Below are positions 1 to 52,463 of a DNA stretch of 52,463 bases, piece by piece. Made by a program: the position numbers and the translations under genes. The notes beneath the pieces were generated by a model. It did not search any database. It was not told where the DNA came from and saw only the letters and a list, made by a program, of their open reading frames with translations. This DNA is from Tyzzerella sp. (lineage in GTDB: Bacteria > Bacillota > Clostridia > Lachnospirales > Lachnospiraceae). Every line of letters starts with the position of its first letter. The stretch's first letter is position 1. Location: assembly GCA_017472665.1 (NCBI GenBank), contig JAFUOS010000010.1:1-52463 (forward strand), in the 5' to 3' direction.

Positions 1-522
1 ATTGTTATTTAATTGAGTAATCTCTTTCTTCATCTCATCGATATTTGTTGTTTCTTCGACAAGTTTCTTGATTTCCACCACGTTAATTCCATCAAAATAA
101 ATTTCAAATAACGGGCAATCATCGATAAGGTCTCCTTCCTGCATATCTCCAGCTGTATAATCCGGAGCAACTGGATCCGACTCAGCTGGAGTCCCTTGAA
201 TCACAACCCACTCTCCGTTTTCAATTCCTGTTTCGGCATCCTTTGTGTATCGTCCTACAACAAGGTCAATTCGCTGCATCCCTTGTGTACCATTCTGATA
301 CGTTACTTCATCATATGTACCTGATTTCACCCAGAACACACCACCATGATGCAAGAGACAACCCGAATGGATTTTAATTACATTATTTGCGGCCAATTCC
401 GGTTCTAACTTGTCGTACAAATCTGCAACGTATGTACCAGTTCCGCATATGGCCGTAAGTATCGATCTAAAATGCTCGCTCGTAAAATGAGGAGTCCCCT
501 TTTTTGCTGTTACAAATTCCAT
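1..522 (-). CDS. Phage tail/baseplate protein, C-terminus cut off by the window
   Basis: Open reading frame that starts at 522 and runs off the left edge; 174 codons are visible. It begins MEFVTAKKGTPHFTSEHF and contains a Gly/His-rich stretch (LHHGGVFWV). The start follows a strong ribosome binding site (GGAGGG, 7 bases) and overlaps the stop of the tail hub gene (TAATG), so the two are translationally coupled. Position directly after Dit and the hub gene fits an upper-baseplate or receptor-binding component. I do not recognise the family, and the function rests on position only. Confidence 0.7.
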   Translation of the reverse strand, partial: MEFVTAKKGTPHFTSEHFRSILTAICGTGTYVADLYDKLEPELAANNVIKIHSGCLLHHGGVFWVKSGTYDEVTYQNGTQGMQRIDLVVGRYTKDAETGIENGEWVVIQGTPAESDPVAPDYTAGDMQEGDLIDDCPLFEIYFDGINVVEIKKLVEETTNIDEMKKEITQLNNN

Positions 523-1511
523 TAATTTCCCTCCAATTTATATTCTTTCGTTACAACTCCGTTTTCAATTTTCACAATGATGTTTTCTACTGGCTTTGCC
601 ATATACATGCCTGTAATAAAGTCACGTCCGCCAATAATATCACCAATTGCAACATCGATGCCAAGAGCTTCTACATCCATTTCGAATGTCTGCTTGTCCA
701 TCAGCTCCCTTAATTGTTTGATTCCTTCTGAGCGAATTTCTGAATCATCGGCTGATGTATTTTCATATACGCGCTCAATTTCATCAATGCCGAAATAATA
801 TTGTGTATCCCCAATGCTACCATCCTCTTGGACGTATAAATGAATAACTGTTCGATTTTTTAATTCGCCCTTTCCCAGTACAATCAAGTGATTTACACCA
901 TTTCTCTTGTCCTGCATCTTGAAATTTAACTGACTGTCTTGTGATAGTTCAATTTCACTCGAATAATCTACAATTGGAACAGCCTCAACTACAACATACC
1001 CACATTCGTTCGGTTCGCCTTCGTTGTATCGAATATCCAGGCGATAACCGACTTCCTGCAGCATATCTGTCAGGCCATCTAGCAATGTACAATAACGAGC
1101 AAATTGGTATCCGGAAACCGTCACTCCGGTATCTGTTTCCGGTACAACAAAAACCCCACCGAATTGTGGTTCGATGAGGTCCTTAAGTACGTTATTTAGT
1201 TCTCCTGTCACTGTGTAATAATCCTGCCCACTCGGTGGCTCTATGACTTTTTCTGCCATATATCCACGCCAATTGTAGCCTTTCCAGGCAATTGTTTCTG
1301 CAGAAGTATTATCACCTAACTCGCCCAGTATTCCGCCAATTTCTGTGTCAGCTGCAAACACTCTGCATCCATATGTCATTCTCTCATCATAGTCTGAAAT
1401 CGGGATTGTAATCTGAAAATCCCTATTACCATCATTCAATTCTGCATCAATAGAAACATTTTCGAGTTCTTTTATCTGTCTACCATCTTTATCCGCTAAC
1501 TGAATTACCAT
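522..1511 (-). CDS. Siphovirus tail hub protein (ReqiPepy6 Gp37-like)
   Basis: 329 residues, beta-rich. It resembles the Gp37-like siphovirus tail family, which occupies the tail-tip hub position (Tal-like) and links the distal tail ring to the adhesion apparatus. It follows the Dit gene with a short overlap (ATGG shared with the Dit stop) and has a good ribosome binding site (AAGGAG) within the Dit 3' end. The C-terminal third, with GDIIGGRDFITGMYMAKPV, looks like the gp27/hub-type beta fold. No lysozyme or peptidase domain is visible. Family assignment is from recognition of the pattern and synteny, not a search. Confidence 0.7.
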   Translation of the reverse strand: MVIQLADKDGRQIKELENVSIDAELNDGNRDFQITIPISDYDERMTYGCRVFAADTEIGGILGELGDNTSAETIAWKGYNWRGYMAEKVIEPPSGQDYYTVTGELNNVLKDLIEPQFGGVFVVPETDTGVTVSGYQFARYCTLLDGLTDMLQEVGYRLDIRYNEGEPNECGYVVVEAVPIVDYSSEIELSQDSQLNFKMQDKRNGVNHLIVLGKGELKNRTVIHLYVQEDGSIGDTQYYFGIDEIERVYENTSADDSEIRSEGIKQLRELMDKQTFEMDVEALGIDVAIGDIIGGRDFITGMYMAKPVENIIVKIENGVVTKEYKLEGN

Positions 1512-2359
1512 TTTGGTTCGCTCCTTTCCACATATAGAACAAGGTCAAAACCGAAATCACCGGTCCAGTTAAATGTAAGTTGTCCTCCTGGTATCTTTTC
1601 AAACACAGAGGGTGTAAACTGTCTGCTGTTGTAGATGTTTGCTGTTGTTCCGTTTGCTAAGTATTTAGTGACTGTGTGATCTCTGCTGTTAATAATCAGG
1701 TAATCATTCGATTCCAGCTGTGTAAATATTTGATATGGGTATCCATTAATTAATACCCTTGGGTTCACGCATGGGCCGTAAATAATCATCTCAAAATGAC
1801 TCGATGCATAATGATCTATGCTCCATAATGCGGTACCAGCGTCATTTGATGCGAAATCAAATGGAAAATCTGTTGCAAAATCTAATCCTGACAGAGCGTA
1901 TGGTTCTGTCTGTGGGTAGAATTGCTTTTCTTCGTTTTTAATCCATGCGTAATTTGGGATTAGCACCTTTAATGTGTTATACATGAAAGCTGCCCCAATT
2001 TCCCACTTTGTCTTGTTGCTTGCGATAATCTGGCATTCCAAATAATATCCAGTATCTGTGCAAATTCTTCCATTCACTCCTGAAATAACGTCATAATCTA
2101 CTACTTCAAGTAAATGGTTTACAGCTGCTTTGTACAGATTTTTTCTTTCTGCTAAAGTCAATCTAGCGTCTGCTGCCACTGCAATTTTTATATTCCTCTC
2201 TTGAATCCCTTTTTTAATATTTTTAACTGTATTAAAATATTGCCCTTCTATTTTCGTATATGAATACTCGTAGTCGAGCAAATTTCCCTCTTGGAATATA
2301 TAAGGGTATTCATAAAAATTCACTCTCTCATTTCTAGAGTTAATATAATAGAATTTCAT
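1505..2359 (-). CDS. Distal tail protein (Dit-like siphovirus tail component)
   Basis: 284 residues. The N-terminus begins MKFYYINSRNERVNF, followed by an extended beta region, typical of the siphovirus tail component family that forms the hexameric ring closing the distal end of the tail tube. Located directly after the tape measure gene (3 bases apart) and before the hub gene, the canonical TMP-Dit-Tal order. The Asp/Phe-rich stretch DFATDFPFDFASNDAG lies mid-protein. It carries one copy of the CTGCTGCC word (2170-2177), which is otherwise concentrated in the early region. Confidence 0.75.
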   Translation of the reverse strand: MKFYYINSRNERVNFYEYPYIFQEGNLLDYEYSYTKIEGQYFNTVKNIKKGIQERNIKIAVAADARLTLAERKNLYKAAVNHLLEVVDYDVISGVNGRICTDTGYYLECQIIASNKTKWEIGAAFMYNTLKVLIPNYAWIKNEEKQFYPQTEPYALSGLDFATDFPFDFASNDAGTALWSIDHYASSHFEMIIYGPCVNPRVLINGYPYQIFTQLESNDYLIINSRDHTVTKYLANGTTANIYNSRQFTPSVFEKIPGGQLTFNWTGDFGFDLVLYVERSEPKW

Positions 2360-2362
2360 AAA

Positions 2363-4579
2363 TTACCCCCTTGTAAAACCTAAATTATCCACGAAGCGAA
2401 CAAATTCTCTTTCATTTGGCACCATTTTGATATTTGAAATACCTTCTTTCACCGCCTGTGCTTGAATATCTCCTTGCTCAGAAATCGCATTAACAATAAA
2501 TCGTCCAAGTGCTTCTAACTCAGCTGCGGAATTTGTAATTTGCCAATTGCTCTTTGCAGAATTCATTCCAACTCCTAACGACAAGAAATCTGTATCAATT
2601 GTTCCTAGCGTGGCCCTGCTCAATTCTTTCATGGAATCAATAACCGAAGATACATTGTTTTCTACACCTTTCGCTACGCCTAAATCAATATTCTTTCCTA
2701 CTCTTTGTTCTGTTTTTTTAGATGGTGAATGAATATCGAAAAATCCTTCAAGTGCATCTAATGCTGCTGCACCTACTTCTCTTGCCGCATCCACGACACT
2801 GCTTGCAAAATTAGAAATACCATTTGCAATACCTTTGATGATGTTTTTTCCAATTTCTCCCCAATCAATAGAAGTGAACTTTTCTTTAATATCGCTGATA
2901 ATCCCCGGTATTTTTGCTAATAAATCAGGAATTGCCCTAATAAGCCCTGCTGCTAATTTCCCTAATAAAGTTAGTCCGCCTTCGATTAATTTTGGAGCAT
3001 ATTGAAGTACTGTCTGTAACAAATCGGCAACCAGTTGAGCTGCTGCAGATAATAATTTCGGTAAGCTATCTATAATACCATTAATCAGTTCTTCGAGAAG
3101 AATAATTCCACTGTCAAGCATTTGTGGTGCGTTTTCAAATATGGTATTTAATAATTTATCAACGACACCGATTGCTGAATCTGCAATAGCTGGTAGATTT
3201 TCGGTAATTCCGTTTACGATATTTAAGAGTAAATCAACACCGCTTTCCCATATTTTCGGCGCATTTTCCATAATGCAAGTGTAAACCTTGTCTACAATTC
3301 CTCTAGCTGTTTCTATCAGCATTGGAATGTTACTTAAAATTCCATTTATAAAATTTGTCACAACTTCTACGCCTTGTTCTAATAAGATAGGAAGTTGCGT
3401 TCCGATTGATTCAATAAGGGCATCCAAGAAATTTTCATCTGATCCAAATATCTCGCCTGCTTCTACGTCTAGGCAATCCTTCAGTTCATTAATAATATCC
3501 GTCGCTACAGCCAGCCAATCCGTTTCAACAATAGTCTTTCCAAAAGCTGAAATCAGATTGAATGCTGCTTCTCCTAAATATGGAATTGAAGAAACTACAG
3601 CTGTTGCCAATTCCTTTACAAATTCAACTCCACTTTGCATGATTTCATTAGAATTATTGCCTACTAGATTCAATTCGTTAATCATCATATTTCTAACCTG
3701 AACTAAAGCCTGTGGAATGGCCTTTACGATATTGCCAAGCATAGGAATAAGGTTATTTGCGATAAACGTATGAACTGTATCACCCAGTGCCGCTAACGAT
3801 GGAACTATATCTTTTCCAAGCGTCAGATTTCCTAATACATTACTCGCCGCCGCTTTCATGGACGCCAACGAACCGCTAAAGGTTTCTGATGCCTCTTTTG
3901 CAGTCGTTCCAGTAATTCCCATGTTTTCTTGGATGGCATGAATTGCAGAATATACGTCACTTAAATTGTTGATATCGTACTTAACTCCAGTCAATTTTTG
4001 TGCATCCGCTAATAATCGTTCCATTTCCGTCTTGGTACCGCCGTAGCCAAGTTTTAAGTTGTCCAACATTGTATAATTCTGTTTTGCAAATCCTTGGTAG
4101 GCATTCTGGATAAGTTCCATGCTTGTCCCCATCTTATTCGCATTGTCAGACATATCTGTAAGCGCTATATCTGCAACTTCTGCAGCCTTGTTTGTATCAC
4201 CAGAGAGGCCTTGTAACAAACTAGCTGAAAAACTAGTTACTGATTCCATATATTCATTTGCAGATAATCCCGCTGTTTTATATGCATTCTTTGCATTTTC
4301 TATAACAACGTTTGCGCTATCTTTAAAAAGTGTTTCAATACCGCCCAAACTCTGTTGTAAATCTGCACCTTCTGTAAGCGCGCTTTTCAAAGCAGTGCCA
4401 ATTCCAGCTGCTGCAATAACAGTCTTAATCTTTGATGCAAGACTGTTTCCTACTGTTTTTCCCGCAGCATCACCTGCAGTCCCTGCTTCATTATTTAGCA
4501 CATTTGATATAGAACCTTTTATCCCCTCTGCTGATGGAACAATTTGCACATACGCCTTTGCTAAATTTGTACCGCTCAC
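2363..4579 (-). CDS. Tail tape measure protein
   Basis: 738 residues, the longest late gene. The N-terminus (about residues 1-250) is the usual alpha-helical tape-measure region with a Gly/Ala hydrophobic segment near 52-65. Residues about 400-575 contain four 44-residue repeats (units starting near L400, W444, L488 and I532) with the pattern ESG-V-LL-NG-I-LP and a conserved NAP before each boundary. Such repeats set tail length in this family. The start overlaps the stop of the preceding chaperone gene (ATGA). The protein fills the tube and is ejected ahead of the DNA; the C-terminal region would be at the tail tip. Confidence 0.9.
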   Translation of the reverse strand: MSGTNLAKAYVQIVPSAEGIKGSISNVLNNEAGTAGDAAGKTVGNSLASKIKTVIAAAGIGTALKSALTEGADLQQSLGGIETLFKDSANVVIENAKNAYKTAGLSANEYMESVTSFSASLLQGLSGDTNKAAEVADIALTDMSDNANKMGTSMELIQNAYQGFAKQNYTMLDNLKLGYGGTKTEMERLLADAQKLTGVKYDINNLSDVYSAIHAIQENMGITGTTAKEASETFSGSLASMKAAASNVLGNLTLGKDIVPSLAALGDTVHTFIANNLIPMLGNIVKAIPQALVQVRNMMINELNLVGNNSNEIMQSGVEFVKELATAVVSSIPYLGEAAFNLISAFGKTIVETDWLAVATDIINELKDCLDVEAGEIFGSDENFLDALIESIGTQLPILLEQGVEVVTNFINGILSNIPMLIETARGIVDKVYTCIMENAPKIWESGVDLLLNIVNGITENLPAIADSAIGVVDKLLNTIFENAPQMLDSGIILLEELINGIIDSLPKLLSAAAQLVADLLQTVLQYAPKLIEGGLTLLGKLAAGLIRAIPDLLAKIPGIISDIKEKFTSIDWGEIGKNIIKGIANGISNFASSVVDAAREVGAAALDALEGFFDIHSPSKKTEQRVGKNIDLGVAKGVENNVSSVIDSMKELSRATLGTIDTDFLSLGVGMNSAKSNWQITNSAAELEALGRFIVNAISEQGDIQAQAVKEGISNIKMVPNEREFVRFVDNLGFTRG

Positions 4580-4950
4580 TCATCCCTCACCTCTCTTTCT
4601 ACAATTCTTTTCCATTCGGTTTCAAATGCATCAGGTGTATCGAACGCTACAATGTCCTTTTCTTTATTTTCGCCTAGCATTGTTTCTACAATTGATTGTG
4701 GTTTATTGATTCCTTTAGCTCCGTCTTCTGTCTTTGACCAAACTAAAAATGATAAGCGATCGATTGCTGATGCTAAAAGGATTGTTTCTAATGAATATTT
4801 CATATTGTTCATTTTCATTTTGATTCTGCTGTTGCCCCTCAAACCGACAGAAAAAGTCGCCACCTTTGTCAAAGGCAGCGACCTATAATCATAAATATGA
4901 TATGTTTCCATTAAATCACAGATAAGTGCCTCCTCATCTGTAGCAATCAT
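4576..4950 (-). CDS. Tail assembly chaperone, downstream part (gpT-like)
   Basis: 124 residues if started at its own ATG. The segment DLMETYHIYDYRSLPL is characteristic of the DUF5361-type second reading frame of siphovirus tail chaperones. The frame is open upstream of the ATG back to a slippery heptamer inside the previous gene, and translation through it would add LITLAD before the ATG. I infer it is made mainly as a frameshift fusion to the upstream chaperone (lambda gpG-GT arrangement) and helps coat the tape measure during tail assembly. No good ribosome binding site precedes its own ATG, which agrees with this. Confidence 0.75.
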   Translation of the reverse strand: MIATDEEALICDLMETYHIYDYRSLPLTKVATFSVGLRGNSRIKMKMNNMKYSLETILLASAIDRLSFLVWSKTEDGAKGINKPQSIVETMLGENKEKDIVAFDTPDAFETEWKRIVEREVRDE

Positions 4951-4961
4951 ATCGGCGAGGG

Positions 4962-5228
4962 TTATGAGTTTTTTATTTCTTTACTTGATTGAAATATTTC
5001 GGCTACTTCGTCCATTACTTTACTTGCAGAAACTTTGCCGCAAATATTTCGCACATGGTTTTTCAATCTTTCTTTTTGCTCTTCTCCAAGCAATTTTTCC
5101 ACCATTTCTGTGACAAGATTGTACTCGCCCTTATCGACCTTACACAAAACCTCTAGAAGTTCGTAATCATCCAATACTTCATCTTCTAATTCGAACTCAA
5201 ATCCCGTTGTTGTAGTTCCCTTAATCAT
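4962..5228 (-). CDS. Tail assembly chaperone, upstream part (gpG-like)
   Basis: 88 residues, acidic at the N-terminus ([17 protein letters not shown]). It lies between the major tail protein and the tape measure, the conserved place of gpG-type chaperones. The product would bind the tape measure before tail tube polymerisation. Its last codons contain the slippery heptamer that allows a minority of ribosomes to continue into the next frame. The start overlaps the end of the major tail gene. Confidence 0.8.
4968..4974 (-). promoter_or_regulatory. Programmed -1 frameshift slippery heptamer A AAA AAC
   Basis: On the coding (minus) strand the zero frame of the upstream chaperone reads ATA AAA AAC TCA TAA. 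The heptamer A AAA AAC is in the exact phase needed for -1 tandem slippage, two codons before the stop at 4962-4964. The -1 frame is then open into the downstream chaperone gene. Both the phase and the open frame were checked base by base. Confidence 0.85.
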
Positions 5229-5805
5229 TTGATTCTCCTTTTGATTCTCCTTTTACGATATATTCGTAGTGTGTTTGTCCATCATTATCTGGAATCGCAG
5301 ACAACGTGGTTTCGTATCCGATAGCTTCATTGTCTTTATACACAATGTCTCCTAACTCTGTCATTGTTGCACTTGGAATCACAATTCGTTTTGCAACATT
5401 GCCTTTTAAGATCATCTCAATGACCCAAGCTCCAGCCTCGGCTTCAAGCGCATTTGCTTTTACTGTGATGCCAGTTTCCAGGGTTCCAGAGACATTTTCT
5501 TCTCCGTAAACCGCTTTTAAAACTTCCACATTCAGCGATTCAAGCATCTTGAATTTAAATTTATCCGGTTTACCCGTTTGTGGAGTTAACACTACAGCGC
5601 CACCCCATGCTTTTACTTCATCGCTTTCAGGCGAATTACTATTAGTTGCTCCGTCTTCACTTATGTATCCAAGTGATTTGAATGCTACATCCAACGCATC
5701 TTTTGCATTCGTTGGCAGTGTAGAACCAACAGGTGCTCTAAATATCGCACCGCCTACTTTTGGTTTTCCGCTAGAAACATTTTCTGCCGTATTTCCCATT
5801 TTCAT
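5221..5805 (-). CDS. Major tail tube protein
   Basis: 194 residues. The sequence ([17 protein letters not shown] near the start, then a beta-rich body) matches the general form of siphovirus major tail proteins, which polymerise as hexameric rings around the tape measure. It lies between the tail-terminator-type gene and the tail chaperone pair. The start codon follows a TAGGAGG ribosome binding site. MKMGNTAEN has two possible methionines; the first is placed. Confidence 0.8.
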
Positions 5806-5810
5806 ACCTC

Positions 5811-6143
5811 CTAATATGTCACATCATATATCGCTTGATAGCGATACTTCTTTTTCGTTGTATCTGTAAAATTATAATCTGTATTTAATTTCGCTTTCGA
5901 AATGGTATTCAAGATAATGATGTTATTCATTGCCTTTTTTACCTTTTCATTCAGAGCTGATGCTAAATACAAACTATCAGCATACGACTTCAGTGCAATC
6001 GTTGCTGAATAAATAAAATTTTCTGCTGAACTCCCCGTCTTTTCAATCAAAACAAATTCATCCAGCTTTTCTTCCGGCATTTCCATATATACCGGTACAT
6101 CTAATACTTCGTTTAGGTAGTCTAATACAACTTTTTCAATCAT
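5811..6143 (-). CDS. Tail terminator/completion protein, probable
   Basis: 110 residues, immediately before the major tail gene. Length, position and mixed alpha/beta composition fit the small protein that caps the tail tube and joins it to the neck. No motif is diagnostic, so the role rests on synteny. It is packed within 5 bases of its neighbours. Confidence 0.6.
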
Positions 6144-6147
6144 CTTA

Positions 6148-6384
6148 TCACCTCAACGCTTTTAATATGGTATTGTGTTCCATATTTTCTTTTTTCGCTT
6201 CATAACTTTCCGCATAAATAGACGCGTTTACACGATTTTGCCCAGTCATTGTTGTAACTATGTACCCTTCTCCAAGTTGGCCAAGTGCCTTATTTGCATG
6301 TTCTTCGCAAATCGCCATCATTTCGTTCGAACGTAATAATTCGCGTACGCCTTCCTTATTGAGTATAACTTTAACTTTACTCAT
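6148..6384 (-). CDS. HK97 gp10-like neck protein, probable
   Basis: 78 residues, shorter than typical HK97 gp10 family members (about 110-150). It begins MSKVKVILNKEGVRELLRS, a common start for this family, with a helix rich in Ala/Glu and GEGYIVTTMTGQNRVNASI near the middle. The start overlaps the preceding connector gene. It is probably a head-tail joining component; the short length is worth noting, though no frameshift is evident. Confidence 0.6.
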   Translation of the reverse strand: MSKVKVILNKEGVRELLRSNEMMAICEEHANKALGQLGEGYIVTTMTGQNRVNASIYAESYEAKKENMEHNTILKALR

Positions 6385-6715
6385 AATGCTCCACCATTAC
6401 CTTTTTATTCCAAACCAGCGGAATATTTTCTTCTATTCCCTCTAACGGATAACCGAATGTGTTCCACTCCTGTCCAAAGAATACAACAATCGTGTCTTTC
6501 CAGTCATGAGTATCGCCTTTAGGGATACCCAAAGTGTAAACAGCTTTCTTTCCATACAAGTCTTGCGATGTTGTGATATCATCCGAAGAAGCTGGAGCCA
6601 CCAAAACATTTTCCACATTTTCATCCTTATAGTCGTATACAGGACGATTAAACGCGTCTGTGCCTGTCTGTACTTTTTTTCTAATAATAACCGTCATCCC
6701 TTTAATCATTGTCAT
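6377..6715 (-). CDS. Head closure (stopper-type) protein, probable
   Basis: 112 residues from the ATG at 6715. A TTG nine bases upstream and an ATG at 6709 are alternatives; 6715 fits the GGAG located 12 bases before it. Position between the Gp15/Gp19-type connector and the gp10-like gene, and a beta-strand-rich body with EWNTFGYPLEGIEENIPLVWNKK, fit the small head-closure proteins. The start lies inside the end of the upstream gene. Function is inferred from position. Confidence 0.6.
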   Translation of the reverse strand: MTMIKGMTVIIRKKVQTGTDAFNRPVYDYKDENVENVLVAPASSDDITTSQDLYGKKAVYTLGIPKGDTHDWKDTIVVFFGQEWNTFGYPLEGIEENIPLVWNKKVMVEHYE

Positions 6716-7100
6716 ATAATTCAATCACTCCATATCTTTGGCGTTTGAGTCCTAGGCGTGCGAGTTCTGACTTTTTAATAAAAAGTCCTCCTCCTGGTAC
6801 AAGATAAGTACCCGATACCGCGTAGCCCAAAGCTGATTGTGATATCTGAGACATCGGCTCCGAATTCGTAGAGGTCATTAAAGCTCTAGCCGTTATATCG
6901 ACTGTTACAGATTTTAATACATTTTCAAACACTTCTTCGTTTTCCAGCATTGTATCAATGTCTTTTCCCACTTTTCGGGCTTCTTGACGAATACAATCCG
7001 ATACAACCGGCAATAACGCTGTTGCTTTGGTTGTTTCTTCTTGAGTTAATGCTCTAAATAAATTCGTCATATCTTCTATGCTTGCAAAAGGCTCCCTCAT
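6702..7100 (-). CDS. Head-tail connector, Gp19/Gp15/Gp42-like
   Basis: 132 residues. The helical N-terminus (FASIEDMTNLFRALTQEET) and the C-terminal GGGLFIKKSELARLGL pattern are those of the Gp19/Gp15/Gp42 phage connector family, which forms the first ring under the portal. It is the first full-length gene after the capsid and a 48-residue protein. The ATG follows the small upstream gene by two bases. Confidence 0.7.
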   Translation of the reverse strand: MREPFASIEDMTNLFRALTQEETTKATALLPVVSDCIRQEARKVGKDIDTMLENEEVFENVLKSVTVDITARALMTSTNSEPMSQISQSALGYAVSGTYLVPGGGLFIKKSELARLGLKRQRYGVIELYDND

Positions 7101-7102
7101 GC

Positions 7103-7249
7103 TTACTCACCACTCTCTTTGCTTGTAGTTTTTACCGGGTTTTTAGTACTTTTCTTAGGCTGTTTTGTTTGTACTTTTACCCAATCGCCGCCTTTAACAA
7201 CACAAGCAGTCTCAATGACCGCCTGTGTCTTTGTATTTAGATATTTCAT
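7103..7249 (-). CDS. Small phage head-region protein, 48 residues
   Basis: Begins MKYLNTKTQAVIETACVVKGGDW and ends in a Lys/Thr/Ser-rich basic tail. Its ATG overlaps the capsid stop (TAATG), and it stops two bases before the connector gene. Small proteins of this form commonly follow the major capsid gene in Clostridia siphoviruses. The first half looks like a short beta hairpin with a conserved G-W motif, and the tail is probably disordered. Function unknown. Confidence 0.65.
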   Translation of the reverse strand: MKYLNTKTQAVIETACVVKGGDWVKVQTKQPKKSTKNPVKTTSKESGE

Positions 7250-8133
7250 TATGCAGTTGTTATTCTAGCGAATGAATTACCATCAAGAATTCCCCAGCCA
7301 AGGTATACTTCTGCGCGAATATAAATCTGGTTATAGGCTTTTAAGTCTTTACCAGAACTGTCTGGATCGCCATACTTGATAATTTCAAGTGGAATTTCTT
7401 TTGCGTAGCCCCATTTGAACATATTTGCAAAATCTCCTACGATTCCTTTGTCCACATCTCCAGTTGCTACCGTTTTATTAATATCAAGTGCCTGTGCGCC
7501 CAGTGTTTTTGGTTGTCCTCCAAATGCAAATTCTGGATAGAGTTTTTCACCTGTCGACTTTGTCATTGATGCAAGATTTGAACGTACTGCAGGCGCGATG
7601 GCAATACCTGTTACTTCGCCATCTGACCCTTCCACTAAAGCAATTGCTGCTTCGATATTTGCATCTGGCGTAGCGCTCGCATATTTAACCGTTTGTGTTA
7701 CCTTCGTGTCGAAGTTGTTTTCTCCAACCACAGCAGATGCAGCTCCTGTGCGAGGATTTACGCCGTGAAATGCTGCAATGTCAAGGCCACTTGCTACCTT
7801 TTTTGCAAATCCATCGTTAAATGATTTCAAGATATCAATTTGTTCTTCTTCAGATGCATACAGAAACTCATCTGAGATACGTGCTCCATATTCAAACTTA
7901 ATCGGGACGATAGTTACTGGGTCAAGAGTGATTCCGCCATGTGTCTTTTTCCCATTTTCTGCAACAATATCAATTTCACTGTCCATCGAAAAGATAAACT
8001 CTTTTTTTCCATTAAACGGAACTGGTTCTGCAGCTGATAAAACTGCTAATGATGATTTTCCTTTTACTTTGCTTACTAAGTCTTTTACTAATTGTGGGTC
8101 AAATAAACTGCCCTTTGATAATACGTCTCCCAT
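7249..8133 (-). CDS. Major capsid protein, HK97 fold
   Basis: 294 residues. HK97-type features include the helical N-arm (LFDPQLVKDLVSKVKGKSSL), the SMDSEIDIVAENGKK E-loop region, and EYGARISDEFLYASEEEQIDIL leading into the spine helix. The C-terminal AEVYLGWGILDGNSFARI is typical of the clade. It follows the scaffold gene by six bases with a GGAG ribosome binding site. It assembles into the head shell and would be the most abundant virion protein. Confidence 0.9.
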   Translation of the reverse strand: MGDVLSKGSLFDPQLVKDLVSKVKGKSSLAVLSAAEPVPFNGKKEFIFSMDSEIDIVAENGKKTHGGITLDPVTIVPIKFEYGARISDEFLYASEEEQIDILKSFNDGFAKKVASGLDIAAFHGVNPRTGAASAVVGENNFDTKVTQTVKYASATPDANIEAAIALVEGSDGEVTGIAIAPAVRSNLASMTKSTGEKLYPEFAFGGQPKTLGAQALDINKTVATGDVDKGIVGDFANMFKWGYAKEIPLEIIKYGDPDSSGKDLKAYNQIYIRAEVYLGWGILDGNSFARITTA

Positions 8134-8139
8134 ATTCTT

Positions 8140-8598
8140 TTATTCTCCTTTCAAACCTTTTAATGTGTTCTTCAACGCTACATCTGTTGCTTTGCCCGGA
8201 TCAGGTTCTAAATTTGCCAACGGTGCCGGTGCTGCTGCTCCGACTAGTCCTTTTAAAATTTCTGCACTTTTCCGGATTGATTCTTCGTCTTCTCCCTTAA
8301 GAAAACCTACTGCATCGTAAGATAATCCCAATTCATTGGCTATTCTCGTTTTTACCGAGTCGGTCTCGTACCCTTTAATCTTCGCATCTTTTTTTGCAGC
8401 CTCTTCCGGAGAAAGATAGTCCTTATACTTTTTCTTTTCATCTTCTGGCGAAAGATACCCTGCGTATTTTTTTGCCGCATCATCTGGTGATAAAAATCCT
8501 TCGTATTCCTTCTTAACGGTCTCTCTTTCTCTCTTCAGTCTTTCACCAATAACGGTGTCAAGCTCTTCTTGTGTTTCAATTGGTTTAAAATTGCCCAT
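8140..8598 (-). CDS. Capsid scaffolding protein with three internal repeats
   Basis: 152 residues from the ATG at 8598, chosen because AAAGGAG lies 8 bases upstream; an upstream in-frame start has no such site. Highly charged and helical, with three consecutive repeats of a Y-x-(F/Y)LSP-(D/E)-(D/E)...KK unit (GFLSPDDAAKKY, GYLSPEDEKKKY, DYLSPEEAAKK). Location just before the major capsid gene and the composition fit a head scaffold. It ends in GLKGE after a Pro/Ala-rich segment. Confidence 0.75.
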   Translation of the reverse strand: MGNFKPIETQEELDTVIGERLKRERETVKKEYEGFLSPDDAAKKYAGYLSPEDEKKKYKDYLSPEEAAKKDAKIKGYETDSVKTRIANELGLSYDAVGFLKGEDEESIRKSAEILKGLVGAAAPAPLANLEPDPGKATDVALKNTLKGLKGE

Positions 8599-8649
8599 TT
8601 CTTTGTCTCCTTTCCCACTTAACCCGGTGGTATCGGTAATTTTTATACT

Positions 8650-8676
8650 AAAAAAGGACATCCTTGTTGATGTCCC
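8650..8676 (-). terminator. Intrinsic terminator after the large terminase gene
   Basis: On the minus strand GGACATC pairs with GATGTCC across a 6-base loop and is followed by six T. It begins one base after the terminase stop and separates that gene from scaffold-capsid. Confidence 0.75.
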
Positions 8677-10116
8677 TTAATAGCTTACTCTTTGTTTTTT
8701 CTTTTCCTTACTTGTACTGCATGCCCAGTACGCTAATATAATACTGTCAAGAATTGCAACCTCAATTCCCTCTTTTTGCGCTTTATATCCAAATCCGCCA
8801 TTGGTGCCAATGGCTCGTTTTTCACAGTTGCCAACAATTTGTTCGACAGAAGGCTGACCCATATGTACAATATTTGTTTGAAATACTCCTTGTTCAAAAG
8901 AAGAATTCGCAACAATAATTTCACTTACTTTTGGAAGAACTGGAGCTTTCATTTTGCACTCCTTCATTTCATCGGCAAGTAATTGTTGCCCATTTGCCCC
9001 ATCTACTATTACTTTCTTTATTGATGGATTCATTAAAAATTGTAAAATCCATAAATTTCCAGATTTTACTTCGCAGCAATCTACCGTTTCTACAAATATC
9101 TTACCTTCCTTAGTCTTGATTGCAATCGATAACGCCACATAGCTGCCTTCATGCCCATATTTAATTCCTACATACATAGGACCTGTTAATTGCGGCAATT
9201 CCTTTACTTTCATCTCTGCCCATTCAGTTTTACTAATTGCAGATTTTTGATTATATTTCAACCATAATCCCAAACGTTGGATATTAAAGTCAACTTCATC
9301 AGAGCCAATCTCATCTGTAATGGATCGTTCTGTAAAGATAGTGCCTAACGATGGATTTGTTTCATACCACAACTCCTTATCTCTGACATTAGACATTTCT
9401 TCTACAGACCATTCAGCCCATCCTGTATTTAGCCTTGCGCCCGCTAGGGTATCATTCCGCATTTTCGTAAATACAGTTCCTGAACTTACTGGTGTTGGTG
9501 GAGTTCCGCAAAAAATAGTCTGAGGATTCTTTGAATCCGTAACAACATACTTTAGAGCTGATTCCTGGTCATCCGTATACTCCTGCGCCTCATCAATAAC
9601 CAATAAGTCAAATCCTTCACCAAGACCACCTTTTGACGAACGTGTTCTAAAATCACAAGAACCGCCACCTTCATCGAGCAATGTGATTCTTTCCAGGCCA
9701 AATTGTTTCGAATAGGTATAGGCTTTCTCATATTGCACTCCGTTTTTGGGTCTTGCAATTTCTGTATAACCAGCCCCGTTCAAAATGCTTGCAAGTCTTT
9801 TTGATGCAGAGCTGCTAGTTGTTGTTCTATGCGCTGTATGAAGAATTTTTTCGCCGTGTTCAAGTCCATAAAGTTCTCTTATGGCTACAATCTCATTTTT
9901 ACCATTACGTCTAGGAACAGAATAACCGAATTTAGTATGTGTCCATAACCCATCTTCATTTACAGCTAAAATATCACTCAAGAGTAATTCTTGCCACTCT
10001 TGAGCGATTCTTCCTGACTTGTTGTAGGATTCTATCGCTTCCTGACCTTTTGTATTATAATAAGGCAACGCAACGGATCGAGTGGGTGTCTGACGTCCTT
10101 TTCTTAATTCTGTCAT
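8677..10116 (-). CDS. Phage terminase large subunit
   Basis: 479 residues. ATPase domain: an adenine/Walker A-type segment SVPRRNGKNE near residues 66-75 and Walker B FDLLVIDEAQEY with D175-E176. The nuclease half begins near MYVGIKYGHEG, where other terminases usually carry the first catalytic Asp; here the aligned position appears to be Lys. Later acidic residues remain (VIVDGANGQ and AILDSIILAYW). It pumps DNA into the procapsid and cuts it. The location, after portal and minor head and before scaffold, is unusual, and hairpins lie on both sides. No small terminase subunit was recognised. Confidence 0.88.
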   Translation of the reverse strand: MTELRKGRQTPTRSVALPYYNTKGQEAIESYNKSGRIAQEWQELLLSDILAVNEDGLWTHTKFGYSVPRRNGKNEIVAIRELYGLEHGEKILHTAHRTTTSSSASKRLASILNGAGYTEIARPKNGVQYEKAYTYSKQFGLERITLLDEGGGSCDFRTRSSKGGLGEGFDLLVIDEAQEYTDDQESALKYVVTDSKNPQTIFCGTPPTPVSSGTVFTKMRNDTLAGARLNTGWAEWSVEEMSNVRDKELWYETNPSLGTIFTERSITDEIGSDEVDFNIQRLGLWLKYNQKSAISKTEWAEMKVKELPQLTGPMYVGIKYGHEGSYVALSIAIKTKEGKIFVETVDCCEVKSGNLWILQFLMNPSIKKVIVDGANGQQLLADEMKECKMKAPVLPKVSEIIVANSSFEQGVFQTNIVHMGQPSVEQIVGNCEKRAIGTNGGFGYKAQKEGIEVAILDSIILAYWACSTSKEKKKQRVSY

Positions 10117-10140
10117 TTACCCCTCCTGTTTTATCGCATA

Positions 10141-10169
10141 ACAAAAGCAGGGTTTTCCCTGCCTTTTGT
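10141..10169 (-). terminator. Hairpin between the acidic gene and the large terminase
   Basis: Inverted repeat with arms ACAAAAG-CAGGG and CCCTG-C-CTTTTGT (one bulged base, TTTT loop). On the minus strand the distal arm ends in TTTTGTTA. It is likely an intrinsic terminator ending the HNH-portal-minor head unit; there is no long T-run beyond the stem, so strength is uncertain. Confidence 0.55.
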
Positions 10170-10183
10170 GCAAACTAATTTAA

Positions 10184-10477
10184 TTATAACTCTTCTATTT
10201 CGCGTACCATTGCCTCAAACATTTCACTCTCCGACATTTCATCCATGTAAAAGAGGTCTCCATCTTCGCCAAATATGCCTTTCTTTGCTAATTCAAGATT
10301 ATCTGCATATTCAATAACCAATGCATTGTATGGTTCGCTCATACTATCCAATCGACAAACAAATCCGTCCTTTATCAAAAAGCACGTTCTTTCATCAATT
10401 GTAATACTTTCAAATTTTTGAGCCAATCTTTCACTGAGTATCTCTTTTCTCGATAATCTCATTTCCATTTGTGTCAT
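10184..10477 (-). CDS. Small acidic protein, candidate immunity partner
   Basis: 97 residues, about a quarter Asp/Glu, no recognised domain. It starts inside the last 47 bases of the minor head/toxin-like gene, behind GGAGG 11 bases upstream, so the two are translationally coupled. The acidic C-terminus (FGEDGDLFYMDEMSESEMFEAMVREIEEL region) and the tight pairing are what is seen for immunity proteins beside contact-dependent or phage-borne toxin domains. This is inference; a structural role in the head is the alternative. Confidence 0.55.
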   Translation of the reverse strand: MTQMEMRLSRKEILSERLAQKFESITIDERTCFLIKDGFVCRLDSMSEPYNALVIEYADNLELAKKGIFGEDGDLFYMDEMSESEMFEAMVREIEEL

Positions 10478-11549
10478 ATCGATGTATTCCTCCTTTCCCG
10501 GTTGAAATTTTATAATATGCTCCTCCGTGATGGCTTCTCGATTCAGGGTGATACATTAAAATTCCATCTCCTCCAAAATTAACTTTAAAGCCTCCGCCTT
10601 CTTCAAATGCTACTCCTTTAAAATTTCCACTATTTAATGGCTTAACTTCATACCCCTTATTCGCCAACGCCGCTTTAAGTCCTTGTGGCTTATATGCCTG
10701 AAGCATTTTAGGATGTGTTGCGAATTTCTCCGCAAATCCTAACTCATTCTCCTGTTTAATCCGCTTTTCCTTTTCCTGTGGTGTTTCGGAATTCTTAGTT
10801 TCGATTCCAACGCTTTTTCTTGTCTCTATTTTATCACTTTCTGATTCACTGCGCCACTTTTTCGTATGTACATTTTGAATTTTCCCATTTCTCGGAACAT
10901 AATCTACTGTACATCTGCAACGTTGATGCCTCCTATAAACATCATGTGGAACATTATTAGGATAAGTATATGTCCCCGCAATCGCTTTGCACCAATCGCA
11001 ACAGTCACCTGCAACCTTCCTAACAATAACAGGCTGTAGCCCTGACTTTGCATGGAACTCTGCATTTTCCCTAATAGAGTCATCAACTATACTCTGTGAA
11101 AAATTCTTTATTGGCTCATCTAGAACCCATGCCACATCATTGAAATCAGAGGCACTTGAAATCTTATTGATAATTCCTAGAATTCTGTCCTGGTTCAATT
11201 CAGGTATGATAGCCTTTATTCCAATATTGGCAGATTTGTTCAATGCTGTCTGAACTTGATTAGTTACATCTGTAATCAAATCATAGTTATTTGTCATAGT
11301 TGGTGTAAATATGCGTTCAGCAATGTTATAGTACATCTTCCCATCTGGCAAAACATCAGATGATAGATTGTTTTTTAACGCCTGTGCAAGAATATCTCCT
11401 GTCTCAATAGCGAATTTATTCGCTTCCACATAAGTTGCTGTTCCATCTCTCACCTTTGCATACAAACTGGATATGACATCACTCTTATCAAACATTGTTT
11501 GAAAATCCTTTTGTATGCTTTTTAACAAACTTGGTGCTATATCTGTCAT
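10431..11549 (-). CDS. Phage minor head protein with toxin-like C-terminal domain
   Basis: 372 residues. Residues 1 to about 230 form the SPP1 Gp7/Mu F-like minor head module, seen in the Cys/His cluster GDCCDWCKAIAGTY followed by PHDVYRRHQRCRC. A charged linker rich in Glu and Lys follows. The last ~105 residues are different in character: a compact Gly/His/Tyr-rich domain with GGGFKVNFGGDGILMYHP, SHHGGAYYKISTGKGG and RYDTNGNE. This resembles C-terminal modules of polymorphic toxins, which are often grafted onto this head protein in Firmicute phages. I cannot assign a toxin class. It follows the portal gene by 11 bases. Confidence 0.7.
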   Translation of the reverse strand: MTDIAPSLLKSIQKDFQTMFDKSDVISSLYAKVRDGTATYVEANKFAIETGDILAQALKNNLSSDVLPDGKMYYNIAERIFTPTMTNNYDLITDVTNQVQTALNKSANIGIKAIIPELNQDRILGIINKISSASDFNDVAWVLDEPIKNFSQSIVDDSIRENAEFHAKSGLQPVIVRKVAGDCCDWCKAIAGTYTYPNNVPHDVYRRHQRCRCTVDYVPRNGKIQNVHTKKWRSESESDKIETRKSVGIETKNSETPQEKEKRIKQENELGFAEKFATHPKMLQAYKPQGLKAALANKGYEVKPLNSGNFKGVAFEEGGGFKVNFGGDGILMYHPESRSHHGGAYYKISTGKGGIHRYDTNGNEIIEKRDTQ

Positions 11550-11560
11550 ACATCCACCAC

Positions 11561-12832
11561 CTATTCTGTAGGTTCTTGTCCAGTAATTGTGACTGGTGCG
11601 TCTATTTTGCTTGGCTCAATTCCTGTTAGTATCCTAAAGTTATCCTTGTTGAAATAACCTGGTACCGCTTGATTTATTTTAATTGCACCATCACCAATGC
11701 TTGATAACGTCGCTGCGTCTGGTTCAAATATCGGCTCCCACAACGGTTTTGTTAGATATAGTTGCTGTCGTTGGTATGCGTAATCATCTCTCAAACACGC
11801 AGCCAAATAACCGACATTTAAAAAACCACTTCCGAAATTTCTTTGAGCCTTCCGCGCCATTAATCTTAGATTTTCATGTGATGCTTTTATCGCTTCTGAG
11901 CTCGACGGATTATCCGAAACAAATCCCAAATCATCCAGTGTCAAACCTGTTTCTCCTGCAAACAATGCTGCAAATGTTCTTAATTGTTCTGTATAAGGAC
12001 TCATGCTCTGTTGTTGAAACTGGCCAACCGTTGGTTTATCGCCGTCTTCATCTTTGTCAATTCGCAGCAAACTCGACATCGTTACTTTCCATTTGTCCAT
12101 TTGCTCCGCATCACTCGACATTCCCAAAATATATTTCTGCGGGAAGCTGTAGAATTCTGCTGATATCTCTGAACGTTTAATTGTTCTTAGCGCGGACTCT
12201 TGTATTTTCATACAAGCCCTGCTAATCCTAGAATGTCCAAAAGGACGTTTGGCATCCGGTCTGTAAATAATTGGGACCAGTAATGGATAAGGCACCTTAT
12301 TTGTTATTACTTGTGTTTTGCTTTTGCCCTTGCGGATGAATTCTGTTCTCCTCGCCGTAAACCATGCTTCCAGTGTGGGTTTATTATTATCATCTCTTTC
12401 AAGTACTGCATATCCTTCTTTTAGCAATCCGGTAATTGGATCTATGATGCCCGTTGCATTTCCGCCATCAATAACTTGCAGCCTTGGATATCCCGTTTCA
12501 TCTGCTGATATGTAAACGAAACAGCAAGACGAAATCAGCGCTGATAAAACAGCACTGTCAAAGAATGTATCCGGATTATTCAGCTGGAATATTTCTTGTA
12601 AATCAAAATTATCATTATCCCATGAATAAAATATAATTCTATCAGCCAAACTGTCCACTGCTTTTCCGCACCAGCCAAGCGTTGCGGATAACCAATTAAA
12701 CTCTGGCGGTGCTGCTAACTGCAAATCCCTAGCTATATTTTTCATTTCATAGAACTTATACCTGGTTTCAACTCTCAGCTTTTTGTTTGCCAATTTGTTT
12801 CTCAGATAGGCAATTCCTTTACAATTTTCCAT
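11561..12832 (-). CDS. Phage portal protein (SPP1 Gp6-like)
   Basis: 423 residues. Forms the dodecameric ring at one capsid vertex through which DNA enters and leaves. Family features are the N-terminal helix with KFYEMKN, the SLADRI segment, the beta wing region with GIIDPITGLLKEGYAVLERDD, and the C-terminal clip/stem with GETGLTLDDLGFVSDNPSSSEAIKASHENL, a strong signature of Gp6-type portals. The ATG follows AAGGAG. It precedes the minor head gene, the normal order. Confidence 0.88.
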   Translation of the reverse strand: MENCKGIAYLRNKLANKKLRVETRYKFYEMKNIARDLQLAAPPEFNWLSATLGWCGKAVDSLADRIIFYSWDNDNFDLQEIFQLNNPDTFFDSAVLSALISSCCFVYISADETGYPRLQVIDGGNATGIIDPITGLLKEGYAVLERDDNNKPTLEAWFTARRTEFIRKGKSKTQVITNKVPYPLLVPIIYRPDAKRPFGHSRISRACMKIQESALRTIKRSEISAEFYSFPQKYILGMSSDAEQMDKWKVTMSSLLRIDKDEDGDKPTVGQFQQQSMSPYTEQLRTFAALFAGETGLTLDDLGFVSDNPSSSEAIKASHENLRLMARKAQRNFGSGFLNVGYLAACLRDDYAYQRQQLYLTKPLWEPIFEPDAATLSSIGDGAIKINQAVPGYFNKDNFRILTGIEPSKIDAPVTITGQEPTE

Positions 12833-12921
12833 GCTTTTTTCTCCTTTATATTTTCTCAGCGAGATATTTGTGCAGTGACGGCGTGAAGGTCATTCCGTCT
12901 ATGTGGGAGGGGGATATGCCC

Positions 12922-13266
12922 CTATCCTCTGTACTTTCTCCAGTCCATCGATTGTGGTAAAATTCGATTACTTATAATCTCTGTATCCACGCTTGTTATG
13001 TCTTTCTTTTCAATCAGTTTATCCGATTTCTGCCTGTTGCATGTCCAGTGAGCTAATTGTAAATTGTCAATATCACTTGGATGTCCTCCCTTTGCAATCG
13101 GTATAATATGGTCAATGCAAGGTGATAATGGATGCGGATATTTCAAGCTATAGTCAACTGGCTTACCGCAAATACCACAAACTGTCTGTGTTGCAAATAT
13201 TTTCTTTTTATTCTTTTCGAATGCACCTCGATGCGTTCCGTAACGTTCTGCTCCTGTGTTGTTCAT
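12922..13266 (-). CDS. HNH endonuclease
   Basis: 114 residues. Zinc-binding CGICG and a later Cys in WTCNRQKS frame the HNH core: DHIIPIAKGGHPSDIDNLQLAHWTCN (D-H, then N, then H), beginning about residue 51. Small HNH proteins next to the packaging genes are common in phages that cut DNA at cos sites, where they assist the terminase. It is the first gene after the early-late terminator and is preceded by an AAGGA ribosome binding site. Between it and the portal (12,833-12,921) is only a short G/C hairpin, with no recognisable small terminase. Confidence 0.85.
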   Translation of the reverse strand: MNNTGAERYGTHRGAFEKNKKKIFATQTVCGICGKPVDYSLKYPHPLSPCIDHIIPIAKGGHPSDIDNLQLAHWTCNRQKSDKLIEKKDITSVDTEIISNRILPQSMDWRKYRG

Positions 13267-13292
13267 ATTTGTTCCTTGATTTCGATTTCGTG

Positions 13293-13333
13293 CAAAAAGA
13301 ATGGCAGCTAGTCTTACTAAATAGACTGCTGCC
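13293..13333 (-). terminator. Terminator between early/middle and late genes
   Basis: On the minus strand GGCAGC-AGTCT pairs with AGACT-A-GCTGCC (one bulged base, 8-base loop), followed by ATTCTTTTTG. The 5' arm contains one copy of the recurrent GGCAGCAG word. It lies between the late regulator gene and the HNH gene. Confidence 0.75.
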
Positions 13334-13401
13334 GTTTGTTTTCTTATTTTTCAACACTATCATAATAACACAGATTCTTGTCCTCTGATTACGGCTCTTT
13401 G

Positions 13402-13809
13402 CTAAATTTTCTTAGAAAGAAGATAATAAAACTTTCGCCGGCGGTTGTAATACATATCTTTGCCACATGGAATATGTTTGGACGTCTTTAAGTATCTATA
13501 TGTGACATACTCCTGCGTGACTCCCTCTAGTATCCACGGATAAAGCTCTGCATCCGCTTCAATTGCAGTCTGCTCAATGATTTCACACTTCTTGCTAAGC
13601 CGTGCCCTTCTTTCTGCAAGTTCTGCTGTTTGGTCCTTGTAGTTGTGTGATGTTGGCATATCTGTTATTTGAATACTCTTTACAGTGTCCGTGATGTATT
13701 TTAATTCTTCTTTCCATTCTGGGTACTGCATACAGAAGTGATACAGTTCTAGGAATCTATGTTTGCTTATTTCATATTTTTCACTGTTTAGTGGTCTTAC
13801 GTTTGGCAC
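13402..13809 (-). CDS. ArpU/RinA-like late transcription regulator, probable
   Basis: 135 residues from a GTG at 13809, which lies 8 bases after a perfect GGAGGTGA site; an ATG at 13872 is possible but lacks a good site. Helical protein whose C-terminus (VTYRYLKTSKHIPCGKDMYYNRRRKFYYLL) has the sigma-region-4-like helix-turn-helix of ArpU/RinA phage activators. These switch on the packaging and head operon. It is the last early gene and a terminator follows before the late genes, which matches such a role. Two GGCAGCAGT words lie in its 5' untranslated region. Confidence 0.65.
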   Translation of the reverse strand: MPNVRPLNSEKYEISKHRFLELYHFCMQYPEWKEELKYITDTVKSIQITDMPTSHNYKDQTAELAERRARLSKKCEIIEQTAIEADAELYPWILEGVTQEYVTYRYLKTSKHIPCGKDMYYNRRRKFYYLLSKKI

Positions 13810-13955
13810 TGGTATCACCTCCCTGTATGTGTACTGCTGCCTACTTCGTTTTATTATGTACTGCTGCCGCATGTTGTAGATACTCTAATACATTCATTAT
13901 TGGCAGTCATTTCTTTTCTTGATTTTGAGTTGTTTTCTGTTCTTCTGTCATGCTA

Positions 13956-14120
13956 TCACCTCTTCCCCGTCAGTTCGTCCTTTAAATAATTCATAAGTTC
14001 CTGAAGTCTTGTACATTGCTTGGCTGCATAGGAACCATTTCTTTTAAAATACTTTTTCTCGACAGCCTGTACTCTCTTGTAAAATTTCTTAAATAACCAT
14101 TTGTAATATAATCTTTTCAT
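13956..14120 (-). CDS. Small basic phage protein, unknown
   Basis: 54 residues from ATG 14120 (MKRLYYKWLFKKFYKRV), chosen over an upstream in-frame start because GAGGGAT precedes it and it lies just after the upstream stop. Rich in Lys/Arg/Tyr, probably helical, with no known domain. It is one of a string of tightly packed small early genes. Confidence 0.5.
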   Translation of the reverse strand: MKRLYYKWLFKKFYKRVQAVEKKYFKRNGSYAAKQCTRLQELMNYLKDELTGKR

Positions 14121-14121
14121 G

Positions 14122-14307
14122 TTATCCCTCGCTTTCTGGATTGTATGATGCTGCGCAATCACATTCTCTTAAAATTTCATCTTCATCAAAATTACAGGCT
14201 TCTGCAAAATCACAGACAATTGTTCCGCCTATACTTTCTTGTGCATCCATGCAAGCAACACACTTACCTGTTCCGAATTTGCTATTGCATCCAATCATCC
14301 ACTCCAC
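14122..14307 (-). CDS. Small cysteine-rich phage protein, unknown
   Basis: 61 residues with seven Cys (GKCVACMD, VCDF, EACNF, ECDC), suggesting metal binding. AAGGAG lies 7 bases before the ATG. It is flanked by genes of similar size with 1-5 base spacing. No family recognised. Confidence 0.55.
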   Translation of the reverse strand: MEWMIGCNSKFGTGKCVACMDAQESIGGTIVCDFAEACNFDEDEILRECDCAASYNPESEG

Positions 14308-14312
14308 GCTCC

Positions 14313-14486
14313 TTACTGCATCTTCATAACTTTTACTAAAAGTTCACCCATAAGAGCGTCTTGTTTTTTCTCTCGCTCTTTTGAATCAAGTGCTTCATCT
14401 TCAATTACGTCTGCTATCTTGTCATATACATCTGCAATTTCTCTGTGACTTTCTGCCATTTGTCTAAATTCTTTTCCTTCGTTCAT
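14313..14486 (-). CDS. Small helical phage protein, 57 residues, unknown
   Basis: MNEGKEFRQMAESHREIADVY then a charged helical body, ending KVMKMQ. The start overlaps the previous stop (ATGA) and follows AGGAGG at 6 bases; the stop is just before the ribosome binding site of the next gene. Length, coupling and codon pattern support it. Likely a coiled coil. Confidence 0.6.
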   Translation of the reverse strand: MNEGKEFRQMAESHREIADVYDKIADVIEDEALDSKEREKKQDALMGELLVKVMKMQ

Positions 14487-14704
14487 GATCTTCCTCCTAA
14501 TATCTCGTCTATGCAGGCGTTGTAAGAATACGGAAATTTTTCTTTATTCGGAATTTCATGCAATGGACACCATTCTTGTCTTCTGATTGCCCACCCGCAT
14601 TCCATCATTTTTCCATTTCCACCACAAAGATTAATTTTTTCTTCAAATAGGGGACATTTTGTACAACACTTTGGCATATCCATAATCAACATTGCTTTAC
14701 TCAT
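14483..14704 (-). CDS. Small zinc-ribbon-like phage protein
   Basis: 73 residues. Cys pairs CCTKC, CGG, CGW and WCPLHEIP form a likely zinc-binding cluster. The C-terminal tail YNACIDEILGG is nearly identical to that of the gene ending at 15452, at both protein and DNA level, and its last codons hold the ribosome binding site of the next gene. Function unknown. Confidence 0.6.
   Translation of the reverse strand: MSKAMLIMDMPKCCTKCPLFEEKINLCGGNGKMMECGWAIRRQEWCPLHEIPNKEKFPYSYNACIDEILGGRS
14493..14524 (-). repeat. 32-bp direct repeat, copy 1 (copy 2 at 15462-15493)
   Basis: The two copies differ at one base (14512 G versus 15481 A equivalent). Both encode the tail YNACIDEILGG and include the AGGAGG ribosome binding site for the following gene. 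They mark a duplicated gene end in the small-gene cluster. Confidence 0.75.
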
Positions 14705-14808
14705 TCACTCCACCTGCCTTTACGTCTCTTGCACATGAGCGAAACATCATCAACAACATTTCGCTCACTGGTCTACTTCTGTCTTTCCGTCTTGCTTTCT
14801 TTACACAC

Positions 14809-15153
14809 TTACCCTACATAGATTACAATTGCTTTTGTAAACTGCATTCTGCTGATTTGCTTTTCTACAAACTCTTCTAAATCCTTTTTCATGTAAGCTC
14901 CGCCGATGCAGAAGTTATCGTAATATTTGTTCATTAGCTTGTCTCTCATGGTGTCTCTTTCAACATACCTGTCTCCATCCATTGTTAGTTCCTTAATTTT
15001 GATTCCTTTAACATCTACGGAGTTATAATCATATTCGCCACAATAGCTTTCTTCTCCTGCGAAGATAAGTAACGGAAGCTCTGGATTTTCTAGAATCATC
15101 TTCTTTAGTTCTTCTGTATTTTCCATAGATACCGGAATTTTAATCTCACTCAT
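14809..15153 (-). CDS. Phage protein of unknown function
   Basis: 114 residues from ATG 15153 (MSEIKIPVSMENTEELKKMI), preferred because GAGGTGG is 7 bases upstream; an ATG 21 bases earlier has no such site. Mixed alpha/beta, with ESYCGEYDYNSVDVKGIKIKEL mid-protein. No signal peptide or membrane segment. The 100 bases between it and the next gene hold no further frame. Confidence 0.5.
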   Translation of the reverse strand: MSEIKIPVSMENTEELKKMILENPELPLLIFAGEESYCGEYDYNSVDVKGIKIKELTMDGDRYVERDTMRDKLMNKYYDNFCIGGAYMKKDLEEFVEKQISRMQFTKAIVIYVG

Positions 15154-15170
15154 TGTTTGCCACCTCGATT

Positions 15171-15452
15171 TCAATAACTTCCAAAATGTACTTTTACATA
15201 TTGTCCTGGAACATCAGTTGCGTAGTATAACCATCCGTAAAAATCATCTTCTATATAACCTTGATATTGTTTTACATAATATTCATCAGCCACTAATTCA
15301 AGATGACTTAATTGTTCTTTGCTCATAGACACTAAATGAGCCGTATTCCATTCAATATCGTCAACATCTATCCTCTCAGCTAACTGTTCTGATAATCTTT
15401 GAATCTTTTGTATGTACTTTGCAATTTGTTTAATTTCTTTATACTGTTTCAT
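15171..15452 (-). CDS. Phage protein of unknown function
   Basis: 93 residues starting MKQYKEIKQIAKYIQKIQRL. The start shares a base with the previous stop (TGATG) and GGAGGTGG precedes it, so it is coupled to the gene with the YNACIDEILGG tail. The N-terminal half is a predicted coiled-coil helix; the C-terminal half is aromatic (DDFYGWLYYATDVPGQYVKV). Confidence 0.5.
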   Translation of the reverse strand: MKQYKEIKQIAKYIQKIQRLSEQLAERIDVDDIEWNTAHLVSMSKEQLSHLELVADEYYVKQYQGYIEDDFYGWLYYATDVPGQYVKVHFGSY

Positions 15453-15811
15453 CACTCGCCACCTCCTAATATCTCGTCTATACAGGCGTTGTATTTTTCC
15501 TCGTTTGCAAATGAAATTACTCTCCTTAGCAGACACTCTTCACATGTGTCAAACTTTCTGCATTTCCCTAGTTCTGTCATCTCTTTACAATATGCTTCTC
15601 TGTTATCTGCATATATGAGGTTTTTTATTTCTTCCACAACCTTATCCACGTTGTAGGCTGTCGGTTGTTCATCAATAATTCTTAGCACGCTGTCTCTGTA
15701 TTCGTTCATAATTTTCTGTAAAATACCTTTTCCTGCTCGTAATCCAGTAATTGTCATTCGCAGGCTTTCGATTTCTTGCTTTAACGCACTTCTGCTGATT
15801 AAATCATCCAT
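15452..15811 (-). CDS. Phage protein with Cys cluster and YNACIDEILGG tail
   Basis: 119 residues from ATG 15811 (MDDLISRSALKQEIESLRM), with GGAAGG upstream. MDDLISRSAL is a common opening of small Lachnospiraceae phage proteins. A C-terminal cluster CRKFDTCEECLLR could bind metal. The tail duplicates that of the gene at 14483-14704. Function unknown. Confidence 0.6.
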   Translation of the reverse strand: MDDLISRSALKQEIESLRMTITGLRAGKGILQKIMNEYRDSVLRIIDEQPTAYNVDKVVEEIKNLIYADNREAYCKEMTELGKCRKFDTCEECLLRRVISFANEEKYNACIDEILGGGE

Positions 15812-16124
15812 TGTTATTCCTTCCAAATCTATCTCTAAAATCCATCTGTTCCGTATACTTGACATATATATCTTCATCGCCATAACCTTCAATGCGGATT
15901 TTATTAAAACATTTTCGTTCTGATACAAGCCAATGAGCTTCTCGCATGACTGCTGCCAACTTCATGTAAGGAACTGTCATTACATTTGTTTTATCTCCAA
16001 ATATCGTAATGCATTCTTCACATTTAATGGATTTTCTAAAACGCTTATATGCTTCTGTTTGAGTTTCTAACTCCATTCCAAAAGTTGAACCATTAAATTC
16101 AACCGCATGTAATTGTTTTGCCAT
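15804..16124 (-). CDS. Phage protein of unknown function
   Basis: 106 residues (MAKQLHAVEFNGSTFGM). Contains a CEECITIF motif. The C-terminus overlaps the next gene start by 8 bases. It carries the CTGCTGCC word at 15950 in the Ala-Ala frame. No family recognised. Confidence 0.45.
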   Translation of the reverse strand: MAKQLHAVEFNGSTFGMELETQTEAYKRFRKSIKCEECITIFGDKTNVMTVPYMKLAAVMREAHWLVSERKCFNKIRIEGYGDEDIYVKYTEQMDFRDRFGRNNNG

Positions 16125-16125
16125 G

Positions 16126-16386
16126 TTACATCCACGCTCCTACTATGCATTTATCATCATCTGCTCCTCTGTTGAAAAATATCATATTCGTGTTGTCTCT
16201 GATATCTTCCTGGACTGCTGCCAATGTGTCTTTTAAGATGATAGTGTCTGTTGGTCTATCTGTGTCAAATACTCTTGCTACGTAATATTCCGGATAATCC
16301 TTTGGATGATCATATATTGCTATTACAGGAAGCTTCAGACCACTTAGGTCTAATTCCTTAATGCTTGTTGCTAACTTTACTGGCAT
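16126..16386 (-). CDS. Conserved small phage protein, unknown
   Basis: 86 residues (MPVKLATSIKELDLSGLKL). Beta-rich with a DHPKDYPEYYVARVFDTDRPT core; the compact form suggests a single small domain. Its start follows directly on the stop of a 39-residue membrane peptide gene, with GGGAGGAAAG upstream. It carries the octamer at 16215. Confidence 0.5.
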   Translation of the reverse strand: MPVKLATSIKELDLSGLKLPVIAIYDHPKDYPEYYVARVFDTDRPTDTIILKDTLAAVQEDIRDNTNMIFFNRGADDDKCIVGAWM

Positions 16387-16506
16387 TTATTTCTTTCCTC
16401 CCTTTTTGTGTATTTCGTCGTATAAAATTAATCCTATTACGATCGCTAACAGAATGACTGCTGCCGTCAAGATTATCTTGACGGTCAGTATCAGTCTATA
16501 AATCAT
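16387..16506 (-). CDS. Single-span membrane peptide, 39 residues
   Basis: MIYRLILTVKIILTAAVIL continues into a hydrophobic helix of about 22 residues and ends in YDEIHKKGGKK, so it would sit in the membrane with a basic tail. It starts within the last codons of the upstream gene and stops immediately before the next start; translation is probably coupled, as no strong ribosome binding site is present. It carries the octamer at 16458. Confidence 0.5.
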   Translation of the reverse strand: MIYRLILTVKIILTAAVILLAIVIGLILYDEIHKKGGKK

Positions 16507-17830
16507 TTGTAGTGTCAGATACAACATCCCGATTGTCATTACTTCCATCTTGCTCCTCCGATACTTCTAGGTTTTTAGTCCCTAAGATACAATAGCCGTC
16601 TACCAATCCGGTATAATCTTCCAACTTGTAGATAACTTCCTGCTTTAAGATACGGCCGGTGAACTTGCCATCGTCAAACTCCATCTTTTCTAAGACATCA
16701 CCTACTTTGTAGTTTCTGTCGTCTTTTCTAAGGGTAAATGGTTTGATGCCGCTCTCTGCGTCCGCGAAGAATGTTTTTCCTACTTTGATTCGGTGGACTG
16801 TCTTTGGCATTTCACTTGGAAGCACAGCCATTTTCTTTTCGTCTTCCATCTCTTCGAGCTTTTTCTTGGTTTCACGGTCGATTTTGGCCTGTTTTTCATT
16901 GTATTTTTGCTCTTCCGTCTTATGTACTGCTGCCGGCTTTGGTTTTTCTTTTGCCTTCGAAACTTTACTTTCCTTCTTCTGAGCCGTTTTCTTTTCCTCC
17001 GTTTTTGGTTGCACCGGTGCAACTTCCTGTTTTTTGGGAAATTCTTTTCCATACTTGCTTTCCCACGATTCTTTCATGGTCTCGCATTCAGTATTTACTG
17101 AACTTTCCAGGCATTTAACCACTGTTTCCCATGAGTAAAATTCCTTTTCACTAGTACGTACCGAAATTAGCGCTACCTCTTTTTCAGAATCTTTCAATGA
17201 CAGCATCATTCTCCCCACGCCTTGAATTCTTATGCTGTACATTTTTTCTCCTGAAGGTGCTAGGCATAACTGTATGTTTTCCAGTGTTGCAATGCCCTCT
17301 TTGAATGCCGTAAATATTGCGCCATATAAATCCGTGTCATCTTCCAATAGCTGATGTAGTGCTTTGGCCAAATTGTTGTCAAGGAGCTTTTGTTCTTCCT
17401 TTTCTCCTTCGATCAGTAATTCAATATCACTTACTGCGCGTTCTTTGTCTACTTCTTCCTTTATCGCCGTGATTTCGCTTTTGCTGTAGCCTGGTGTCAA
17501 TTCCTCGTTAATCTCTTCCGGAAGCTGCAGCATAATCGCTAACTTGGTATATCCAAAGCCTCTATACTGTTCTTTAAGCTGCTGAGAGCAACCACCCTCA
17601 GCAAACTTATCATTGATATGGATAAATCTTGATACCATCGATTTATCCAGGTTGTATTCCGCTTTTGCAAATTCGTTTACATTTGCATATCCTGATCCGC
17701 TTAAGATATCTGTATCGCGGGCCAGCTTCAGTAAATAACCGATTCTAACAAATCCCTCCGCTGTTTCCTTTAATTGCTTGTCCAGTTCCTGCTTATATTC
17801 TTGATAATTTGATACTGTAATATTTTCCAC
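16496..17830 (-). CDS. Two-part phage protein: DUF3102/ParB-like N-terminus, DUF3850 C-terminus
   Basis: 444 residues, GTG start sharing a base with the PcfJ-like stop and preceded by GGAGGCGG. Residues 1-130 (ENITVSNYQEYKQELD, FVRIGYLLKLARD, GYANVNEFAKAEYNLDKSMV) resemble a helical DNA-binding module. Residues about 270-345 are a Lys/Glu-rich linker. The last ~90 residues match DUF3850, an ASCH/PUA-like RNA-binding fold: VHRIKVGKTFFADAESGIKPF, TLRKDDRNYKVGDVLE, then DYTGLVDGYCILGTK. The function of this combination is unknown; it accompanies PcfJ-like genes. Confidence 0.65.
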   Translation of the reverse strand: MENITVSNYQEYKQELDKQLKETAEGFVRIGYLLKLARDTDILSGSGYANVNEFAKAEYNLDKSMVSRFIHINDKFAEGGCSQQLKEQYRGFGYTKLAIMLQLPEEINEELTPGYSKSEITAIKEEVDKERAVSDIELLIEGEKEEQKLLDNNLAKALHQLLEDDTDLYGAIFTAFKEGIATLENIQLCLAPSGEKMYSIRIQGVGRMMLSLKDSEKEVALISVRTSEKEFYSWETVVKCLESSVNTECETMKESWESKYGKEFPKKQEVAPVQPKTEEKKTAQKKESKVSKAKEKPKPAAVHKTEEQKYNEKQAKIDRETKKKLEEMEDEKKMAVLPSEMPKTVHRIKVGKTFFADAESGIKPFTLRKDDRNYKVGDVLEKMEFDDGKFTGRILKQEVIYKLEDYTGLVDGYCILGTKNLEVSEEQDGSNDNRDVVSDTTNDL

Positions 17831-19905
17831 TATACCGCCTCCATAAAATCTTCCATGAGTCCATTTAGTACTCTAGTGTTATTTTTTGCTTTCAGTTCCT
17901 CTATGTTCTTTTCTCGTTTCACTGCACTAATTTGAGCATACTCACGGTCTTTTTTGCTTAGTTTTTTCCTAAGTACCTGCTGCCACTCTCGGAGGAATGG
18001 CTTCACCTTTTCAATCTCCGGTTCTTCATCCAGATATCCTCTATGTTGTCTTATTGTTCCTCCCGGTTCTACTTCGATGGTGTAATATGGCACCTTGGGT
18101 TCCGCTTTCTTTCTGCAGAAGCAAATATATGTTTCTCTTTGCTTAATTCTGTCAAAATAACGGTCCGTAGCACCAGCACAATGATGCAGCACCCGTCCTT
18201 CTGCTATAATTTCTGCCAAACGCTCTGGAACGATGATTATGTATTCATCGTTCTCATATTCGAATTTGTGTTTAATCTCTTTCAAAACATCCTCTGCTCC
18301 TGGAAAACGCGCACTATATTCATCCGCATTAATTTCTGCATTCCTTAGTTCAATCTCCATTACAGCTTCGTCGTGTCGTTTTTTTAATTCTCTTGGCCGA
18401 TATACCATTTCATCTGCTGTTCGTTTCTTTAAACAAACGCACATATTCAGATAATCTTTCCATTGTTCCAGTATTGCCTTTGTACTTCTTCCGGAATATC
18501 CTTCTTCCTGCTGCCTTTTTACATAATTCATAATCTGCTGTAAGCTCATTCTTTCAGCTATGAATTTTGTATCACTCCGCTCTAAATTGTTCTTTAACAA
18601 CCACTCTAGAACATCCTGTGGAATCTTCTTTCCAGTTTGGTCTGACCAGCGCATCCAGTCTAAAATCTTTTTACCGCCATCCAAATCTCTAATCCTGTTG
18701 ATTTTTTGTCGGTCTTTGATTTCAAATACTTCTTCAATGTTTTTTCCATTCTTGTGTAATGGTCCGAAATATTTACAGCTCCACAATGATATATCTTCTG
18801 AACTTTCTTGCAGTAAGCGATTAAATTTTCCTTTAAACAGATATTCTATGGTGTTGATAAAATCTGGATCATTCTGTGTAGCCATTAATCTGTTGTAGTT
18901 TAGTTTCTTTCCTGCTATTGCCAGTTGCTTAAATAACCTTGCCCACGGTTCGTAAGCCGTGTCACTTAAACATTCTTCGATATTTTCCTCGTACAAATAT
19001 CCTGAATACATTCTTCTGTTTTGCGGATTTCCTTTATTGTCAAATAATCCCCACTGCTTCCAATATATATCACATACATATTTAGGACTGTGCTTCAATT
19101 TGAATAGTGTAACTCTCGTTGATTCCAGCATGTCAATTGTACGCCCATCTGTAGACCACTCGATTTCCACATCGAAATGTCTTGCCACGCTTCTTAATTC
19201 ATCCAATGGCTGGAGTATCATAAAATGTGTTTGCATAGTCTGTGTCCTGGTTCTTTTCTTTGCCTGTATTACCTTTTTACACCTTGGGCAGATGACCATG
19301 TCATTGTGACGGATTTTTTCTCCTCCATCTATTCTGTGAAGATATTTTTCTCCATAACTTTTTTCGCATGCGGTGCAGTACCATTTTTTCTGTTTTTTGT
19401 CGTAAAATGCATAATCGATATTGCCTGCCTTTTCAAAAATCCAGTCGCTTATTCCCTCCTGCAATTTAGGAACTTTTTCCATTACTTCTTTTACTCGATT
19501 CCAGCGTCCCTCTTCTGCTTTATACCTTTTCTCTCTTTCTCGGTCTGTTTCTGCGTTATCAATTACATCAAATGTACTGTCGCTTTTATATTTCTTTGAA
19601 AACATATCGAATATGATTTTTTCTTCTTCGGCGGTCATTTTTAGACGTTTTTCCGCTTCGCAATGCGAATACCAGGTTCCTGTGTAGCCCAGCAGATTTA
19701 CCAGTTTTTTATGGTGCCATTCTTTTTTCTTCTCGTCCCATTGTTCGTATTCGCGCGTGTCTGCATTAATGCAGTGTCTGCCCTGAAGAAGTCTATCTTT
19801 GTAAACATTGAGAATCAGAATCCGGTCCAACGTCTGTACAGTTACAGACCAGCCACCTTTCTTTGTTTTGGTCGGCGTCAGCTGTTCTATTGCCTTTTTT
19901 CTCAT
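17830..19905 (-). CDS. PcfJ-like protein
   Basis: 691 residues. A zinc ribbon lies at C177-C180 and C206-C209. The PcfJ domain follows near residues 560-640, with VLHHCAGATDRYFDRI, then ETYICFCRKKAEPKVPYYTIEV and the RQHRGYLDEEPE segment. PcfJ was named from the pCF10 conjugative plasmid; its biochemical role is not established and homologues are common in mobile elements. The start overlaps the upstream stop (ATGA) behind GGAGGTGG. Two octamer copies lie within it. Confidence 0.8.
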   Translation of the reverse strand: MRKKAIEQLTPTKTKKGGWSVTVQTLDRILILNVYKDRLLQGRHCINADTREYEQWDEKKKEWHHKKLVNLLGYTGTWYSHCEAEKRLKMTAEEEKIIFDMFSKKYKSDSTFDVIDNAETDREREKRYKAEEGRWNRVKEVMEKVPKLQEGISDWIFEKAGNIDYAFYDKKQKKWYCTACEKSYGEKYLHRIDGGEKIRHNDMVICPRCKKVIQAKKRTRTQTMQTHFMILQPLDELRSVARHFDVEIEWSTDGRTIDMLESTRVTLFKLKHSPKYVCDIYWKQWGLFDNKGNPQNRRMYSGYLYEENIEECLSDTAYEPWARLFKQLAIAGKKLNYNRLMATQNDPDFINTIEYLFKGKFNRLLQESSEDISLWSCKYFGPLHKNGKNIEEVFEIKDRQKINRIRDLDGGKKILDWMRWSDQTGKKIPQDVLEWLLKNNLERSDTKFIAERMSLQQIMNYVKRQQEEGYSGRSTKAILEQWKDYLNMCVCLKKRTADEMVYRPRELKKRHDEAVMEIELRNAEINADEYSARFPGAEDVLKEIKHKFEYENDEYIIIVPERLAEIIAEGRVLHHCAGATDRYFDRIKQRETYICFCRKKAEPKVPYYTIEVEPGGTIRQHRGYLDEEPEIEKVKPFLREWQQVLRKKLSKKDREYAQISAVKREKNIEELKAKNNTRVLNGLMEDFMEAV

Positions 19906-20483
19906 ACTGCCACCTCCTGAAGGGATCTATCACTTCGCAACGTGTAAAGTGTATCTGCTTTTGTTCCCTCGCCTGCTACGAACAGTTTTGCTGCTTCAAT
20001 CTCTCCTGGTTCTGCCTCTAAAATCAGACCCAGAATACTTCCTTCTGCTCCTTTTACTACTGGATGCGGACCTCTTGCAATTGCTATCGCTCCTTTTTGG
20101 TTTGCTTCCGCTTCATTTTCCTTTACAGAAAGTAAAGTTTTTGACTGCTGCCAGTTTTTTCTCATTGGATGCTGCACCATGTACATCATTCCATAACCAG
20201 CCAATTCTTTTATTGTCAATTCGTTCAAAAGCGTAATTTTTGTGCATGAAACTCTTTCGGTTTCATCTTCGTCAATACTTCCTTCTGCCTCAATTTGAAC
20301 ATATCGATTACTGCTACCAAGTGGATAGTATGCCAGACAATCAAATGGATTTTCTGTAAAATGAAAACCTGTTCTCATAGTTTTACTTGCTGTTTCTTCA
20401 TAGGTTTTTCCTAATTCAAACTTAAAATTTCCTTTTCCTAATGCTGCTGTCAGATTCTTTGTAAATCCCTTGTATCCAATCAT
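19902..20483 (-). CDS. Phage protein with DUF7666-like fold, unknown
   Basis: 193 residues. GYKGFTKNLTAALG, then GFHFTENPFDCLAYYPLG and RYVQIEAEGSIDEDE form a pattern seen in small phage and mobile-element proteins grouped as DUF7666-like. No catalytic motif is evident. It is translationally coupled to the PcfJ-like gene, so the two probably act in one process. Family call is tentative. Confidence 0.5.
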   Translation of the reverse strand: MIGYKGFTKNLTAALGKGNFKFELGKTYEETASKTMRTGFHFTENPFDCLAYYPLGSSNRYVQIEAEGSIDEDETERVSCTKITLLNELTIKELAGYGMMYMVQHPMRKNWQQSKTLLSVKENEAEANQKGAIAIARGPHPVVKGAEGSILGLILEAEPGEIEAAKLFVAGEGTKADTLYTLRSDRSLQEVAV

Positions 20484-20492
20484 AGAAGCCTC

Positions 20493-20987
20493 CTATCCTA
20501 CGTAGTAGTTTCTGATAATCTTTTTCGCTTCCGCCTTACTTGGAATGCCCATATACACAGGATCCTTTCTATTACCATTTCTGAGTCCTGCTGCCTTGCA
20601 GATAATTTCGCTGACCTGTTTTTTACTGTTAAATGAGTACTTTAGCAGCTCTCCCATACAGTTTGCTAATTTCTTGCCTTTCTTTCTGACTGCCTTACTG
20701 AATTCTTCATCTTCAGTGCAAATCTGAACAATGCTTTCTTTCCAGTCCTCAAGCACTCCTACAAGTTCTAATTCTTTTGCTTCGATATTCAATTTTCCAA
20801 CTGCTGCCATCAAAGGCGTTGCCAGTTCCGGAGCGTAGCCTTCAATGAATTCTTCTGCATCTTCTTTGTCGATGCCGTTTTCCAAAGCAATTGCAATAAC
20901 GGCTTCCATATCTCCGCCTTTTAACTGAGCGTCTGCTGCTCTATTTAATTCTTCAACTGAGTCAAATTCTCCAAATTTTTCAAACAT
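20493..20987 (-). CDS. Helical phage protein co-occurring with PcfJ
   Basis: 164 residues from ATG 20987 (MFEKFGEFDSVEELNRAA), chosen because GGAG lies 7 bases upstream; an earlier in-frame start would overlap the previous gene. All-helical and acidic in the first half, basic in the C-terminal part (AVRKKGKKLANCMGELLKYS), ending MGIPSKAEAKKIIRNYYVG. I have the impression this family recurs beside PcfJ-like genes in Lachnospiraceae; its role is unknown. PcfK-type is a possible comparison but is not shown. Confidence 0.55.
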   Translation of the reverse strand: MFEKFGEFDSVEELNRAADAQLKGGDMEAVIAIALENGIDKEDAEEFIEGYAPELATPLMAAVGKLNIEAKELELVGVLEDWKESIVQICTEDEEFSKAVRKKGKKLANCMGELLKYSFNSKKQVSEIICKAAGLRNGNRKDPVYMGIPSKAEAKKIIRNYYVG

Positions 20988-20997
20988 TTCTCTTCTC

Positions 20998-21219
20998 CTA
21001 TCTTGTCCTGCTGCCATATCCGAATCTTTTCCGGACGGCCATGGTTGCTTCGTTCCATTCTTCTGTGAATTTATCCCATTCCTTTAAAGTTATTTGTAAA
21101 TTACTTAACTTTTGTCTGAATGATTTATGTTCTCTGCATACTTTTCCTTTGTGCTCGCAGTACTGCTGCCGCATGCAGTTATCGCATGTCTTATTAATTG
21201 TTTCTTTGCCAATTCCCAA
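20998..21219 (-). CDS. Small Cys-containing phage protein
   Basis: 73 residues, TTG start (GGGAG 10 bases upstream). CDNCMRQQYCEHKGKVCREH forms a CxxC...C...C zinc-binding-type cluster, followed by a helix. It precedes the helical protein by 10 bases. Two octamer copies (21008, 21163) lie in it in different frames. Confidence 0.5.
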   Translation of the reverse strand: MGIGKETINKTCDNCMRQQYCEHKGKVCREHKSFRQKLSNLQITLKEWDKFTEEWNEATMAVRKRFGYGSRTR

Positions 21220-21236
21220 CTTTTAATCACTCCCTT

Positions 21237-21270
21237 CTCCCACTCAGCTATGTAGTGGGAGGTATTTTTT
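21237..21270 (+). terminator. Plus-strand hairpin with T-run inside the minus-strand early operon
   Basis: CTCCCACT pairs with AGTGGGAG across a 9-base loop and is followed on the plus strand by GTATTTTTT. On the minus strand there is no T-run, so as a terminator it would act only on rightward (antisense) transcription. Confidence 0.55.
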
Positions 21271-21302
21271 AAATGGCTTTTGTGTGATATATATCCTATT
21301 CT

Positions 21303-21566
21303 TTAAAGGGTAGTGCCGTATTCTTCGAGTCTGAATCTTATGTAGCTGTACAGATTCCAGAGATTGGCCAAGATGCCGTAATTCTTGTTCCAGTGGAATC
21401 TGCTTGTGTATTTAATTCCTTGTGCTCTACACCAATTTGCAATACCTTTCATGGTGGTACCGTGATTCCATGTGTATTCTGTGAAACACTGGGCTTTTGC
21501 CAGTTCAAACTCGTCTTTTAATTCTGTGCTAAAAGTCACGTTGTGGTAAATCATGTTGTATACCAT
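21303..21566 (-). CDS. Phage protein of unknown function
   Basis: 87 residues (MVYNMIYHNVTFSTELKDEF). Rich in aromatic residues, with FTEYTWNHGTTMKGIANWCR and KYTSRFHWNKNYG, suggesting a compact helical fold. A good GAGGAG ribosome binding site lies 7 bases upstream. No family recognised. Confidence 0.5.
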   Translation of the reverse strand: MVYNMIYHNVTFSTELKDEFELAKAQCFTEYTWNHGTTMKGIANWCRAQGIKYTSRFHWNKNYGILANLWNLYSYIRFRLEEYGTTL

Positions 21567-21578
21567 CGTTTTGCTCCT

Positions 21579-22025
21579 CTATAAATAGTTTTCTTGTACG
21601 ATTTTCATCCATTCCAGCTCTGGGTATGTTTCTGTGAACTTTCTCTGCGCTATCTTCATCAATAGCTTTGCAATTTTATTGTTATTGTGAACTGCATCAC
21701 GACCAGCTCTGTGATGCTCTACGCATAGGTTTACTCGAAGTCCATAGGCATCACTGATCCACTTCGTGTCACCAAAAAGCACGTGATGTTCTTCCGTGTA
21801 TGAATGAATCCTGTAGTTGTCCTCCAGCAACATGCAGAGATAACATCTCTTATCATCTTTATCCTGCATGATACTTGGTACTTTCTTGTATCTGCGCTTT
21901 TTTCGTTTCTTTGCCGGCGCCGTTTTCTTAACAGGCTTCTTTTTTTGTTTCCATGGTGTTTTCTTTGATTCTTTCTGTTTCCATGGCTTCTTTGGAAATG
22001 CCATATCGCTATAATCAATACTCAT
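21579..22025 (-). CDS. HNH-like treble-clef protein
   Basis: 148 residues. The first ~50 are extremely basic (KKPWKQKESKKTPWKQKKK and KKRKKRRYKK), probably a nucleic-acid-binding tail. The core has CYLC, then EEHHVLFGDT and LRVNLCVEHHRAGRDAVHNN, a Cys2/His treble-clef pattern related to HNH nucleases. The role may be Holliday junction or recombination processing, as for other small zinc nucleases next to phage replication genes, but this is inferred. It follows the RNase H-fold gene by 3 bases. Confidence 0.6.
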   Translation of the reverse strand: MSIDYSDMAFPKKPWKQKESKKTPWKQKKKPVKKTAPAKKRKKRRYKKVPSIMQDKDDKRCYLCMLLEDNYRIHSYTEEHHVLFGDTKWISDAYGLRVNLCVEHHRAGRDAVHNNNKIAKLLMKIAQRKFTETYPELEWMKIVQENYL

Positions 22026-22028
22026 TTC

Positions 22029-22514
22029 TTAAACCTCGTCGCATTCAGTGTTTTTCACGTTTTCTACCATTGCGGTGACGTCACCGAATTGCTTCTTTGC
22101 TTCCTCCTGCATCCATCCGCTGTATGGATTTCTTTTTGTCATCCGGAATTTTAATTTGTTGCCAGAAAGCAGCCGCGCTACTTCCCGCCATTCTTCCTGG
22201 TTCTTTATCGGTTCGCCCTTTACGTTTACAAACCCATTTTCTTTCCAGCGGTCCAAATTGGTCTCGATACTGTTCTTGACAAATTCGGAGTCCATGTAGA
22301 GGTTGATAAAGCAGCTCGCATTCAGTCTATTCAAGGCTTTTATGAGTGCACACAAGGTTGATTTGTGATAGGTCGTTGCCTCTTCCCATGCGAAATCCTC
22401 TCTTGTTACCGCATGACGGTTTCTGTCTATGTATTCCAAAACTGCTGCATACCAGCCTTCTCTTGTTCCCGGTCCTTTAAGCGATGTCTCCAGGTATATA
22501 TTTACTTCAAACAT
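22029..22514 (-). CDS. RNase H-fold protein
   Basis: 161 residues. N-terminal strands VNIYLETSLKGPGTREGWYAAV, helix TTYHKSTLCALIKALNRL, the INLYMDSEFVKNSI strand with an Asp at the usual catalytic position, and the basic RMTKRNPYSGWMQEEAKK end match the RNase H1 order. The first catalytic Asp is replaced by Glu in YLET. It may remove RNA primers or act in another nucleic acid step beside Rep. Catalytic competence is uncertain. Confidence 0.6.
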   Translation of the reverse strand: MFEVNIYLETSLKGPGTREGWYAAVLEYIDRNRHAVTREDFAWEEATTYHKSTLCALIKALNRLNASCFINLYMDSEFVKNSIETNLDRWKENGFVNVKGEPIKNQEEWREVARLLSGNKLKFRMTKRNPYSGWMQEEAKKQFGDVTAMVENVKNTECDEV

Positions 22515-22515
22515 T

Positions 22516-23238
22516 TTAAATCCTCCTATGCAGCCTTATGTATGTGTAGTGTCTGTACAGGTAGCCAGTGTACTTATTTTTAGCTTCGTAGAATGTTTCT
22601 TTCTCGATGTAGAAGCCTTCTTTTTCCTTTGGTTCTCTCATTCTGTAGAATGTCTCTTTTTCCGGCTCTGGAAGTGGCATATTTCTTGATGTAGAATAAT
22701 TTGATTCCTTTAGTCTCGGTTCTGTCTTTGGTGTTTTGGTAAGATAACTTGCTAGTTTAGCTGGACTTCCTACCTTGTACATGGTTTTTGGTGTGACTTG
22801 TCCATACGGCCACGCTTTATCAAGAATCAAATCAATATCCGGAATACGATTGATTGCCATGTGTACATGCCATGCATTCCTGGTACCAACTTCTATATTT
22901 CTGATCCAGTAAACCTCATATCCTCTTTTCCGAAATTCTTTCCTAACTTCCCGGATAAACTTTTTAAAATGGTCTTTGGCTACTTCCATGCTTGCTGGCC
23001 TTTCCTTTTTGTCATAGGTAAGCTCTACAAATTTGTCATGGCTCTCTTGGAAATACATCCAGAGCCGGTGTCTACACAACTTTTCCCGATTCCATTGATT
23101 CCGCTTGTCCATCTCTTCTGGTGTTGCCTTCTTTTTCTTTTTCCTCGGTGAACCTCTTGCACCGTATCTTCCATCCAGGTACTCATGTACTTCTATGGCA
23201 TTTTCGAACGTATATATTATTCTCCTGTATCTTTTCAT
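22516..23238 (-). CDS. HUH-type replication initiation protein (Rep)
   Basis: 240 residues from ATG 23238 (AAGGAC upstream). All three rolling-circle Rep motifs are visible: motif I FVELTY (70-75), motif II HVHM with H124 and H126 in WHVHMAINR, and motif III YLTK with catalytic-type Y165 and K168. The family nicks one DNA strand at an origin and stays linked to the 5' end. Such a Rep in a siphovirus-type prophage is less common than a DnaC/helicase module, none of which is visible. Candidate origin inverted repeats lie just upstream. Confidence 0.75.
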   Translation of the reverse strand: MKRYRRIIYTFENAIEVHEYLDGRYGARGSPRKKKKKATPEEMDKRNQWNREKLCRHRLWMYFQESHDKFVELTYDKKERPASMEVAKDHFKKFIREVRKEFRKRGYEVYWIRNIEVGTRNAWHVHMAINRIPDIDLILDKAWPYGQVTPKTMYKVGSPAKLASYLTKTPKTEPRLKESNYSTSRNMPLPEPEKETFYRMREPKEKEGFYIEKETFYEAKNKYTGYLYRHYTYIRLHRRI

Positions 23239-23325
23239 CTGTTTTACGTCCTTGGTTCTATTTTTAATAATTTTAACAAGTTGCAAAAAGGGGCTAAAAA
23301 TCCCCATTTTTCTTGACCTTTTGCC

Positions 23326-23369
23326 CCACAGATGATATGATTATTTATGTAAATTATTTTCATCTGTGG
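23326..23369. other. Inverted repeat upstream of rep, candidate origin
   Basis: CCACAGATGA and TCATCTGTGG are perfect 10-bp arms separated by 24 bases that are almost all A/T. The repeat lies in the 173-base gap upstream of the Rep start. An AT-rich, hairpin-flanked segment beside rep is the expected form of a rolling-circle origin; a nick site cannot be identified by eye. Confidence 0.45.
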
Positions 23370-23382
23370 CTTAGGTCACTTG

Positions 23383-23413
23383 GCATATCCAGTGCGAATG
23401 GATATGCTTTTTT
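23383..23413 (+). terminator. Second plus-strand hairpin with T-run
   Basis: GCATATCC pairs with GGATATGC (9-base loop), followed on the plus strand by TTTTTT. It overlaps the 3' end of the minus-strand gene to its right. It could stop rightward antisense transcription or be part of the replication origin. Confidence 0.5.
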
Positions 23414-23636
23414 ATTTCATCCAATCCTTTCGGATTCCTAATCTTTTTGCAAGCTCTTCCGGCTCTCCTAGATCCTCATACTTTCCAAGCTTGTTTACTA
23501 CATCTCCTTGAAATTGAGAATCCTGGCCAAATGTTTTGATAGAAAATTCCCCTGCCCAGTGGATTGGAATTCTGTATGTAGTTTTCTGCATTGGATTAAC
23601 TTTCGGATTAGGCATTGTAAATCTCTTAAGCGACAT
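23412..23636 (-). CDS. Small phage protein, unknown
   Basis: 74 residues (MSLKRFTMPNPKVNPMQKTT). KLGKYEDLGEPEELAKRLGI is a segment common at the end of small Lachnospiraceae phage proteins. The start overlaps the end of the membrane protein gene. Function unknown. Confidence 0.5.
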   Translation of the reverse strand: MSLKRFTMPNPKVNPMQKTTYRIPIHWAGEFSIKTFGQDSQFQGDVVNKLGKYEDLGEPEELAKRLGIRKDWMK

Positions 23637-24015
23637 CTGCTTGTCCCTCCTTGGCCAATTTCAATAGTTTCCATCTTTGTCTTATAGAAAATGAAAATCT
23701 TACATCGTGTGAGATAAATCTCCTTACGAAATGCTTTAAATATGCTTTGTCTTTGCCTTTCGCTCTTTTTATTTCTACTTGCGCGCCGAGCCAGTTCTGG
23801 TAGCGGGCAAATTGTTCCTCTGTCATCTTCCGTCTATATCTGTTTCTTTCGAAATAGTCATCTAACTCCCGAAGCAATATTGTTAATGCAGTAAATATAG
23901 CTGCCATTCCGAACATTATTTTTGCCGCAGGTATGTGATCAGGTATTGTTGAACAATACAGATGTACTATTAAACTTGCGAGAATTATGTTTTTGATTAG
24001 GTTATATCGTTTCAT
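23626..24015 (-). CDS. Small membrane protein of the phage early region
   Basis: 129 residues from ATG 24015 (GAGAGGAGT upstream). Two hydrophobic segments (about residues 7-22 and 29-46) are followed by a basic cytoplasmic-type domain (NRYRRKMTEEQFARY, RFISHDVRFSFSIRQRW). No known domain. A membrane protein in the early operon could act in superinfection exclusion, but this is a guess from topology. Confidence 0.5.
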   Translation of the reverse strand: MKRYNLIKNIILASLIVHLYCSTIPDHIPAAKIMFGMAAIFTALTILLRELDDYFERNRYRRKMTEEQFARYQNWLGAQVEIKRAKGKDKAYLKHFVRRFISHDVRFSFSIRQRWKLLKLAKEGQADVA

Positions 24016-24019
24016 GTTG

Positions 24020-24253
24020 TTACTCCTCTCCGTAGACATATTTGACAATTAATCTTGCATGAGCATTTAATTCTTCTTTTTCTTCCTTGATCTGCTCTGT
24101 AAGTTTTTCCCACTTAGCCCAAAATTCCTGGTACCCCGTCTCTTTCCATTTTGCAAAGACTCTGTCTCTTTCGTCTCTAAGTTCCTGAATTTTATTCTCG
24201 ATACCCTTGTAATTTTCATAGGCAGTATCTGCAAATGCATTAACTGTTGGCAT
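24020..24253 (-). CDS. Small coiled-coil phage protein
   Basis: 77 residues (MPTVNAFADTAYENYKGIEN). Nearly all charged helix, with KIQELRDERDRVFAKWKE and KLTEQIKEEKEELNAHA. It may oligomerise. No family recognised. The 90 bases upstream hold only a possible 28-codon basic frame with a TTG start. Confidence 0.5.
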   Translation of the reverse strand: MPTVNAFADTAYENYKGIENKIQELRDERDRVFAKWKETGYQEFWAKWEKLTEQIKEEKEELNAHARLIVKYVYGEE

Positions 24254-24343
24254 TGGCTTTCTTCTCCTTTCTTTTCTTATTTCGGTTTCTGTTACGTTTT
24301 ACACGCTGCCATTCTTTGTAGTTCAATCCCTCACCTCCCTTTT

Positions 24344-24526
24344 CTATAATTCGCCTTTCATCCAAGCCATGAGTCTCCCTCTATTAATGTAGTATGTATA
24401 CTCACTGCTTGTTTTGATTGCGTTTCCAAATGGAAACTTGTTCTGTTGCAGTGCTACTCTTAGGAACTGTTGTGTGCATCCTAATATCTCTGCTGCTTCT
24501 TTAATATCGACCTTCGCCTCACTCAA
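24344..24526 (-). CDS. Excisionase/MerR-type helix-turn-helix protein
   Basis: 60 residues, TTG start with AGGGGA just upstream. VDIKEAAEILGCTQQFLRVAL then GRLMAWMKGEL is the winged helix-turn-helix pattern of Xis/AlpA-type DNA-binding proteins. It could be the excisionase for the integrase at the right end or a regulator of early genes. It is one of the first genes of the leftward operon. Confidence 0.55.
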   Translation of the reverse strand: MSEAKVDIKEAAEILGCTQQFLRVALQQNKFPFGNAIKTSSEYTYYINRGRLMAWMKGEL

Positions 24527-24556
24527 TGTCCCCTGCTCCCTTCTGTTCCGACTCCT

Positions 24557-24691
24557 CTAACTGTGCATTGCGTTTCTTTTTTCTTGCAACATTCCTTCTG
24601 CTCTGCCCATAAAATATCCTTTCTCGTAATCACTCATGTTAGGGAGAGCTTCTGCGAATGTTTCCATTATTTCTTTTTCCCTGTTGCTCAT
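24557..24691 (-). CDS. Small conserved phage protein, 44 residues
   Basis: MSNREKEIMETFAEALPNMS continues DYEKGYFMGRAEGM and ends AMHS. AGAGGTG lies 7 bases before the ATG. The pattern EALPxMSxxxKGYFxG recurs in small phage proteins of Lachnospiraceae encoded near the repressor. Helical; role unknown. Confidence 0.6.
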   Translation of the reverse strand: MSNREKEIMETFAEALPNMSDYEKGYFMGRAEGMLQEKRNAMHS

Positions 24692-24739
24692 ATTTATCAC
24701 CTCTTTTCTTTGTTATATATGAATATTTTCTGTTGTTTC

Positions 24740-24768
24740 TTGATTGCATTTTGACTGTTTGGTATAAT
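24740..24768 (+). promoter_or_regulatory. Promoter for the DUF2513 gene
   Basis: TTGATT, 17-base spacer, TATAAT on the plus strand, 35 bases upstream of the start. A consensus -10 facing opposite to the early operon indicates expression independent of lytic transcription. Confidence 0.75.
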
Positions 24769-24802
24769 CTTCCTAATACTAAAACTGGAAGGAATGATTA
24801 TC

Positions 24803-25192
24803 ATGAAGTTAAATCATAACTGTGTACGTGACATTTTAATTTTCTGCGAAGATTTCTTGTTATTTGGCGAAGATTTGTCTTGGCAACCACTCTCTTTAGA
24901 TGATTTTTGCAATAGTCTTTCACAATATTCCAGAGAAGATATTGCGTATACTATATTAATTCTTGAAGAAGCCGCTTTAATTGTTGGTAGCATAGACAAA
25001 TATTGTGGTGGAATTTATGACGTTACTATTTATCGCCTCACGTACAATGGTCATGAATTTGTAGACGCAATAAGACCTGAAAACGTATGGAAGAAAGTCC
25101 AATCGGTACTCAAGAGTATCGGTTCTTCTTCTATCCCTATTATTCAAAGTCTTGCTTCCCAATTCACTCTGGATTTTCTGAAGAATTTATAA
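24803..25192 (+). CDS. DUF2513-family protein
   Basis: 129 residues from the ATG at 24803, 10 bases after GGAAGG; the ATG at 24794 is too close to that site. MKLNHNCVRDILIFCED, the central YTILILEEAALIVGS and YRLTYNGHEFVDAIRPENVW are the hallmarks of DUF2513, a winged-helix-like family common in lysogeny regions. It stands alone on the plus strand with its own strong promoter, so it is probably made in the lysogen and may serve immunity or host benefit. Its 3' end overlaps the convergent gene by 29 bases. Confidence 0.75.
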   Translation: MKLNHNCVRDILIFCEDFLLFGEDLSWQPLSLDDFCNSLSQYSREDIAYTILILEEAALIVGSIDKYCGGIYDVTIYRLTYNGHEFVDAIRPENVWKKVQSVLKSIGSSSIPIIQSLASQFTLDFLKNL

Positions 25193-25451
25193 TTCTTTCT
25201 AACTGCGAATCAATGAAAATGTTGATTTCCTTTTTTAATTGATTCGCTTTTTCTTCTATGATTCGCTTCTCCATTGGTGAAATCCTATTTTTAGGTTTGC
25301 GGATGCGCATTTGCATCTCTAAGTGTAAAAATGCCTCTGCAATTTTTAACTTAGTATCTTTGAGCATTATTTCATCGAATTTTGTATCGACAAATTCCTC
25401 AATTGTTTTCAATCTTCTCACCTCTCTCTTCGTAAATAACTCTTCGAGCAT
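25164..25451 (-). CDS. Small helical phage protein after the Cro-like gene
   Basis: 95 residues from ATG 25451 (GAGGTG 6 bases upstream; a GTG nine bases earlier is possible). Charged helices with KIAEAFLHLEMQMRIRKPKN and EKANQLKKEINIF. It lies directly downstream of the Cro-like gene, with a perfect operator-like palindrome between them. Function unknown. Confidence 0.5.
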   Translation of the reverse strand: MLEELFTKREVRRLKTIEEFVDTKFDEIMLKDTKLKIAEAFLHLEMQMRIRKPKNRISPMEKRIIEEKANQLKKEINIFIDSQLERIINSSENPE

Positions 25452-25475
25452 TCGATTCACCTCGTTTCTTTACAA

Positions 25476-25492
25476 GTTAAACCTTGTTTAAC
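25476..25492. promoter_or_regulatory. Operator-like palindrome GTTAAAC-CTT-GTTTAAC
   Basis: Perfect 7-3-7 palindrome just after the Cro-like stop. Half-sites match those in the divergent promoter region, so the same repressor or Cro protein probably binds here, possibly to control the downstream gene or to loop to the main operators. Confidence 0.7.
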
Positions 25493-25495
25493 TTT

Positions 25496-25708
25496 CTATG
25501 CAAAAAAATATAAACCATACTCTTCTTTTGAAATTTCTAAAAGGTATGACCATTTTTCAATATCTTCTTGCGAAAATCCACTATTGCCAGTCAGTTTTTT
25601 TGATACAGAATTTTCAGATAAACGGATAGCTTCAGCAAACTTCCCTTGACTTCCGAACTTCTCAATAATTCTTCCTCGTAACTTTAAATATTTGTATTTC
25701 AAACCCAT
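25496..25708 (-). CDS. Cro-like small helix-turn-helix regulator
   Basis: 70 residues from ATG 25708 (GGAGGG upstream). YLKLRGRIIEKFGSQGKFAE, AIRLSENSVSKKLTGNSG and FSQEDIEKWSYLLEISKEEY form a DUF739/Cro-type helix-turn-helix. It is the first gene of the leftward operon and diverges from the CI-like repressor gene, the classic place of Cro. It would compete at the 17-bp operators. Confidence 0.75.
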   Translation of the reverse strand: MGLKYKYLKLRGRIIEKFGSQGKFAEAIRLSENSVSKKLTGNSGFSQEDIEKWSYLLEISKEEYGLYFFA

Positions 25709-25730
25709 TCCCTCCTTCTTTTTTTCTTGT

Positions 25731-25759
25731 AGTTTAACATCGTTTAACTTTGTTGTCAA
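25731..25759 (-). promoter_or_regulatory. Leftward early promoter with embedded operator
   Basis: On the minus strand TTGACA, 17-base spacer, TAAACT. The operator-like 17-mer GTTTAACATCGTTTAAC (25732-25748) covers the -10 and most of the spacer, so repressor binding would block the polymerase. It drives the Cro-like gene and the early operon. Confidence 0.8.
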
Positions 25760-25766
25760 CCCAAAA

Positions 25767-25783
25767 GTTTAATTTTTTTTAAC
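25767..25783. promoter_or_regulatory. Central operator-like site
   Basis: 17-mer matching the GTT...N3...TTTAAC pattern with a degenerate left half (GTTTAAT-TTT-TTTTAAC). It lies between the two divergent promoters, spaced like the middle operator of a CI/Cro switch. Confidence 0.5.
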
Positions 25784-25790
25784 TTTTTGT

Positions 25791-25819
25791 TTGATTGTTA
25801 AACAATGTTGTGTTATTAT
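25791..25819 (+). promoter_or_regulatory. Repressor promoter with operator filling the spacer
   Basis: TTGATT, 17-base spacer, TATTAT. The spacer (25797-25813) is exactly an operator-like 17-mer, GTTAAAC-AAT-GTTGTGT, with a perfect left half. This suggests autoregulation of the repressor. Confidence 0.75.
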
Positions 25820-25851
25820 ATGATTACAAATACCAACGGAGGTGAAAATAC

Positions 25852-26490
25852 ATGAAACATGCTCTTACTGCAAAACGGTTGTCTATTGCATTATCAAATG
25901 CAAATATGAAACCGCAAGAACTTGCAAATCGTTCAGAAGTAAATAAAGCGTCTATAAGTCAATATATAAACGGCTCTCACAAGCCCTCTAATATTAGTGC
26001 TGGTAAAATGGCAAGCGTATTGCAAGTTAATCCTTTGTGGCTTATGGGCTTCGATGTTCCAATGGTTGAAGTTGTTCCTAAGGTAATTTCAAAAAAGGGG
26101 GTCACTATCAATGTCCTTGGTCGTGTTGCTGCTGGTATTCCTATTGAAGCTGTTGAGGATATTATTGACACTGAAGAAATCGCCGAAGAGTTGGCAAAAA
26201 CTGGTACTTTCTTCGGATTACAGATACATGGTAATTCTATGGAGCCTAAATTTAGTGAAGGTGATGTGGTGATTGTTCGCCAACAAAGTGATGCTGAATC
26301 TGGTGATATTGTTATTGCTACTGTAAATGGAAATAACGCTACTTGCAAACGTTTAAAGAAATATGAAACAGGTATTGCTCTCCTGTCTACGAATCCAGAT
26401 TATGATCCAATGATTTTTACGAATGAAGAAATCGAAAATAAACCAGTAAGAATTCTTGGTAAGGTTGTAGAACTTAGAGCAAAGTTTTAA
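25852..26490 (+). CDS. CI/LexA-like phage repressor (HTH plus S24 peptidase)
   Basis: 212 residues. Residues 5-65 are an HTH_XRE domain (LANRSEVNKASISQYINGSH). A linker carries the self-cleavage type site RVAAG (A94-G95). Residues 100-210 are an S24 peptidase domain with the Ser in HGNSMEP (S129) and the Lys in TCKRLKK (K166). It maintains lysogeny by holding the divergent operators and would be inactivated by RecA-stimulated self-cleavage after DNA damage. GGAGGTG lies 8 bases before the start. Confidence 0.9.
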   Translation: MKHALTAKRLSIALSNANMKPQELANRSEVNKASISQYINGSHKPSNISAGKMASVLQVNPLWLMGFDVPMVEVVPKVISKKGVTINVLGRVAAGIPIEAVEDIIDTEEIAEELAKTGTFFGLQIHGNSMEPKFSEGDVVIVRQQSDAESGDIVIATVNGNNATCKRLKKYETGIALLSTNPDYDPMIFTNEEIENKPVRILGKVVELRAKF

Positions 26491-26565
26491 TTGAATGTTA
26501 CGCTCATGCGTGCAGATAAAAAGGGTATCTCAATGTAAGACACAAAGGAAGAGAGGGAATCAAAG

Positions 26566-26802
26566 ATGGTTTGTCCAAAATGTGGAAGTACAAATGTAAA
26601 TGTACAAGCAGTAACAGAAACAGAACTCAAGAACAAACACCACGGTTGTCTTTGGTGGTGTTGCATTGGATGGTGGTGGTGGCTTTTACTTACTATCCCT
26701 GCATTAATAGTAAAAATTTTTGCACCGAAGAAACAAAAATTGAAGACAAAACATATTTCTAAATGTGTCTGCCAAAATTGCGGTCATATGTGGAACGCAT
26801 AA
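26566..26802 (+). CDS. Zinc-ribbon membrane protein of the lysogeny module
   Basis: 78 residues. N-terminal CPKCGS and C-terminal CVCQNCGH form a zinc ribbon interrupted by a Trp-rich hydrophobic segment (LWWCCIGWWWWLLLTIPAL), about one membrane span. Arrangement downstream of the repressor suggests expression in the lysogen. It may sense or alter the membrane; function unknown. AAGAGAGGGA precedes the ATG. Confidence 0.65.
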   Translation: MVCPKCGSTNVNVQAVTETELKNKHHGCLWWCCIGWWWWLLLTIPALIVKIFAPKKQKLKTKHISKCVCQNCGHMWNA

Positions 26803-26809
26803 AATAAAA

Positions 26810-26839
26810 ACCGCCTCAGTGCTGGAACACCAAGGCGGT
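26810..26839 (-). terminator. Hairpin between the zinc-ribbon gene and integrase
   Basis: ACCGCCT pairs with AGGCGGT, with an inner GTG/CAC stem. On the minus strand the stem is followed by TTTTTATTTT, so it would end leftward transcription entering from the right, for example from a circularised phage genome. No T-run follows on the plus strand. Confidence 0.55.
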
Positions 26840-26841
26840 AT

Positions 26842-26927
26842 CCTCATAATCAATATGAGGTCGTATATAATGTATATATCCGAAGCAGATACATACAATA
26901 CTCACAGAAATATTGTATCATCTTCGG
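26842..26927. other. Two further hairpins in the integrase upstream region
   Basis: CCTCATA/TATGAGG (26842-26860, 5-base loop), then a composite stem with outer CCGAAG (26880-26885)/CTTCGG (26922-26927) and inner ATACAATA/TATTGTAT (26893-26918). The rest of the 207-base gap shows no frame with a ribosome binding site. They may be leader structure controlling integrase or recombination protein sites. Confidence 0.5.
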
Positions 26928-27009
26928 AGCAGCTTCGCAACTCGGAACATTTGTTTTGGGAGGCTGTTATTTTTATACCCATTTTACAGAAACAAAAGGA
27001 GAAGATATT

Positions 27010-28077
27010 ATGAAGATGCCAAATGGATATGGTTCTGTTGTGAATTTAGGAAAAAATCGTAGAAAACCTTGGGCTGTTCGTGTCACTACCGGATACAGGT
27101 TAAATGCAAATGGAACTTGCACTCAAACGTATAAGTATTTGGAATATTTCGAAAAGCGAAAAGATGCTTTTGCTTATCTTGCAGCTTATAATTCCGGTCA
27201 GGTTGTAAAAGAACACGAAGCACTCAGCGATATTCCGACCTTTAAGGAAATCTATGAATCCTGGATTGAATATAAGAAATCTCGCAAAAAACCTATCAGT
27301 AACAGTACTGCAAGAAATTATGATATCGCTTTTAATATGCTTTCCGACATTCATCACAAACGCATCAATATTATTACTCTTGATGATCTGAACTTGAATG
27401 TAGCAAAGTACAGCGATAAATCAAAATCTACACTCGGTTTTATCCGGACTGTGTTGAAGCAGTCTTTTGATTATGCTATTAAGCGTGGACATATCGAGAA
27501 GAATATAACTAATTACGTTGATTATGAATATACGGAATCCGAAGAAGAAATACACAAAGACTTTTCTTTGGAAGAGATTGAAAAACTTTGGGAACTGCTG
27601 CCACTCTATCCTGATATCAAGTTTGCATTAATACTTTGTTATACTGGCATGAGACCTCAGGAAATGGTCAAAATCAAAACAGAGAATGTTTTTATCAATA
27701 AAAGGTATATGATTGGTGGTATAAAAAGCGAAGCTGGAACAAATCGCAAAATACCACTTCATAAAAAAATCATTCCTTTGATCGAAGAACTATATAATTC
27801 GGACAATGAATATCTGGTTATGACTCCAAATGGAATTCCTTATTCTTATTCGAATTTTCGTCAAAATGTATGGAAACCACTTATGTTGCAAATTAGTATG
27901 GACCACTTAATGCATGATGGACGTCACACTCTTTCCACTGGTCTCAAACGTGTTGGTGCAGATAATCTGTATCGGAAACTTATCATGGGCCATTCTATAG
28001 AAGATCTCACTGACAGAGTTTATACGCACGTTCCTGTTTCGGAATTAGTTAAAACCATTGACATGTTAGACTACTAA
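27010..28077 (+). CDS. int: Tyrosine recombinase, phage integrase
   Basis: 355 residues from ATG 27010 (AAAGGAG 8 bases upstream; an earlier ATG at 26956 lacks one). N-terminal arm-binding-type domain (MPNGYGSVVNLGKNRRKPW), a SAM-like core-binding domain near 75-170, and a catalytic domain with R215 (YTGMRPQEM), H302-x-x-R305 (HDGRH), H328 (IMGHS) and nucleophile Y338 (DRVYTH). It carries out integration and excision of the prophage. It is the last phage gene before host rplT. One CTGCTGCC copy is at 27595. Confidence 0.92.
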   Translation: MKMPNGYGSVVNLGKNRRKPWAVRVTTGYRLNANGTCTQTYKYLEYFEKRKDAFAYLAAYNSGQVVKEHEALSDIPTFKEIYESWIEYKKSRKKPISNSTARNYDIAFNMLSDIHHKRINIITLDDLNLNVAKYSDKSKSTLGFIRTVLKQSFDYAIKRGHIEKNITNYVDYEYTESEEEIHKDFSLEEIEKLWELLPLYPDIKFALILCYTGMRPQEMVKIKTENVFINKRYMIGGIKSEAGTNRKIPLHKKIIPLIEELYNSDNEYLVMTPNGIPYSYSNFRQNVWKPLMLQISMDHLMHDGRHTLSTGLKRVGADNLYRKLIMGHSIEDLTDRVYTHVPVSELVKTIDMLDY

Positions 28078-28080
28078 TTT

Positions 28081-28113
28081 GTATATTACGCGTATATTAC
28101 CTGTATATTACGC
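28081..28113 (+). repeat. Three tandem 11-bp repeats after integrase
   Basis: Units GTATATTACGC, GTATATTACCT and GTATATTACGC follow each other with no gap, beginning three bases after the int stop. They are likely arm-type integrase binding sites near attR. The attachment core cannot be defined because the other prophage end is outside the window. Confidence 0.75.
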
Positions 28114-28151
28114 AAGAAAAACCACCCATTTTTAAGCAATTTTTGAAATTG

Positions 28152-28192
28152 AAAAAGCCCGAAAATTCAACGTTTTCGGGCTTTGATTTTTT
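28152..28192. terminator. Bidirectional terminator between int and rplT
   Basis: 12-bp perfect stem AAAGCCCGAAAA/TTTTCGGGCTTT with a 7-base loop, with T-rich DNA on both sides. It ends the infC-rpmI-rplT transcript and any rightward int transcript. The phage-host junction lies between 28,113 and here or within it. Confidence 0.85.
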
Positions 28193-28194
28193 CT

Positions 28195-28551
28195 CTAAGC
28201 TAACTTAGATTTTGCTAATTCTGCTAATGTTGCGAAACCTTGAGCATCATTTACTGCCATATCAGCTAAGATTTTTCTGTTGATTTCAACACCTGCTACT
28301 TTTAAGCCGTGCATCATCTTGCTGTATGATAAACCGTTAATTCTAGCTGCTGCGTTGATACGAGCAATCCATAATTGTCTCATCTGACGTTTACGTTGTT
28401 TTCTACCAGCGTATGCAGATGTTAAAGCTCTCATTACTGATTGTTTTGCAACTCTGTATTGTTTTGATCTGGCTCCTCTGTAACCTTTAGCCAGTTTTAA
28501 AGTTCTATTATGTCTTTTTTTAGCGTTCATACCGCCTTTTACTCTTGCCAT
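28195..28551 (-). CDS. rplT: 50S ribosomal protein L20
   Basis: 118 residues, full length. Begins [20 protein letters not shown], the invariant L20 start, with the RNA-binding Arg/Lys-rich N-terminal arm and the globular C-terminal domain ending [10 protein letters not shown]. It binds 23S rRNA early in 50S assembly and, in Firmicutes, represses its own operon by binding the infC leader. Third gene of infC-rpmI-rplT. Confidence 0.98.
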
Positions 28552-28586
28552 GTCCTTCTAATCCTCCTTCAAACTTACTCCAAATC

Positions 28587-28784
28587 TTATAAGTATGGTA
28601 ATACTTTCTTCATGTTCTTTACGTTTGTAGCATCTGTGATAGTTGCTTGTCTAAGATTTCTTTTTCTTTTTGTAGATTTCTTAGTTAAGATATGGCTCTT
28701 GTAAGCTTTATTTCTTTTAAGTTTACCTGTAGCTGTTTTTTTGAAGCGCTTTGCAGCTGCTCTATTTGTTTTTAATTTTGGCAT
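28587..28784 (-). CDS. rpmI: 50S ribosomal protein L35
   Basis: 65 residues. [20 protein letters not shown] and the basic tail are the L35 signature. A small 23S rRNA-binding protein of the large subunit. It lies between infC and rplT with short spacers and a GGAGGA ribosome binding site. Confidence 0.98.
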
Positions 28785-28817
28785 GATGTTTTCCTCCTTG
28801 ATAAATGCTTATTATTT

Positions 28818-29324
28818 TTAACGTTTTTCAGTTAAAACCATGCTAATGCTTCTGCCTTCGAGTTTTGCAGGCTTTTCCACTGTTGCTACATCTTTCATCA
28901 TATCTGCGAAATCATCTAAGATATGTTTGCTGGTAGCCATGTGAGCCATCTCTCTTCCTCGAAAACGTAAAGTAACTTTTACTTTATCACCTTTTTGAAT
29001 GAACTTTTTCGCACTGTTCACTTTCGTGTTCAGATCGTTCGTATCGATGTTTGGTGAAAGACGCACTTCCTTCACGTCAACCGTTTTTTGCTTTTTCTTT
29101 GCTTCTTTTTCTTTTCTTGTCATTTCATATTTGTATTTACCGTAATCGATAATCTTACAAACAGGTGGTTTTGCTGTTGGAGCAATCTTTACTAAGTCAA
29201 GCTCAGCTTCCAATGCAAGTTTCATTGCTTCCTTTGCTGACATAATACCTAACTGATCGCCATTTTCTCCGATCACACGTACTTCCTTGTCTCTGATTTG
29301 CTCGTTAATCATTAATTCGCTAAT
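28818..29324 (-). CDS. infC: Translation initiation factor IF-3
   Basis: 168 residues from an AUU start. GGAGGT lies 8 bases before ATT AGC GAA TTA ATG ATT; the first ATG is 20 bases from that site, too far. AUU starts are the known basis of IF-3 autoregulation, since IF-3 discriminates against non-canonical start codons. The N-domain has INEQIRDKEVRVIGENG, the linker KEKEAKKKQKT, and the C-domain LSPNIDTNDLNTKV and FRGREMAH. It binds the 30S subunit and checks initiator tRNA pairing. Confidence 0.95.
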   Translation of the reverse strand: MSELMINEQIRDKEVRVIGENGDQLGIMSAKEAMKLALEAELDLVKIAPTAKPPVCKIIDYGKYKYEMTRKEKEAKKKQKTVDVKEVRLSPNIDTNDLNTKVNSAKKFIQKGDKVKVTLRFRGREMAHMATSKHILDDFADMMKDVATVEKPAKLEGRSISMVLTEKR

Positions 29325-29521
29325 GGTCGTGCACCTCCAAAAAATAATACTTACTTTACTCGTTCCTTGCGCATAAAAAAATGAATAGCATTCACTATCC
29401 ACTCCATCTTCCGCATACTTCAAGCTACATGTGTATCCTTATTATGCTTCAATATCAACCTCTGGTCACTCGTTTATGCCAGGGTGAGAGTGGAACTCTA
29501 CTTTCTTTTTCGCTTCACGCA
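29325..29521 (-). ncRNA. infC leader RNA, probable L20-type autoregulatory leader
   Basis: About 197 bases from the predicted transcription start to the AUU start. It contains several stems, including a GAGTTCCACTC segment, and an attenuator-like hairpin near 29375-29396. In Firmicutes the same place holds the L20 leader, where protein L20 promotes early termination. Assigned by position and structure; no covariance model was run. The remaining intergenic DNA to the symporter (to 29,733) holds the two promoters listed and nothing else evident. Confidence 0.65.
29375..29396 (-). terminator. Attenuator-like hairpin in the infC leader
   Basis: On the minus strand AGTGAAT pairs with ATTCATT (one G-U, 3-base loop) and is followed directly by a T-run, about 50 bases before the ribosome binding site of infC. 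Confidence 0.55.
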
Positions 29522-29527
29522 ATTGGT

Positions 29528-29556
29528 ATGTTACCATAATCACAAATCCTTGTCAA
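29528..29556 (-). promoter_or_regulatory. Promoter of the infC-rpmI-rplT operon
   Basis: TTGACA, 17-base spacer, TAACAT on the minus strand. Strong -35 and correct spacing; start predicted near 29521. Confidence 0.8.
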
Positions 29557-29638
29557 CATGTTTTTTTGTAAATATATCAACTTTTTATAGGAGTACCGTG
29601 TATTTTATATCATCTCACACAATATTTCAACAATTTTC

Positions 29639-29667
29639 TTGCCTTTATTCCCATGTTATGGCATAAT
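29639..29667 (+). promoter_or_regulatory. Promoter for the symporter gene, probable
   Basis: TTGCCT, 17-base spacer, CATAAT, 66 bases before the ATG. Confidence 0.6.
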
Positions 29668-29733
29668 TATTCGTAGCTTTTTATTACAATAAAGCGTCAA
29701 ATCACAATTAAATATCGAGGAGGAATTTATAAA

Positions 29734-31098
29734 ATGAATCAACGTAGTAATTTTACTAGTAAGATTGGTTTTGTCCTTGCTGCTGCCGGTTCAGCTGTCG
29801 GTCTCGGAAACATTTGGCGTTTCCCTTATCTTGCTGCACAACACGGTGGTGGAACTTTCTTGTTAGTATATTTGATTCTGTCTGTAACTTTTGGTTTCAC
29901 ATTAATGGTTGCCGAAATTGCAATCGGACGAAAAACAGGATTGAGTGCCATTGGAGCATTCAAAGCATTGGATAAGCGCTTTGGATTCTTAGGAGTTCTT
30001 ACATCACTTGTTCCAATCATTATCCTTCCATATTACAGTGTAATTGGTGGATGGGTAATTAAATATTTTGCAACTTATGTTTCTGGTGGTGCACACGCTG
30101 CTGCTGATGACTCATATTTTACAAACTTTATCGGTTCACCTATTGAACCAATTGGCTGGTTCTTCTTATTTATCGCCCTTACTGCTGTCATTGTATTATT
30201 CGGTGTCGAAAAGGGTATTGAAAAAGTAAGTAAATTTATGATGCCAGTTCTTGCTATATTAACCATAGGCATTGCGGTTTATGTTATCACAAGACCTGGT
30301 GCTATGGATGGTGTTATATACTACATTAAACCTAACTTCAAGGACTTCTCGCCTACTACCATCCTGGCGGCTATGGGACAATTATTCTACTCCATGTCGT
30401 TGGCAATGGGTATCATGGTTACATATGGTTCATATATGAAAAAAGATAACAACTTGGAAAGTTCTGTTCGTCAGATTGAGATCTTCGATACAGCAATTGC
30501 TTTCCTTGCAGGTCTTATGATTGTACCTGCCGCATATATGTTCTACGGCGGCTCTACAGAAGGCCTCAAAAAAGGACCAACACTTATGTTCGTGATTCTT
30601 CCAAAAGTATTTGAAGAAATGCCAGGCATTATGGGAACTATTATCGGTGTTGCATTCTTCTTATTAGTATTTTTTGCTGCTCTTACATCTTCTATCTCAT
30701 TGATGGAAACGGTTGTTTCTATTATTATGGATAAGGTAAAATGGAACAGGAAATTTACTTGTATCGTAGTTACTGTATTTTCACTGATTATGGGTATTCC
30801 TTCTTCATTGGGATTCAACGTATGGGGACACATTACATTCTTAAATGATCTTACATTCTTAGACTTATTTGACTTTGTAAGCAACAGTGTGATTATGCCA
30901 ATCGTAGCGTTCTTTACATGCATCCTTGTTGGTTTTATTATTGGACCAAAGGTTGTTGCAGATGAAGTTAAAGAAACAGATGGCAAATTTAAGAGTGAAA
31001 AATTATTTACAGTGATGATTAAATGGGTTGCACCAATTTTCATTCTTGCAATTCTTGCATTCTCAGTTGCAGAAGGTATGGGTTGGATTACTGTATAA
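29734..31098 (+). CDS. Sodium-dependent transporter, NSS (SNF) family
   Basis: 454 residues, the usual length of bacterial members. The N-terminal signature SKIGFVLAAAGSAVGLGNIWRFPYL (substrate- and sodium-site helix 1) is intact, followed by about 11 membrane segments in the LeuT fold. It imports an amino acid or related amine with sodium; substrate cannot be read from sequence. Monocistronic: own promoter, GAGGAGG ribosome binding site, strong terminator after it. Confidence 0.93.
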   Translation: MNQRSNFTSKIGFVLAAAGSAVGLGNIWRFPYLAAQHGGGTFLLVYLILSVTFGFTLMVAEIAIGRKTGLSAIGAFKALDKRFGFLGVLTSLVPIIILPYYSVIGGWVIKYFATYVSGGAHAAADDSYFTNFIGSPIEPIGWFFLFIALTAVIVLFGVEKGIEKVSKFMMPVLAILTIGIAVYVITRPGAMDGVIYYIKPNFKDFSPTTILAAMGQLFYSMSLAMGIMVTYGSYMKKDNNLESSVRQIEIFDTAIAFLAGLMIVPAAYMFYGGSTEGLKKGPTLMFVILPKVFEEMPGIMGTIIGVAFFLLVFFAALTSSISLMETVVSIIMDKVKWNRKFTCIVVTVFSLIMGIPSSLGFNVWGHITFLNDLTFLDLFDFVSNSVIMPIVAFFTCILVGFIIGPKVVADEVKETDGKFKSEKLFTVMIKWVAPIFILAILAFSVAEGMGWITV

Positions 31099-31105
31099 AA
31101 CTATC

Positions 31106-31136
31106 AAGAGCAAGTCGAACGACTTGCTCTTATTTT
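31106..31136. terminator. Bidirectional terminator after the symporter gene
   Basis: 12-bp perfect stem AAGAGCAAGTCG/CGACTTGCTCTT followed by ATTTTTATTTT on the plus strand. It also serves the convergent gerA-family gene. Confidence 0.85.
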
Positions 31137-32497
31137 TATTTTAATTTCACATTCACATAACTTCTCCCAGACACAGTTCGATTAAATACAATCGAACACA
31201 CAATAATAATCGTTCCTATTAAAAATCCTACCCAGTTGAAGCATGCTGTTAAGACAAGCAAAAGCAATCGCATAAATTTAAGCGCATACCCTAGTTCAAA
31301 GTTCGGCTGCGTATAATTTGCCACAGCAACAAATGCCATATAAAGCATTACCTCCGAATTAAACCACCCAGACTGTACCGAAAACTCTCCCATCACAATA
31401 CCTGCAATGACACTGAGCGGTGTGCTGAGCATACTTGGCGTATTCATCGCAGCAAGCCTCAGTCCGTCAATTGCCAGTTCCAATATCAACAGTTGGAAAA
31501 TCAGCGGTATATTTACTGTATCTTTTATTGCAACAAAATCAAACACTTCTGGAAGCCAATTTAAATTCTGCATAAATAGTAAAAACAGCGGAGTCAAAAA
31601 GACAGTCCCTATCGTAATCAGTGCCCTTGCCACTTTCAAATACACATTCGTAATGGTTGGAAAATAATAGTCATTTGCCTCCTCAATGATATCAAAAATG
31701 GAGGTTGGCAATATCATTGCAGATGGCGAATTGTCAACCAAAATCACAATTTTCCCTTCCAGAAGGCATGCCGCTGCAGTATCCGGCCTTTCTGTGAACT
31801 TAAACTTCGGAAATGGATTGAACCATTTGCGTTTAAACAATGCTTCTGCCAGACTCTGTTGATTCATACGAAGTGCCTCACAATCCATGCTTTTTAATTG
31901 TCCCGTAATTTTCTGAAGAAGCTGCGTATCTACCCTGTCAGACATGTAGCAGAGTGTTACGTCTGTTCTGGAGCTTTTCCCCACATCAAACATCTGCATC
32001 ACAAGATGTGGGTCTCGAATTCTTCTTCGAATTAACGCCGTATTAAATACAATCGTCTCTACAAATCCATCTCTAGAGCCTCGAAGCGATTTATCTTTTT
32101 CTGGCTCATCCACACTTCTTGCCGGATATGTCCGGCAGTCAATGGCGATACATGCCTCATACCCTTCCACAAACATACAAGTGACGCCCGATAAAATGTT
32201 TCGGATAATTGCATCAAAATCTGTAATCACATCTACTTCTACATAGGAAACCGCCATCTTTGAAAAGCCGGTTGCCGTGCTTGGCATGTCTTCTTTTTTA
32301 ATCATAAAAAAAGAAGACATGAGTTTCTGCATCGTATCATCCTTCGTAAATCCATCTATAAAATAAAACGTGCATTTTCGTTCTCCAACAATAATGTCCC
32401 TCTGTATCAGGTCAAAGCTATCTTTGACTGGCAACACTGTATTAATATAATTTACATTTTCCTCCAGTGTTTCAAACACCTTTCCATATTCGCTCAT
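31136..32497 (-). CDS. Spore germination protein, GerA/SpoVAF family
   Basis: 453 residues from ATG 32497, 7 bases after CGGAGG. The N-terminal soluble domain contains the hallmark SLRGSRDGFVETI and ALIRRRIRD. Then EGKIVILVDNSPSAMILPTS and about five membrane helices (for example VYLKVARALITIGTVFL and NIPLIFQLLILELAIDGLRL). GerA subunits form germinant-gated channels in the spore inner membrane. It stands alone without B or C subunits; some standalone members are SpoVAF-like, which fits but is not proven. The ribosome binding site can pair in a hairpin. Confidence 0.9.
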   Translation of the reverse strand: MSEYGKVFETLEENVNYINTVLPVKDSFDLIQRDIIVGERKCTFYFIDGFTKDDTMQKLMSSFFMIKKEDMPSTATGFSKMAVSYVEVDVITDFDAIIRNILSGVTCMFVEGYEACIAIDCRTYPARSVDEPEKDKSLRGSRDGFVETIVFNTALIRRRIRDPHLVMQMFDVGKSSRTDVTLCYMSDRVDTQLLQKITGQLKSMDCEALRMNQQSLAEALFKRKWFNPFPKFKFTERPDTAAACLLEGKIVILVDNSPSAMILPTSIFDIIEEANDYYFPTITNVYLKVARALITIGTVFLTPLFLLFMQNLNWLPEVFDFVAIKDTVNIPLIFQLLILELAIDGLRLAAMNTPSMLSTPLSVIAGIVMGEFSVQSGWFNSEVMLYMAFVAVANYTQPNFELGYALKFMRLLLLVLTACFNWVGFLIGTIIIVCSIVFNRTVSGRSYVNVKLK

Positions 32498-32504
32498 AAA
32501 CAAA

Positions 32505-32548
32505 CCTCCGCATGGTATTCTTATCCTTAGAATTACCAAATACGGAGG
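32505..32548 (-). promoter_or_regulatory. Hairpin enclosing the gerA-family ribosome binding site
   Basis: CCTCCG (coding strand, 32548-32543) pairs with the ribosome binding site CGGAGG (32510-32505); inner helices TGGT/ACCA and ATTC/GAAT extend it. It could hide the site until unfolded, or, because TTTGTTT follows, end the dut transcript. Confidence 0.55.
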
Positions 32549-32567
32549 TTTTATGTGAGTTCAATTT

Positions 32568-33002
32568 TTATTTTCCAGTAGATCCAAATCCACCTGCGCC
32601 GCGAACAGTATCACTAAGTTCTGCCACTTCTTCAAATTCTACCGCTAGGAATGGAACCACAACAAGCTGTGCAATTTTTTGCTGTGGCGCTACCTTTCTC
32701 ACCACTTCGCTGTCATTGTGAAGTGCCACACACACTGGTCCTCTGTAGTCTTCATCCACTACTCCAACACAGTTTGCTGGGCGAAGTCCTTCTTTTGCTG
32801 ATAAACCGCTTCGCGCAAATACACCGCCCCAGTATCCTTCTGGGATTTCCATTGCCACACCAGTGTTAATCATATAGGTTTCATGTGGTTTGATTTCAAT
32901 GGTTTCCTGTAAATCTGCAAACAAGTCATACCCTGCTGCGAATGCGCTCCCTCTTTCTGGGAGTTTTGCTGTCTCGCTCAATTTTTTAATATTGATTTTC
33001 AT
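32568..33002 (-). CDS. dut: dUTP diphosphatase
   Basis: 144 residues, typical trimeric dUTPase. Motifs in order: AGYDLFAD (I), ARSGLSAKEG (II), NCVGVVDEDYRGPV (III), the RKVAPQQKIAQLVV segment (IV) and GAGGFGSTGK (V) at the C-terminus. It hydrolyses dUTP to dUMP and pyrophosphate, keeping uracil out of DNA and feeding dTMP synthesis. It lies next to nrdG-nrdD, all serving dNTP supply. Confidence 0.96.
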   Translation of the reverse strand: MKINIKKLSETAKLPERGSAFAAGYDLFADLQETIEIKPHETYMINTGVAMEIPEGYWGGVFARSGLSAKEGLRPANCVGVVDEDYRGPVCVALHNDSEVVRKVAPQQKIAQLVVVPFLAVEFEEVAELSDTVRGAGGFGSTGK

Positions 33003-33023
33003 GCTTCTATACTCCTATGCTAT

Positions 33024-33524
33024 TTATTCGTAATCATCTTCATGAAATACTACCGTCCCTGTTGCCAAAGAAGGCTGCACATCAATCACTCTCTGGTTCG
33101 AACTTCCTACCCAGTGAAGGTTTACATCTTTTTTAGCGACTACAAATTCTCCATCGACCAAAACATCCAAATACTGCATTACCTTCAGGTGTTTTACTTC
33201 TTCCCACATCGAACCTGTATAAAGCCAAATAGACTTATTCGGATATTTTTCGCGAATTTCTTTTGCCAGTTCCGTTACGTCATATGCATTGGCAATATGT
33301 AGCGGATCCCCGCCGCTGAATGTGATTCCGTGGATATAATCTTTTTCTAATTCATCGAAAATTTCCTGTTTTGCAGCCTGGTCAAATTCCAATCCACCGT
33401 TTGGATCCCAAGTGATTGGATTATGACACTCTTTGCAGCAATGATTGCAGCCTGCCACCCACAACACGACACGGAGTCCGTCGCCATTTAGCATATCATC
33501 TTTTGTAATATTGTGATATCGCAT
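33024..33524 (-). CDS. nrdG: Anaerobic ribonucleotide reductase activating protein
   Basis: 166 residues. Radical SAM enzyme: the CxxxCxxC cluster motif is in GCNHCCKECHNPITWD, and the GG-type SAM-binding segment is FSGGDPLH. It cleaves S-adenosylmethionine to install the glycyl radical on NrdD. It starts just after the nrdD stop and is cotranscribed with it. Confidence 0.96.
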   Translation of the reverse strand: MRYHNITKDDMLNGDGLRVVLWVAGCNHCCKECHNPITWDPNGGLEFDQAAKQEIFDELEKDYIHGITFSGGDPLHIANAYDVTELAKEIREKYPNKSIWLYTGSMWEEVKHLKVMQYLDVLVDGEFVVAKKDVNLHWVGSSNQRVIDVQPSLATGTVVFHEDDYE

Positions 33525-33525
33525 G

Positions 33526-35646
33526 TTACATCGATTTCCTTTCTGCTATTTCCGCCATCTTTGCGTCATTTAGACGTGTATCACCTTTTACACGCGAATA
33601 TGACAAATATCCATTCATACGGTCGATTTTGGTCAAGTTTTTACTTCCACATTTTGGGCATACGTCCATAGCCAATTCTTCGTGACCACAGTCATCACAA
33701 TATGCCAATGAAAGATTAACTCCTTCATAAAATCCCATATCCATCGCACGACGCACCAAAGCTTTGATGGCTTCTTTGTTATAATTAATTGGATATTTTA
33801 CATACTGAATTTTTCCGCCATTACTCAGCTCCCAGAATCTTCCTTCCAAATCCTGTTTTTGGATTGGCGTAATATCTTCTGAAACATGACAGTGGAAACT
33901 GTTACTTACATATTCTCTGTCAGATACATTTTCAATAATGCCATATTTTTTACGGAACTGCTTTACTTGAACTCCACACAAATTTTCTGCCGGAGTACCA
34001 TAAATTGCATACAAATGTCCGTCTTCTTCTTTAAACTCAGAAATCTTTTTGTTGATATATTCCAGTACTTCCACCGCAAACTGTCCATCTTCTACCAATG
34101 ATTTTTTATTGTGAAGCTGCTGTAACTCATTCAAGGCTGTAATACCGAATGATGCTGTTGCCGATTTTAATAATGGTTTAATCTTATCATATAATCCCAG
34201 TTTGCCACCGTAAAAACCACCTTCGCAGTAAGCAAGCGGATTGGTTGACGCCTTTAATTCTCCCAAATAATCATACGTACGAATGTGAAGTTGTCTTATT
34301 AATTCCAAGTAATAATCCAGTACTTCATAGAAGTCCTTGCTCTCTTGTTTTGCTTTCGCATAAATCATTGGCAAATGAAGGCTGACAGCACCGATGTTAA
34401 AACGACCCACAAAAACAGGAGTATCGTTTTCATCAGCTGGATTCATGCCGCCCCTTTCATACCAAGGTGAAAGGAATGCACGGCAACCCATTGGGCTGAC
34501 AATCTTTCCATATTGTTTATACATACTTGCAACATATCCTTTTCCAGTCAAGCTTAACCAATCAGGATACATAGTTCTTCTTGAGCACTCAATACCTGCT
34601 TCAAACACATCCTCGCATTCCTTACCCGGTCCATGCAAATTCTCATCATACAAGAACACAATCTTCGGGAACAATACCGGTTTCTTATGTCCTTTCTTGC
34701 CTTGTCCTTTTTGGCGAACCTTCAACATTGTAATGGTTGCTAGTTTTCCGTATTTAGAAGTATTGATACCTGCAGTCACCGTAATAAATGGATAATCTCC
34801 GCGGCTGGAAGAAACGGAATTGAACTTGTATTCCCATCCTTGGAATCCCTGTTCCATCTCTTTTTCCAAATCTGCCCAAGCTACCTCTTCTGCCTTTTCA
34901 TCAGAAAGTCCCAACTCTTTGTACTTCTTTAATAATTTCTTGTGTGATTTCTTAGCGTATGGTTCCAAGATTTCATCCACGCACGGAACGGTAAATCCTC
35001 CATACTGCTGGCTTGCTGCACTAAGCACGATATCTCCGATAACGTCAAATGCAACATCCAATGTCTTTGGTTCGTTGTACCAGAGATTTCCCATTTCAAA
35101 TCCGCCACTGAGTACATTCTTTACATCAAACAGACAACAATTCATCGTATCTCGTCTAGCTGACATATCATGAATATAAATGTATCCTTCACGAATTGCC
35201 TGAATTTCTTCTACAGTTAAGAAAAACTTTTTATATAATTCTTTATTCAACTCATTAAAAATAAGACTTCTCTTGGTAGATACCAAAGCACTATCTGTAT
35301 TGCTGTTTTCTTTATCACCGATGTACATAATCGATTGACTCTTTTTATATACATCATCCAGCATCTGTACGAAGTCTTGCTTATAGTTTCGATAATCACG
35401 ATAGCTTTTTGCAACGATTGGATTTACCTTCTCCAACGCACCTTCTACCACATTGTGCATCTGTGCAATCTGCACTTCCTTTACGCCCATCTTCTGCACT
35501 TCTTCTTCTACAAACTTACATATAAAGTCTAATTCTTCCTGTGTAAACTTTATCAATGCACGATATGCCGATTTATTGACTGCAACAACGATTTTTTGAA
35601 CGTTAAAGTCTTCCTTCGTGCCGTCTTTCTTGACTACTTTAATCAT
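33526..35646 (-). CDS. nrdD: Anaerobic ribonucleoside-triphosphate reductase, class III
   Basis: 706 residues. N-terminal ATP-cone (VVKKDGTKEDFNVQKIVVAV, residues 3-90) for allosteric control; 10-stranded barrel core with the RDTMNCCLFDV catalytic Cys region; C-terminal zinc site CDDCGHEE...CPKCGSK; glycyl radical loop DRMNGYLSYSR with the radical Gly at 679. It reduces ribonucleoside triphosphates to dNTPs under anoxia. It is preceded by a good promoter with two NrdR boxes. Confidence 0.97.
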   Translation of the reverse strand: MIKVVKKDGTKEDFNVQKIVVAVNKSAYRALIKFTQEELDFICKFVEEEVQKMGVKEVQIAQMHNVVEGALEKVNPIVAKSYRDYRNYKQDFVQMLDDVYKKSQSIMYIGDKENSNTDSALVSTKRSLIFNELNKELYKKFFLTVEEIQAIREGYIYIHDMSARRDTMNCCLFDVKNVLSGGFEMGNLWYNEPKTLDVAFDVIGDIVLSAASQQYGGFTVPCVDEILEPYAKKSHKKLLKKYKELGLSDEKAEEVAWADLEKEMEQGFQGWEYKFNSVSSSRGDYPFITVTAGINTSKYGKLATITMLKVRQKGQGKKGHKKPVLFPKIVFLYDENLHGPGKECEDVFEAGIECSRRTMYPDWLSLTGKGYVASMYKQYGKIVSPMGCRAFLSPWYERGGMNPADENDTPVFVGRFNIGAVSLHLPMIYAKAKQESKDFYEVLDYYLELIRQLHIRTYDYLGELKASTNPLAYCEGGFYGGKLGLYDKIKPLLKSATASFGITALNELQQLHNKKSLVEDGQFAVEVLEYINKKISEFKEEDGHLYAIYGTPAENLCGVQVKQFRKKYGIIENVSDREYVSNSFHCHVSEDITPIQKQDLEGRFWELSNGGKIQYVKYPINYNKEAIKALVRRAMDMGFYEGVNLSLAYCDDCGHEELAMDVCPKCGSKNLTKIDRMNGYLSYSRVKGDTRLNDAKMAEIAERKSM

Positions 35647-35674
35647 TTTCTCTTCTCCTTTCGTATTTTTCGAG

Positions 35675-35722
35675 CTTCTATATTTAGTGCCACTCTATAT
35701 TTTCCAACACTATATACAGTAT
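35675..35722 (-). promoter_or_regulatory. Two NrdR boxes upstream of nrdD
   Basis: ATACTGTATATAGTGT (35707-35722) and GCACTAAATATAGAAG (35675-35690) match the palindromic NrdR consensus ACACWATATATWGTGT well and less well. Start-to-start spacing is 32 bp, about three helical turns, as is usual for NrdR pairs. They sit just downstream of the predicted start, so binding of ATP/dATP-loaded NrdR would repress. Confidence 0.8.
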
Positions 35723-35737
35723 TTCCGTGTGACATTA

Positions 35738-35766
35738 ATATTATCATCCTCGCTACATATCGTCAA
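35738..35766 (-). promoter_or_regulatory. nrdDG promoter
   Basis: TTGACG, 17-base spacer, TAATAT on the minus strand, immediately upstream of the NrdR boxes. Confidence 0.8.
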
Positions 35767-35825
35767 CCAAAATACAGCAAAAATAATACACAAAAATTCA
35801 CTTGTTTTCCTCCCGGATTTTTGGT

Positions 35826-35860
35826 TAAAAATTAGGGTAACAAATTTCTTTGCTACCCTA
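35826..35860 (-). terminator. Terminator after metA
   Basis: TAGGGTA pairs with TACCCTA, with an inner CAAA/TTTG stem, followed by ATTTTTAA on the minus strand. Confidence 0.75.
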
Positions 35861-35876
35861 TCTTTCCATTCTATCT

Positions 35877-36794
35877 TTACTCATCATCTTCCAAAATATA
35901 CGGAGTTGCCTGATAGACATAGTAATTAATCCAGTTTGTATAAAAATTATTAGCATGAGATCTCCAAGTCAAGAGCGGCTTGTTCTCACAATTATCATCT
36001 TTGTAATAATTCTTTGGAACATCAATATCCAATCCTTTATTCTTATCTCTCATGTATTCATTATGTAATGTCACTCGATCATATTCTGGATGTCCCATCA
36101 CAAAAATCTGCTTTCCTTCATCGGCCATTGAAAGAAATACACCTGCTTCGTCCGATTCTGCAAGTATCGTCAGACGTTTTTCCTGCTTAATCGATTCTGT
36201 AGGAACCGTCGTATGGCGGGAATGCGGTGCCAAGAATACATCATCAAACCCACGAACCAATGGTGTCTTACGGTTTTGCACACGATGTTCGAACACTCCA
36301 AATAATTTTTTATCCAACTGCACTTTGTCAATCCCGAAATGATAATAAAGTCCAGCCTGTGCACCCCAGCATAAATGTACCGTGGAAGTTACGTGCGTTT
36401 TTGTCCACTCCATAATCTCTTTCAACTCTTCCCAGTAGTCCACTTCTTCAAACAGCATCTGTTCTACTGGTGCACCCGTGATAATAAATCCATCAAATCT
36501 TTGTTTCTTGATTGCTTCAAATGGCAAATAGAATTTATTCAAATGACTTGTCGATGTATTCTTAGACTCATGGCTTGATACATTCACAAAAATCACATCT
36601 ACCTGAAGCGGCGTATTAGATAAAGAACGCAGAATCTGCAATTCCGTATCTTCTTTCAGCGGCATCAGATTCAAAAGCCCCACTTTCAATGGTCTGATAT
36701 CCTGCGACATCGCACGCGATTCATCCATCACAAATATATTCTCTCGTTCTAAGATTTCTTTTACTGGTAAATCATTTTGTACACGAATTGGCAT
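35877..36794 (-). CDS. metA: Homoserine O-acetyltransferase (MetA family)
   Basis: 305 residues. Catalytic Cys C142 in LCWGAQAGLYYHFGI, and the His of the relay is in MGHPEYDRV. At position 111 (GAPVEQ) this protein has Glu, the residue associated with acetyl-CoA rather than succinyl-CoA use (Gly in E. coli). It activates homoserine for methionine synthesis. It follows the AI-2E-family gene by three bases, so the two are cotranscribed; no S-box precedes it directly. Confidence 0.94.
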   Translation of the reverse strand: MPIRVQNDLPVKEILERENIFVMDESRAMSQDIRPLKVGLLNLMPLKEDTELQILRSLSNTPLQVDVIFVNVSSHESKNTSTSHLNKFYLPFEAIKKQRFDGFIITGAPVEQMLFEEVDYWEELKEIMEWTKTHVTSTVHLCWGAQAGLYYHFGIDKVQLDKKLFGVFEHRVQNRKTPLVRGFDDVFLAPHSRHTTVPTESIKQEKRLTILAESDEAGVFLSMADEGKQIFVMGHPEYDRVTLHNEYMRDKNKGLDIDVPKNYYKDDNCENKPLLTWRSHANNFYTNWINYYVYQATPYILEDDE

Positions 36795-36797
36795 TGC

Positions 36798-38120
36798 CTA
36801 TTCTCCTTTCTTTTCTTCTACAATATCTACTTTTCCTGTCGCGTCTTCGTTTTGTACCTCGACGTATTTTCCATTATCATCCACATAATTCACGCCATCA
36901 TAGCTAGATGTGGTCGTTGGCAGTTTCTTTTCCTCTAATCGCTGTGCAACAAACAACTTCGCGATATAATAGATCATCGCAAAAGTCGGCACTCCAATAA
37001 TCATACCGACGATGCCAAACAAACCGCCGCCCAAAAGAATCGCAAATACGACCCAGAATGCAGACAGTCCAGTGGAGTCTCCCAAAATCATTGGACCAAT
37101 AACATTACCATCTAACTGTTGCAAAAGCAAAATAAAGATAATGAAATACACTCCTTTTATCGGATCTGCCAAAAGAATCAAAATCGCACTTGGAATCGCC
37201 CCAATATATGGTCCAAAAAATGGAATCACATTTGTCACACCCACAATCACACTGACCAGCAGGGCATATGGCATTTTCAAGAGGCTGACACCGATGAAAC
37301 AAAGCACACCGATAATTGCAGAATCAATAATCTTTCCAATAATAAACCCACCGAAAATCTCATTGCTTTTTCGTGCAATGTGCAAAGTCAGATTAGCACG
37401 TTTGGCCGGCATCAACGCATAGATGATTTTTCTCCCCTGATTTTGAAATTGTTCCTTACTGAACAGCACATACACCGCTACAATGAGGCCAACCAGGACA
37501 TCAAAAACTCCACTGATTACATTAATCACACCAACTGCTGCACTGGTCATTAATACATTTGTCTGCTTTAACAAATCAGTCTTTGCCCATTCTTCTAAGG
37601 TCTCACTTCCCTGTCTCAAGACATTTTCCAAAAATTTATTGATTGGCTGATCGCCTTCCTGAAGTTTGCTGACATAATCAATAAATTCCTCAATTTGTCC
37701 TGGAAGTGTCTTAAATAAATCTCCGATACTCCTAATCAATTCCGGAATCACCATATTAAACAGTGCCGTCAGTAACGCCGCTGCAACGATGAAGGCAATC
37801 AAAATTCCAGTGCTTCTTCCTATTTTGTGTATCCATTTTTCATTTTTTATAACTTTACCCAGAAGGAGTTTCACATATCTCTCTACCAACTTCACGATCG
37901 GATTTAGCAGGTATGCCACCACAAATCCATAAACAATCGGTCTTACGATACCCAATATTTCCCCGACAAATTCTGAAATGTACTCAAAACGCAGGAATGC
38001 AAAATAACATATAATGCAGGCTCCGATAATCAGAAAAACCGTAATTCCTTTTCGAAAATGTTCTTTTATCTTTGAACTTCCAGTTTCTCCGAAAGTTGGC
38101 TTTTTATCATAATAATTCAT
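36798..38120 (-). CDS. AI-2E family transporter (permease)
   Basis: 440 residues from ATG 38120 (AAAGGAC upstream; a GTG 18 bases earlier is possible). About eight membrane helices in the AI-2E/YdiK/TqsA pattern, with the family segment ANLTLHIARKSNEIFGGFIIGKIIDS and the re-entrant region NVIPFFGPYIGAIPSA. Family members export small solutes or autoinducer-2 or act as Na/H antiporters; the role here is not predictable. The charged C-terminal tail extends past the last helix. Confidence 0.88.
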   Translation of the reverse strand: MNYYDKKPTFGETGSSKIKEHFRKGITVFLIIGACIICYFAFLRFEYISEFVGEILGIVRPIVYGFVVAYLLNPIVKLVERYVKLLLGKVIKNEKWIHKIGRSTGILIAFIVAAALLTALFNMVIPELIRSIGDLFKTLPGQIEEFIDYVSKLQEGDQPINKFLENVLRQGSETLEEWAKTDLLKQTNVLMTSAAVGVINVISGVFDVLVGLIVAVYVLFSKEQFQNQGRKIIYALMPAKRANLTLHIARKSNEIFGGFIIGKIIDSAIIGVLCFIGVSLLKMPYALLVSVIVGVTNVIPFFGPYIGAIPSAILILLADPIKGVYFIIFILLLQQLDGNVIGPMILGDSTGLSAFWVVFAILLGGGLFGIVGMIIGVPTFAMIYYIAKLFVAQRLEEKKLPTTTSSYDGVNYVDDNGKYVEVQNEDATGKVDIVEEKKGE

Positions 38121-38199
38121 TGACGTTTGTCCTTTCACGCATTTCCTCTATTATACATTCCTTCACTTTCCTCCGTCAACCTAATTGCGCCTAAAAAAG

Positions 38200-38232
38200 A
38201 CAAAAAAGAAGATTGCCGTAAATCAGCAATCT
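38200..38232 (-). terminator. Terminator after the DUF1540 gene
   Basis: AGATTGC pairs with GCAATCT (9-base loop) followed on the minus strand by TCTTTTTTG. Confidence 0.75.
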
Positions 38233-38248
38233 CCTTTCTCTTTTTCTG

Positions 38249-38566
38249 TTACATTTCTTTTTCAAAGGATGCACATTCTGTTTCATCCGAACGACATGCG
38301 GCATTTCCGCCGACACTGATTTTACCTGCGTGACATTTGCATGAAGTATTATACTTGCACTCTTTTGCCTGACAGTCTACATTGCTTATTGCAGATGCTT
38401 CCCCTGTAGAGTTGGAATAGGAATCTCCCTTTTTCTCTACAAAACTTGCACAACTAGTATCTTTTGCTGTCTGTGCAGAGCTTCCTGCAACTTCGATTCC
38501 ATCCAAATCGCAATACTCATTTTTATTATGCACGCATGTGTGCACATTACATTTTAATTCTGGCAT
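38249..38566 (-). CDS. DUF1540 protein, two Cys-rich domains
   Basis: 105 residues from ATG 38566 (AGGAGGT upstream). Two tandem DUF1540 units: CNVHTCVHNKNEYCDLDGIEV...TSCASF and CQAKECKYNTSCKCHAGKISV...TECASF, each with about five Cys and the C-x4-C-x2-N spacing. Probably metal binding. Common in Clostridia and often linked to sporulation, but no function is established. Confidence 0.85.
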   Translation of the reverse strand: MPELKCNVHTCVHNKNEYCDLDGIEVAGSSAQTAKDTSCASFVEKKGDSYSNSTGEASAISNVDCQAKECKYNTSCKCHAGKISVGGNAACRSDETECASFEKEM

Positions 38567-38638
38567 GACATACCTCCTGTTTTGCATTTTTTATTGCAAA
38601 CATAGTATGGTACATTTTTCAAAATTTATACTCTCAAA

Positions 38639-39139
38639 TTATCTTCCGCAGCATTTTTTGTATTTTTTACCGCTTCCGCATGGACATGGATCGTTTCTTC
38701 CAACTTTCTTTTCTTTACGGATTGTTCCAGAAGCTTTTTGCTCCTTGTATAACTCTTTTCTCTTTTCTTCCGAGAAAATATTATCCCATTGTGGTAATTC
38801 ATATAACCAGTCAGCTTTTGCTGCAACCATGTTTTTGTAAAGTTTTTCTTTATCAAATGCAAGGCTTACTACTGTATCCTCTTCCATTTCTTCAATTGGA
38901 TTTTCTTCTTTCAAGCTTTCATTGATTCCATCTAAGAATCCTGTCATTGTGAAAACTTCTATTCCATATTTTTCTGCAAGTTCTTTTACAGTTCCTTTTA
39001 CTTCTTCATCTGGGTTTTCTAATAATTGTTCATAAATTCCTTTTTCAATCTCAAAATATGTTCCCCAAAATTTTTGTAATGCTGCTCGATCCATTTCTTG
39101 TGAATAAGCGGCGTCTCTCCATTCTTTTAATAATGCCAT
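38639..39139 (-). CDS. SEC-C motif protein
   Basis: 166 residues from ATG 39139 (AAAGGAG 7 bases upstream). A helical body of about 130 residues ends in [20 protein letters not shown], a complete SEC-C zinc motif as at the SecA C-terminus. Such proteins are usually of unknown role; the motif binds zinc and can contact SecB or ribosomes. It may be cotranscribed with a 38-codon frame upstream. Confidence 0.85.
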
Positions 39140-39174
39140 CTTTCTATCTCCTTTGTATATAAAATACGTTTCAT

Positions 39175-39291
39175 TCATGTATCATAGCATTCTGCTCCAT
39201 TTTGGTCAATAGTTTGCCTCGCTTTTCTTCTATCTAAATATTCCTGTATCGTGAGCACTTCATATGGGGTGTTTTTTCTTTCTTCTTCCAT
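39175..39291 (-). CDS. Possible 38-residue peptide upstream of the SEC-C gene
   Basis: [20 protein letters not shown] and a short tail. It has a GGAGGCGG site 5 bases before the ATG and a stop that overlaps an ATG in frame with the SEC-C gene. Small size leaves it uncertain. Confidence 0.35.
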
Positions 39292-39384
39292 GTTCCGCCT
39301 CCTATCTATGCCAAAATCCCACTGTACTAATCTATGATACAAGGATAATTTTTATGAATTTTAATAGTAATTTTTTGATTTTTC

Positions 39385-39414
39385 TTGACATATCATAAGG
39401 AAAGCGAATACACT
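39385..39414 (+). promoter_or_regulatory. asnA promoter
   Basis: TTGACA, 18-base spacer, TACACT, 29 bases before the ATG. The short leader leaves no room for a T-box. Confidence 0.65.
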
Positions 39415-39443
39415 AATACTAATTGTTAAAGGAGAGATGATTT

Positions 39444-40454
39444 ATGGAACATTTAATAATACCAGATGGCTATCAGTCTCCACTTACAATCAGGGAAACT
39501 GAAGTTGCCATCAAAGAGATTAAAGACCATTTCGAGAGAGCACTTGCAAAATCTTTGCATCTGACACGAGTTTCCGCACCACTGTTTGTAAAGCCAGAAT
39601 CTGGCCTCAATGATAACTTAAATGGTGTAGAAAGACCCGTTGCTTTCGGAATCAAAGAGCAAAACGACAGCGAAGTAGAGATTGTACATTCTCTTGCAAA
39701 ATGGAAACGTTACGCATTAAAACGCTATGGTTTTCATTCTGGCGAAGGACTCTATACAGATATGAATGCCATTCGCCGCGACGAAGATACTGATAATATT
39801 CATTCTATCTACGTAGATCAATGGGATTGGGAAAAAGTAATTTCCAAAGAAGAACGAAACACAGAGACACTGCAGTATACTGTTCGCAAAGTGTACTCTG
39901 CCTTAAAAGAAACAGAAAGCTATATCTCTAGAAGATATAACTACATAGAACCAGTCCTTCCAGATGAGATTACATTTATCACATCACAAGAGTTGGAAAA
40001 TATGTATCCAGACAAATCACCAAAAGAGCGAGAATACATCATTGCCAAAGAAAAAGGCGCTGTATTCATTTCTCAAATCGGAAAATATCTGATTTCCGGA
40101 GAAAAACACGATGGTCGTGCACCTGACTATGATGATTGGGAATTAAATGGTGATATTATTGTTTACTACCCGGTTCTTGATATCGCTTTGGAATTGTCGT
40201 CTATGGGTATCCGTGTAGATGAAGATTCGTTAAAACATCAATTAGACGTGGCTGGCTGCCCAGAACGTGCAGAATTAGATTTCCAAAAAGCTCTTTTAAA
40301 CCATGAGCTTCCATATACGATTGGGGGAGGTCTTGGCCAGTCTCGTATTTGTATGTTCTGTCTGCGCAAGGCGCATATTGGGGAAGTGCAATCTTCTACC
40401 TGGCCGGAACATATTGTAAAAACGGCGACCGAAAACGGAATTCAATTATTATAA
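39444..40454 (+). CDS. asnA: Aspartate-ammonia ligase
   Basis: 336 residues, full length. Ammonia-dependent asparagine synthetase, structurally a class II aminoacyl-tRNA synthetase relative. Recognised by [22 protein letters not shown] near residue 40, AVGxxK-type core ([12 protein letters not shown]), DQWDWEK, and C-terminal [23 protein letters not shown]. It forms asparagine from aspartate, ATP and ammonia. Own promoter; a very long hairpin follows. Confidence 0.97.
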
Positions 40455-40458
40455 ACCA

Positions 40459-40545
40459 AAAAGGGACACCCCTAAGCTCAATGGGAGGACGTAGTTAAAT
40501 TGAATTTTACTACGTCCTCCCATTGAGCTTAGGGGTGTCCCTTTT
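40459..40545. terminator. 37-bp perfect inverted repeat between convergent asnA and dac
   Basis: Arms 40459-40495 and 40509-40545 are perfect complements over 37 bp with a 13-base A/T-rich centre. Outer ends are AAAA/TTTT, so it can terminate transcripts from both sides. It is far longer than a normal terminator; a mobile or RNase III-processed element is possible. Confidence 0.85.
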
Positions 40546-40548
40546 CTA

Positions 40549-41853
40549 TCATGACAACCCAAAAAAGTAACTCAACACATCTTTCAATGCGCTTCCATAG
40601 GTGATTTCTTTCATATCTTCAGCAGCGACAATATCCACTCTTCCAAGTTCCTTACCATCTAGATAATATTTTGCTTCCCCCAACTTTTGACCCTTTTTAA
40701 TCGGTGCCTTTATATCCTCTTGAATTTCTACCTTCCTTTCAATCGCACTCACATTTGCACCTGTTGTATCCACATATGCAAATGACGATTTTTGTTTTGC
40801 TTTTACCACTTTTTCAACGCCTCGCTTCACTGCAACAGGTTCCACAGTTGGCGCTGTTTCTTCCTCATATTTATTGCATTTTCCAAAGCCATAAGACAGC
40901 AATTTGACTGCGTCTGCATTCCGGGTCTTGCTGTCATCTGCCGCCATGATTACCGCAATTAATTCCGTACCGTCTTTCTCCGCTGTTGCAGAAATACAGA
41001 ATTTCGCCTGACTGGTAGAGCCCGTTTTTAATCCGGTTGCATATTCATAATGTCGGACCAGCTTATTTGTATTGGTAAGACCAAATTCCGTGGAGCCTTT
41101 CTTTGTGGTATGGATGATGTTTTCCTGCCAAATCATGCAGTAGTCACGAATCTGTGGGTATTTCGTAATGAGTTCCCGTGACATCAAGGCGATATCTCTC
41201 GCTGTTGTTAAATGTCCGTCTGCATCTAATCCATTACAGTTTATAAAATGAGTATTGGCCATCCCAAGGCCTTCCGCCCTCTGATTCATCTGTGAGACAA
41301 ATTCCTCTTCACTTCCGCATATGTACTCTGCCATCGTCACACAGGCGTCATTGGCACTGGCTACAGAAATGCATTTTATTAACGTTTCTACCGTCTGTAC
41401 TTCTCCTGGTTCCAAATAAACCTGCGAACCGCCCATAGAGGCCGCATATTCCGAGGTCGTTACCTCATCTTCTAATTTAATTTTCCCTGCTTCTAATGCA
41501 TCAAAAATAAGAAGTAATGTCATAATTTTTGTAACACTGGCAGGCGGTCTCTTAGAATCTGCATCCTTCTCATAAATTATTTGGCCTGTGGAAGCTTCCA
41601 TGAGAATGGCTGACGGTGCAGATAATTCTACTGACGCTGCCTCCTCTGCAGCCTCTCCCGTAGTCTCTCCTGTCGTTTCTTTCGTCGTCTCCTCTATTGT
41701 CATTTCTTCTGCCGTTCCTGTCGCATCCTCTGTGCCCTCACTCGTAGTTTCACTTGTCATCTCTATCGTTGCCGCTTCTGCATTTCCCTGTGCAAGCACA
41801 GGCTGCGCACACAATACCACACCCAGCAATATGGCCAACAATCGTTTCATCAT
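40549..41853 (-). CDS. D-alanyl-D-alanine carboxypeptidase (DacF-like)
   Basis: 434 residues (a second ATG, 41850, is equally placed). Signal peptide MMKRLLAILLGVVLCAQPVLA. Residues about 25-75 form a low-complexity Thr/Glu linker with repeated ETTGE units. Peptidase S11 motifs: SVTK (S106, K109), SAN (166-168), KTG (276-278). A C-terminal PBP5-like beta domain follows. It trims the terminal D-Ala from peptidoglycan stem peptides at the outer membrane face. No C-terminal amphipathic anchor is obvious beyond ALKDVLSYFFGLS. Confidence 0.94.
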   Translation of the reverse strand: MMKRLLAILLGVVLCAQPVLAQGNAEAATIEMTSETTSEGTEDATGTAEEMTIEETTKETTGETTGEAAEEAASVELSAPSAILMEASTGQIIYEKDADSKRPPASVTKIMTLLLIFDALEAGKIKLEDEVTTSEYAASMGGSQVYLEPGEVQTVETLIKCISVASANDACVTMAEYICGSEEEFVSQMNQRAEGLGMANTHFINCNGLDADGHLTTARDIALMSRELITKYPQIRDYCMIWQENIIHTTKKGSTEFGLTNTNKLVRHYEYATGLKTGSTSQAKFCISATAEKDGTELIAVIMAADDSKTRNADAVKLLSYGFGKCNKYEEETAPTVEPVAVKRGVEKVVKAKQKSSFAYVDTTGANVSAIERKVEIQEDIKAPIKKGQKLGEAKYYLDGKELGRVDIVAAEDMKEITYGSALKDVLSYFFGLS

Positions 41854-41910
41854 AGACGCTCCGCACCTTTATCGATTACTACCAGTGTATGAATCCCATT
41901 TTCAAAATAT

Positions 41911-41945
41911 GACAAAAGGCAACTACGCATATGCGTAGCCGCCTT
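41911..41945 (-). terminator. Terminator after the CofE-like gene
   Basis: CTACGCATATGCGTAG is a perfect 16-base palindrome, enclosed by AAGGC/GCCTT with a two-base internal loop; TTTTG follows on the minus strand. Confidence 0.75.
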
Positions 41946-41972
41946 ACTTGCATTCCCATTATCCATCTCAAT

Positions 41973-43163
41973 CTAGTTTGTATAGTTATCAAAATATCCC
42001 TGTACCAAAACAACTGGTGTGCCTTTATCTCCAGAACCACTTGTAAGGTCACATAAAGAACCAATCAAATCTGTCAACTGTCTCGGAGTCGTTCCCTGAG
42101 AAGCCATATCTCCTACCAAGTTGCTATTCTTTTCTTTAATACGCTTTGAAATCGCTTCTTTTAAAGCTTCCCCGCTTAAGTCTGCAAAATCATTGTCTGC
42201 AAGATATTTTAATTTCAATTCGTTTGGTGTCCCTACCAAACCTGTTGTGTATGCTGGTGATACTACAGGGTCAGCTAATTCCCATATTTTTCCTTGTGGA
42301 TCTTTGAAAGCACCGTCCCCGTAAACCATAACTTCCACGTGTTTTCCTGTCTTGTCTAAAATTTGTTTTTGAATATTTTCTACCAATTCAAAACATTCTT
42401 TCGGAAATAGCTTAATCGTATCTTCTGTAGATTTGTTGGAACCAAGAAGACCATATTTTGTGTTGTATCCACTTCCGTTAACAGGGGCAGTCATAATATC
42501 ATCTAAGCCACATACTCTCTCTGCACCGTTTTCTTTCAAAATACGTTTTGTTCTTGCACGTGTATGGATATCGCAAGTTAATACGTTCTTTGTATAATCT
42601 AAGATCACCCTTGGATTGTTTGCAAAAATAATTTCAACCTCTGCGCCAGTTTCTCTGATTAAGTTACCGTAATATTCCACATAATCAACACCGGTAAATT
42701 CGTGTTTATTTTCACCGAATAATTCTCTGTATTTTTCTAAGGTTAAAACATCGCTGTATGGATTGATACCTGTATCATCTAACTGATCATAAGTTAACAA
42801 CGCATTTCCAACTTCATCACTCGGGTAGCTGAGCATTAATACCACTTTTTTCGCTCCCATTGCAATCCCTTTTAAGCAGATTGCGAAACGATTTCTTGAC
42901 AGAATTGGAAAAATCACTCCGATGGTTTCTCCGCCCAGTTTTACTTTAACATCTTCTGCTATTGCTTGAACAGATGCGTAATTTCCTTGTGCTCTGGCAA
43001 CGATAGATTCTGTCACTGAAATAACATCTCTGTCTCTTAATTCAAATCCTTCGCTTTCTGCTGCGCCTAAAACACTTTCTACAACAATGTCTGCTAAATT
43101 ATCATTTTCTCGGATAATCGGACATCTGATACCTCTTGAAATTGTTCCTACTCTTCTTTCCAT
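41973..43163 (-). CDS. CofE-like ligase (F420-0:gamma-glutamyl ligase family)
   Basis: 396 residues. GTISRGIRCPIIRENDNLADIVVE, then RDRDVISVTESIVARAQGN and NGSGYNTKYGLLGSNKSTED match the F420 gamma-glutamyl ligase fold. The family adds glutamate to a phosphate-containing cofactor in archaea and actinobacteria; Clostridia do not make F420, and their homologues are longer and of unknown substrate. It is probably an amide ligase acting on another acceptor. Monocistronic, with a terminator after it. Confidence 0.8.
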   Translation of the reverse strand: MERRVGTISRGIRCPIIRENDNLADIVVESVLGAAESEGFELRDRDVISVTESIVARAQGNYASVQAIAEDVKVKLGGETIGVIFPILSRNRFAICLKGIAMGAKKVVLMLSYPSDEVGNALLTYDQLDDTGINPYSDVLTLEKYRELFGENKHEFTGVDYVEYYGNLIRETGAEVEIIFANNPRVILDYTKNVLTCDIHTRARTKRILKENGAERVCGLDDIMTAPVNGSGYNTKYGLLGSNKSTEDTIKLFPKECFELVENIQKQILDKTGKHVEVMVYGDGAFKDPQGKIWELADPVVSPAYTTGLVGTPNELKLKYLADNDFADLSGEALKEAISKRIKEKNSNLVGDMASQGTTPRQLTDLIGSLCDLTSGSGDKGTPVVLVQGYFDNYTN

Positions 43164-43297
43164 GTGATCGTCTCCTACCTTTTATGTTTTTTTACTATAT
43201 ACCTACATTCCTTAAGAATCACAGAAGAATTATACTATATTTTGAAACTGATGTAAAATATTTTTTAAACAGTTCATCCCTATGGCAAATTTTATTG

Positions 43298-44866
43298 TCA
43301 CATAAGCGGCGCAACAAGTCTTAACGCGCTTCCAATAATCTTCTCCAAAATGTTTCTGGAACGAACACTCATCAACGTAACCTTTTCACATTTCTTCAAA
43401 GTTTCTTGGAAATCTCGCTCAATATCCCATACTACCGGATTGTTATAAATAAAAGCACCACATTCAAAATGATGATAAAAGCTGCGATAATCCAGATTAA
43501 TCGTACCCACCGTTGCAGTATCATTATCTGATACAAACACTTTTGCATGGACAAATCCAGGAGTGTATTCGTAAATCTGCACACCTGCTTCAATTAGTTC
43601 TTCATAATAGGTCTTCGCCAAGACAAACGCATACCACTTATCCGGAATATGAGGCATAATAATAATCACTTCAATTCCGCATTTTGCAGCAAAGGTCAGC
43701 GCTGTCACCATCTCATTGTCTAAAATCAGATACGGCGTCATAATATGCACATATTTTTTTGCGTGATTCAAAATATGAAAATAAACCTGTTCCCCGATGA
43801 TTTCTTTATCAAATGGACTATCTCCATATGGAAGCACAAATCCCAGTTCCCGCCTAATATCCAATGATTTCGGGGTTAAATATTTTGTATAGCTTTCTGG
43901 TTGTCTCTGGGTAATATTCCACATCTGTAAAAACAGAATAGTAAGGTTCTGCACTGCTTCGCCTTCTAACATAACAGCCGTATCTTTCCAATGTCCAAAA
44001 CGTTCTTTTGCATTGATATATTCATCTGCCAGGTTAATTCCACCAGTAAATCCGACTTTTCCATCAATCACACAAATTTTTCTATGATCTCGGTTATTCT
44101 GATAAGAAGACAGAACCGGTCTGACCGGACTGAAAACTTTGCACTTGATTCCATGCTTCCTCATATGCTTTTCGTAGCCATACGGAAGTGTCACCAGACA
44201 TCCCATGCCGTCATACATAAAGCGCACTTCCACACCAACCTTTGCCTTTTCGATCAAAATCTCCAAAACACTGTCCCACATTTCACCTTCTTCTACAATA
44301 AAATATTCCATAAAAATGAAATGCTCTGCTTTCTGTAACTGTTTCTTCAATTCTTCAAATTTTTCTTCTCCGTAAGCAAAATATTTAACTGCTGTATTAC
44401 GTTGAACGGGAAAAGCCAACTGATGGCTGAGATAATGGGCCAAATTGGCATTCGCAGGCTTTGATACTCGAAGTGACTCCAGTGCCTCTTCGTCCTGCTT
44501 CATGTACTCACACGTAGCTGTGCTGAGTTCTGAAAGCCTCCGCTCAATCATCCCAGCACCCGGCATAACCTTCATAAAGAGATAAAATGCCGTTCCAAAA
44601 AATGGCAACACAAAAATCAATAAAATCCACGTGATTTTAAATGCAGGATTACTTTTGCTATTGATAATGTAAATGACCGAAACCACCTCTAGAAGCAAAA
44701 AAGCGGCATCAATATACGCTTCATATTCTCTCAGGTTTGTCAAAGATATCCCAAAAATTGCAATCTGCAAAAGCAACAAAACTGCAAGCAGGGTTACTCT
44801 GCTGAAAACAAACTGAAAAATTCCTTTTTTCGCTTTTTTCACCGGCTTCAAATTTTTGTAATCCAT
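43298..44866 (-). CDS. cls: Cardiolipin synthase
   Basis: 522 residues from ATG 44866 (AAAGGA upstream). Two N-terminal membrane helices (residues about 20-70), a PLDc_N domain, and two phospholipase D HKD motifs: HRKICVIDGKVGFTGGIN and HAKVFVSDNDTATVGTINLD. It condenses two phosphatidylglycerols, releasing glycerol. The body matches bacterial Cls of about 480-520 residues. Gene lies between glnS and the CofE-like gene. Confidence 0.93.
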   Translation of the reverse strand: MDYKNLKPVKKAKKGIFQFVFSRVTLLAVLLLLQIAIFGISLTNLREYEAYIDAAFLLLEVVSVIYIINSKSNPAFKITWILLIFVLPFFGTAFYLFMKVMPGAGMIERRLSELSTATCEYMKQDEEALESLRVSKPANANLAHYLSHQLAFPVQRNTAVKYFAYGEEKFEELKKQLQKAEHFIFMEYFIVEEGEMWDSVLEILIEKAKVGVEVRFMYDGMGCLVTLPYGYEKHMRKHGIKCKVFSPVRPVLSSYQNNRDHRKICVIDGKVGFTGGINLADEYINAKERFGHWKDTAVMLEGEAVQNLTILFLQMWNITQRQPESYTKYLTPKSLDIRRELGFVLPYGDSPFDKEIIGEQVYFHILNHAKKYVHIMTPYLILDNEMVTALTFAAKCGIEVIIIMPHIPDKWYAFVLAKTYYEELIEAGVQIYEYTPGFVHAKVFVSDNDTATVGTINLDYRSFYHHFECGAFIYNNPVVWDIERDFQETLKKCEKVTLMSVRSRNILEKIIGSALRLVAPLM

Positions 44867-44889
44867 ATAAAATCCTTTCCTACTTTTAT

Positions 44890-44920
44890 AAAACAAGGGG
44901 CGAAAACTATCTTCCGCCCC
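44890..44920 (-). terminator. Terminator after glnS
   Basis: GGGGCGGAA pairs with TTTCGCCCC (9 bp, one G-T) followed by TTGTTTTA on the minus strand. Confidence 0.8.
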
Positions 44921-44930
44921 ATCACTTCTT

Positions 44931-46607
44931 TTATTTTGGTAATTTAAACGAACTCTTCAAGGATACAATTCGGTTAAATACCAATGCATCTGGTTTTGAA
45001 TCTTTTGCATCCACACAGAAATATCCATGTCGTACAAACTGGAAACTGTCATATGCTTTTGCGTCTTCAAAACTTGGTTCTAAATAGCATTCTTTTAATA
45101 CTGTCAATGAATTTGGATTTAAATTAAGTGATCCGTCTTCTTTATTATATACACCTTTTTCTTCATCCACAATATTTTCATACAAACGTACTTCTGCTTT
45201 TGTCGCATAAGCAGCCGGTACCCAGTGAATGGTTCCTTTTACTTTACGTCCGGTAAAGCCTGTTCCACATTTTGTTTCTGGATCGTAAGTACAGTGGATT
45301 TCTGTCACTTTTCCATTTTCGTCTTTTACAAAGCTTTCACATTTTACAAAATAAGCATGCATCAGACGTACTTCATTGCCTGGGAACAGTCGGAAATATT
45401 TCTTTGGTGGTTCTTCCATAAAGTCTTCTCTGTCAATATACAGTTCTCTACAGAATGGTACTTTTCTAAATCCGAGTTCTTCATTTTCCAAATTGTTTGC
45501 TACATCTAAATATTCAACCTGTCCTTCCGGATAGTTGTCGATAATCAATTTGATTGGATCTAACACTGCCATCATACGTGGCTTTTTCATCTTCAAATCT
45601 TCACGGATACAGTATTCTAACATCGCATAATCTACAGAACTATTGCTCTTTGAAACACCACACATTTCTACAAACATTTTCAAAGATTCTGGTGTGAATC
45701 CACGTCTTCTAAGTGCTGCAATAGATACAAGTCGTGGGTCATCCCATCCGTCTACGATACCGTCTTCTACCAATTTTTTAATGTATCTCTTTCCAGTTAC
45801 AACATTGGTCAAATACAATTTTGCAAACTCAATCTGTCTTGGAGCCGGATCAAATCCACATTCTTTTACAACCCAATCATAGAGTGGTCTGTGATCTTCA
45901 AATTCCAAAGTACAAATAGAATGAGTAATTTTCTCAATCGCATCTTCGATTGGATGTGCAAAATCGTACATTGGATAGATGCACCATTTATCTCCTGTAT
46001 TATGGTGTGTCATGTGAGCCACACGGTAAATAATCGGGTCGCGCATATTGATATTTGGTGATGCCATATCAATCTTTGCACGAAGTACTCTTTCACCGTC
46101 TTCAAATTCACCATTTTTCATAGCCTCGAACAACTCTAAGTTCTCTTCTACGGAACGGTCACGATATGGGCTGTTCTTTCCTGGTTCTGTAAGTGTTCCA
46201 CGATATTCACGAATCTCTTCCGGGGAAAGGTCACACACATATGCTTTGCCTTTTTTAATCAATTTCACTGCACATTCATACATTGCATCAAAATAGTCTG
46301 AAGCAAAGAATAAATTCTCTTTCCAGTCTGCGCCAAGCCATTGGATGTCTTCTTTGATGGACTCTACAAACTCAATCTTTTCTTTTGTTGGGTTTGTATC
46401 ATCGAAACGCATGTGGAATGTTCCATTGTATTTTTGTGCTAAGCCATAATTTAATAATATAGATTTGGCATGTCCAATATGCAGATATCCGTTTGGTTCC
46501 GGTGGAAATCTGGTACATACAGTGTCATACACACCTTCTCTTAAATCTTTTTCTATTTCCTGTTCGATAAAATTCTTCGAAACTACTTCTTTCTCGATTT
46601 CAGCCAT
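44931..46607 (-). CDS. glnS: Glutaminyl-tRNA synthetase
   Basis: 558 residues from ATG 46607, directly behind GAGGAGGG; the frame is open further upstream without a site. HIGH motif in [21 protein letters not shown]-type [18 protein letters not shown], and the anticodon-binding beta barrels of the C-terminal third. It charges tRNA-Gln directly with glutamine, which only some Clostridia do instead of, or beside, GatCAB. Confidence 0.97.
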
Positions 46608-46642
46608 AGTAGCCCTCCTCAAATCCTTTACATTATCTTGAT

Positions 46643-46671
46643 ATTCTACCACAAATTGTATGTTTGAACAA
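46643..46671 (-). promoter_or_regulatory. glnS promoter
   Basis: TTGTTC, 17-base spacer, TAGAAT on the minus strand. Confidence 0.6.
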
Positions 46672-46735
46672 GGTATGTAACAAAAAAATGCCTAAAAGCC
46701 GAAACTTTCAAGCATCTTTTTGTGAAATAACCCGA

Positions 46736-46808
46736 AGCTGTCTAGGGGACTTGAACCCCCGACCTCCGCCTTACCAAGGCGACGCGCTACCGACTGCGCC
46801 AAGACAGC
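46736..46808 (-). tRNA. tRNA-Thr (anticodon GGU)
   Basis: 73-base cloverleaf. Acceptor GCTGTCT/AGACAGC, D-arm GCGC...GCGC, anticodon loop TTGGTAA giving GGT (reads ACC and ACU), and T-loop TTCAAGT. CCA is not encoded. It lies between sigH and glnS; a weak hairpin with a T-run (about 46682-46716) follows. Confidence 0.95.
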
Positions 46809-46865
46809 AAACTGTTAAAACAGTCCTTGCTTATACTACTATAAGATTTCCAAAATGTCAATGCA

Positions 46866-47489
46866 TTATTTGGAAGTTTCTTCGATTAATTCTGCAACTT
46901 TACCCTTGATTCGCTGTAATGCATTGTCTATCGACTTCGGACTTTTATCCAGCAGCTTTGCAATAGAACGGTAATCTTCTCCCATCAGATGCAAATGAAG
47001 CACTCTGCTCTCCAGGTCACTGAGCCTCTTTTTTAACCCTTGCTCCATCATCAAAAAATATTCTTTATCCAAAAACAAATCTTCCGGATTATTATCCTTT
47101 GCAGTTTGAAGCTGCTCGATGAGCGGCGACTGCTTTTCTTCTGTAGATTCATTTCCCGCATCATATAATGAAACATACGAATTCAATGGCATATGCTTCT
47201 GTCTCTGGGATAACTTGATTGCAGTATACATTTGTCTGGAAACGCACAAATCTGCAAAGCTGTAAAAAGATACCTCTTGATTTAAGTCATAATCCCTTAC
47301 CGCTTTGAATAAACCAATCATGCCCTCCTGAATCAAATCATCATTTTCACCGCCGAGCAAATACATCGCTTTTGCTTTCTTACGAACCATAAACTTGTAC
47401 TTATCCACAATATAGTCCGCAATTGCAGTATCTCCCGCGCGAAGATTACGAATCAACTGCTCGTCCGTCATCGTATTATATTTCTTCAT
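46866..47489 (-). CDS. sigH: RNA polymerase sporulation sigma factor SigH
   Basis: 207 residues. Sigma-70 region 2 is seen in DYIVDKYKFMVRKKAKAMYL, DDLIQEGMIGLFKAVRDYD and SFYSFADLCVSRQMYTAIK; region 4 in YRSIAKLLDKSPKSIDNALQRIK. It directs early sporulation and stationary-phase genes. Downstream of cysS-mrnC-rlmB as in Bacillus, although the usual yacP gene between rlmB and sigH is absent. Confidence 0.95.
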   Translation of the reverse strand: MKKYNTMTDEQLIRNLRAGDTAIADYIVDKYKFMVRKKAKAMYLLGGENDDLIQEGMIGLFKAVRDYDLNQEVSFYSFADLCVSRQMYTAIKLSQRQKHMPLNSYVSLYDAGNESTEEKQSPLIEQLQTAKDNNPEDLFLDKEYFLMMEQGLKKRLSDLESRVLHLHLMGEDYRSIAKLLDKSPKSIDNALQRIKGKVAELIEETSK

Positions 47490-47490
47490 A

Positions 47491-48243
47491 CTATTTTAAA
47501 CGTTGTCTTACGATTTCATATGCGAGCACACCTGCTGCCACAGATGCATTCAATGAATCGATATCACCTTTCATTGGAATCGATGCGATAAAGTCACATT
47601 TTTCTTTCACAAGACGGCTGACACCTTCTCCTTCATTTCCGATTACCAGTCCAATCGGTCCAGTCAGATTCAGGCGGTACATGCTCTCGCCGCCCATATC
47701 AGCACATACAAACCAAAGACCTCTGTCTTTTAATTCTTCCATCGTTTTCGCTAAGTTTGTCACTTTCGCAACTGGGGTGTAATTTAGTGCGCCTGCGGAT
47801 GTCTTTGCAACTGTCGCTGTTAATCCAACTGCACGATGTTTTGGAATGATGACTCCATGTGCTCCAGCCAAGTTTGCAGTACGAATAATTGCGCCAAGAT
47901 TATGCGGGTCTTCAATGTTGTCCAACAAAATAATAAATGGGTCTTCTCCTTTTTTCTCAGCTAATGCAAAGATGTCTTCAACATCTGAATATTCGTACGC
48001 CGCTGCATATGCAATCACACCTTGATGTTTCTTCGTTTCAGATAATTGGTCTAATCTTTCTTTTGTGACAAATTTCAAAATCGTGTCATGCTTTTTTGCT
48101 TCGCGGATAATCGTGCGGATTGGTCCATCCTGACACCCATCCAGTACAAACAGCTTGTCTATCGGTTTTCCTGAACGAAATGCTTCAATGACAGCATTTC
48201 GCCCTTCAATCACAAGACTTTTCACTTTTACTTCTTCACTCAT
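47491..48243 (-). CDS. rlmB: 23S rRNA (guanosine-2'-O-)-methyltransferase RlmB
   Basis: 250 residues. SpoU (SPOUT) methyltransferase with an N-terminal substrate-binding domain (VIEGRNAVIEAFRSGKPID) and three motifs: LLDNIEDPHNLGAIIRTA, LVIGNEGEGVSRLVKEKCD and IPMKGDIDSLNASVAAGVL. It methylates G2251 of 23S rRNA by E. coli analogy. Starts two bases before sigH ends its upstream spacer, in the conserved cysS operon. Confidence 0.95.
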   Translation of the reverse strand: MSEEVKVKSLVIEGRNAVIEAFRSGKPIDKLFVLDGCQDGPIRTIIREAKKHDTILKFVTKERLDQLSETKKHQGVIAYAAAYEYSDVEDIFALAEKKGEDPFIILLDNIEDPHNLGAIIRTANLAGAHGVIIPKHRAVGLTATVAKTSAGALNYTPVAKVTNLAKTMEELKDRGLWFVCADMGGESMYRLNLTGPIGLVIGNEGEGVSRLVKEKCDFIASIPMKGDIDSLNASVAAGVLAYEIVRQRLK

Positions 48244-48270
48244 GCTTTTCCCTTTCCTTCAGGCAGCACT

Positions 48271-48729
48271 TTACAATTCGTTTTGCTGCTCTGTATTCAA
48301 ACTGTCTAGCCCGATTTTCACTAAATCGAGCATTCGCTTCCACTCTTTTTTCAAGTACAGATATCCCAAAAGTGCTTCAAATCCAGTTGCTCTTCTGTAG
48401 TCAGTAATGGACTGGTTTTTTGCCGGTGAAATGGACTTCGCATTCCGCCCACGTTTATAAACTGCATGCTCTTCCTCTGTTAAATGTTCCTGCATGGTTC
48501 GCATCATAAGAGACTGCGTCGAAGCCTGAACCAACTGGCTTGTCTCCTTATGTAGTTTATTCACCTGCTTATTTCCATGATTAACTACAAGGCTCTTAAT
48601 AATCAAGTCGTAAATACTATCTCCTATATATGCCAATGTAAGAGGTGAATATGTGTGAATATCCACCTCTTCCATTTGAAATAGTTCATGCATATAGGAA
48701 TCAAACTCAAATCCTACGCTTTTTTCCAT
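48271..48729 (-). CDS. mrnC: Mini-ribonuclease 3
   Basis: 152 residues, an RNase III catalytic domain without the double-stranded RNA-binding domain. Signature LTLAYIGDSIYDLIIKSLVV with the catalytic Asp, and the second acidic region near LTEEEHAVYKRGRNAK. It matures 23S rRNA. Its start lies within the 3' end of cysS (16-base overlap), as in other Firmicutes. Confidence 0.93.
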   Translation of the reverse strand: MEKSVGFEFDSYMHELFQMEEVDIHTYSPLTLAYIGDSIYDLIIKSLVVNHGNKQVNKLHKETSQLVQASTQSLMMRTMQEHLTEEEHAVYKRGRNAKSISPAKNQSITDYRRATGFEALLGYLYLKKEWKRMLDLVKIGLDSLNTEQQNEL

Positions 48730-50120
48730 TTTACACCTTCACGAGTATCTTCTAAGATGATGCCCTTTTCTAATAATTCGTTACGGATTTCATCTGCTCT
48801 CTGGAAGTTTTTCGCTTTTCTCGCAGCCTGACGTTCTTCGATTAATTTTTCAATATCTTCTGCAAGCAATTCTTCTTCTTTTTCCACAATAAGTCCAAGA
48901 ACATCTGTTAATTTAAGGATAACGTCCAATAAACCTTGCAAATATTCTTTTGAGCTTTCTCCATTTGCTGTTGTATTTGCGTGTTTTACAAGTTCAAATA
49001 CTGAGGAGACTGCGTCTGCTGTATTAAAGTCATCATCCATGGCAGCTTCAAATCCAGCTACAAATTCGTTTGTCTTTTCTAATAATGCCTTTTCTTCTTC
49101 TTTTAATGTTTCTACGGTAGTTGCACCTAATAAATGTTTTAAGTTAGCCACTGCAGTCACAATACGGTCAAGACCATTCTTAGAAGCTTCCATCAAGTCT
49201 GCACTGAAATTCAATGGACTTCTATAGTGTGCGCTTAACATGAAGAAACGAAGCACTTGTAAATCGTATTGTTCACTGATTTCACGAACGGTTCTAAAGT
49301 TGCCAAGTGATTTTGACATCTTGTGATTATCAATGTTTAAGAATGCGTTGTGCATCCAGTATTTTGAAAATTCTTTGCCATTTGCTGCTTCACTCTGTGC
49401 AATTTCATTTTCGTGATGTGGGAATACTAAGTCTTCTCCACCTGCATGAATGTCGATTTGCTCTCCTAAATATTTCTTAGACATCACGGAGCACTCGATA
49501 TGCCATCCTGGACGGCCGTCGCACCATGGAGACACCCAAGCTGGCTCCCCTTCTTTTTTCGGTTTCCATAATACGAAATCCAATGGATCCTCTTTTTCGT
49601 CCTCTCCTGTTACCAAAAGAGAACGTCCGCCTGACTGTAAATCATCCAGATTTTTATGGGACAATTTTCCATAATCTTTAAATTGTCTTGTACGGAAATA
49701 TACTGTGCCATTCTTTTCGTATGCATATCCATCGTTGATTAATTTCTGGATCATTTCAATCATGCCACCGATTTCTTCGGTTGCCAGAGGATGTTTGGTA
49801 GCTGGTTTTACATTCATGCCAGCCATATCTTTTTTACATTCTTCAATGTATCTCTTAGAAATTACATCGGCAGTTGTACCTTCTTCAATCGCTTTTTTAA
49901 TAATCTTGTCATCTACATCTGTGAAGTTGGATACATAGTTTACATCGTATCCTTTATATTCAAAATAACGTCTCACGGTATCGAATACAATCATTGGTCT
50001 TGCATTTCCAATGTGAATGTAGTTATATACAGTAGGTCCGCATACATACATCTTTACTTTACCTTCTTCAACCGGTACGAATTCTTCTTTGCTTTTTGAT
50101 AATGTGTTATATACTTTCAC
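48714..50120 (-). CDS. cysS: Cysteinyl-tRNA synthetase
   Basis: 468 residues, GTG start 7 bases after GGAGG. HIGH motif in VYNYIHIGNARPM, zinc ligand Cys in YVCGPTVYN, KMSKS in HKMSKSLGNF, and ECSVMSKKYLGEQIDIHAGGEDL. It charges tRNA-Cys. First gene of cysS-mrnC-rlmB-sigH, with a consensus promoter and no T-box leader (only about 50 bases of 5' untranslated RNA). Confidence 0.97.
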   Translation of the reverse strand: MKVYNTLSKSKEEFVPVEEGKVKMYVCGPTVYNYIHIGNARPMIVFDTVRRYFEYKGYDVNYVSNFTDVDDKIIKKAIEEGTTADVISKRYIEECKKDMAGMNVKPATKHPLATEEIGGMIEMIQKLINDGYAYEKNGTVYFRTRQFKDYGKLSHKNLDDLQSGGRSLLVTGEDEKEDPLDFVLWKPKKEGEPAWVSPWCDGRPGWHIECSVMSKKYLGEQIDIHAGGEDLVFPHHENEIAQSEAANGKEFSKYWMHNAFLNIDNHKMSKSLGNFRTVREISEQYDLQVLRFFMLSAHYRSPLNFSADLMEASKNGLDRIVTAVANLKHLLGATTVETLKEEEKALLEKTNEFVAGFEAAMDDDFNTADAVSSVFELVKHANTTANGESSKEYLQGLLDVILKLTDVLGLIVEKEEELLAEDIEKLIEERQAARKAKNFQRADEIRNELLEKGIILEDTREGVKWKKA

Positions 50121-50171
50121 CCTGATTCCTCCTTATATATTCAAGTCTATCACTCGTGTTCGATTCCTTTT

Positions 50172-50200
50172 ATTATATATTCTCATAGTATTTCTGTCAA
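50172..50200 (-). promoter_or_regulatory. Promoter of the cysS-mrnC-rlmB-sigH operon
   Basis: Perfect consensus: TTGACA, 17-base spacer, TATAAT on the minus strand. The -35 overlaps the stop codon of the acetyltransferase gene. Confidence 0.85.
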
Positions 50201-51069
50201 ACTACTTCGTTCAGAAAAACGTTTGTTGTTTTTAAATCTCCTGTTAATTCTGGATGTAGTACTTTGGCCATAATCATCGGCCTTGTTTCTTCTCCGTACC
50301 CAGTGCAGAAAACGCTTTCGTTCTCATTTCCTGTTAGGAACCAGATTATATGTTCCAAATCTTCTTTTTGACGGCACAAAGGTTCGCGGATTTCAAAATG
50401 TTTGTCACTTGCATTTTCACCGTCCTCGGCTTCGCTTATAGCATAACAGAATACGCCCTCCAATTGTCCATTTTGTTTTGCTAATAAAATCCCACCATTT
50501 TCACTCGCCTGCTCTGCTAATAATGTTTTGTAATAAGAAACATCGCGCCAAGTCACAACGTCATACTCTTTCAAAAAATCATTTGCAAAATCTGCAATCT
50601 CCCCGCAATTTTCTTCCGTCGCTTCTACAACTTCAAGGGATTTATCCAGGTTGCGTCGTCCTTTAATTTTTCCTCTCTTTTGTTCATATATAAATTCAAA
50701 GCCAAATGGTTTATAAATAGCTTCTGCCGCCGGCATAAGAAAAGTAAACGGTTCTCCTCTGTCAGTCATCACCCTCACAACATGCTTCAATAATGCTGCC
50801 ATATACCCACGTTTTCGATAGTTCTCATCTGTCGCAACTGCCACAATATAGTGGGTATGGTACACCTGCTTACCGATTCTCATCTGATATGGATTCAGAT
50901 GCAGCATGGACACAATCTTATCGTCTTCTTCTATCACATAGATTTCATTATCCTTGGTCTTCACCGAATAATAATAATCCAAAAATTCCGGGGTATCTTC
51001 CGTAAATATCTCTTCCCAAAGTTTTCTGGTTTTTATATGCTCTTCTTGTATTAATTTACGAAGTTCCAT
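50197..51069 (-). CDS. GNAT acetyltransferase (Eis-like)
   Basis: 290 residues. The acetyl-CoA-binding motif A is in VATDENYRKRGYMAALLKHVV, then PFTFLMPAAEAIYKPFGFEFIYE. Length and the second half with a further GNAT-like and sterol-carrier-like region fit the Eis-type (two-domain) GNAT family. The acceptor is unknown. It occupies the place where Bacillus carries gltX and cysE, between ispF and cysS. Confidence 0.85.
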   Translation of the reverse strand: MELRKLIQEEHIKTRKLWEEIFTEDTPEFLDYYYSVKTKDNEIYVIEEDDKIVSMLHLNPYQMRIGKQVYHTHYIVAVATDENYRKRGYMAALLKHVVRVMTDRGEPFTFLMPAAEAIYKPFGFEFIYEQKRGKIKGRRNLDKSLEVVEATEENCGEIADFANDFLKEYDVVTWRDVSYYKTLLAEQASENGGILLAKQNGQLEGVFCYAISEAEDGENASDKHFEIREPLCRQKEDLEHIIWFLTGNENESVFCTGYGEETRPMIMAKVLHPELTGDLKTTNVFLNEVV

Positions 51070-51143
51070 AATTTCAATCCTTATTTTTCACATCTTGCTC
51101 AATGGTGAATTCATATATTTTTCCTTTTGCAATCGATGTACCT

Positions 51144-51689
51144 TTATTGCTTTCTACACCCTGTGCAGCCGACACATCCCGCTTCACTGTCAAAAGCCTT
51201 ATAACTTGTCAAGTTCGTAATCTTTTCAATCGCACAAATTGCCTGAGATGAAATCCCTTCCCCAGTTCCAGTAAAACCAAGACCTTCTTCTGTGGTCGCT
51301 TTCACATTCACCTGGTCCACTTCGATTCCCAGCACCTCTGCAATATTTTCTCTCATCTTTTGAATGTGTGGCACCATTTTGGGACGCTGGGCAATAATCG
51401 TTGCATCAATATTTTCAACTACGTATAAATTGTCATCTAATAATTTACCAACGTGTTCCAATAACTTCATGCTGTCAATACCTTTATAGCGTTCATCTGT
51501 ATCCGGAAAGTGCTTTCCAATATCACCAAGTGCTGCTGCACCTAGTAGGGCATCCATAATCGCATGTACTAATACATCCGCGTCAGAATGTCCAAGAAGT
51601 CCTTTTTCATATGGAATATGAACTCCACCTAAGATCAAATCTCTTCCTTCTACTAATTTATGAACGTCGTATCCTAATCCAACACGCAT
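51144..51689 (-). CDS. ispF: 2-C-methyl-D-erythritol 2,4-cyclodiphosphate synthase, with Cys-rich tail
   Basis: 181 residues from ATG 51689 (AGAGGAAT upstream; the frame is open 75 bases further with no site). Zinc-site residues in GYDVHKL (Asp and His) and [25 protein letters not shown], and the [12 protein letters not shown] motif. Fifth-type step of the non-mevalonate isoprenoid pathway: cyclises CDP-methylerythritol phosphate. Beyond the usual end near residue 158 it carries an extra tail ending [13 protein letters not shown]. Confidence 0.95.
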
Positions 51690-51759
51690 ATTGATTCCTC
51701 TTCTTTCTTTATTCTTATATTTTTCTCGTATATTGTCTGATAAATTTAGATTTGTTGAG

Positions 51760-51963
51760 TTCATACACGTACGAAGAAATTAAGATATATCCTTCGCTCC
51801 AACGCTCCATTGACTCCGACTAGTCTAGTATCCGTAAGGCTCTGAGCTAGTCGTCGTGAGAGACTCCTACCTCACAACCTAACGGCTACACGACGGATTC
51901 TCCGTCAATTCCACTTAACTTCCGCTTCAGGATATATCTTAATTTCTTCTGTGAGTCTATGAA
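51760..51963. repeat. Inverted-repeat element upstream of ispF
   Basis: 21-bp perfect arms (51773-51793 and 51929-51949), extended outward imperfectly (TTCATA at 51760, TATGAA at 51958-51963), enclose 135 bases. The core, read on the minus strand, folds into stems: GACGGA/TCCGTC, CGTCGTG/CACGACG, GACTAG/CTAGTC. It contains no frame. The 5' edge overlaps the upstream region of ispF. Confidence 0.75.
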
Positions 51964-51993
51964 TTGGAACATCTAATAGTTGTTTCCTCATTT

Positions 51994-52247
51994 TTCTTAC
52001 CATAATTTTTACAGAAAGGTCTCATGGTAAGAAAATTCACCTGAAACAGGTCATTTATTCTGCCCATAGGTTAGCGAAATACCTTTAATGGGAAGAAATT
52101 ATTCCTTTAATTAGATGCTTTTTCTTACCATAGAGCATTTGTTTAACTTTTATGGTAAGAAATCTCACTACAAATATGCTTTGTTTCTGCCTGTAGACAC
52201 TATATGTTCCTCTTATGGTAAGAACCATATTAACGAATCATATTTCT
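51994..52247. repeat. Four degenerate tandem repeats, 64-bp period, each a hairpin
   Basis: TTCTTACCAT-type arms start at 51994, 52058, 52122 and 52185, and ATGGTAAGAA-type arms at 52024, 52088, 52152 and 52215. Spacing is 64, 64 and 63 in both series. In units A and C the two arms of a unit are perfect complements; unit B keeps pairing partly through a compensatory change (CCAT to CCCAT with ATGGT to ATGGG). Sequence between arms is diverged. Confidence 0.75.
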
Positions 52248-52252
52248 TTGAA

Positions 52253-52463
52253 ATGTCAAAAGAACAATGCTACCTTTATCAGGCTCGAAGTAAAGTCGAA
52301 CAAGCAAACTTAGCCGCCCGGGATTTTTACAAGATTCAGAAAGAATGTCTGCCCATGATAAGACGAGGTAAGTGGAGCGTTCCGAAGATACATCCCGAAG
52401 ATGTTAGGCTGCGAGGGACGAGCCCCACACGGCGACTCCCTCGGAGTCTTACATATTCGTGGA
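52253..52463 (+). CDS. Possible partial gene at the right edge
   Basis: Open frame from ATG 52253 to the window end (70 codons), starting MSKEQCYLYQARSKVEQANL. The first ~50 residues read as a plausible helical protein. From about 52,395 the DNA is G/C-rich and forms stems (GACTCC/GGAGTC), so coding may end there. No ribosome binding site precedes the ATG. Unrecognised. Confidence 0.3.
   Translation, partial: MSKEQCYLYQARSKVEQANLAARDFYKIQKECLPMIRRGKWSVPKIHPEDVRLRGTSPTRRLPRSLTYSW

Follow-up and report, generated by a model that had tools for sequence, protein, structure and literature searches.

A strand-biased, probably Chi-like octamer in the early region of a Tyzzerella prophage and in other phages of Lachnospiraceae

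The octamer GGCAGCAG, repeated in one orientation through the early region of a Tyzzerella prophage, is probably a Chi-like site, i.e. a short orientation-dependent word that host AddAB would read; we give this reading a probability of about 0.7. In the window, the whole stretch of 52,463 nucleotides that was analysed, 18 exact copies were found, every one on the plus strand as CTGCTGCC (the early coding strand reads GGCAGCAG) and none on the minus strand, while dinucleotide shuffles of the window gave a mean of 0.99 copies and a maximum of 4 in 100 shuffles. The cluster of 14 one-orientation copies described in the initial annotation was recovered in full, as were its two further phage copies in the same orientation, and the flanking host DNA adds two plus-strand copies (Table 1). 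Ten copies share a preceding A, as had been noted, and have the form ACTGCTGCC. Between positions 12800 and 25000 the octamer tops the over-represented 8-mers (14 copies versus 0.57 under a trinucleotide model). The copy nearest the late genes indeed lies in a terminator-like stem, on the 5' arm of a hairpin that folds at -17.9 kcal/mol and precedes a T-run. The use of all three codon phases has to be corrected: copies in early genes sit in phases 1 and 2 only, phase 0 being limited to an overlapping ORF of doubtful status (20998-21219) and to the integrase gene.

Table 1. Octamer sites and genes of the window, with positions in the window, strand and supporting evidence.
Feature	Position	Strand	Evidence
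Cluster of 14 GGCAGCAG sites (CTGCTGCC on the plus strand), 8 bases each	13326..21170	-	exact matches, codon shuffles
Cluster site starts, first seven	13326, 13834, 13861, 15950, 16215, 16458, 16927		
Cluster site starts, last seven	17977, 18508, 20145, 20588, 20801, 21008, 21163		
Site closest to the late genes, in terminator-like hairpin stem, ~60 bp before the HNH gene	13326..13333	-	
Lone site in late-region gene (ORF 1505-2359)	2170..2177	-	
Site in plus-strand integrase gene; on the cluster's DNA strand, antisense to the integrase transcript	27595..27602	-	
Flanking host copy in SNF-family transporter gene of the plus strand, on the cluster's DNA strand	29780..29787	-	
Flanking host copy, same DNA strand as the cluster	47532..47539	-	
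HUH replication initiator (REP_ORF2-G2P, phrog_3584), at the upstream edge of the site-dense region	22516..23307	-	Pfam 1.8e-15, PHROGs 5.1e-42
HNH endonuclease, border of the late genes	12922..13266	-	Pfam HNH 2.2e-12, phrog_338
Portal protein	11561..12832	-	phrog_104 3e-115
Large terminase subunit	8677..10116	-	phrog_9 1.2e-67
Early protein with DUF3850 at C-terminus	16496..17830	-	
PcfJ-like early protein gene with two sites	17830..19905	-	Pfam 1.2e-28

The same word was found in other phages. The genome carries a second prophage, barely related to the window phage, with 34 copies and none reversed. Across 94 non-redundant phage loci with a related HUH Rep (117 Rep loci from Lachnospiraceae genomes and unassigned viral contigs, minus 23 near-duplicates), 738 copies were counted versus 84.9 expected, and 13 reversed copies versus 20.4 expected; at least six copies are present in 76 of the 117 loci and in 61 of the 94. 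As for Chi, this is a short, asymmetric and G-rich word with a strong strand bias (738:13, and 18:0 in the window). Some Rep-phage loci use the related words GGCAGCGG, GGTAGCAG, GGGAGCAG, GGCAGGGG or CGCAGAGG, which all fall within a GGNAGNRG-like family. Under a fixed rule, 84 of the 117 loci have a clear word on the Rep strand and none has one on the reverse strand; no clear word was obtained in the other 33. The sites are also concentrated as Chi would be between origin and packaging site, here with Rep and TerL/portal as landmarks: each phage's own 7-mer reaches 1.33/kb between the two, 0.65 before and 0.69 after (28 loci). Near-duplicates were retained in this site-density comparison and in the ORF-shuffle, opposite-strand-gene and recombinase-locus counts below.

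Chance, composition and codon use were ruled out for the phages by shuffling. Synonymous-codon shuffles of 17 early ORFs of the window phage gave a mean of 3.15 and a maximum of 11 in 2000 shuffles versus 13 in the real ORFs (12 separate copies, since the site at 21008 falls in two overlapping ORFs and enters twice), so that the observed density was never reached, and the octamer ranked first among the tested 8-mers. Rep-strand ORFs of 63 loci contain 463 copies versus 128 by codon shuffle, the largest of 200 shuffles giving 151. These numbers, together with the intergenic copies and the different words of different phages, leave next to no likelihood that the copies merely follow from codon choice (Ala-Ala, Gln-Gln) and GC skew, although GCAGCAG is frequent in host genes and codon shuffles account for most host copies. 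The view that selection acts on the nucleotide sequence rather than on the protein is upheld, and neither refuting outcome named in the initial annotation occurred, a comparable density being absent from the codon-matched shuffles and from the sampled host chromosome.

In the host genome the word is sparse. Host DNA outside the two prophages (639 kb, not screened for other mobile elements) contains 53 copies, 49 on the G-rich strand and 4 reversed, the 49 comparing with 18.8 expected under a trinucleotide model. This excess counts in favour of the Chi reading, Chi in E. coli having an O/E of ~2.3 by a model of that type (PMC3784561). This sampled remainder, at ~0.08 copies/kb, is far below the 1.8 copies/kb of the early region, and an FtsK/KOPS-type polarity word was rejected, host copies being skewed (49:4) yet sparse. 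Once codon use is kept, host genes are little enriched, which counts against the Chi reading: the genes of the window's host have 41 copies versus 29.2 (reached by 1 of 200 shuffles), those of the congener G005 have 16 versus 13.9 (reached by 55 of 200; counted without L072, L073 and the prophage region, and without L067, which has 8 copies and unproven phage status), and GGCAGCGG in the genes of a host with a GGCAGCGG phage gives 18 versus 19.7.

The phages of Butyrivibrio fibrisolvens DSM 3071 indicate that the word and its strand bias are independent of the HUH Rep. Arawn, an HUH phage, carries 31 copies against 8.8 expected, and 3 reversed ones. Arian and Bo-Finn, whose replication genes are of the DnaD/DnaC type, carry 17 each with none reversed (1.7 and 1.6 expected, respectively), and Ceridwen carries a single copy (1.9 expected). 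Among these four phages the Erf and Gam/Gp157-like models matched only Ceridwen, for which PHROGs reports a NinB/Orf mediator as well; calling the matched Ceridwen protein a Gam is doubtful, since Pfam gives Siphovirus Gp157. Relatives of the Arian replisome organizer were searched and yielded one weak locus, which was left out of the analysis. A replication signal of the HUH Rep (single-strand origin, primase site or displaced-strand recognition) would fit the strict strand bias and the peak density immediately downstream of Rep, but some sites lie far from Rep, and Arian and Bo-Finn, at 17:0 each, contradict such a signal unless an HUH protein is unseen there; we consider it very unlikely. 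The five DSM 3071 phages, Idris being the fifth, offer a cultured test system, with Arawn, Arian and Bo-Finn bearing the word and Ceridwen, at its single copy, not counted among the bearers.

The first interpretation is partly supported: among the roles it put forward for the octamer, the Chi-like one is favoured over an RNA signal and a binding site for a single phage protein. Acting as an RNA signal on early transcripts (antitermination or an RNA-binding protein) would agree with early-gene copies being sense and with the one copy inside a hairpin. However, integrase and repressor genes on the opposite strand keep the 7-mer core on the DNA strand rather than following the transcript, 8:1 (16 integrases and 21 repressors, 31.8 kb, partly redundant), and opposite-strand ORFs of the 63 loci, some of them maybe spurious, contain 90 Rep-strand copies (13.4 expected) and 1 sense copy (2.5 expected). 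An RNA role is accordingly disfavoured, to the point of being very improbable.

Mycobacteriophage stoperators are short, asymmetric, one-orientation sites spread across the phage, which serve as repressor sites and lie mostly between genes. The octamer resembles them in length, asymmetry, single orientation and spread, but its sites are mostly inside genes and occur in phages that are unrelated and have no evident repressor in common. A phage-encoded DNA-binding protein, e.g. a ParB/DUF3850-type early protein, might read the word as in stoperators or partition iterons. The DUF3850 protein is present in the window phage, in the second prophage and in L073, the sites cluster in the early region and host genes are weakly enriched, all of which would suit such a reader. 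On the other side, L026 (10 copies) and L027 (11 copies) have no DUF3850 match, so that this protein was rejected as the common reader; the N-terminal half of the window protein also occurs in site-bearing phages without DUF3850. No such reader was found among the scanned Arian proteins (a partial set), related Rep proteins go with different words, and a phage reader does not predict the missing enrichment near recombinase genes described below. With word-bearing phages lacking an evident common reader, we regard this explanation as unlikely.

Loci with phage recombinase genes are not enriched in the word. Erf loci contain 44 copies versus 35.5 expected (80 loci), Gam/Gp157-like loci 9 versus 5.2 (12 loci) and RecT loci 2 versus 2.4 (9 short loci); none of these 101 loci reached six copies on either strand, and 4 of them passed the clear-word rule on either strand. 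Conversely, none of the 117 Rep loci matched the Erf, Gam/Gp157-like or RecT models. The contrast with the Rep loci and the single copy of Ceridwen speak for Chi, which should be abundant in recombinase-free phages and unenriched in those that have both a recombinase and a nuclease inhibitor. These three were the recombination genes modelled; the RecT model had a positive control only within its own seed loci, and PF07352 (Mu Gam), found in 3 of 397 family genomes with one above cut-off, stayed outside the comparison. A Chi site would not by itself lead one to expect Erf and RecT loci to lack enrichment, because E. coli phages with a recombinase and without a RecBCD inhibitor still over-represent Chi, with a median O/E of 2.5 (PMC3784561). 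Recombinase loci of our set are unenriched even without a known inhibitor, whereas those E. coli phages are enriched.

An AddAB or RecBCD enzyme, as Chi requires of a host, is indicated here by AddB. An addB match was found in 58 of 59 genomes, 58 of these 59 being Rep-phage hosts; addB_Gpos matches were obtained in 29 of 29 and 29 of 30 genomes, and 30 of the 59 exceed the curated cut-off. AddB of the window's host matches the solved B. subtilis AddB at 2.8e-163. AddB residues 43-44 covary with the word (4 of 5 ..GG hosts versus 2 of 33 ..AG hosts; Fisher 0.001). The independent phylogenetic pairs number only five, however, and split about 4 to 1 (p 0.375 by sign test). Columns 43-44 take the top two ranks among 261 conserved columns when hosts are hand-chosen (6 ..GG and 37 ..AG of 52, omitting G168, which has mixed words, and 8 others). 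With rule-based classes other AddB columns equal or beat them; that test used 38 of the 52 hosts, with a clear word, G340, G411 and G422 having been dropped by hand despite a rule-given word. Outside the 52 are G244, G261, G353, G419, G420 and G421, whose AddB pieces were broken, missing or unfetched, and G210, without a Rep match. One of three predictions fixed beforehand failed (G421), and the covariation is only suggestive. Word changes number 8 on the Rep tree and 8 on the AddB tree (5 and 5 for ..GG versus ..AG), and because these numbers are equal the trees do not separate host from phage control.

Under the Chi-like reading, the word would signal the AddAB helicase-nuclease to cease degrading a DNA end and to begin recombination. 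The window phage should produce linear ends, both from the packaging cut, which likely lies near the HNH gene, and as rolling-circle tails. PHROGs and Pfam scans of its early proteins named no recombinase, and the phage yielded neither a recombinase gene nor one for end protection; with linear ends expected, it would therefore have gathered the Chi-like words of its host, densest between the replication initiator and the packaging genes. The orientation of the sites is consistent with this model, as AddAB entering at the packaging end (near 13 kb) and heading into the early region would meet each site in its active orientation.

Lambdoid phages of E. coli offer the closest parallel. According to Bobay, Touchon and Rocha 2013 (PMC3784561), Chi is over-represented in these phages, mostly between replication and packaging genes, and its enrichment is highest in those without their own recombinase; our G-rich octamer shares the replication-to-packaging concentration and, in the loci compared for the three modelled recombination genes, the higher abundance where these genes are lacking. 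The present case differs in belonging to another phylum with AddAB instead of RecBCD, in new sequences that vary between phages of one bacterial family, in the many phages with an HUH Rep, and in density, up to 1.8/kb versus 0.2/kb given there for Rec- lambdoids. Host enrichment is weaker here. For Firmicutes, PMC8022716 lists B. subtilis AGCGG, S. aureus GAAGCGG and L. lactis GCGCGT as printed, and describes Chi-like sequences as known in only five species, with four more putative motifs added in Proteobacteria. The words listed there resemble ours in being asymmetric, G-rich and attributed to AddAB-type enzymes, and GGCAGCGG includes AGCGG, its final seven bases being one mismatch from GAAGCGG. 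The main word here ends in AGCAG instead and is visible mostly in phages.

A broader proposal, to which we give slightly less than even odds as a whole, is that GGCAGCAG and GGCAGCGG-CGCAGAGG are Chi words of Lachnospiraceae AddAB, whose specificity may have shifted several times within the family via AddB positions equivalent to B. subtilis 43-44 and 211-214, with recombinase-less phages rewriting their genomes each time. Since the phages would have been rewritten to match AddAB, a phage genome might then reveal the Chi word of its host even where the chromosome does not. If right, a Chi word could be named for a dominant gut and rumen bacterial family, phages could expose Chi words that codon bias masks in host genomes, AddAB specificity would appear to evolve within one family, and the rule first seen in E. 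coli phages, plentiful Chi where a recombinase is missing, would span phyla and enzyme classes.

The three words GGTAGCAG, GGCAGCGG and GGCAGCAG were counted in 38 host genomes, a comparison confounded by GC content. G247, whose phage word is GGTAGCAG, ranks in the top three genomes for GGTAGCAG density, but the two others host GGCAGCAG phages. G259 and G208, with GGCAGCGG phages, have the two highest GGCAGCGG/GGCAGCAG ratios, but G180 and G267 are unremarkable. Finally, site positions mostly turn over between relatives: in the PcfJ-like gene one site column (523) is common to the window phage, L027 and L029, and the remaining columns are not shared with the window phage.

The window contains 18 copies of the octamer CTGCTGCC, all of them on the plus strand, while shuffled sequences give one copy. 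Fourteen of the copies form the cluster of the early region, whose coding strand is the G-rich strand of the window and carries the word as GGCAGCAG, so that the one-stranded cluster described in the initial annotation is borne out. When 17 early ORFs were shuffled among synonymous codons, a mean of 3.15 was obtained against 13 counted copies (12 distinct ones, one of which is counted twice because two ORFs overlap there); a count of 13 was reached in 0 of 2000 shuffles. Copies within early genes occupy two codon phases only, not all three as had been claimed. The copy at 13326, which had been placed in the early-late terminator stem, is part of a terminator-like hairpin.

Coordinates of features in the window and in the second prophage of its host
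Feature	Location	Coordinates	Observation
Octamer cluster	window	13326-21170	
Octamer copy	window	13326	outside listed ORFs
Octamer copy	window	16458	outside listed ORFs
HUH Rep gene	window	22516-23307	
Late genes	window	8677-12832	odd order, portal and minor head genes ahead of large terminase gene
Fusion-like protein	window	16496-17830	N-terminal half common to proteins of loci L026-L029; C-terminal DUF3850 common to ParB-like proteins of second prophage and locus L073
Second prophage	host contig G000:C7 (L009, L010, L011)	about 154-197 kb	borders approximate

The genome assembly of the host spans 1.66 Mb and is 65% complete. The host-chromosome count called for initially was run on a 639 kb sample outside both prophages, which holds 53 copies, 49 of them on the G-rich strand (2.6 times the trinucleotide expectation, rank 66 among 8-mers). 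GGCAGCAG belongs to a universally conserved 16S rRNA stretch serving PCR primers, so one copy is expected per rRNA operon. Counts preserving codon use left a small enrichment in genes of the window's host (41 versus 29.2, 1.4x, reached by 1 of 200 shuffles) and no clear one in those of a congener (16 versus 13.9 expected) or, for GGCAGCGG, of host G259 (18 versus 19.7 expected). Since the excess in host genes is small or absent once codon use is kept, strong enrichment of the word is a property of phages. The second prophage of the host carries 34 copies, none reversed, in the 43 kb assigned to it; its portal is of a different family from that of the window phage and its Rep is about 25% identical to the window Rep over part of its length. 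It encodes ParA and a ParB-like protein (ParB_N+DUF3850), together with a C5-cytosine methylase, a radical SAM protein and a MazF-like protein.

Phage loci with a related Rep were gathered from viral contigs (hosts not given), named genomes and 397 genomes of the family, 61 of which contain such a Rep and gave 40 fetched loci. All but one of the 25 named-genome loci are titled Lachnospiraceae or genera known as such, the other (L099) being a Clostridiales bacterium. The set comprises 117 loci, both prophages of the window's host included, or 94 without near-duplicates. On the Rep strand these 94 hold 738 copies versus 84.9 expected, and on the opposite strand 13 versus 20.4; at least six copies are found in 61 of them. 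The word is thus a real and widespread phage feature. In some loci the top strand-biased word is another G-rich one: GGCAGCGG (7-13 copies; L181, L106, L082, L140 and others), GGTAGCAG (11 copies, L176), GGGAGCAG (16, L077), GGCAGGGG (9, L183) or CGCAGAGG (11, L085). A fixed 7-mer rule identified a clear word in 84 of the 117 loci and none in 33, with GCAGCAG in 63 loci, GGAGCAG and GCAGCGG in 7 each, GCAGAGG and GTAGCAG in 2 each, and GAAGGAG, GGAGCGG and GCAGGGG in one each; applied to the reverse strand, the rule returned 0 of 117. Loci L100, L124, L137 and L138 contain high-copy short direct repeats unrelated to the word, such as GCCGACCTG, present 16 times within 12 kb in L100.

Upstream of Rep, the density of each locus's own 7-mer is about 0.5/kb; over the 8 kb downstream it climbs to 1.1-1.4/kb before declining again. 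Where TerL or portal is in view (28 loci), the stretch from Rep to these genes has 1.33/kb, compared with 0.65 before it and 0.69 after it. An RNA signal for antitermination had been proposed initially, which would follow the sense of transcripts. ORFs on the opposite strand of the 63 GGCAGCAG-class loci contain 90 copies on the Rep DNA strand versus 13.4 expected, and 1 sense copy versus 2.5. As some of these ORFs may be spurious, the recount was restricted to identified opposite-strand integrases and repressors, where the 7-mer stands 8 to 1 in favour of the Rep DNA strand. Because copies in opposite-strand genes keep the DNA strand and not the transcript sense, the signal most likely resides in DNA, contrary to the antitermination proposal.

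A role tied to the HUH Rep had also been suggested. Five phages of Butyrivibrio fibrisolvens DSM 3071 are described in PMC7372960, and four were covered here. Arawn, with an HUH Rep, has 31 copies, 3 of them reversed (8.8 expected). The closely related Arian and Bo-Finn have 17 copies each, none reversed (1.7 and 1.6 expected, respectively), and are annotated with a replisome organizer, which PHROGs confirms for Arian along with a DnaC-type loader; their 18-30 kb region, with replication and small-terminase/HNH genes, holds 12 and 11 copies. The word's behaviour is therefore independent of replication type, as for Chi, and the HUH Rep role is not sustained. Further short words show very strong strand bias in these phages: in Arawn CAGATCAT stands at 19 to 0 (0.1 expected), and Arian has AGATCAGG at 16 to 0 (0.3 expected) and AAGCCTTGA at 10 to 0. 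Ceridwen has 1 copy versus 1.9 expected. Among its ten scanned proteins are an Erf-like annealing protein (2.2e-15), a NinB/Orf mediator and a third that PHROGs labels Mu Gam-like and Pfam assigns to Siphovirus Gp157; Ceridwen alone of the four phages matched the Erf and Gam/Gp157-like models.

According to Bobay et al. 2013 (PMC3784561), lambdoid phages lacking a recombinase over-represent Chi most strongly (median O/E 3.1), those with a recombinase alone still do so (O/E 2.5), those with a recombinase and a RecBCD inhibitor avoid it, and the copies sit between replication genes and terminase. Our recombinase models covered Erf, Gam/Gp157-like and RecT. No enrichment was seen in Erf-like (n=80; 44 copies versus 35.5 expected) or Gam/Gp157-like loci (n=12; 9 versus 5.2), whose contigs have unassigned hosts, or in RecT loci (n=9; 2 versus 2.4), which are short (about 3.3 kb each) and come from relatives in the host's family or order, three from its own genus. 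None of these 101 loci has at least six copies on either strand (maximum five, in three Erf loci), and the 7-mer rule found a clear word on either strand in 4. The three models matched 0 of 117 Rep loci, and among the early proteins of the window phage neither PHROGs nor Pfam recognised a recombinase or an end-protection protein. Since recombinase loci are not enriched and Rep loci lack matches to the three models, the contrast agrees with the E. coli rule in broad outline, though only in part: the recombinase-only class, which over-represents Chi in E. coli lambdoids, either behaves otherwise in the present loci or carries inhibitors that escaped notice.

The word resembles Chi in its strand bias, its position and its independence of the replication type; it differs in lacking clear enrichment in host genes and in following the recombinase rule only partly. 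A Chi-like site was one of the options raised initially, and Chi-like sites for AddAB are now the most likely reading of the word. The searched listings on the octamer, on Lachnospiraceae/Firmicutes Chi and on prophage Chi, with most subscription journals outside their scope, contained nothing on these words, which as far as searched are not in print. RecBCD and AddAB enter at a double-strand end, travel along the 3'-ended strand and answer Chi when they approach the word from its 3' side. In the window the active direction would be that of increasing coordinates, starting at the late-gene border (near 13 kb) and leading into the early region, and 13326 would be the first site met by AddAB entering there. 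HNH proteins are associated with packaging, and the one near 13 kb would fit a packaging cut close by. Ends from packaging or rolling-circle replication may be attacked by AddAB, and the sites may convert this attack to recombination, yielding concatemers.

An addB match was present in 58 of 59 genomes tested (including G210, without a Rep match), some matches being fragments. Host AddB aligns over nearly its whole length with the solved B. subtilis AddB; F68A and F210A are Chi-binding mutants in B. subtilis (PMC4824097). Among 52 aligned AddB proteins, positions 43-44 differ most between hosts of phages whose word ends in GG and in AG (ranks 1-2 of 261 conserved columns), the hosts being hand-chosen. 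Under rule-based classes, unusual residues at 43-44 occur in 4 of 5 GG versus 2 of 33 AG hosts (Fisher 0.001); independent pairs number five (p 0.375), and columns 338, 266 and 446 match word class as well or better. Of three predictions noted beforehand, those for G419 and G420 held in the main and that for G421 failed. These alignments are only suggestive of a link between AddB residues and the phage word. In genome G168, which has two phages, the top word is GGCAGAGG in one (L201), and the other (L214) carries GGCAGCAG plus GGCAGAGG; this host is possibly in transition or of relaxed specificity.
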